The notes under the pieces are model-generated. The model did not search any database. It was given only the letters and a program-made list of their open reading frames with translations, and was not told the DNA's origin. A DNA stretch of 33,204 bases, from NCBI GenBank assembly GCA_020832515.1, contig JAFIEN010000005.1:1-33204 (forward strand), given 5' to 3'. Below are positions 1-33,204 of this stretch, one piece after another. This DNA is from Rubellimicrobium sp. GTDB taxonomy: Bacteria; Pseudomonadota; Alphaproteobacteria; Rhodobacterales; Rhodobacteraceae. The translations under genes and the position numbers were made by a program. Positions within the stretch are counted from its first letter, which is position 1; each line of letters begins with the position of its first letter.

Positions 1-273
1 CGGTTCTTCGTTCTGTCCTTCATCCGGGCCGGTCTGGTGGTCGCGGGGCTGTGGATCGGGCTGACCCTCGGGGGGTTGCCCGGCGCGATCATCGGCCTGG
101 GTCTGGCGCATCTGACAAGCTATCCCGCACTTGCCTGGGCCCTGCGACCGCACGGCGCATGGGATCCGGGGACGGATGCGACCTTCCTTGCGCTGGGCGC
201 GGCCATTGCGGCCGGTGCGGCTATGGTGCATGGCGATGTCATCCTTGCACTGTCGGCGCTACATCGGCCCTAG
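1..273 (+). CDS. C-terminal end of a multi-pass membrane protein, possibly an oligosaccharide flippase (MATE/RfbX-like); truncated by the window edge
   Basis: Frame 1 is open from base 1 (RFFVLSFIRAGLVVAGLWIGLTLGGLPGAIIGLGLAHLTSYPALAWAL...), hydrophobic helices, stop at 273; the flippase call rests on context and hydrophobicity. Confidence 0.5.
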   Translation, partial: RFFVLSFIRAGLVVAGLWIGLTLGGLPGAIIGLGLAHLTSYPALAWALRPHGAWDPGTDATFLALGAAIAAGAAMVHGDVILALSALHRP

Positions 274-368
274 ACCCCGGGGCGGTGGGCGAGACGCCGT
301 CGTCCACGGCGGATTTGCCCCAAAAAGACCGCAAATTCGTGTAAGCTGAACATGGTGGGACCAGTCTG

Positions 369-3300
369 ATGAGCAAGCACATGATCGAGGGGCAAGACCC
401 GGAGGCGGTGTCGTCGACCGACATTGCCATCATCGGCATGGCCGCCCATCTGCCGGGTTCCGACACCGTGGATGCCTATTGGCAGAACCTGCGCGACGGC
501 GTGGAATCGATCCGCCACCTGACGCGGGAAAAGCTTCTGGCCGCGGGCGAGGCCGCGCATCTGATCGACCGGCCCGACTACGTTCCCGCTTGCGCCACTC
601 TGGATCGTTTCGCCGATTTCGACGCGGAGTTCTTTGGCTTCTCGCCCAAGGAAGCCGCGATCATGGACCCCCAGCACCGCCAGTTCCTCGAAGTGGCCTG
701 GGAAGCGCTCGAGAACGCGGCCCACCCGCCCGAGCATTTTCCCGGCCCCGTCGGCGTCTTTGCGGGCTGCGGCATGGGCAGCTACTTCTACTTCAACATC
801 TGCTCGAACCGCGACCTTGTGGATGGAACGGGCATGTTCCTCTTGCGCCACACGGGCAACGACAAGGATTTCCTCTCGACCCGGCTGTCGCATATCCTCG
901 ACCTCACCGGGCCCTCGGTCAACGTCCAGACCGCCTGTTCCACCTCGCTTGTCGCGATCCATTACGCCGCGCAATCGCTTCTGAACGGCGAATGCGACAT
1001 GGCGATTGCCGGGGGTGTGACGATCGAACTGCCGCAACTGCGCGGGTATCTCTTCAAGGAGGGCGAGATCCTGTCGCCCGACGGCCATTGCCACGCCTTC
1101 GACCATCGCGCGCAGGGCACCGTCTTCGGCTCGGGCGCAGGCGCTGTGGTGCTGCGGCGGCTGAAGGATGCGCTGGAAGACGGCGATCACATCTGGGCCG
1201 TCATCAAGGGCACCGCAGTCAACAACGATGGCGCGGCCAAGGCGGGCTATCTGGCGCCTTCGGTCGATGGTCAGGCCGCGGCGATTGCCGAAGCGCAGGC
1301 CGTGGCGGGCGTGTCGGCCGACACCGTCGACTACATCGAATGCCACGGCACCGGCACCTATCTGGGCGACCCGATCGAGGTCGCCGCCCTGACCGAGGCC
1401 TTCCGCAAGACGACCGACAGGTCCGATTTCTGCCGCATCGGATCGGTCAAGACCAACATCGGCCATCTGGACACCGCCGCCGGTGTGGCAAGCCTGATCA
1501 AGGCCAGCCTCGCGCTGCATCACCGGCAGATGCCGCCGTCCCTGGGGTTCGAGAAGCCAAACCCCGCCATCGGCTTTGACGGCTCGCCCTTCCGCGTCAA
1601 CGACCGACTGACCGACTGGCCCCAGCGCCCCCACCCGCCCCGCGCGGGCGTCAATTCGCTGGGCGTGGGCGGGACGAATGCCCATGCGGTGCTGGAAGCG
1701 GCGCCTGCGCGCGCAGCATCTGACGAAAGCGACTGGCCCTTCCAGATCCTGCCCCTCTCCGCCCGCTCGCGCGCCGCACTTGACGACGCAAGCGCCCGTC
1801 TGGCCGCGCATCTGACCGCGAACCCTGATCAGCCGCTGGCCGATGTGGCCTACACGCTGAAAGTGGGTCGCCGCGCCTTTGACCGTCGCCGGGTGATCGT
1901 GGCCGAAACGCATGAGGAAGCCGCCCGTCTTCTGACCGAGAACGACCCCCGCCGGGTCTTTACCCATTCGGTGGTGGCCGACGATCCCGGCGTCGTCTTC
2001 ATGTTCCCCGGCGGCGGCGCGCAATATGCCGGCATGGCCCGCGACCTTTACGAGACCGAGCCCGTCTTCCGCGACTGGATGGACCGTGGTCTGGCCGTGC
2101 TGGAACCAAGGCTCGACTACGATATCCGCGCGCTCTGGCTGGGCGAGGATCCCGAGGCGGAGGCGCGGTTGCGCCAGCCTTCGGTGCAACTGCCGCTGAT
2201 CATGATCGTTGAATATGCGCTGGCTCAGCTCTGGATGGCCTGGGGCGTCACGCCTGCCGCGCTGATCGGGCATTCGATGGGCGAGAATACCGCCGCCTGT
2301 GTCGCGGGCGTGATGGGGTTCGAGGATTGCATCGGCCTTGTCCACCTGCGGGGCAAGCTCTTCGACACGGTCGCGCCGGGCGGGATGCTGTCCGTGGCGC
2401 TGCCCGCCGAGGCGCTGCGGGCCTATCTGGGCGACGACCTCGACCTTGCCGCCGTCAATGCGCCGAACCTGTCCGTGGCGACCGGCCCGAACGCGGCGCT
2501 CGACGCGTTGCAGGCGCGGCTGACGGCCGAAGAGATCGACTGCCAGCGCATCCCCATCGACATCGCCGCCCATTCGCGGATGCTGGAAACCATCCTTGGC
2601 GATTTCGGCGCCTACCTCCGCTCGATCAAGCTGAACCCGCCGCAGATCCCCTTCATCTCGAACCGGACCGGGGCCTTCATCACCGATGAACAGGCGACAG
2701 ACCCCGATTACTGGGTCGCCCATCTGCGGAACACGGTGCATTTCGCCGATGGCCTGACCACACTGTCCGCCGATCCGGCGCGGGTCTATATCGAGGTCGG
2801 CCCCGGCAAGGCGCTGTCCTCGCTCGCAGGCCAACACGGCACGATCACCGCCAATCAGGTCATCGGCAGCCTGCGCCACCCGCAGGACGAGATCGCCGAC
2901 GACAAGTATTTCCTTGCCATGCTGGGCCGCCTTTGGGCGACCGGTGGCCGGTTCGACTGGTCCCAGATCTGGGGCGAGGCGCGGCGGAACCGCGTGCCGC
3001 TTCCAACCTATCCGTTCCAGCGCCAGACCTATTTCATCGAACCGGGCAAAGCGGCGGTCGAGGAACAGGCGCAGTGGCTGATGCGCGAGGACGACCCCGC
3101 GCAGTGGGGCTATCGCCCCGCCTGGACCCCCGCCTATGCGCCCTGCGACGTGGATGTGACCGGCGATCTGACGGATGCCGAGCGGCAGGTCTGGGCGATC
3201 TTCGAAGATGACGCCGGGATCGCCGCCCGCGTGGCCGCCCGCCTGCGCGGCGCGGGGCATGTGGTGACGACCATCCGCCCCGGCGATACCTTCGCCCGGC

Positions 3301-6300
3301 TGGACGATGACCGGCTGGTCATCGCGCCCGAACGCGGGCGGGAAAGCTACGACCTCCTGCTGCGCGACCTTGCCCAGCGGGGCCGGACGCCGACCCGCAT
3401 CCTGCACCTCTGGCTGGTGACCGCCGACGAACGCCACCGCCCGGGTTCGAGCTTCTTTCACCGCACGCAGGAACAGGGGTTCTGGAGCCTGTTTTACCTC
3501 GCCCAGGCCATGGCCGAGGAAGGCACCCCGCCCCCGCATCTGACCGTCATCACCTCGGACGCGATGCAGGTGCGGACCGAGGCGCTGCGCTATCCCGACA
3601 AGGCCACCGTCATGGGCCCCGCCCGCGTCATCCCGCGCGAATTTCCGGGCGTGACCTGCGCCGTCCTTGACCTGACGCTGGCCGCCAAGGCCGATCCCGA
3701 ACCGATGGCCCGCGCCGTGCTGGAAGAGGTCCTCGCCCCGCCCGCCAACACCGTCGCCGCGCTGCGCGACCGTCGCTATGCCCTGTCCTGGCGCGCGGCC
3801 CCGCTGGCCGACGCCGCCCTGCCGGTCACCGACGGCACCCCCGTCCTGATCACCGGCGGTTTCGGCGGCATCGGCCAGACGGTGGCCGAGGCGCTGATCC
3901 GGCGGCACGGCTGCCCCATCGTTCTGGTCAGCCGCAGCCCGCTTCCCCCCCGCGAAGACTGGCCCGCCCATATCCGCCGCTCGGCCGATGCCACCGCCCG
4001 ACGCATCCGCGCGGTGCAGCGGCTGGAACAGGCGGGCGGCACCGTCCTCACGCTGACCGCCGATGTCAGCAATGTCGAAGAGATGCGCGCGGCCCTGGCC
4101 GAGGCGGAAGCCGCACTCGGCCCGATCAAGGGCCTTGTCCATGCGGCGGGCGTGATCGACGACGCGCCGATCCTGTCGAAATCTGTCATGGGGATCGAGG
4201 ATGTCTTCACCCCCAAGATCCACGGCACACAGGTCCTTGACGGCCTCTTCCCGGACGGCCGGCTTGACTGGATGGCGCTGTTTTCCTCGACCTCGACGGT
4301 CACGGCGCCTGCCGGGCAGGTCGATTACGTCGCCGCCAACGAATATCTCAACGCCTTCGCCAAGGCCCGCGCAGACGGCAAGACGCGAGTGGTGGCGATC
4401 GATTGGGGCATCTGGTCGGGCGTCGGCATGGCCGCCGAGGCGATGGAGGCCCGCACCGGCCGCACCCCGCCGCCGTCCGAGCCCGTGGACCAACCCCTGA
4501 TCGACGCTGCGGGTTTCGACGGCGAGGGCAACCGCCTGCTGACCGCGACATGGACCCCCGCCACCCGCTGGATGCTGGACGAACACCGCACGCTCCGGGG
4601 CGACGCGCTTCTGCCCGGCACCGGCTATCTGGAACTGGTGGCCGAGGCGCTGGCCGTGCAGGGCGAGGACGGCCCGTTCGAGATCGCCGACCTGAACTTC
4701 CTGCGCCCCCTCCGCACGCCAGATGGCGAGGACACGCAGGTCCGCATCACCCTGCCCCGTAGTGAAACCGGCTATGGCTTCCGCGTGGAAAGCGCCACGC
4801 AGGGCACGGGCTTCGACCTGAATGCGGAAGGCGAGGTGCGACTTCTGCCGCTGTCGCCGCCCCCGCCGCTCGACCTTGCCGCCATCGCCGCGCGTCTGCC
4901 CGAACCCGAGCGCGGCACTTTGCGCTCGCCTCAAGAAGCGCATTTGAAGTTTGGCCCCCGCTGGCGAACCCTTACCGAGACGGCGACAGGAACCGACGAA
5001 GGCCTCGCCCGTCTGCGCCTGCCACCCAAGGGCGCGGAAGGCACCAGCCTTCACCCCGGCCTGATGGACCTTGCCACCGGCTGGGCGATGGGTCTGATCG
5101 CGGGCTATACACCCAGCCACCTCTGGGCCCCGGTCTCCTACGCATCGGTCCGCGTCTTCGGCCCCCTGACCGAGGACGTGATCAGCTGGGTCCGCAACGC
5201 CTCCCCCAACCGGGCCGAGGGGCAGACGGCGACGTTCGACATCACACTGGCCGCCCCCGACGGTCGGGTTCTGGTCGAAGTCACCGGCTTTACCATCCGC
5301 CGCCTCGACGGCGCGCTGTCCTTCGGCGCGGCCCCGCCGGCAAAGCCCACCGGACCCCGTCCGCTATCACCGGCCGAAGAGCGCCTGCGCCACAACCTGA
5401 CCCAGGGCATCCGGCCCGAGGAAGGCGCAGACGCCTTCTTCCGCGCGCTGGGCGCAGGCCAGCCGCAGGTCATCGTCTCGTCCCTGCCGCTGGATGGCCT
5501 CATCGCGCAGGCCGGGACGGAGACGGATGACGCCAGCCGCACCCAGAGCTTCGACCGCCCCCAGATGGAGGCCGATTACGTCGAGCCCGAGGGCGAGATC
5601 GAGACCCGCCTTGCCGCCTTCTGGCAGGATCTGCTGGGTGTCTCCAAGGTCGGCGCGAACGACAGCTTCTTCGATCTTGGCGGTCACTCCCTGATCGCCG
5701 TGCGCCTGTTCGCCATGGTCAAGAAGACCTTCCAGGTCGATTTCCCGATCTCGATCCTGTTCGAGGCGCCCACGATCCGCGCCTGTGCGGCCCTGATCGC
5801 CGAACAGGGCGTTGTCCCCGGCAAGGCCGACAGCCCGACAGCCCCTGCCCGCGCCCAGCGCCGCTTCACCCATCTTGTGCCCATGCATCAGGGCGAAGGC
5901 GGGCCGAAGACGCCCTTCTTCCTTGTCGCGGGCATGTTCGGCAATGTCCTGAACCTGCGCCATCTCGCCCATCTTCTCGGTACCGACCGCCCCTTCTTTG
6001 GCCTGCAGGCGCGGGGCCTTTACGGTGACGCAGACCCCCACCGCGACCTGACCGAGGCCGCAGCCGATTACCTGGCCGAGGTGCGGCAGGTGCAGCCGCA
6101 CGGGCCCTATCTCTTGGGCGGCTTTTCGGGCGGGGGGATCACCGCCTATGACATGGCCCACCAGCTTCGCGCGATGGGGGAAGAGGTCGCCGCCGTCATC
6201 CTGCTTGATACGCCCTTGCCGCAGCGCCGCCCCCTGACCCGGGCCGACCGCGCCGCGATCCAGTGGCATGAGATCAGGGCCAAGGGCCCCGCCTATCCGC

Positions 6301-6707
6301 TGATCTGGGCGCGGAACCGGATCGCCTGGGAAAAGTCCAAACGTCGCAAGCGCGCGCCCGAGGCGCTGGAAACGCCCCAGTTCCAGGACACCGCGATCGA
6401 GGCCGCCTTCCATGAGGCTATCGCCCGCTATCAGGTCCGCCCCTGGGACGGGCCGCTGACCCTGTTCCGCCCGCCGCTTGTGGGCAAGTGGGAGGTCGCC
6501 CCCGGCCGCTGGATCTCGTCCGAGCGGGCCTATGTGCTGCCCGACAACGACTGGACGCAATACGCCCCCGCGCTCGAGGTGTTCGAGGTGCCGGGCGATC
6601 ACGATTCCATGGTTCTGGAACCCAATGTCCGCGTCCTCGCCGCCCGGATGAAGCGCGTGATCGAGGCGGCAGAGCGTGCCCGGCCCGAGAGGCAGGCCGC
6701 CGAATGA
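369..6707 (+). CDS. Type I modular polyketide synthase, KS-AT-KR-DH-ACP-TE
   Basis: KS: VQTACSTSLVAIHYA, ECHGTGTYLGDPIE, VKTNIGHLDTAAG; AT: FMFPGGGAQYAGMARDLY, GHSMGENTAA; KR: PVLITGGFGGIGQTVAE with VDYVAANEYLNAFA; DH-like: MLDEHRTLRGDALLPGTGYLELVAEAL; ACP: DSFFDLGGHSLIAVRLF; TE: GGFSGGGITAYDMA and GDHDSM. Confidence 0.95.
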   Translation: MSKHMIEGQDPEAVSSTDIAIIGMAAHLPGSDTVDAYWQNLRDGVESIRHLTREKLLAAGEAAHLIDRPDYVPACATLDRFADFDAEFFGFSPKEAAIMDPQHRQFLEVAWEALENAAHPPEHFPGPVGVFAGCGMGSYFYFNICSNRDLVDGTGMFLLRHTGNDKDFLSTRLSHILDLTGPSVNVQTACSTSLVAIHYAAQSLLNGECDMAIAGGVTIELPQLRGYLFKEGEILSPDGHCHAFDHRAQGTVFGSGAGAVVLRRLKDALEDGDHIWAVIKGTAVNNDGAAKAGYLAPSVDGQAAAIAEAQAVAGVSADTVDYIECHGTGTYLGDPIEVAALTEAFRKTTDRSDFCRIGSVKTNIGHLDTAAGVASLIKASLALHHRQMPPSLGFEKPNPAIGFDGSPFRVNDRLTDWPQRPHPPRAGVNSLGVGGTNAHAVLEAAPARAASDESDWPFQILPLSARSRAALDDASARLAAHLTANPDQPLADVAYTLKVGRRAFDRRRVIVAETHEEAARLLTENDPRRVFTHSVVADDPGVVFMFPGGGAQYAGMARDLYETEPVFRDWMDRGLAVLEPRLDYDIRALWLGEDPEAEARLRQPSVQLPLIMIVEYALAQLWMAWGVTPAALIGHSMGENTAACVAGVMGFEDCIGLVHLRGKLFDTVAPGGMLSVALPAEALRAYLGDDLDLAAVNAPNLSVATGPNAALDALQARLTAEEIDCQRIPIDIAAHSRMLETILGDFGAYLRSIKLNPPQIPFISNRTGAFITDEQATDPDYWVAHLRNTVHFADGLTTLSADPARVYIEVGPGKALSSLAGQHGTITANQVIGSLRHPQDEIADDKYFLAMLGRLWATGGRFDWSQIWGEARRNRVPLPTYPFQRQTYFIEPGKAAVEEQAQWLMREDDPAQWGYRPAWTPAYAPCDVDVTGDLTDAERQVWAIFEDDAGIAARVAARLRGAGHVVTTIRPGDTFARLDDDRLVIAPERGRESYDLLLRDLAQRGRTPTRILHLWLVTADERHRPGSSFFHRTQEQGFWSLFYLAQAMAEEGTPPPHLTVITSDAMQVRTEALRYPDKATVMGPARVIPREFPGVTCAVLDLTLAAKADPEPMARAVLEEVLAPPANTVAALRDRRYALSWRAAPLADAALPVTDGTPVLITGGFGGIGQTVAEALIRRHGCPIVLVSRSPLPPREDWPAHIRRSADATARRIRAVQRLEQAGGTVLTLTADVSNVEEMRAALAEAEAALGPIKGLVHAAGVIDDAPILSKSVMGIEDVFTPKIHGTQVLDGLFPDGRLDWMALFSSTSTVTAPAGQVDYVAANEYLNAFAKARADGKTRVVAIDWGIWSGVGMAAEAMEARTGRTPPPSEPVDQPLIDAAGFDGEGNRLLTATWTPATRWMLDEHRTLRGDALLPGTGYLELVAEALAVQGEDGPFEIADLNFLRPLRTPDGEDTQVRITLPRSETGYGFRVESATQGTGFDLNAEGEVRLLPLSPPPPLDLAAIAARLPEPERGTLRSPQEAHLKFGPRWRTLTETATGTDEGLARLRLPPKGAEGTSLHPGLMDLATGWAMGLIAGYTPSHLWAPVSYASVRVFGPLTEDVISWVRNASPNRAEGQTATFDITLAAPDGRVLVEVTGFTIRRLDGALSFGAAPPAKPTGPRPLSPAEERLRHNLTQGIRPEEGADAFFRALGAGQPQVIVSSLPLDGLIAQAGTETDDASRTQSFDRPQMEADYVEPEGEIETRLAAFWQDLLGVSKVGANDSFFDLGGHSLIAVRLFAMVKKTFQVDFPISILFEAPTIRACAALIAEQGVVPGKADSPTAPARAQRRFTHLVPMHQGEGGPKTPFFLVAGMFGNVLNLRHLAHLLGTDRPFFGLQARGLYGDADPHRDLTEAAADYLAEVRQVQPHGPYLLGGFSGGGITAYDMAHQLRAMGEEVAAVILLDTPLPQRRPLTRADRAAIQWHEIRAKGPAYPLIWARNRIAWEKSKRRKRAPEALETPQFQDTAIEAAFHEAIARYQVRPWDGPLTLFRPPLVGKWEVAPGRWISSERAYVLPDNDWTQYAPALEVFEVPGDHDSMVLEPNVRVLAARMKRVIEAAERARPERQAAE

Positions 6708-7699
6708 CACCGACGGTCCTGACCATCATCCTCAACTGGCGGACGCCCGGGATGACGCTGCAGGCCGCCGAGGCTGCGCTCCGCGAGATGGAGGGGATCG
6801 CGGGCGAGATCACCATCGTCGACAACGATTCCGGCGACGGCTCGTTCGAAATGTTGACGGAAGAGGTCGCCCGCCGGGGCTGGTCCCGCGTGCGGGTGCT
6901 GCAATCGGGGCGCAACGGGGGCTTCGGGGCGGGCAACAATTTCGGCATCCGCGCGGGCCTGCGGAACGGGGCGCGACCCGACTATGTCTACATCCTCAAT
7001 TCCGACGCCTTTCCCGACACAGGCGCGATCCGCGCGCTGATCGACCATCTGGAGACCCATCCCGACACGGGTTTTGCGGGCAGCTATATCCACGGCCCCG
7101 ACGGCGAGGCGCATCTGACCAGCTTCCGCTTCCCCTCGATCGCCAGCGAATTCGAAGGGGCGGCACGGACCGGCCCGATCAGCCGGATGCTCGGATCGCG
7201 CGCCGTGCCGATCCCGGTGCCGGACCGGACCAGCCGGGTCGACTGGCTGGCCGGGGCAAGCTTGATGATGCGGATGGATGTGCTGGACCGGATCGGGCTG
7301 TTCGACGAAACCTTCTTCCTGTATTTCGAGGAAACCGACCTTTGCCTTCGTGCCGCGAAGGCCGGCTTTCCGACCGACTATGTCCGCGACAGTTCGGTCA
7401 CGCATATCGGTTCGGCCTCGACCGGAATGCAGGAATGGAAGCAGGTTCCCGATTACTGGTTTCACTCGCGTCTTTACTATTTCCGGAAAAACCATGGCTG
7501 GTTCGGCGCTTGGGCGGCAACGAAGGCCCATATCGCCGGCGGCCTCATCCATCGCCTCCGCGCAGGTCTGACCGGCAAACGGCCAGTCGATCCACCCGGT
7601 TTCCTGCGCCGCCTCATTGCCCATGACACCGCAGCCCTACTTCGCCCGACCACACGCCGCGCGGACCCGCCGAGGGCCAGCGACCCGACAGGAGCCTGA
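6704..7699 (+). CDS. Glycosyltransferase family 2, rhamnosyltransferase-like
   Basis: TIILNWRTPGMTLQAAEAAL, TIVDNDSGDGS, NGGFGAGNNFGIR, YILNSDAFPD, GASLMMRMDVLDRIGLFDETFFLYFEETDLCLRAAKAGF; start overlaps the PKS stop (ATGA). Confidence 0.9.
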   Translation: MTPTVLTIILNWRTPGMTLQAAEAALREMEGIAGEITIVDNDSGDGSFEMLTEEVARRGWSRVRVLQSGRNGGFGAGNNFGIRAGLRNGARPDYVYILNSDAFPDTGAIRALIDHLETHPDTGFAGSYIHGPDGEAHLTSFRFPSIASEFEGAARTGPISRMLGSRAVPIPVPDRTSRVDWLAGASLMMRMDVLDRIGLFDETFFLYFEETDLCLRAAKAGFPTDYVRDSSVTHIGSASTGMQEWKQVPDYWFHSRLYYFRKNHGWFGAWAATKAHIAGGLIHRLRAGLTGKRPVDPPGFLRRLIAHDTAALLRPTTRRADPPRASDPTGA

Positions 7700-7703
7700 C
7701 CCG

Positions 7704-10700
7704 ATGCCCCGCTTCTCTGCCGTCCTGATCGGAAACGAGTCCCTTGCCGTGCATTGCGGAACCCTGCTGATCGAGGCGGGCCATTCCTTGCGCGCCGTGG
7801 TCACCCGCAATGCCGAGGTGCGCAACTGGGCCAGCGGGCACGGCCTTCTGGTGATCGAACCCGGCCCCGGACTTGACAGCCGGCTTGCGGGGCTGTCCTT
7901 CGACTGGCTGTTCAGCATCGCCAACCTTGACCTTTTGCCGCAATCCGTCCTGTCGCTTGCTGCCCGGGGCGCAGTCAACTTCCACGACGGGCCGCTGCCG
8001 CGCTATGCGGGGCTGAACGCCCCCGTCTGGGCCATTTTGAACGGCGAGGCACAGCATGGCGTGACCTGGCACCTGATCGGTGGCGGGGTGGACGCGGGGG
8101 ACATCCTCGAACAGCGGATGTTCGACATCTTGCCCACCGATACCGCCCTGACAGTGAACCAGAAATGCTACGCAGCCGCGATCGAGGGTTTTCCTTCGGT
8201 GATCGCCCGGCTCGAGGCCGATGCCCCCGGTGCGATGCAGCAGGACCTGTCCACCCGCAGCACTTTCGCCCGCGACAAGCGGCCCGAAGCAGCGGGGCTG
8301 ATCGACCCGTCCGAGGCGGCGGATCGCATCCTCAGGCTGGTCCGGGCGCTGGATCATGGCGATTATCCCAATCCGCTGACACTGGCCAAGCTTTCCCTGC
8401 CGGATGGCCTTGCCCTTGTCGGCCGGGCCGAGCGCGCCGATGGCACGGGAATACCGGGGACGGTTCTGGCGGTGGATGGGGATAGCCTGACGTTTGCCTG
8501 CGGCGACGGGGCTGTCCGGGTTTCGGATCTGCGGCACCCCCGGGGCGTGCCGCTTCTGCCAAAGCTCGGGCCGGGCGACCGGTTGCCCCCCCGGCCCGAC
8601 GCCGGGGCGCTGGGGGCAGCACTTGGCGCAACGCTGAAGGACGAGGGGTTCTGGCGGTCGCGGCTGTCCGAGGCCATGCCCGCCGCGCTGCCCGATCTGG
8701 GCGGCACGCGCGCCACCGAACCCTTGTCGTGCGACCTGTCGCTGCCGGGGGCCTGTGATCCCGACCTTGCCAAGGCGGCCTTCGCCGCGCTTGTCCTGCG
8801 GATGGCCGAGGGAGAGGTTGCCGATTTCGACCTTGCGCGCCCCACCGATGCCCATGGCATCCAGAGCGACCGTCTTCCTGTCCGGCTTGCCGCCTCTGCC
8901 CCCCTGACGACCTTTGCCGAGGCCCTTTCCGACGCCCGCGTCCGGGCGCCCATGGCAGCCGACCTGCCCGCCCGACTGGGACGTCCTGCCCCCGGCCCGG
9001 CCAAGGTGGCGCTGTCGGACGATCCCGCGACCGGGCTTTTGCCCGGAACCGCCCTCACACTGGCAACCGCACGGGGCCATGCCCGGCTGAGCGGCTGTCC
9101 CGACCGGATCTCTCCTGCCGCCTTCGCCTTGATCGCGGGCCGGGTTCAGCACCTGTTCGACATGCTTGCGACGCTGCCCCCCGGGGCAACCGGGCAGGAC
9201 CTGCCGCTTCTTCCCCCGTCCGAGCGGCAGATGATCCTGACGGACTGGAACGCGACCGAAACCAGCGTCCCCGATGCCTGCCTTCACCATGCCTTCGAAC
9301 GCCAGGCAGCCGGCACCCCCGACGCCCCCGCCCTGACCTTCGAGAACACGACCCTCAGCTATGCCGAGGTCAACGCCCGCGCCAATAGCGCCGCGCATCG
9401 GCTTGTCGCACTTGGCGTCGGGCCCGGCACTCTGGTCGGGCTGCATCTGCGCCGGTCGGCGGAACTGGTGATCGGTGCGCTGGCGATCCTCAAGGCCGGG
9501 GGGGCCTATGTGCCCCTTGATCCGGCCTATCCGGTCGACCGCATCGCCCTTTACATCGAGGATGCAGGCACCTCCGTCATCGTCACCGACAGCGCGCTGG
9601 CCGCAGACCTGCCGCCGCACGGGGCCGCCGTCCTGTTGATGGACGAAGCCACCGAGGCACCCGCCACCAATCCCGAAACCGCCGTGACGCCGGCCGATCT
9701 GGCCTATCTGATCTTCACTTCCGGTTCGACCGGCCGGCCCAAGGGCGTGATGATCGAACATCGCAATGTCGCCAATTTCTTTGCCGGCATGGATGCCCGC
9801 ATCCCGCATGACCCGCCCGGCACATGGCTTGCCGTGACCAGCCTGTCCTTCGACATCTCGGTGCTGGAACTGTTCTGGACGCTGGCGCGCGGGTTCCATG
9901 TCGTCGTCGCGGGGGACGAGAACCGGGCGCTCGTCTCGTCGGGCAACATGCAGATGACCGGGCGCGGGATGGAGTTCAGCCTGTTCTACTGGGGCAATGA
10001 CGATGGCGTGGGGCGCGACAAGTACCGCCTGCTGCTTGATGGCGCGCGCTTTGCCGATGCGCACGGCTTCTGCGCCGTCTGGACGCCCGAGCGGCATTTC
10101 CACGCCTTCGGCGGGCCCTATCCCAATCCTTCGGTCACCGGGGCCGCCGTCGCCGCCGTGACGCGCAACCTTTCCGTCCGCGCCGGAAGCTGCGTCGCTC
10201 CCCTGCACCACACCGCCCGCATCGCCGAGGAATGGGCGGTGATCGACAACCTGACGAACGGACGCGCGGCCCTTGCCATTGCCAGCGGCTGGCAGCCGGA
10301 CGATTTCGTCCTGCGACCCGAGAATGCGCCCCCCCATAACAAGGCCGCAATGTTCACCGCCATCGACCAGCTGCGCCGCCTCTGGGCGGGCGAGGCGGTG
10401 CCTTTCCCGGCGGCGGGCGGCGGGACCTTCGACGTGCTGACGCAGCCCCGACCGGTGTCGAAGCGCCTTCCGATCTGGGTCACCACCGCCGGCAATCCCG
10501 AGACATGGCGCGAGGCGGGGTCGATCGGGGCCAATGTCCTGACCCATCTTCTGGGCCAGAGCATCGACGAGGTGGCGGGAAAGATCGCCATCTATCACGA
10601 TGCCCTGCGCGCGGCGGGCCACGATCCGAAGGATCACAAGGTCACGCTGATGCTGCACAGTTTCCTGTGCGACACCCGCGAAAGAGCGCGGGAGATCGCG

Positions 10701-12293
10701 CGCGAGCCGATGAAATCCTACCTGCGTTCGGCGGCAGGCCTCATCAAGCAATATGCCTGGGCCTTTCCGGCCTTCAAGAAACCAGCAGGTGTCAGCAACC
10801 CGATGCAGCTTGACCTGCGCAGCCTGTCCAAAGACGAGATGGAAGGGATCCTCGAATTCGCGTTCCTGCGCTATTTTGATGATTCCGGCCTTTTCGGGAC
10901 CATTGAAGATGCCCTCATGCGGGTCGAGCAACTCAAGCGCATCGGCGTCGATGAGATCGCTTGCCTGATCGACTATGGCATCAGCGCCGATCAGGTGCTG
11001 GACGGGCTGAAACCACTGGCCACGGTTGTGGCGCAGGCAAACCTTGCCGATACGTTGGCCGAGGACGATTTCTCGCTCGCCGCTCAGATCGTCCGGCATG
11101 GCGTGACGCATCTGCAATGCACGCCCTCGATGGCGCGCATGCTGGCCACCAATGACGAGGCGCGGATCGCACTGGCCGGGGTGAAACAGCTTCTGATCGG
11201 GGGCGAGGCGCTGCCCGGCGCTCTGGTCGCAGATCTGCAACGGGCCACCAGGGCGCGGATCGAGAACATGTACGGCCCGACCGAAACGACGATCTGGTCC
11301 ACCACCCAGCCGGCCACCGGCGATCGGGCGGTCACGGGCATTGGCACGCCGATCGCCAACACGCAGGTCCATGTCCTTGACGAAACCCTTGCGCCCCTGC
11401 CCGTCGGCGTCGCGGGCGAGCTTTTCATCGGCGGGGCGGGCGTCGCGCGCGGGTATTGGCAGCGCCCCGACCTGACGGCCGACAGGTTCATCCCCGATCC
11501 GCTCCGCCCGGGCGGGCGTCTTTACCGGACGGGCGACCTTGTCCGCTGGCGTGCGGATGGAACGCTCGATTTCCTTGGCCGCGCCGATCACCAGATCAAG
11601 CTGCGCGGCTACCGGATCGAACTGGGCGAGATCGAGGCCGCAATGGAGGCCGACCCCGCCGTCACCGCCGCTGTCGTCATCCCGCGTGAGGATGTGCCCG
11701 GGCTGGTGCAGCTTGTGGGCTACTACACCGGCGCGGGCGTGGACGAGGGGGCGCTGCGTGCCGGGCTGCAGGCGCGGCTGCCCGAACACATGGTGCCTGC
11801 GCGCTTCATGGCACTGGCCGCCTTTCCGCTGACGCCCAACAAGAAGGTGGACCGCAAGGCGCTTCCCGCGCCGTCCGACCGTCCCGGGGCCGCGGCACCG
11901 GCCGACCAGCCGAAGACCGGATCAGAAGGCCGGATCGCTGCGATATGGACGCGGATCCTTGGGGTGGCGCAGATCGGCCCGCGCGACAGTTTCTTCGATC
12001 TGGGCGGGCACAGCCTGCTTGCCGTCCAGGCACATCGCGACATCCGCGAGGCCCTGGCCGTGCCCGCGCTGTCGATCACCGACATCTTCCGCTTTCCGAC
12101 GCTGGCCGCACTTGCCGGGCGGGTCGATGCCCTCGTCGGACCGGGCACCCAGGGCACCGAGGCCAGCCGACCCGCGCCAGAGGCCGCCGCAGCCGAAACC
12201 GGAAGCCAACCCCCCTCAGACCGCGCCGCGGCGCGGGCCGATGCGATGGCCCGGCGGCGCGACCTGCGGGCGCGTCGCCGCGGCGCGGGCTGA
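7704..12293 (+). CDS. NRPS-like protein: formyltransferase - degenerate C region - adenylation domain interrupted by a luciferase-like FMN monooxygenase (MupA/Atu3671-type) - PCP
   Basis: N-terminal FMT-like NFHDGPLPRYAGLNAPVWAILNGEAQHGVTWHLIGGGVDAGDI; A motifs LKAGGAYVPLDPAYP, LIFTSGSTGRPKGVMIEH, SFDISVLELFWTL, NMYGPTETTIWST, GELFIGGAGVARGYWQRPDLTADRF, YRTGDLVRW, GRADHQIKLRGYRIELGEIE, NKKVDRKAL; insert MEFSLFYWGNDDGVGRDKYRLLLDGARFADAHGFCAVWTPERHFHAFGGPYPNPSV; PCP DSFFDLGGHSLLAVQAH. Start at MPRFSAVLIGNESLAVHCG chosen over the upstream in-frame ATG at 7617. Confidence 0.93.
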   Translation: MPRFSAVLIGNESLAVHCGTLLIEAGHSLRAVVTRNAEVRNWASGHGLLVIEPGPGLDSRLAGLSFDWLFSIANLDLLPQSVLSLAARGAVNFHDGPLPRYAGLNAPVWAILNGEAQHGVTWHLIGGGVDAGDILEQRMFDILPTDTALTVNQKCYAAAIEGFPSVIARLEADAPGAMQQDLSTRSTFARDKRPEAAGLIDPSEAADRILRLVRALDHGDYPNPLTLAKLSLPDGLALVGRAERADGTGIPGTVLAVDGDSLTFACGDGAVRVSDLRHPRGVPLLPKLGPGDRLPPRPDAGALGAALGATLKDEGFWRSRLSEAMPAALPDLGGTRATEPLSCDLSLPGACDPDLAKAAFAALVLRMAEGEVADFDLARPTDAHGIQSDRLPVRLAASAPLTTFAEALSDARVRAPMAADLPARLGRPAPGPAKVALSDDPATGLLPGTALTLATARGHARLSGCPDRISPAAFALIAGRVQHLFDMLATLPPGATGQDLPLLPPSERQMILTDWNATETSVPDACLHHAFERQAAGTPDAPALTFENTTLSYAEVNARANSAAHRLVALGVGPGTLVGLHLRRSAELVIGALAILKAGGAYVPLDPAYPVDRIALYIEDAGTSVIVTDSALAADLPPHGAAVLLMDEATEAPATNPETAVTPADLAYLIFTSGSTGRPKGVMIEHRNVANFFAGMDARIPHDPPGTWLAVTSLSFDISVLELFWTLARGFHVVVAGDENRALVSSGNMQMTGRGMEFSLFYWGNDDGVGRDKYRLLLDGARFADAHGFCAVWTPERHFHAFGGPYPNPSVTGAAVAAVTRNLSVRAGSCVAPLHHTARIAEEWAVIDNLTNGRAALAIASGWQPDDFVLRPENAPPHNKAAMFTAIDQLRRLWAGEAVPFPAAGGGTFDVLTQPRPVSKRLPIWVTTAGNPETWREAGSIGANVLTHLLGQSIDEVAGKIAIYHDALRAAGHDPKDHKVTLMLHSFLCDTRERAREIAREPMKSYLRSAAGLIKQYAWAFPAFKKPAGVSNPMQLDLRSLSKDEMEGILEFAFLRYFDDSGLFGTIEDALMRVEQLKRIGVDEIACLIDYGISADQVLDGLKPLATVVAQANLADTLAEDDFSLAAQIVRHGVTHLQCTPSMARMLATNDEARIALAGVKQLLIGGEALPGALVADLQRATRARIENMYGPTETTIWSTTQPATGDRAVTGIGTPIANTQVHVLDETLAPLPVGVAGELFIGGAGVARGYWQRPDLTADRFIPDPLRPGGRLYRTGDLVRWRADGTLDFLGRADHQIKLRGYRIELGEIEAAMEADPAVTAAVVIPREDVPGLVQLVGYYTGAGVDEGALRAGLQARLPEHMVPARFMALAAFPLTPNKKVDRKALPAPSDRPGAAAPADQPKTGSEGRIAAIWTRILGVAQIGPRDSFFDLGGHSLLAVQAHRDIREALAVPALSITDIFRFPTLAALAGRVDALVGPGTQGTEASRPAPEAAAAETGSQPPSDRAAARADAMARRRDLRARRRGAG
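9920..11070 (+). other. Luciferase-like monooxygenase domain inserted inside the adenylation domain (between A4 and A5)
   Basis: A4 (SFDISVLELFW...VVAGDEN) is followed by ~380 aa of luciferase-like monooxygenase sequence before the A domain resumes at EDDFSLAAQIVRHGVTHLQCTPSMARML and A5 (NMYGPTETT); boundaries approximate. Confidence 0.85.
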
Positions 12294-12300
12294 CCCTGCA

Positions 12301-12942
12301 ATGCGCGCAGAGCTGCTCGCCGCCGCAAGGGGGCTTGCGGGCGGGCAGGTCACCGTCGCCGGCGGCCCGATCGCGGCGCTCCAGCAACCGCTCCTGCCGG
12401 GCGAGGCCGAGCTTGTCCACCGGGCCGTGCAGTCCCGTCGCGACAGCTTCGCCGCCGGCCGCTGCGCCGCTCGCGCCGCGCTCGCCGCACTTGGCCAACC
12501 GCCCGGCCCGATCCTGCGCGGGGCGCATGGCGCGCCGCTCTGGCCCGAGGGCATCGTCGGCAGCATCACCCACAGCGCCGTCCTTTGCCTTGCCGTGGCT
12601 GCCCGGCGCGCGGACAGTGCGGGGCTTGGGGTCGACATCGAACCGGACCGCGTCCTGCCGCCCGGGATCATCGCCGAGATCGTCACCCCCGAGGACGACG
12701 CGGCACAGAACCCCGCCGCACCCCTGCGCATCTTTTCGGCCAAGGAAGCGGTCTACAAGGCACAATATCCGCTCAGCGGCCGCGTGATCGGCTTTGACGC
12801 CGTCAGCATCCGGTTTTGCCCCTCCGGCTTTGTCGCGACTTGGCGCGAGGACTGCCCACCGTTTCAGAGGGGCCGGACCATCGCGGGACGCCAGACTGTC
12901 ACCTGCGGCCATGTCCTGTCGCTGGTCATCCTGCCGGCGTGA
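12301..12942 (+). CDS. 4'-phosphopantetheinyl transferase (EntD/Sfp superfamily)
   Basis: GSITHSAVLCLAVAA, GLGVDIEPDR, IFSAKEAVYKAQYPL; starts 8 bp after the NRPS stop. Confidence 0.9.
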   Translation: MRAELLAAARGLAGGQVTVAGGPIAALQQPLLPGEAELVHRAVQSRRDSFAAGRCAARAALAALGQPPGPILRGAHGAPLWPEGIVGSITHSAVLCLAVAARRADSAGLGVDIEPDRVLPPGIIAEIVTPEDDAAQNPAAPLRIFSAKEAVYKAQYPLSGRVIGFDAVSIRFCPSGFVATWREDCPPFQRGRTIAGRQTVTCGHVLSLVILPA

Positions 12943-13157
12943 TGCACCCTGCAATCATGGCGAAAAAGTGGCGGGGATTTCGCCCCCGGAAACACCGCGT
13001 TTCGGCAACACCGGGCCAACGCACCGGCTATTGAGTCGCTTGATGGTTGGCAAAGGGTTATTGTGGCAACCGGATGGCCAGTCTGCGGCACGCGGACTGT
13101 CATGCATGCGCCGACAGGACAGATCCGCCGGATACGTCGGCCAGAGGGAGATCGAGG

Positions 13158-14486
13158 ATGGGACCCATCGCTTCGGCATCCGAGCTACGGGACGCGCTGC
13201 GCAGGCGCGCCTGGATCATTGCGCTTGTCCTCTTGACCGGCATGCCCGCGATGCTGTGGATCGTCTGGAACCTGCCCCGGATGTACGAGGCGACCGGCGT
13301 CATCCAGATCGAGGCCCCGGTCATTCCAGATGCCGTGGCGGGGCCGCTGGGCGGCAATTCTGCCAATCACCAGCTTGACCTGATCCAGCAGAAGATGTTC
13401 GCGCGGGACAATATCGTCTCGATCATCGAGACCTTCGACCTGTTCCCGTCCGACATGCCGATGCAGGAACAGATCGGGCTTCTGCGACAGGCGATCACCG
13501 TGGTGCGGCTTGTCGATCCGGCCCAGAGCTGGCGGCCCGACGTTCAGCCGCTGGGCCTGTCGATCACCACCCGGCTTGGAGATCCCGAACAGGTGGCGGA
13601 CGTCACCAATGCCCTGCTCGAAGGTATCATGGACGAGGCAAGGCGCCGGTCCGAAGGTCGGGCGACCGTGACCCTTGACTTCATGACCGCGGAAGAGGCG
13701 CGGGTCGCCTCCGACGTGACCGCGGTCGAGGCCGAGATCGCCAGGTTCCGCGAGGTCAATGTCGATTCGCTGCCCGAGATCACCGGCGAACAAAGATCGC
13801 GGCTGAACACGCTGACCGATGCGCTGATCGGCATCGAACGCGAAATCATCGCGCTTCAGACCGCAACAGACAGACTGCGCGTCGAGGATGCGGCCCGCCA
13901 GCTCGAGCAGTTGACGCAGCAACGGGCCCTGATTGCCGCAAGCGTCGCTGCGACCGAGGCAGCCCTTGCCGCCGCGCCCGCCGTCGAACGCGAGCTGGGC
14001 GCCCTGAACCGCACGCTCGATCTGCTCGAGACGGAGCTTGCGGTCCTGACCGCCCGCCGGACCGAGGCGGCGATGAACCAGTTGATCGAAAGTCAGGATC
14101 AGGCGCAGCGGTTCGAGATCCTGGAACGCGCGCTGGTGCCCGACTATCCGGTCTCGACCAGCCGCAGGAAGCTGGCGCTGGCGGGCGCGGTGGCCGTGAC
14201 GGGACTTGCCTTAGGGGTTGCGCTGCTGATCGAGTTTCTGAGTCCCCGTATCAGGACGGCAGAGCAGATGCAGCGGCATCTGGGGGTCAATCCGGTCATC
14301 GTGATCCCCGTCCTGCGCAGGCCGGGCCTGCTGCGCCGCCGCAATCTGACGCTCGCCGCCTTGCTGCTGGGGCTTGGTGCGGCCATCTGGGGGCTTCTGG
14401 CAACGGGCGGCAGAACGCTGGCCGACCTGATCGGATCGCTGATGCCACGTCAGGCGGGCCCCGCGCGAAACGTTCCGGGGGAATGA
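13158..14486 (+). CDS. Wzz/GumC-type polysaccharide chain-length determinant / co-polymerase, without a fused kinase domain
   Basis: N-terminal TM (WIIALVLLTGMPAMLWIVWNLPRMYEATGVIQIEAPVI), long coiled coil, C-terminal PVSTSRRKLALAGAVAVTGLALGVALLIEFLSPRIRTAEQM. Confidence 0.85.
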   Translation: MGPIASASELRDALRRRAWIIALVLLTGMPAMLWIVWNLPRMYEATGVIQIEAPVIPDAVAGPLGGNSANHQLDLIQQKMFARDNIVSIIETFDLFPSDMPMQEQIGLLRQAITVVRLVDPAQSWRPDVQPLGLSITTRLGDPEQVADVTNALLEGIMDEARRRSEGRATVTLDFMTAEEARVASDVTAVEAEIARFREVNVDSLPEITGEQRSRLNTLTDALIGIEREIIALQTATDRLRVEDAARQLEQLTQQRALIAASVAATEAALAAAPAVERELGALNRTLDLLETELAVLTARRTEAAMNQLIESQDQAQRFEILERALVPDYPVSTSRRKLALAGAVAVTGLALGVALLIEFLSPRIRTAEQMQRHLGVNPVIVIPVLRRPGLLRRRNLTLAALLLGLGAAIWGLLATGGRTLADLIGSLMPRQAGPARNVPGE

Positions 14487-14490
14487 CCCG

Positions 14491-15510
14491 TCAGTAAGCG
14501 TATTCGGCGATACTGACCCCATCGGCCTTGTTCAGGATCACGCCGACGACGGGTTTGTCCTCTCCGATCCGGCGGACCGTCTCCTTCATCTCGCGCGGCG
14601 TGGTCAGGCCACCGCCGGCGACAAGAAGCACACAATCCATATGCGGACGAAAGGCGATCACATCGTCCTGCGCCAAAGCGGGCGGCAGGTCATGGAGGAT
14701 CACATCCGGGCGCAGATCCTTTTCCATCCGTTCAAGCACCCGTGCGGTGCGGTCTTCTTGAAACAGCTCGGCCGCATAGGCCTCGGCCCGATGGTTCAGG
14801 CCAAGCGCGAGGTTTGCACCGATCCTGAGATCGTTCGGCCCAACCTTCCGCAGGATCGCCTCGGCCGGGATCTCTTCACGCAGGAAATCGCCCATCGTGC
14901 GGTCGACCTTCAGCCCTAGGTAACCGGCCAGCGAAGGGTTGCGCAGATCCATGTCCATCAGGATCGTACGGCAATTGTCATAGCGCGACAGGGCGATCGC
15001 AAGGTTGATTGCGGTGAAGGTCTTGCCGCAGCCCTTGGTGGGCGAGGTGATGCCGACCCGTCTCCAGCCCTTTTCGGCAAGCGCCTGCAAAAGTCGGCTG
15101 CGCAGGACGTCGAAGGCCCCATGCGCCGGATCGGTGCGCGCGGCGGTGATGACAAGGTTGCGCGCAAGCACGACCGGATCGACCGAAACGGACCCGAGGC
15201 CACCCCAAAGATCGACGATCCGGGGCAGATCGCCGGCGGTTTGCCCCGGCGATTGCGCCGAGGCCATCCTGGTCGATGTGGCCCCTGCATCTGCGGGCCG
15301 ATCCGGCATTGCCTCCGAACCGGGGGATCGGGCAGGTGGACGGGCACTGTCCTGCCGGGTGGCGGACCGCGCCTGTATCTTGGCCGGGGGACTTGCGACC
15401 TGCCCGTCCTCGCCGGACTCCTCAAGCCGCTCGATCTCGCTCAGAAGGCGCGCGCGCGTTCTGGGGTCAAGCCGTGACGGCTGTGGTTTGCGGTCCCGAG
15501 GGTCGTTCAT
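14491..15510 (-). CDS. CpsD/CapB-like ATPase (BY-kinase family or ParA-like), exopolysaccharide-associated
   Basis: P-loop ITSPTKGCGKTFTAINLAIALSRYDNCRTILMDMDLRNPSLAGYLGLK; Walker-B-like DVILHDLPPALAQDD; start chosen at MNDPRDRKPQPSRLD. Confidence 0.85.
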   Translation of the reverse strand: MNDPRDRKPQPSRLDPRTRARLLSEIERLEESGEDGQVASPPAKIQARSATRQDSARPPARSPGSEAMPDRPADAGATSTRMASAQSPGQTAGDLPRIVDLWGGLGSVSVDPVVLARNLVITAARTDPAHGAFDVLRSRLLQALAEKGWRRVGITSPTKGCGKTFTAINLAIALSRYDNCRTILMDMDLRNPSLAGYLGLKVDRTMGDFLREEIPAEAILRKVGPNDLRIGANLALGLNHRAEAYAAELFQEDRTARVLERMEKDLRPDVILHDLPPALAQDDVIAFRPHMDCVLLVAGGGLTTPREMKETVRRIGEDKPVVGVILNKADGVSIAEYAY

Positions 15511-15655
15511 CTTCCGCTTTCTGGCCGGGCAAAGGTGTGCTCCTGCATGGTCTAGACACGACAATCTTGGCCAAATTACGCCATTGGTTCTGCAGGGCGG
15601 CATCGGCCGGCCCCTCGGTTCCTGCACATACGGGCCGTTCGCCCCCCCTGTTGCG

Positions 15656-16624
15656 TCACTTGTACTCGATCAGGCGCCGTTCAAGGCCGAACAGGCGCCG
15701 GATGTGAAAGCGCAGCATGCCCTGCACGTTCGGAAGCTTCGACAAGGTCAGGAATCCGGCCTGAAACAGGGCCTGCCGTGCCGCCATGCCCTGTTCGTGC
15801 AGACCTTTCGCCGTCCGCGCCCATGAGGCGGCATAGCCCAGCGCGACCAGAGCCACGATCCACGGCGCGCCGCCCGCCAGCGCAACCAGCGCGACAAGCG
15901 GCAATAGCCCGCCATAGACCCAGGCCCGCAGACACTCCTTGCGGAAATGGTCCGGCACCATGCCGCCCACTTCGGCAAAACCATGGCCGGCCCGTTCGGC
16001 CCGCCGCCACCATTCGGACAGCCGTGTCATGGCGATATCGTGATGCGTCATCACCACGGGCAGGCGGTGCACGCCATGGCCATGCGCGGCCACACGAAGG
16101 CAGAATTCCTCGTCCTCGGAACAGATGATCCCACCGTCGAAACCACCGAGCGCCGCAAACACATCGGCCCGCACCATCATGTCGCCGCCGCAGGCGCGGA
16201 TATCGCCCGCGGGGCGGTGCCATTCCCATTCGGCCATCCGGTGAAAGATGTTGCGCTCGGGCGCGATCTCGGTCCGCCAGCCGGTCACGATGCCAAGCTC
16301 GGGCCGCTCGGCCAGCGTACGGGCGGCGGTGGCGATCCAGCCGGGCGCGATCCGGCAATCGCCGTCCACGAACTGCACCGCATCCAGCGGCCCGCCCTCG
16401 GCCAGCGCCGCAAAGCCCGCATTACGCGCGCGCGCTGCGGTGAAAGGCCGGTCGCGGTCAAGCTCGACCACCCTGACCCCCATCGTGCGGGCCATCGCGA
16501 CGCTGTCGTCGGTCGAGCCGGAATCGACATAGACGATCGGCTCGACCTCGCCCCTCAGGCTTTCAAGACAGGCCCGCAGCCTTGCCCCTTCGTTCCGGCC
16601 GATGGCAACGGCACCGATCTTCAT
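15656..16624 (-). CDS. Glycosyltransferase family 2
   Basis: MKIGAVAIGRNEGARLRACLESLRGEVEPIVYVDSGSTDDSVAMARTMGVRVVELD, FTAARARNAGFAAL, VQFVDGDCRIAPGW, ICSEDEEFCLR. Confidence 0.9.
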   Translation of the reverse strand: MKIGAVAIGRNEGARLRACLESLRGEVEPIVYVDSGSTDDSVAMARTMGVRVVELDRDRPFTAARARNAGFAALAEGGPLDAVQFVDGDCRIAPGWIATAARTLAERPELGIVTGWRTEIAPERNIFHRMAEWEWHRPAGDIRACGGDMMVRADVFAALGGFDGGIICSEDEEFCLRVAAHGHGVHRLPVVMTHHDIAMTRLSEWWRRAERAGHGFAEVGGMVPDHFRKECLRAWVYGGLLPLVALVALAGGAPWIVALVALGYAASWARTAKGLHEQGMAARQALFQAGFLTLSKLPNVQGMLRFHIRRLFGLERRLIEYK

Positions 16625-17889
16625 GAGGGCCGCACCCCTGGCCGCACCCCGCCCGCGCGGACCGACAGGATCAGCACCGCCAGCCAGGCCGCCTCGGTCG
16701 CTGCATCGAAATCGCGTTCGACACGGGCGCGGCCAGCCTCGCCCATGCGGCGGGCGGTGGCGGGGCTTCCGGTCACCTCGAGAAGCGCCAGCGCCAGCGC
16801 CTCGGCATTGCCGGGCGGGACCAGCCGCCCGCTGACGCCGTCCTCGACCAGGTCCGGGACACCGTCGACCCGCACCGCCACCACCGGCAGCCGCGCGGCC
16901 ATCGCCTCGACCATAGGCATAGACAGGCCCCCCGTCAGGCCCGGCAGGACAAAGGCATCGGCCCCGGCCAGCAGCGCAGGCAGATCCGCGTCGGACCTGT
17001 AACCGGCGAAGGTGACATCCACCCCCAGAGCCTGCGCAAGCGCCTCGAGCCTGGCCCGCTCCGACCCCTCGCCCACCAGCGTCAGCCGCAGCGGGGCGCG
17101 CGCGCTCCGGATGGCGGCCAGCGCCTCGATCAGGTCCGTCAGGCCGTGGGCGGGCATCAGCCGCCCGACATGGACCAGCCCGCCCGCCCCCCGCCGAGGG
17201 GCAGGCACGTGCCGGGCGGGATCGACGCCGGGATGGACGATATGCAGCCTGTCCCAATGCGCCGCATCCGAAAACAGCATCGCCTGCGACCGGGCGGCAT
17301 GGCTGGCGCAGGCAACAAAGGCGGCACGGGCAATCTTTTCGTCCAGACGCCAGCGGGCGGGTGCGGTGCGGGTGTCGGGGCCGTCAAGCGCAAGGCTGAA
17401 CGGAATGCCCGCCATCCGGGCGGCCAGCATCGCGATGGTGCCGCCTTCGGCCGCGTCATGGCTTTGCAGATGGACCGCACCGCGCGCGGCCAGCCAATCC
17501 GCCAGCACCACCGCCCGCAGCAGGCACCCCAGGTTGTAAAGCCGCCCGCGCATCCCGCCCGGCCCGGTCCGCCAGGCAAGGGCCAGCGCGCCCAGCCACC
17601 CCCTGAGATTGCCCAGCGCGCGGCGATGCGCGCGGAGCAGACAACGTGGGCGGCGCGCGGCCTCGCGCAGGTGAAAGGTCCCGGCGGCGGCCTCTGCCAG
17701 CCCCGGCTCGGCCAGATGTTCGGGGCCTGTGCGGCGAAGCGTACAGGTCTCGACCGCAAGGCCAAGCGCGCGCAGGGCCGCGACCTCGCGCAGAATGAAC
17801 AACTCGTCCAGGCGGGGGTATTCCCCGGCCAGACAGACGAGCGGCCCCGGAAGGGCATCCGTGGCGGCGCCGGTCATGTTCCCCGCCAT
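16621..17889 (-). CDS. Glycosyltransferase family 4
   Basis: LVHVGRLMPAHGLTDLIEALA, LRLTLVGEGSERARLEALAQALGVDVTFAGYRSDADLPALLAGADAFVLPGLTGGLSMPMVEAMAARLPVVAVRVDGVPDLVEDGVSGRLVPPG; 4-bp overlap with the downstream GT2. Confidence 0.9.
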   Translation of the reverse strand: MAGNMTGAATDALPGPLVCLAGEYPRLDELFILREVAALRALGLAVETCTLRRTGPEHLAEPGLAEAAAGTFHLREAARRPRCLLRAHRRALGNLRGWLGALALAWRTGPGGMRGRLYNLGCLLRAVVLADWLAARGAVHLQSHDAAEGGTIAMLAARMAGIPFSLALDGPDTRTAPARWRLDEKIARAAFVACASHAARSQAMLFSDAAHWDRLHIVHPGVDPARHVPAPRRGAGGLVHVGRLMPAHGLTDLIEALAAIRSARAPLRLTLVGEGSERARLEALAQALGVDVTFAGYRSDADLPALLAGADAFVLPGLTGGLSMPMVEAMAARLPVVAVRVDGVPDLVEDGVSGRLVPPGNAEALALALLEVTGSPATARRMGEAGRARVERDFDAATEAAWLAVLILSVRAGGVRPGVRPS

Positions 17890-18160
17890 TCCGGCAGACC
17901 GCCCAAGCCGACCGGGGGGATCAGCAGGGCCATGGCATCGGCTCCATCGGCGCGGCGGGCCGGGTCGCGGTCATGCGCGCCGATCAAACTCACCCCACCC
18001 ATGCGCTGCCCTCGTTCAAGGTCATGCCCTCTCATCCCCGGACCACAAGAGGATGGCAACAGTTTGTCGCCCATGCACGTCTTTCCTTGCCCCCCGCCGC
18101 GCGGCAAGGAAAGGTCGGGCAACGAAGCGGCCCACATGGCCGGTGCAGAAGAGGCGACAG

Positions 18161-18922
18161 GTGCAGTTCCAGACCGGACCAGCGGATGACCGCGCCTCGA
18201 TCACCGTGACCTGCCCCACGCGCACGGGCCTTCTGTCCGAGGTCGACCGGCGGCTGCGCGCGGGCGAGGGGTTCGCACTGGCCACGCTGAACCTGGACCA
18301 TCTGGTCAAGCTTGACGGATCGGCCGCTTTCCGGCGCGCCTATCTGGCGCAGGATCTGGTGACGGCCGACGGCAATCCCGTCACCTGGATGGCCCGTGCC
18401 GCCGGACAGCGGGTCGAGCTTCTGCCCGGTGCGGACCTTGTCCTGCCGCTGGCCCGGCTGGCGGCAGAGGCGGGGCGCAAGGTCGCGCTGGTCGGCACGA
18501 CCGACGACAGCCTTGCCCGCGCGGCAAAGGCCCTGCGGCAGGCGGTGCCGGGGCTGCAGATCGCGCATCTGCACGCCCCGCCGATGGGCTTCGACCCGGA
18601 CAGCGAAAAGGCCGAGGCGCTGCTGACGGGGCTCGGGGCTGCGGGGATCGGGCTGTGCTACCTCGCGCTGGGTGCGCCCAAGCAGGAGATCCTTGCCGCA
18701 CGCGGACGCCTGCTTGCGCCGGGGGTGGGCTTTGCCAGCATCGGGGCGGGGCTCGATTTCCTGTCGGGCCACCAGCGACGCGCGCCGCTCTGGGTGCGGC
18801 GGATGCAGATGGAATGGCTCTGGCGCGCCGCCACCCAGCCCCGCCGCCTTGCGATGCGCTACCTGCGGGCGGGGCTGGTGTTGCCGGGGCATATGCTGCG
18901 GGCGTGGCGGCAGAGGGGGTAG
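18161..18922 (+). CDS. WecG/TagA/CpsF family (GT26) glycosyltransferase; GTG start inferred
   Basis: GEGFALATLNLDHLVKL, VTADGNPVTWMAR, ELLPGADLVLPLARLAAEAGRKVALVGTTDDS, CYLALGAPKQEILAARGRLLAPGVGFASIGAGLDFLSGHQRRAPLWVRRMQMEWLWRA; preceded by AAGAGGCGACAG. Confidence 0.85.
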   Translation: MQFQTGPADDRASITVTCPTRTGLLSEVDRRLRAGEGFALATLNLDHLVKLDGSAAFRRAYLAQDLVTADGNPVTWMARAAGQRVELLPGADLVLPLARLAAEAGRKVALVGTTDDSLARAAKALRQAVPGLQIAHLHAPPMGFDPDSEKAEALLTGLGAAGIGLCYLALGAPKQEILAARGRLLAPGVGFASIGAGLDFLSGHQRRAPLWVRRMQMEWLWRAATQPRRLAMRYLRAGLVLPGHMLRAWRQRG

Positions 18923-19093
18923 GGGGTGGGGCTTTGCGGGATGGAGGGGACGGTCAGCCTCACCGTTCCTTAGCGGGAAAACTTTCCGGTTTGTGGAGAT
19001 ACTCACAAGGGCGCGAAGACTTTTTCAGCAGCCTGCCAACGGGCGGGCAGGCTCGCCCACTAGCACCGGGGCCGCCGCTCAACGAGATTTCGA

Positions 19094-19444
19094 TCAGGGC
19101 TTGCGGAAGAAAAACTCGATGAAGCGGTGCTCGTGCGTCCCGACCGTGACGATTAGATCGTCTCCGATCCTCGAGAGGACATCGACATAGTCACGGTAAA
19201 GCGCGAGCGGCACATGAACAAAGAACGAGGTTTCAGGATGTCCCGGTGGATCGGCAGTACAGATGAAGACCCTGTCGAGCGCGGTTCTGAAGATGATCAC
19301 CAGCGTATAGTCGCCTGCTTTGCCTTTGGCCGAAAGGTCGAATACGATCTCGAAATCGCCGGTCTCCGGAGGCTGTGGCGCCAAGCATGAATTGTCCGAG
19401 TTCCGGCCATAAAGCCCGCCGATCCGCATCCGGAAATCACTCAT
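19094..19444 (-). CDS. Hypothetical protein, ~116 aa
   Basis: Start at MSDFRMRIGGLYGRNSDNSCLAPQPPETGDFEIVFDLSAKGKAGDYTLVIIFRTALDRVFICTADPPGH...; protein-like composition, unlike the low-complexity shadow ORFs. Confidence 0.6.
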   Translation of the reverse strand: MSDFRMRIGGLYGRNSDNSCLAPQPPETGDFEIVFDLSAKGKAGDYTLVIIFRTALDRVFICTADPPGHPETSFFVHVPLALYRDYVDVLSRIGDDLIVTVGTHEHRFIEFFFRKP

Positions 19445-19776
19445 ATCCAAACCTCCCGAAGGCGGCACCTGACCCGACGTTCCCCAAGTAGCATGCCGCC
19501 TGAGGTGAAGATCGGCTGACTCTGGTCGAGTAACAAGCCTTTTTCGCGCCAAGCGGCCTCTGCCGTCGGGTGGGTTGCTGGGACTGGGCTGATCAGACCG
19601 GGAAGCCGCCATTTTCTGTCCCGGCGGCAGTGTTTTTCAGCGCAGCGGGCAGACCTGTCCTGCCGCTTTCGTTCAGTTTGGATCTAGATCGCAGTCATGC
19701 GCGTAGCGGCGGCGCTGAGAGCAACTTACCGTCCGCTCGGCGCCCTCCACCACCCTTCGGTTTCCCACGCCCACCC

Positions 19777-20529
19777 TCACCCCACCCGCCGCGCGACGGG
19801 CATGGGTCGCAGGGCCAACCGGTCCACGATCCGCCGCTTGAGTGACCGGGGCGGCAGAAGCTCGTGGTCGCGCTCCCAGATCGTGCCGGTCAGGGTCGGG
19901 TCGCGCATCAGCGCCAGTGCCGCGCCCCAACTTGCGGCGACGGCGGGGTCCAGGCCCTCGGCCAGACCCATGTCCGTCGCCAGAACCCCCGGCATCCAGT
20001 CGTTGATGACGATGCGGGGGAAGCGGTCGCACAGATCGGCGATCAGCGCGCGGGTCAGGATGCGCGCGGCCCCCTTCGAGACGGAATAGGCCCCCGCCAG
20101 CGGGATCGGCGCGACATCGGCGAAGGTCGAGACATTGAGGATCCGCCCCTCGCCCCGCTCGACCATCCCGGGCAGGACGGCGGCGCAGCAGGCGACCATG
20201 CCACCCAGGTTGACGGCCACGGTTGACATGAAGCTTTCGGGCGTCTCCTCAAGGAAATCGCGGCGCGGATAGACGGCGGCATTGTTCACAAGGATCGTCA
20301 CCGGCCCCAGATCGCGCGCCACCCGCGCCAGTGCCGCGGCCACGCCTGACGGATCGGCCACATCCGCGGGCAGGGCCAGGAACCCCGCCCCGGCAAGTGC
20401 CGCCGTGCCCTGCAGCGCCGCTTCCCGCCGGCCCAGCCCCGCGACGCGCACCCCCTGGCGGCAAAGCTCCACCGCCAGCGCCCGGCCCAGCCCGCTGCCC
20501 GCCCCCGTCACCACCGCGACCTCAGCCAT
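19777..20529 (-). CDS. Short-chain dehydrogenase/reductase (SDR)
   Basis: VAVVTGAGSGLGRALAVELCRQG, ILVNNAAVYPRRDF, AYSVSKGAARILTRAL. Confidence 0.9.
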   Translation of the reverse strand: MAEVAVVTGAGSGLGRALAVELCRQGVRVAGLGRREAALQGTAALAGAGFLALPADVADPSGVAAALARVARDLGPVTILVNNAAVYPRRDFLEETPESFMSTVAVNLGGMVACCAAVLPGMVERGEGRILNVSTFADVAPIPLAGAYSVSKGAARILTRALIADLCDRFPRIVINDWMPGVLATDMGLAEGLDPAVAASWGAALALMRDPTLTGTIWERDHELLPPRSLKRRIVDRLALRPMPVARRVG

Positions 20530-22099
20530 GTCGTGCCTCCAGAATGCCGTCGGCCACCCGCAGGGCATTGGCCGCGATGGTCAGGCTTGGGTTCACCCCC
20601 ATCGAACTGGGAAAGACCGACGCATCCGTCACCCACAGATTGCCGATCCCATGCGCCCGGCAACCGGCATCGACCACCGAAGTGGAAGGATCGTGCCCCA
20701 TCCGCAGCGTGCCGCAGGCATGGCCCAGGTTCGGCTCGGGCGCCGCATTGAGAAAGAGGATCCGTTGCCCCGGCAATGCCCGCCGCAGCAGCCGCCGGAA
20801 CAGCCGCCGCCGCGCCAGAAGCTCGGCCGGGATGCGGTAGTCGATCATGATGCGGCCGGGCCGGTCAGGATCTGGCATGACGCGGTTGTCGGGCAGGGGC
20901 AGGTCCTCGATCAGGCCGACGAAGATCTTGGCCCGCCCCAGAACCCGCGCCGCGATCCCGGCCGGAAGCCGCGCCGCCTCGCGCCAGATGCGCCCACGGG
21001 TCAGTGCATGCCGATCCAGCTGCAGGCGCAGCGCGTGCAGGATATTGTCATGCCCGGCATTCAAGCCCAGCGCCTGCACCATGCCCAGCCGCTGCCCTTG
21101 CGCGACGTAAAGATCACGAAAACCGATGGCCTTGGCCGGCGCATCATCCGCCGCCGCGGCCCGGCCGGGGAAATAGGCGAAAAGCTCGTTGAGGTGAAAC
21201 ATCAGGTTGCGCCCCACCATCCCGCTGCGATTGGCGACGCCATCGGGCCAGTCCGCCCCCGCCGAGGCAAGCAGAAGGCGCGGCGAGAAAAGCGCACCGC
21301 CTGCGAGGATCACCCTCTCGGCCGGGATCACGCGGGTGATGCCGTGCTGCCGGACCTCGACCCCGCTTGCCCGGTCGGGCCCCATGATCAGGCGCACCGC
21401 TTCGGCCCCCGCCAGAAGCGTCGCCCGCCCGGTGGCCAGCGCAGGCTCCACACCGGCCGAGCGTCCGTCCTTCTTGCAACTGCGGGGGCATTTTCGCCCC
21501 ACACAGCCAAGGCAGCCCGCCTGCCCGCCAACCCCGCTGTGAAGCCGGTAGGGATGCAGGCCCCCCGCCGCCATCCGACGCATGATCGCCTCTTCGTCCG
21601 GCGGCAAGGGCGGGGGCCTGCGCAGGGCGGGGCACGGATGCTCGGAGAGCGGATCGGGCGTGCCGGTCAGTTCCAGCAGGTCTTGCGCGGCATCGAACCA
21701 GGGCAGCATCCCGGCAAAGCTGATCGGCCAGCCGCCCGAGGGATGCGGCGTGTCGGCGCTGTGGTCAAGGTCGTGCGGCTCGGGCCGTTCCAGCGTCGCC
21801 GCGTAGAACACCGAAGTGCCCCCCACGCCCGCGCCTACCGGCAGGAAGGCCGAGCTTTCCCGCCCGTCAAGGCGCAGCCTGACCGGGTCGGGCCAGAAGC
21901 CGCGCAAGAGCCGCGCATGTGCCTCATGGATGTCATCGGCAAGGCTGGTTTCCTCGCGGCGATAGCCCTCCGGTCCCTTCTCGATGAACAGGACCCGCAT
22001 CCCGGCTTCGGCCAGCCTGCGCCCCGCCAGACCGCCCCCCATGCCGGTGCCGATCACGACCGCGTCCCAGGGGCCCTCGATCGCCCCGCTCACGGCCAT
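20522..22099 (-). CDS. GMC-family FAD-dependent oxidoreductase
   Basis: WDAVVIGTGMGGGLAGRRLAEAGMRVLFIEKG, GVGGTSVFYAA, RVILAGGALFSPRLLLASAG, HACGTLRMGHDPSTSVVDAGCRAHGIGNLWVTDASVFPSSMGVNPSLTIAANALRVAD. Confidence 0.9.
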   Translation of the reverse strand: MAVSGAIEGPWDAVVIGTGMGGGLAGRRLAEAGMRVLFIEKGPEGYRREETSLADDIHEAHARLLRGFWPDPVRLRLDGRESSAFLPVGAGVGGTSVFYAATLERPEPHDLDHSADTPHPSGGWPISFAGMLPWFDAAQDLLELTGTPDPLSEHPCPALRRPPPLPPDEEAIMRRMAAGGLHPYRLHSGVGGQAGCLGCVGRKCPRSCKKDGRSAGVEPALATGRATLLAGAEAVRLIMGPDRASGVEVRQHGITRVIPAERVILAGGALFSPRLLLASAGADWPDGVANRSGMVGRNLMFHLNELFAYFPGRAAAADDAPAKAIGFRDLYVAQGQRLGMVQALGLNAGHDNILHALRLQLDRHALTRGRIWREAARLPAGIAARVLGRAKIFVGLIEDLPLPDNRVMPDPDRPGRIMIDYRIPAELLARRRLFRRLLRRALPGQRILFLNAAPEPNLGHACGTLRMGHDPSTSVVDAGCRAHGIGNLWVTDASVFPSSMGVNPSLTIAANALRVADGILEARHG

Positions 22100-22395
22100 G
22101 CGCCTTTGTCAGGCCTTGGTGATGCTGGTGATGCGCCGGGCAAGCCGCGGCCCGCGCAAGCCTGTGCCGCCCGGGGGCCAAGGTGCCGATCGGGGGAAAG
22201 GACCGAAGTCCCGGTCTGAGGGATGCCGAGGCTGTCGGAAATGGGGTTGTCCTGCCGTGCTGTGCTGGCCGACAGGTTATGCGGGAAAGCGGCGGCACTG
22301 GGAAGGGTCCGGGACAGGATCGTGGCAAGGCGCAGGCCGGACCGCCCGAACGTGCGGGGCTGGATTCGCCGCCTGCCTTGGCGTATGTGCCGCCC

Positions 22396-23232
22396 ATGCA
22401 AGCAAGACCGGACACCGGCCTGCCCTTCATGAAGATGCACGGGCTGGGCAACGACTTCGTCGTGATCGACGCGCGCGGGGAAAATGCGCCGCGCGTCACG
22501 CCCGCGCTTGCCCGGCGGCTCTCCGACCGGCACCGGGGCGTGGGCTTCGACCAGTTGGCCGTGATCGAGGATCCTGCGGGCGCCGACCTGCACCTGACAT
22601 TCCTCAATGCCGACGGCTCTGCCTCGGCGGCCTGTGGCAACGCCACCCGCTGCATCGCGCGGTTCGAGATGGATCGCACCGGCGCCGATACCTTGCGGAT
22701 CACGACCGACCGGGGCGTCCTTCATGCGATCGACGCAGGGAACGGCCTGACTTCGGTCAACATGGGCCATCCCCGCACCGAATGGGCCGACATCCCGCTG
22801 GCCGAGGCGGAAGACACGCTACACCTGCCCATTCCCGGCGATCCTGTCGCCACCTCGATGGGCAATCCCCATTGCACCTTCTTCGTGCCCGATGTGGCGG
22901 CGGTGGACCTAGCGTCCTTCGGCCCCGCCCATGAACACCACCCGCTGTTCCCCGAACGCACCAATGTGCAGGTCGTGCAGGTCCTCGACCCTACCCGCCT
23001 GCGGATGCGCGTCTGGGAACGCGGGACGGGGATCACGCTTGCCTCGGGCTCGTCCTCCTGCGCGGTGGCGGTGGCGGCGGTGCGGCGGGGGCTGGCGGCG
23101 AAGATCGTCACCGTGATCCTCGACGGCGGCGAGATCGAGGTTTCATGGCGCGACGATGGCGTCTGGATGACCGGGCCCACGATGCATGTCTTCGACGGCG
23201 TCCTGACGCCCGCCTTTCTGGCTGCGCTCTGA
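22396..23232 (+). CDS. dapF: Diaminopimelate epimerase
   Basis: FMKMHGLGNDFVVIDAR, FLNADGSASAACGNATRC, MGNPHCTFFV, ERTNVQVVQVLD, WERGTGITLASGSSSCAVAVAAV. Confidence 0.95.
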   Translation: MQARPDTGLPFMKMHGLGNDFVVIDARGENAPRVTPALARRLSDRHRGVGFDQLAVIEDPAGADLHLTFLNADGSASAACGNATRCIARFEMDRTGADTLRITTDRGVLHAIDAGNGLTSVNMGHPRTEWADIPLAEAEDTLHLPIPGDPVATSMGNPHCTFFVPDVAAVDLASFGPAHEHHPLFPERTNVQVVQVLDPTRLRMRVWERGTGITLASGSSSCAVAVAAVRRGLAAKIVTVILDGGEIEVSWRDDGVWMTGPTMHVFDGVLTPAFLAAL

Positions 23233-24491
23233 TGGACCGCCGCGCCCCCGTCTTCGCCACGCTCGGCTGCCGCCTCAACACCTATGAAACCGAGGCGATG
23301 AAGGACCTTGCCACCCGCGCGGGCGTCTCGGACGCGGTCGTGGTCAACACCTGCGCGGTGACGGCCGAGGCCGTGCGCAAGGCCCGGCAGGAAATCCGCC
23401 GACTGCGCCGCGCGCACCCCACGGCGAAGATCGTCGTCACCGGCTGCGCCGCCCAGACCGAACCCGCGACCTTCGCCGCCATGCCCGAGGTCGATCTGGT
23501 CATCGGCAATGCCGAGAAGATGGACCCCGCCACCTGGGCCCGCCTGACCCCCGACCTGATCGGCGCGACGGAACCCGTACAGGTCGACGACATCATGTCG
23601 GTGACGGAGACCGCCGGCCACCTGATCGACGGCTTCGGCACAAGGTCCCGCGCCTATGTGCAGGTCCAGAACGGCTGCGACCATCGCTGCACCTTCTGCA
23701 TCATCCCCTTTGGGCGCGGCAATTCCCGCTCCGTCCCCGCGGGGGTGGTGGTGGACCAGATCACCCGGCTGGTCGATCGCGGCTATCACGAGGTCGTGCT
23801 GACGGGCGTCGACCTCACCTCATGGGGCGCCGATCTGCCCGCCGCGCCCCGCCTTGGCGATCTGGTGCTGCGCATCCTGCGACTGGTGCCCGGCCTGCCG
23901 CGCCTGCGCATCAGCAGCATCGATTCGATCGAGGCGGATGACGCGCTGATGCAGGCCATCGCCACCGAACCCCGGCTGATGCCGCATCTGCACCTCAGCC
24001 TGCAGGCGGGCAATGACCTGATCCTCAAGCGGATGAAACGCCGCCACCTGCGCGACGATGCGATCCGCTTCTGCGAAGAGGCGCGCCGCCTGCGCCCCGA
24101 CATGACCTTCGGCGCCGACATCATCGCAGGCTTCCCGACCGAGACGGAGGCGATGTTCGACGACAGCCTTGCCCTTGTCGCCGACTGCGACCTGACCTGG
24201 CTGCATGTCTTTCCCTATTCGCCCCGCGAGGGCACCCCCGCCGCGCGGATGCCGCAGGTGGGTGGCGCCGCAATCCGCGACCGCGCCGCCCGCCTGCGCG
24301 CGGCAGGCGCGACGCAGGTCGCCCGCCACCTAGCCGCGCAGGTCGGCCGCAGCCACCGCATCCTGATGGAAGCCCCCCGCATGGGCCGGACCGAACAATT
24401 CACCGAAGTGCGTTTCGCCAAGGACCGGCCCGAGGGGCAGATCGTCACCGCCACCATCACCGGGCAGACCGAGACGGCGCTTCTGGCCTGA
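23232..24491 (+). CDS. mtaB: tRNA (N6-threonylcarbamoyladenosine(37)-C2)-methylthiotransferase MtaB
   Basis: VFATLGCRLNTYETEAM, VVNTCAVTAEAVRKARQEIRR, VQNGCDHRCTFCIIPFGRGNSRS, LRISSIDSIEADD, HLHLSLQAGNDLILKRMKRRH, FGADIIAGFPTETE. Confidence 0.95.
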   Translation: MDRRAPVFATLGCRLNTYETEAMKDLATRAGVSDAVVVNTCAVTAEAVRKARQEIRRLRRAHPTAKIVVTGCAAQTEPATFAAMPEVDLVIGNAEKMDPATWARLTPDLIGATEPVQVDDIMSVTETAGHLIDGFGTRSRAYVQVQNGCDHRCTFCIIPFGRGNSRSVPAGVVVDQITRLVDRGYHEVVLTGVDLTSWGADLPAAPRLGDLVLRILRLVPGLPRLRISSIDSIEADDALMQAIATEPRLMPHLHLSLQAGNDLILKRMKRRHLRDDAIRFCEEARRLRPDMTFGADIIAGFPTETEAMFDDSLALVADCDLTWLHVFPYSPREGTPAARMPQVGGAAIRDRAARLRAAGATQVARHLAAQVGRSHRILMEAPRMGRTEQFTEVRFAKDRPEGQIVTATITGQTETALLA

Positions 24492-24567
24492 CTGCTGTTG
24501 CGTTGTTCCACAGATACGCAAGACAACACCGCAACCCGCGCCACGCGCGATATCCGGGGATCCCGCG

Positions 24568-25224
24568 ATGCACCCCAACCCCGCCTTCCGCCAGACACCC
24601 GAGGCACGCAACCTTGCCCTCGCGCGCGACCGCGCCTTCGGGATCCTCTGCCTGAACGGCACGGACGGCCCGCTTCTGTCGCATGTGCCGTTCCTTCTGT
24701 CGGAAGACGGCCGGACCGCTGACCTGCATCTTGTCCGCTCGGGCCCCGTCGCCCGCGCGCTGGCCACGCCGCAGCCTGCCGTGATCGCCATCAGCGGGCC
24801 GGACGGATATGTCTCGCCCGACTGGTACGGGCTCGAGGATCAGGTCCCGACCTGGAACTACGTCGCCATCCACCTGCGCGGAACGCTTGCGCTTTTGCCC
24901 GGCGAGGCGATGCGCCCCATGCTCGATCACCAGTCCGCCCATTTCGAGGCGCGCCTCGCCCCCAAGCCGCCCTGGACCACGGCCAAGATGCCGCCCGACC
25001 TGATGGAGCGGATGATGCGCCAGATCGTGCCCGCCCGGCTGACCATCGCCACGGTCGACGGCACCTGGAAGCTGAGCCAGAACAAGCCCGATGCCGCCCG
25101 CGAACGCGCCGCGCGACAGATGGCCGGCGCCCATGTCCGCAGCGACTGCGCGCTTCTGTCCGCGCTGATGCTTGCGCCGACCGACCATGAAACCGAAGCC
25201 GATGTCCGAAAGGCCCCCACATGA
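24568..25224 (+). CDS. FMN-binding negative transcriptional regulator (PaiB-like)
   Basis: MHPNPAFRQTPEARNLALARDRAFGILCLNG..PLLSHVPFLL, AISGPDGYVSPDWYGLEDQVPTWNYVAIHLRG, KLSQNKPDAAR. Confidence 0.88.
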   Translation: MHPNPAFRQTPEARNLALARDRAFGILCLNGTDGPLLSHVPFLLSEDGRTADLHLVRSGPVARALATPQPAVIAISGPDGYVSPDWYGLEDQVPTWNYVAIHLRGTLALLPGEAMRPMLDHQSAHFEARLAPKPPWTTAKMPPDLMERMMRQIVPARLTIATVDGTWKLSQNKPDAARERAARQMAGAHVRSDCALLSALMLAPTDHETEADVRKAPT

Positions 25225-25823
25225 AACTCCTCATGTCGCCCCTGTCGCCCTATGCCCGCAAGGTCCGCGTCCTGTTGCGCGAGACCAGCCAGCTTGATGC
25301 GGTTCAGGAGGTCAGCGTCAGCACCTCGCCCCTGGCCAGCGACCCGGTCGTCGTGGTCGCAAATCCGACGGGCCGCGTACCCGCCCTGATCCGGGACGAT
25401 GGTCCGGCGATCCATGACAGCCGGGTCATCACCCGCTTCCTCGACGCCCGCGCGGGCGGCGCGCTGTACCCCGAAGACAGTCTGTGGGAGGTCCTCACGC
25501 TTGAGGCCACCGCCGAGGGGATCCTCGATTCGGCATTGATCCTGACCTACGAGGGCCGGTTCCGCAGCCCCGAACAGCAATCGCCCGAATGGCTGGACGC
25601 CCATTGGGCCAAGATCGCAAGGGCGGTTTCCGCGCTCGAGGACCAGTGGCTGGCGCTGCTCGACGGCCCGCTGACGATGGGGCACATCGCCACCGGCTGT
25701 GCGCTGGCCTATCTGGATTTCCGGCATGATGCGCGGGGCTGGCGCAAGGGGCACGACCGCCTTGCAGCATGGGCGGACGCATTCGCCGCGCGGCCCGGCA
25801 TGGCAGAAACCCGGCCCGGTTAG
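25221..25823 (+). CDS. Glutathione S-transferase family protein
   Basis: [61 protein letters not shown]. Confidence 0.88.
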
Positions 25824-25846
25824 GCCTTGGCCGCCGCAGCAAGATG

Positions 25847-26527
25847 TCAGAAGTTGAAGCTGACCCCGACGTTCAGCGCATTCGTCACGATATTCGTCTC
25901 GAGCGTGCCACCGGAATCGAGATTTGCACTGTTGATCGAATAGGTGCCCTTGTACTCGCCAAACACCGACCAGCTGTCGTTGATCGGAATGCTCGCCCCG
26001 GCGATCCACGTCGCGGCGGGACCGGTCAGCTGGTAGCCGAACGTCTCGGGCTGGCCCGGTCCGGTCACCTCCACATGGGGAAAGGAAACGCCAAGCCCGG
26101 CACCGACATAGGGTGTGATGTTGCCGAAGGCATCGGGCCAACGGCGCATCGCATTGACCGTGATGATGTTCAGCCCGTCGGTGAACTCAAGCCGCTGCAG
26201 GCCCGAGGCGGCCAGCGTGGCATCGTCGGCATAGACCTTGGCATGCACGAAATCGACGCCCAGCCCGAAGGTCGGGTTCTGCCACCAGGTTGCGCGGAGG
26301 CCGTAATAGGGGGGCATCTCGAACGAGCGTCCCTCCCAACCGGCCGTGAAGGACGACGCAACCCCGGCCCCGGCCAGCGCGGCATCGTCGATCTCGACGT
26401 TGGAATGCGGCGCGGTCTGCCAGCCACCGTAGACGCTGAGTTCGATCTCGGCTGCGGCGGCAATGGGGGCGCTGGCCGCAACTGCCGCGACCACGACCCG
26501 GATGGACCTGATTGCCCGCTGGAACAT
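25847..26527 (-). CDS. Outer-membrane beta-barrel protein, possibly LpxQ-like (lipid A oxidase) family
   Basis: Signal peptide ([23 protein letters not shown]), alternating strands and terminal aromatic ([10 protein letters not shown]); [25 protein letters not shown] and [14 protein letters not shown] resemble proteins annotated as lipid A oxidase from memory. Confidence 0.7.
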
Positions 26528-26872
26528 GCGCACTCCTGCCGCCTGAACTTTATGATAATCACTTGCCCCCGCTCCGACAACCGCCAGTCCGATCACCAGC
26601 GCGAGAAACACCTGCCGCGTCCTCGTTCTGCGCCAGAATGCCACAGAGGATTGATCGCCCGGCGATCTTGCCCATTTCCTGCGCTACGGTCAGGCCTAGG
26701 GTCCGTCGTCCCTGTCCTGCGCCCTATTGTCCGCTGGACGCACCCGTCCTGTCTGGATAAACAGCGAAAAGTTGAGGTGCGTTCAAGCTGCACCCCTCAA
26801 TATGTCAAGTCGGGTCGCCTTGCGGCCAGTCCGAGGAGCACAGCTCCGAGGCCCAACGGAGTGAACTTGCTC

Positions 26873-27436
26873 ATGTCGCATGCAGAAGACGCCAACGGCA
26901 CACGGCGCGACTTCATCTACTATGCCACGGCCGGCGCCGGGGCGGTGGTGGCGGGCGCAGCCGTCTGGCCACTGGTCAATCAGATGAATCCTTCGGCCGA
27001 TGTCGTGGCCCTGTCCTCGATCCGCGTGGACGTCGGCGGAGTTGGACCGGGCACCCAGCTGACCGTGCTGTGGCAGGGCAAGCCCGTCTTCATTCGCCAC
27101 CGGACCGAAGAGGAAATCGAGGCGGCGCGCGCCATCGACGTGTCGTCCCTTCCCGACCGGCTGGCCCGCAACGGCAACCTGCCCCCCAACACCCCCGCCA
27201 ACGACGAGAATCGCGCGCTTGACGAAGACGGCATGTGGCTGGTGCAGATGGGCGTCTGCACCCACCTTGGCTGTGTGCCGCTGGGCGATGGTGCCGGCGA
27301 TCACAACGGGTGGTTCTGCCCCTGCCACGGATCGCATTACGACAGCTCGGGCCGCATCCGCCGCGGTCCCGCGCCCGAGAACCTGCCCATCCCCGTCGCC
27401 GCCTTCGTCGACGACTCAACTATCGAGCTTGGTTAA
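26873..27436 (+). CDS. petA: Ubiquinol-cytochrome c reductase Rieske iron-sulfur subunit
   Basis: Tat-like [44 protein letters not shown] and [12 protein letters not shown] cluster motifs. Confidence 0.96.
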
Positions 27437-27448
27437 GGAAAGAGACCC

Positions 27449-28789
27449 ATGGCCGGTATTCCCCACGACCATTACGAACCCAAGACCCGCGGCGAGAAGT
27501 GGCTTGAAAGCCGTCTGCCCATCCTCGGGCTTCTGCATTCGACCCTGACGATCCCGACGCCGAAGAACCTGAACTGGATGTGGATCTGGGGCATCGTTCT
27601 GGTGTTCACGCTGCTGTTGCAGATCGTGACCGGCATCGTCCTCGTGATGCATTACGTGCCCCATGTCGACAAGGCCTTCGCCAGCGTCGAACATATCATG
27701 CGCAATGTGAACGGCGGGCACATGATCCGCTATTTCCACATGAACGGTGCGTCGCTCTTTTTCGTGGCGGTCTATCTGCACATCTTCCGGGGTCTCTATT
27801 ACGGATCCTACAAGACCCCGCGCGAGGTGACGTGGATCATCGGGATGCTCATCTACATCCTGATGATGGGCACGGCCTTCATGGGCTATGTGCTGCCCTG
27901 GGGGCAGATGTCGTTCCACGGCACGGCGGTGATCACGGGCCTCTTCGGTGCCGTTCCTTTCATCGGCGAAGGGTTGCAGACCTGGCTGCTGGGCGCCTCG
28001 GCGGTGGGCCAGCCCGCGCTGAACCGGTTCTTCTCCCTGCACTATCTGCTGCCGTTCGTGATCCTTGGTCTGGTGATCGTGCATATCTGGGCGTTCCATT
28101 CGACCGGGAACAACAACCCGACCGGCGTGGAAGTGCGGCGGACATCGAAGGAAGAGGTCGAGAAGGATACCCTGCCCTTCTGGCCGTATTTCGTGATCAA
28201 GGATCTTTTCGCCCTTGCGGTGATCATGACGGTGTTCATGGCCATTGTCGGCTTCATGCCGAACTATCTGGGCCACCCCGACAACTACATTCCGGCCAAT
28301 CCGCTGGCCACGCCCGCTCATATCGTCCCCGAATGGTATTTCCTGCCCTTCTATGCGATCCTGCGCGCCTTCGATCAGGATGTCTGGCTTGTGATCGCGG
28401 TGAACTGGCTGACCTTCGGGATCGTGGACGCCAAGTTCTTTGGCGTGCTGGCGATGTTCGGCGCGATCGTGGTGATGGCGCTGGCGCCGTGGCTTGATAC
28501 CTCGTCCGTGCGCTCGGGCCGGTATCGGCCGATGTTCAAATACTGGTTCTGGCTGCTTGTCGTGACCTTCATCGTGCTGATGTGGGTCGGCGCGATGCCG
28601 GCCGACGGGATCTATCCGTATATCGCGCTCATCGCATCGACCTACTGGTTTGCGTACTTCCTGGTGATCCTGCCGCTCTTGGGCGTTCTGGAAAAGCCCG
28701 AGGTCCCGCCGAACACGATCGAAGAGGATTTCGTGAGCCATTACCATGAAGATGACGGCGTCGCCCCCGCAGCGACACCTGCCGAGTAA
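27449..28789 (+). CDS. petB: Cytochrome b of the bc1 complex
   Basis: [79 protein letters not shown]. Confidence 0.97.
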
Positions 28790-28800
28790 GGACGACAGAC

Positions 28801-29670
28801 ATGACCATGCGCTTCACACGCAGCTTCGGGCCGGTGCTTGCCCTTGCATTGGCAGCCGGCGCCGCCAATGCGGCTGGCGAGGCCCCGGAGGTGACCGACT
28901 TTCATTTTTCGTTCGAAGGGCCTTTCGGCAGCTACGACCGGATGCAGCTTCAGCGGGGCCTGCAAGTCTATACCGAGGTCTGCGCGGCATGCCACGGCCT
29001 TGAATACGTCGCCTTCCGCAACCTGTCCGAACCGGGCGGGCCGATGCTTCCGGAAGATCAGATGCGTGCTTATGCCGACGAGATCGAGGTGTGGGATCCG
29101 ACCCTTTTCGACGGTGAAGGCGATTTCCGCCCGGCGACGCCCGCTGACCACTTTCCCCGGTCGTCCTTGTCGAACGCGCCCGATCTTAGCCTGATGGCCA
29201 AGGCGCGTGCGGGTTTCTCGGGTCCGTACGGGACGGGTCTGAACCAGCTGTTCCGGGGCATGGGCGGGCCGGAATACATCGCTTCGCTTCTGGCAGGTTA
29301 TGAGGACGAACCCGATTGCGCCTTTGACGGCCCGCCCATGGACGGGTTCTACAACACGGTCTTCACCGCAGGCGGCTTCCCCGACAGCTGCAAATACGAG
29401 GATGGCACCCACAAGGTCCCCGGTAGCTGGATCGCCATGGCACCGCCGCTCTGGGGCGACGATGTCGATTTCATCGACGGCAGCCCCACGGATGTCGAAT
29501 CCGTCGCGCAGGATGTCGCGGCCTTTCTGATGTGGACGGCCGAACCGAAGCTGAACCAGCGCAAGCAGGCGGGACTGACAGGGGTGATCTTCCTCACGAT
29601 CCTGTCGGTGCTGCTTTACCTGACGAACAAGCGCATCTGGGCGCCGGTCAAGGGCAAGAAGATCGCCTGA
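28801..29670 (+). CDS. petC: Cytochrome c1 of the bc1 complex
   Basis: Signal peptide, haem motif [16 protein letters not shown]-terminal anchor [32 protein letters not shown]. Confidence 0.96.
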
Positions 29671-29692
29671 TCCCGGGGCCTTGGCTCAAGTC

Positions 29693-29723
29693 AAAGGGCG
29701 CAGCCGCCGGCTGCGCCCTTTTT
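29693..29723 (+). terminator. Rho-independent terminator downstream of petC
   Basis: AAAGGGCGCAGCC-GCC-GGCTGCGCCCTTT: perfect 13-bp stem, 3-nt loop, T-tract. Confidence 0.9.
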
Positions 29724-29745
29724 CGTTGAACTTGTTCGCTGGCTG

Positions 29746-31674
29746 TCAGGCCCGCTTGCCCACCACCGCCGCCACGCCAAGCGCGCCCAGCACCTTGGCT
29801 TCGATATCGGCGGCATTCAGCCCTGCCACCGCATACATGTCGGCAGGCGAGGCCTGGTCGATGAAGGTATCCGGCAGAACCATCGACCGGTACCGCAGGC
29901 CGGTATCAAAGACCCCTTCCTCGGCCAGCAACTGCGCGACATGGCTGCCGAAGCCGCCGACCGCGCCTTCCTCGATCGTGATCAGCGCCTCATGGTTGCG
30001 GGCAAGGTCCAGGATCATCTCGCGGTCCAGCGGCTTGGCGAAGCGCGCATCGGCCACCGTGGGCCGCAGTCCCCGCGCCTCGAGCGCTTCGGCCGCGCGC
30101 ATCACCTGCGCCAGGCGGGTGCCGAAGGACAGGATCGCGGCGCGTGCGCCCTCCTGCACGATCCGGCCCTTGCCGATCTCGAGCGGCTGGGGATCGGCGG
30201 GGATCTCGACCCCCACCCCTTCGCCCCGGGGAAAGCGAAAGGCGATCGGCCCCTCGTCATGGGCGGCAGCGGTGGCGACCATGCGCACCAGTTCGGCCTC
30301 GTCGGCGGCGGCCATGACCACGAAACCGGGCAGATTGGCCAGATAGGCGATGTCGAAGGCGCCCGCATGCGTGGCCCCGTCGGCCCCCACCAGCCCCGCC
30401 CTGTCGATGGCGAAACGCACCGGAAGGCGCTGGATCGCCACATCATGGACCACCTGGTCGTAACCACGCTGCAGGAAGGTCGAATAGATCGCGCAGAAGG
30501 GGCGCATCCCCCCGGCCGCCATCCCGGCGGCGAAGGTGACGGCATGCTGTTCGGCGATGCCCACGTCGAAACAGCGGCTTGTGTAACGCTCCATGAACCG
30601 CGACAGGCCCGTGCCATCGGGCATCGCCGCCGTCACCGCGACAATACGCGGGTCCTTCGCGGCTTCGGCGATCAGCGCATCGGCGAAGACATTGGTATAG
30701 CTGGGCGCGTTCGATTTTGTATTGGGCTGTTAGCCGGTCAGGACGTCGAACTTGCCCGTCGCATGGCCCTTGTCGCGCGCGCGTTCCGCCGGGGCATAGC
30801 CCTTGCCCTTCTTCGTCAGCGCATGGATCAGCACCGGCCCCGTCGCCCGCGCCTTGACGGTGCGCAGAACGGCCAGCAACTGTTCCATGTCGTGCCCGTC
30901 GATGGGGCCGATGTAGGAGAAGCCAAGCTCCTCGAAGAGCGTGCCCCCGACCGTCAGATGCTTGAGCGCATCCTTGGCCCGCCTTGCCCCTTCGCGGAAG
31001 GGTTCGGGCAGAAGCGACACAGCACCCTTGGCGGCCGCCTTCAACTCCTGAAACGGCTCGCCGGCGTAGAGGCGCGACAGGTAGGACGACATCGCCCCGA
31101 CCGGGGGGGCGATGCTCATCTCGTTGTCGTTCAGGATGACGATCAGCCGCTTCTTCAGGTGCCCTGCGTTGTTCATCGCCTCATAGGCCATGCCCGCGCT
31201 CATCGCGCCATCGCCGATCACGGCGATACAGTCACCGATCCCGTGTTCGGGCGCGCCGCCCAGATCGCGGGCCACGGCAAAGCCAAGCGCCGCGCTGATC
31301 GAGGTCGAGCTATGGGCCGCCCCGAACGGGTCATAGGGGCTTTCCGAGCGCTTGGTGAAACCCGACAGGCCGTCCTTCATCCGCAGGGAGCGTATCCGGG
31401 CGCGCCGCCCGGTCAGGATCTTGTGGGGATAGCACTGGTGGCTGACATCCCAGATCAACCTGTCGCGCGGCGCATCAAAGACCGCGTGGAGCGCCACGGT
31501 CAGTTCCACCACGCCCAGCCCCGCACCAAGATGCCCGCCGGTGACGCTGACGGCGGAAATGGTCTCGGCCCGCAACTCGTCGGCCAGACGCAGGAGTTCA
31601 GGGTCTGACAGGCGCTTGAGGTCGGCAGGGCCTTGCACCCGGTCAAGAAGCGGGGTCACGGGGCGGTTGGTCAT
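29746..31674 (-). pseudogene. dxs: 1-deoxy-D-xylulose-5-phosphate synthase gene split by an in-frame TAA (30730-30732)
   Basis: N-terminal part ([43 protein letters not shown]) ends ...GKFDVLTG*; the same frame continues [45 protein letters not shown]... to a normal C-terminus. Confidence 0.85.
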
Positions 31675-31689
31675 CGGGCGGGGCCTTGT

Positions 31690-32565
31690 TCAGTTCCGGC
31701 GCGCGATAACAAACCGGGCCGCATCGCGCAATGTTTCGGCCCTTTCACCGTAAGAGGATAGCGCGGCGCAGGCCTCGTCCACCAGAGCGGCGGCGCGGCG
31801 CTTCGCCTCATCCAGTCCGAGAAGAGAGACGAAGGTCGCCTTTCCCGCTCCGGCATCCTTGCCCACGGCCTTGCCGACCGTCGCGGCATCGCCTTCGACG
31901 TCAAGGATGTCGTCGGCGATCTGGAACGCGAGGCCCAGCTTGTCGCCATAGCTGCGCAAGGGGCCGGGATCGGCCCCCGCCATCAGCGCGCCTGCGGTGG
32001 CGGACCATGTGAGGAGCGCGCCGGTCTTGCCTGCCTGAAGGGCCGTGATCTGGTCCAGCGTCAGGGGATCGGTTGCGGTTTCGGCGGCGATGTCGGCGGC
32101 CTGCCCGCCGACCATGCCGAACAGCCCCGCCGCCTGCGCAAGGCTTGTCACCAGCGCCACGCGGGCCGCATCGGGGCAGCGCGCCTCGGCCACAAGGCCA
32201 AAGGCCAGTGTCTGCAGCGCGTCTCCGGCCAGAACGGCGGTTGCTTCGTCCCATTTGCGGTGAACGGTGGGCTGGCCCCGGCGCAGGTCGTCGTCGTCCA
32301 TGCAGGGCAGGTCGTCATGGACCAGAGAATAGGCGTGCAGCGCCTCGATCGCGGCTGCGGCGGGGGCGGCGTCGTGGGCGGCGATCCCGTGCAGGGCCGC
32401 GCTTTCCAGCACAAGGAAGCCGCGCAACCCCTTGCCCCCCGCAAGCGCATAGCGCATCGCGGCGGCCAGATCGCCGGGGGCGTCACCGATGGCACCGGCG
32501 ATCTGCGCGGCGACGGTGGCGCGCGCCGCCTCCATCGCGGCGGAAAGCCCGCCCGAAACCGTCAT
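31690..32565 (-). CDS. ispA: Polyprenyl (farnesyl/geranylgeranyl) diphosphate synthase
   Basis: ALAGGKGLRGFLVLESAAL, LVHDDLPCMDDDDLRRGQPTVH, LAFQIADDILDVEGDAATVGKAVGKDAGAGKATFV. Confidence 0.93.
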   Translation of the reverse strand: MTVSGGLSAAMEAARATVAAQIAGAIGDAPGDLAAAMRYALAGGKGLRGFLVLESAALHGIAAHDAAPAAAAIEALHAYSLVHDDLPCMDDDDLRRGQPTVHRKWDEATAVLAGDALQTLAFGLVAEARCPDAARVALVTSLAQAAGLFGMVGGQAADIAAETATDPLTLDQITALQAGKTGALLTWSATAGALMAGADPGPLRSYGDKLGLAFQIADDILDVEGDAATVGKAVGKDAGAGKATFVSLLGLDEAKRRAAALVDEACAALSSYGERAETLRDAARFVIARRN

Positions 32566-32804
32566 CCCGCGTCGAGCGGCTGGGTGCCGGTCGGCTGGCC
32601 TTCGGCATTCAGGGTGATGCGGGCGACCTTCTCCTCGGCCTCGGCCAGCTTGCGCTCGCACCGCGCCTTCAGCGCCGCGCCGCGTTCGTAAAGCGTGATC
32701 GATTCTTCCAGCGCCACATCGCCACGTTCCAGCCGTCCCACGACGCTTTCCAACTCGCGCAGGGCCTCTTCGAAGGTCATCTCCTCAACCGGCTTGTCGG
32801 TCAT
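32562..32804 (-). CDS. xseB: Exodeoxyribonuclease VII small subunit
   Basis: MTFEEALRELESVVGRLERGDVALEESITLYERGAALKARCERKLAEAEEKV. Confidence 0.95.
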   Translation of the reverse strand: MTDKPVEEMTFEEALRELESVVGRLERGDVALEESITLYERGAALKARCERKLAEAEEKVARITLNAEGQPTGTQPLDAG

Positions 32805-33204
32805 CCCCGCCCCTTCAACACGTTGACATGCGCCCGGGCCGATGCGGCCAGGGCCGCCAGATCATAACCGCCTTCCAGACAGGACACCACACGGCCGCCG
32901 CAATGCCGGTCGGCCAGATCACAGAGCCTGTCGGTGATCCATGCGAAGTCGGTCTCGTCCAGCATGAGATTGGCCAGCGGATCGGCCCGATGCCCGTCGA
33001 ACCCGGCCGAGATCAGGATGAGTTCCGGGGCGAAGGCGTCGATCCTGGGCAGGACATGCGCCTCGTATGCGCTGCGGAATGCGGCGCCACCCGATCCGGG
33101 CGGCAGGGCGACGTTGATGACCGTGCCATGCGGGCCGGTATCGGAAGGCTCGCCCGTGCCGGGCCAGAGCGGCATCTGATGGGACGAGGCGAACAGGATG
33201 CGGG
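32801..33204 (-). CDS. Histone deacetylase / acetoin utilization family protein, 5' end beyond the window
   Basis: RILFASSHQMPLWPGTGEPSDTG, NVALPPGSGGAAFRSAYE, LILISAGFDGHRADPLANLMLDETDFAWIT, SCLEGGYDLAALA; open to the window edge. Confidence 0.9.
   Translation of the reverse strand, partial: RILFASSHQMPLWPGTGEPSDTGPHGTVINVALPPGSGGAAFRSAYEAHVLPRIDAFAPELILISAGFDGHRADPLANLMLDETDFAWITDRLCDLADRHCGGRVVSCLEGGYDLAALAASARAHVNVLKGRG

Follow-up and report, generated by a model that had tools for sequence, protein, structure and literature searches.

In modules of the MtaG/MelG type, a flavin-dependent monooxygenase (MOX) lies between the core motifs A4 and A5 of a glycine adenylation (A) domain (PMC10204066, PMC11342130). 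In the myxothiazol, melithiazol, and corallorazine-like pathways, the MOX of the glycine A domains hydroxylates the alpha-carbon, after which the N–C bond breaks and glyoxylate is left bound to the carrier protein (T) (PMC11342130), whereas in solanimycin B the hydroxyglycine is retained after the MOX step (PMC10204066). The same monooxygenase family (TIGR04020) includes MupA, the OX domain of PuwE, and others; their substrates are polyketide-type chains, on which they act in trans or as a domain of their own rather than from inside an A domain for glycine. MupA hydroxylates the alpha position of a carrier-bound thioester (PMC10952193), and the flavin monooxygenase FbnE of the fabrubactin pathway has been proposed to form alpha-hydroxycarboxylates (PMC12971057). 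The MtaG and MelG modules open with a condensation (C) domain, close with a TE, and end their chains. The corallorazine-like (crz) clusters, with the MOx in A2, and solanimycin SolF, in which the MOX lies between a8 and a9, are elongation modules with C domains. A module led by a formyltransferase (F) is found in the linear gramicidin synthetase LgrA, whose initiation module (F-A-T) loads valine, has neither a MOX nor a half C domain, and hands on to a C domain, not to a KS.

The DNA analyzed herein (the window) is a stretch of 33,204 nucleotides of a Rubellimicrobium sp. contig, from a draft genome that is 88% complete and divided into 461 contigs. Its features are listed in Table 1. The central one is an NRPS without internal stops, and thus one continuous protein, in which F and half of a C domain (dC) precede an A domain interrupted by a MOX. 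Compared with MtaG/MelG, as known from their published descriptions, the insertion site and the glycine code are the same, and probably also the chemistry, so that to this extent the parallel drawn in the first-pass annotation stands. The build of the module is different: it opens with F and dC, lacks a TE of its own, as the protein stops after T by both ORF and Pfam analysis, and appears to feed a PKS. For this reason, the release of a terminal amide cannot be transferred from MtaG/MelG to this NRPS. Assignment to their terminal-amide class was rejected, since two of its defining features, the complete upstream C domain and the TE after T, are missing. The crz clusters and SolF are similar in having a MOX within a glycine A domain and alpha-hydroxyglycine chemistry, while LgrA, which is the best PDB sequence match by score, likewise has F at the N terminus of an A-T module; F of the NRPS retains its catalytic residues. 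The MOX insertion itself is already known, and what is new is its F-initiated, PKS-coupled, exopolysaccharide-linked version; the interval covered by the first-pass annotation did not extend to F, dC, the partner PKS, or the exopolysaccharide genes around them. MOX-interrupted glycine domains are known to end chains, and the same cassette here appears to start one, with a formyl cap replacing the peptide, which would be both a new use of the cassette and a new polyketide starter unit.

Table 1. Features of the window, in order of position
Feature	Position	Strand	Basis
Wzx-type flippase, C-terminal end, cut by contig start	1..270	+	Frame 1 likeness to the relatives' conserved flippase family, by eye
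Partner PKS, KS-AT-KR-DH-CP-TE	369..6707	+	Pfam
Family 2 glycosyltransferase GT2a, between PKS and NRPS	6704..7699	+	PF00535; in 83 loci
Predicted NRPS initiation module F-dC-A(MOX)-T, 1529 aa	7704..12293	+	Single open frame; start codon set by alignment
Formyltransferase (F) domain, catalytic N-x-H...D (NFH; GGVDAGD)	7704..8600	+	PF00551 E 2.3e-16, PF02911
dC, C-terminal lobe of condensation domain, HHxxxDG lobe missing	8601..9200	+	hhalign vs full C domains
Adenylation domain part 1, through A4	9270..9944	+	PF00501 profile positions 1-242
Insert between A4 and A5	9945..11063 (about)	+	Alignment gap vs uninterrupted A domains
MOX, MupA/Atu3671-family FMN-dependent monooxygenase	9966..11018	+	TIGR04020; PuwE OX 6ket
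Adenylation domain part 2 (A5-A10)	11064..11873	+	PF00501 second stretch; best PDB match DhbF 5u89
Carrier protein (T), DSFFDLGGHSLLAVQ	11916..12140	+	PF00550; Ser conserved among relatives
4'-Phosphopantetheinyl transferase	12301..12942	+	4PPT_N, ACPS; downstream of NRPS in ~70 loci
Polysaccharide chain-length determinant (Wzz-like)	13047..14486	+	TIGR03007 E 6e-35, below cut-off
Polysaccharide tyrosine autokinase-like ATPase	14491..15627	-	TIGR03018 E 1.8e-26, below cut-off
Two glycosyltransferases, GT2b and EpsE-like GT4	15656..17889	-	PF00535; PF00534 and EpsE-like
WecG/TagA/CpsF glycosyltransferase	17729..18922	+	PF03808 E 1e-41

The first-pass annotation had described a complete luciferase-like monooxygenase of about 380 aa between A4 and A5, with the A-domain sequence resuming after it, and both points were borne out. 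By Pfam, an AMP-binding domain occurs in two stretches separated by Bac_luciferase, and the two halves meet without overlap, at PF00501 positions 1-242 and then 245-384. Between the flanking alignments there are 391 residues in the NRPS and 12 in LgrA module 2, a net gain of some 380 aa. Read by eye in the translation, A4 (SFDISVLELFW) ends at about 9880 and A5 (ENMYGPTETT) starts at about 11265; the interval first given for the insert, 9920-11070, was right within a few codons. The TIGR04020 model matches at 9975-11027 over positions 1-340 of 341, scoring 472 bits where the curated cut-off is 244.45, and the PuwE OX domain (6ket) matches the MOX in both sequence (E 2.5e-97) and fold (TMt 0.90). 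By its profile score and luciferase-like fold, the MOX belongs to the TIGR04020 MupA/Atu3671 family. Structure prediction, one of the checks suggested at the outset together with the TIGR04020 and AMP-binding profiles, gave folded A and MOX domains that both match solved structures. The A-MOX-A-T model, built with 35 relatives, has a mean pLDDT of 82 and a pTM of 0.58, low enough to make the placement of the domains relative to each other uncertain. Among solved structures, DhbF (5u89) resembles it most, with other NRPS A domains next. As modeled, the A domain is of the interrupted A4-A5 type, with both halves rejoining the fold, and its core motifs are intact in the alignment of relatives. 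The protein is, in this respect, a compact natural case of the sites at which an A domain can accommodate another domain.

The architecture with the MOX insert recurs in about 114 loci, and the insert is present in all 114 aligned copies; chance or misassembly as its origin is ruled out by this recurrence. Full-length relatives occur across the Rhodobacteraceae and in Hydrogenophaga, Rhizobium, Shinella, and Aminobacter, although the 80 genome loci were gathered with a full-length query, which favors full-length relatives, so that the lack of truncated ones means little.

The ten-residue specificity code, which spans both A halves, reads DILQLGMIWK, with its positions placed from the motifs and the middle part supported by the DhbF alignment. 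A survey from 2025 lists four glycine-activating A domains with a MOX, unnamed in its main text, and all carry this same code (PMC12283262). For this reason, glycine is very probably the substrate. All the relatives conform to DILQ[M/L/F/Y/I/A]GM[I/V]WK, the last position being gapped in one copy, and the MOX-bearing A domains of Deinococcus, Nostoc, Streptomyces, and Burkholderia have an identical or almost identical code behind either F or C. A text search of the open-licence literature for the code variant DILQLGLIWK gave no match.

At the start of the protein, the catalytic triad of F (N-x-H...D) is conserved across the relatives, and the model of the domain (pLDDT 94.5) has Fmt/ArnA as its top PDB folds, with E about 5e-23. 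The roughly 200 residues between F and the A domain align by hhalign with positions 193-437 of 466 of full C domains (probability 96.6, E 5e-10). The HHxxxDG motif was absent in the F-type relatives and present in the C-type comparators, and F appears to have replaced the lobe that carries this motif. Because dC is without the catalytic lobe, no upstream condensation onto glycine would be possible, and F is the sole N-acylating domain. The fusion of F to the module in cis is seen in nearly all relatives, an exception being Deinococcus actinosclerus. There, a stand-alone formyltransferase gene (L139:7770-8696) precedes the NRPS gene in a plasmid-borne polysaccharide locus.

The catalytic motifs of the partner PKS are conserved in 81 proteins. 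In 82 loci, PKS, GT2a, and NRPS follow one another in this order on one strand, and 69 of these have the phosphopantetheinyl transferase downstream. Because the NRPS has neither a whole C domain nor a TE, and the PKS opens with a KS and closes with a TE, we take NRPS to PKS as the working order, the domain content suggesting it as the arrangement without a missing part. The motifs of the AT leave its specificity ambiguous, since GHSMG differs from the GHSQG of methylmalonyl-type AT domains, and AAHS is unusual. In Aliiroseovarius (L117:19456-28740), the PKS has an extra C-A-T before its TE, so that this PKS family can extend its product by an amino acid.

We favor, with moderate confidence, the reading that the module makes an oxidized glycine starter unit for the PKS through loading, N-formylation, alpha-hydroxylation, and handover. 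The A domain would activate glycine and transfer it to T, and F would formylate its amine with 10-formyl-THF as the donor. The MOX would then, with reduced FMN and O2, place a hydroxyl group on the alpha-carbon of the N-formylglycyl thioester on T; that it acts in this way on the carrier-bound amino acid, as the first-pass annotation had proposed, is suggested by analogy with the literature role of MOX in glycine A domains. Either N-formyl-alpha-hydroxyglycyl-S-T would be retained, or the N–C bond would be cleaved to give formamide and glyoxylyl-S-T, and both outcomes fit the sequence. The KS of the PKS would accept the acyl group, one malonyl-type unit would be added and then reduced and dehydrated (KR, DH), and the TE would free a small acyl product of about C4. 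The order of the steps after loading, the fate of the hydroxylated intermediate, and the product and its use are thus what we infer from the domains and their setting. As no flavin reductase gene is annotated in the operon, the reduced FMN must be supplied from elsewhere.

Given the location of the operon among exopolysaccharide genes, its product is probably placed on the polysaccharide or made beside it. At least one exopolysaccharide gene, besides the glycosyltransferase of the operon, lies near 79 of the 85 external loci, and at least three lie near 62 of them; three of the six loci without such genes are on contigs of about 10 kb. A small control of 20 arbitrarily chosen stretches of 20 kb, taken from eight genomes in the same family, contained none. 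On the annotated plasmids of Ruegeria, Paracoccus, Aminobacter, and Shinella, the operon is likewise found among exopolysaccharide genes, and a polysaccharide setting is also seen in Deinococcus (L139) and in two Rhizobiales loci (L116 and L147). A TIGR04020 match above the cut-off is present in 71 of 199 Rhodobacteraceae genomes, nearly all of differing genera. Within the open-licence literature, no paper was found that joins this operon architecture, or the enzyme type, with exopolysaccharide loci. Rhodobacteraceae with the operon probably make an unusual small building block within their exopolysaccharide clusters, and since the operon is common in the polysaccharide loci of the family, it ties assembly-line chemistry to surface polysaccharide. 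More tentatively, the operon may be a fixed part of the exopolysaccharide pathway in about one third of Rhodobacteraceae genera, making from glycine and malonate a C4 acyl group (formamido-hydroxy or 4-oxo) that decorates the polysaccharide. If so, an assembly-line polyketide would serve as a modification of a cell-surface sugar.

It is also conceivable, though rather unlikely, that the operon belongs to the usual kind of small-molecule cluster and lies among exopolysaccharide genes only incidentally, which would be compatible with the chemistry of an oxidized glycine starter. Consistent with this, no acyltransferase that could attach the product to a sugar was present among the conserved neighbor genes. 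Against an incidental location, however, stand the counts above (79 of 85 loci against none of 20 controls), the recurrence of the polysaccharide setting in Deinococcus and the Rhizobiales, and the glycosyltransferase gene found in 83 loci between the other two genes of the operon. A siderophore pathway of the fabrubactin kind was rejected, as the window and the neighborhoods read hold no metallophore-type genes, and these neighborhoods are polysaccharide loci. FbnE, which we take to be a member of the MupA/Atu3671 family or Atu3671 itself, belongs to such a siderophore pathway, and the Agrobacterium homolog examined (L144) is a stand-alone protein.

Some other genes of these loci may be mentioned. 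In the window, a GMC oxidoreductase and SDR pair (19780-22099, minus strand) adjoins the exopolysaccharide genes, and the same pair is present in 11 loci, including L113 and L115. The exopolysaccharide locus of Paracoccus marcusii has, besides the NRPS gene, another gene (L115:922-4800) annotated with an amino acid adenylation domain, and the UbiA, GtrA, FAD oxidoreductase, and SDR genes of Ruegeria sp. SCSIO 43209 (L114:28521-32435) resemble a polyprenyl-phosphate pentose set. The gene for 1-deoxyxylulose-5-phosphate synthase (29749-31674, minus strand) appears to be divided between two frames, one with DXP_synthase_N and the other with the Transket_pyr/C parts, probably because of a frameshift or an assembly error of the draft contig.

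With regard to the chemistry, the MOX might instead hydroxylate glycyl-T directly, with loss of ammonia giving glyoxylyl-T, while F serves another substrate, such as an amino sugar of the polysaccharide. The Fmt/ArnA-type fold also covers the sugar formyltransferases ArnA, WbkC, and QdtF; F could act on an amino sugar as ArnA does, since the fold fits either substrate, and the locus makes a polysaccharide. The glyoxylate left on T by glycine MOX modules (PMC11342130) points in the same direction. We nevertheless consider this improbable, because nearly all relatives carry F on one polypeptide with the rest of the module, and because in the described MOX-glycine cases a C domain first acylates the amine, and it is the site of the lost C lobe that F occupies.

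The reverse order of the two enzymes, in which the PKS would act first, its acyl chain would be joined to glycine, and the MOX would release a terminal amide as in MtaG/MelG, appears very unlikely. In the window, the PKS gene does come first, and the glycine code and the insertion site match those of MOX modules. There is, however, no intact C domain to join the chain to glycine, the only TE is that of the PKS, and in three other lineages, Methylobacterium (L142), Deinococcus (L139), and Aliiroseovarius (L117), the NRPS gene is directly upstream of the PKS gene.

The MOX is the best-conserved domain of the NRPS protein: among the 114 aligned copies, 59% of its columns are more than 90% conserved, against 37% and 42% in the two A halves. 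That the MOX is structural or inactive, so that the module just hands N-formylglycine to the PKS, would agree with an operon lacking a dedicated flavin reductase, but this conservation, and the motifs shared with PuwE that are kept in all the full-length family members collected, make it highly improbable. On a plasmid of Paracoccus marcusii (NZ_CP143307.1, 248020-252187), the NRPS copy is fragmented, with seven pieces matching the whole protein and five matching the MOX, and it is likely a pseudogene or poor sequence. In a distant genome, the MOX is found on two contigs (L134 and L138) near the end of the A domain, in an arrangement of the A8-A9 type as in SolF.
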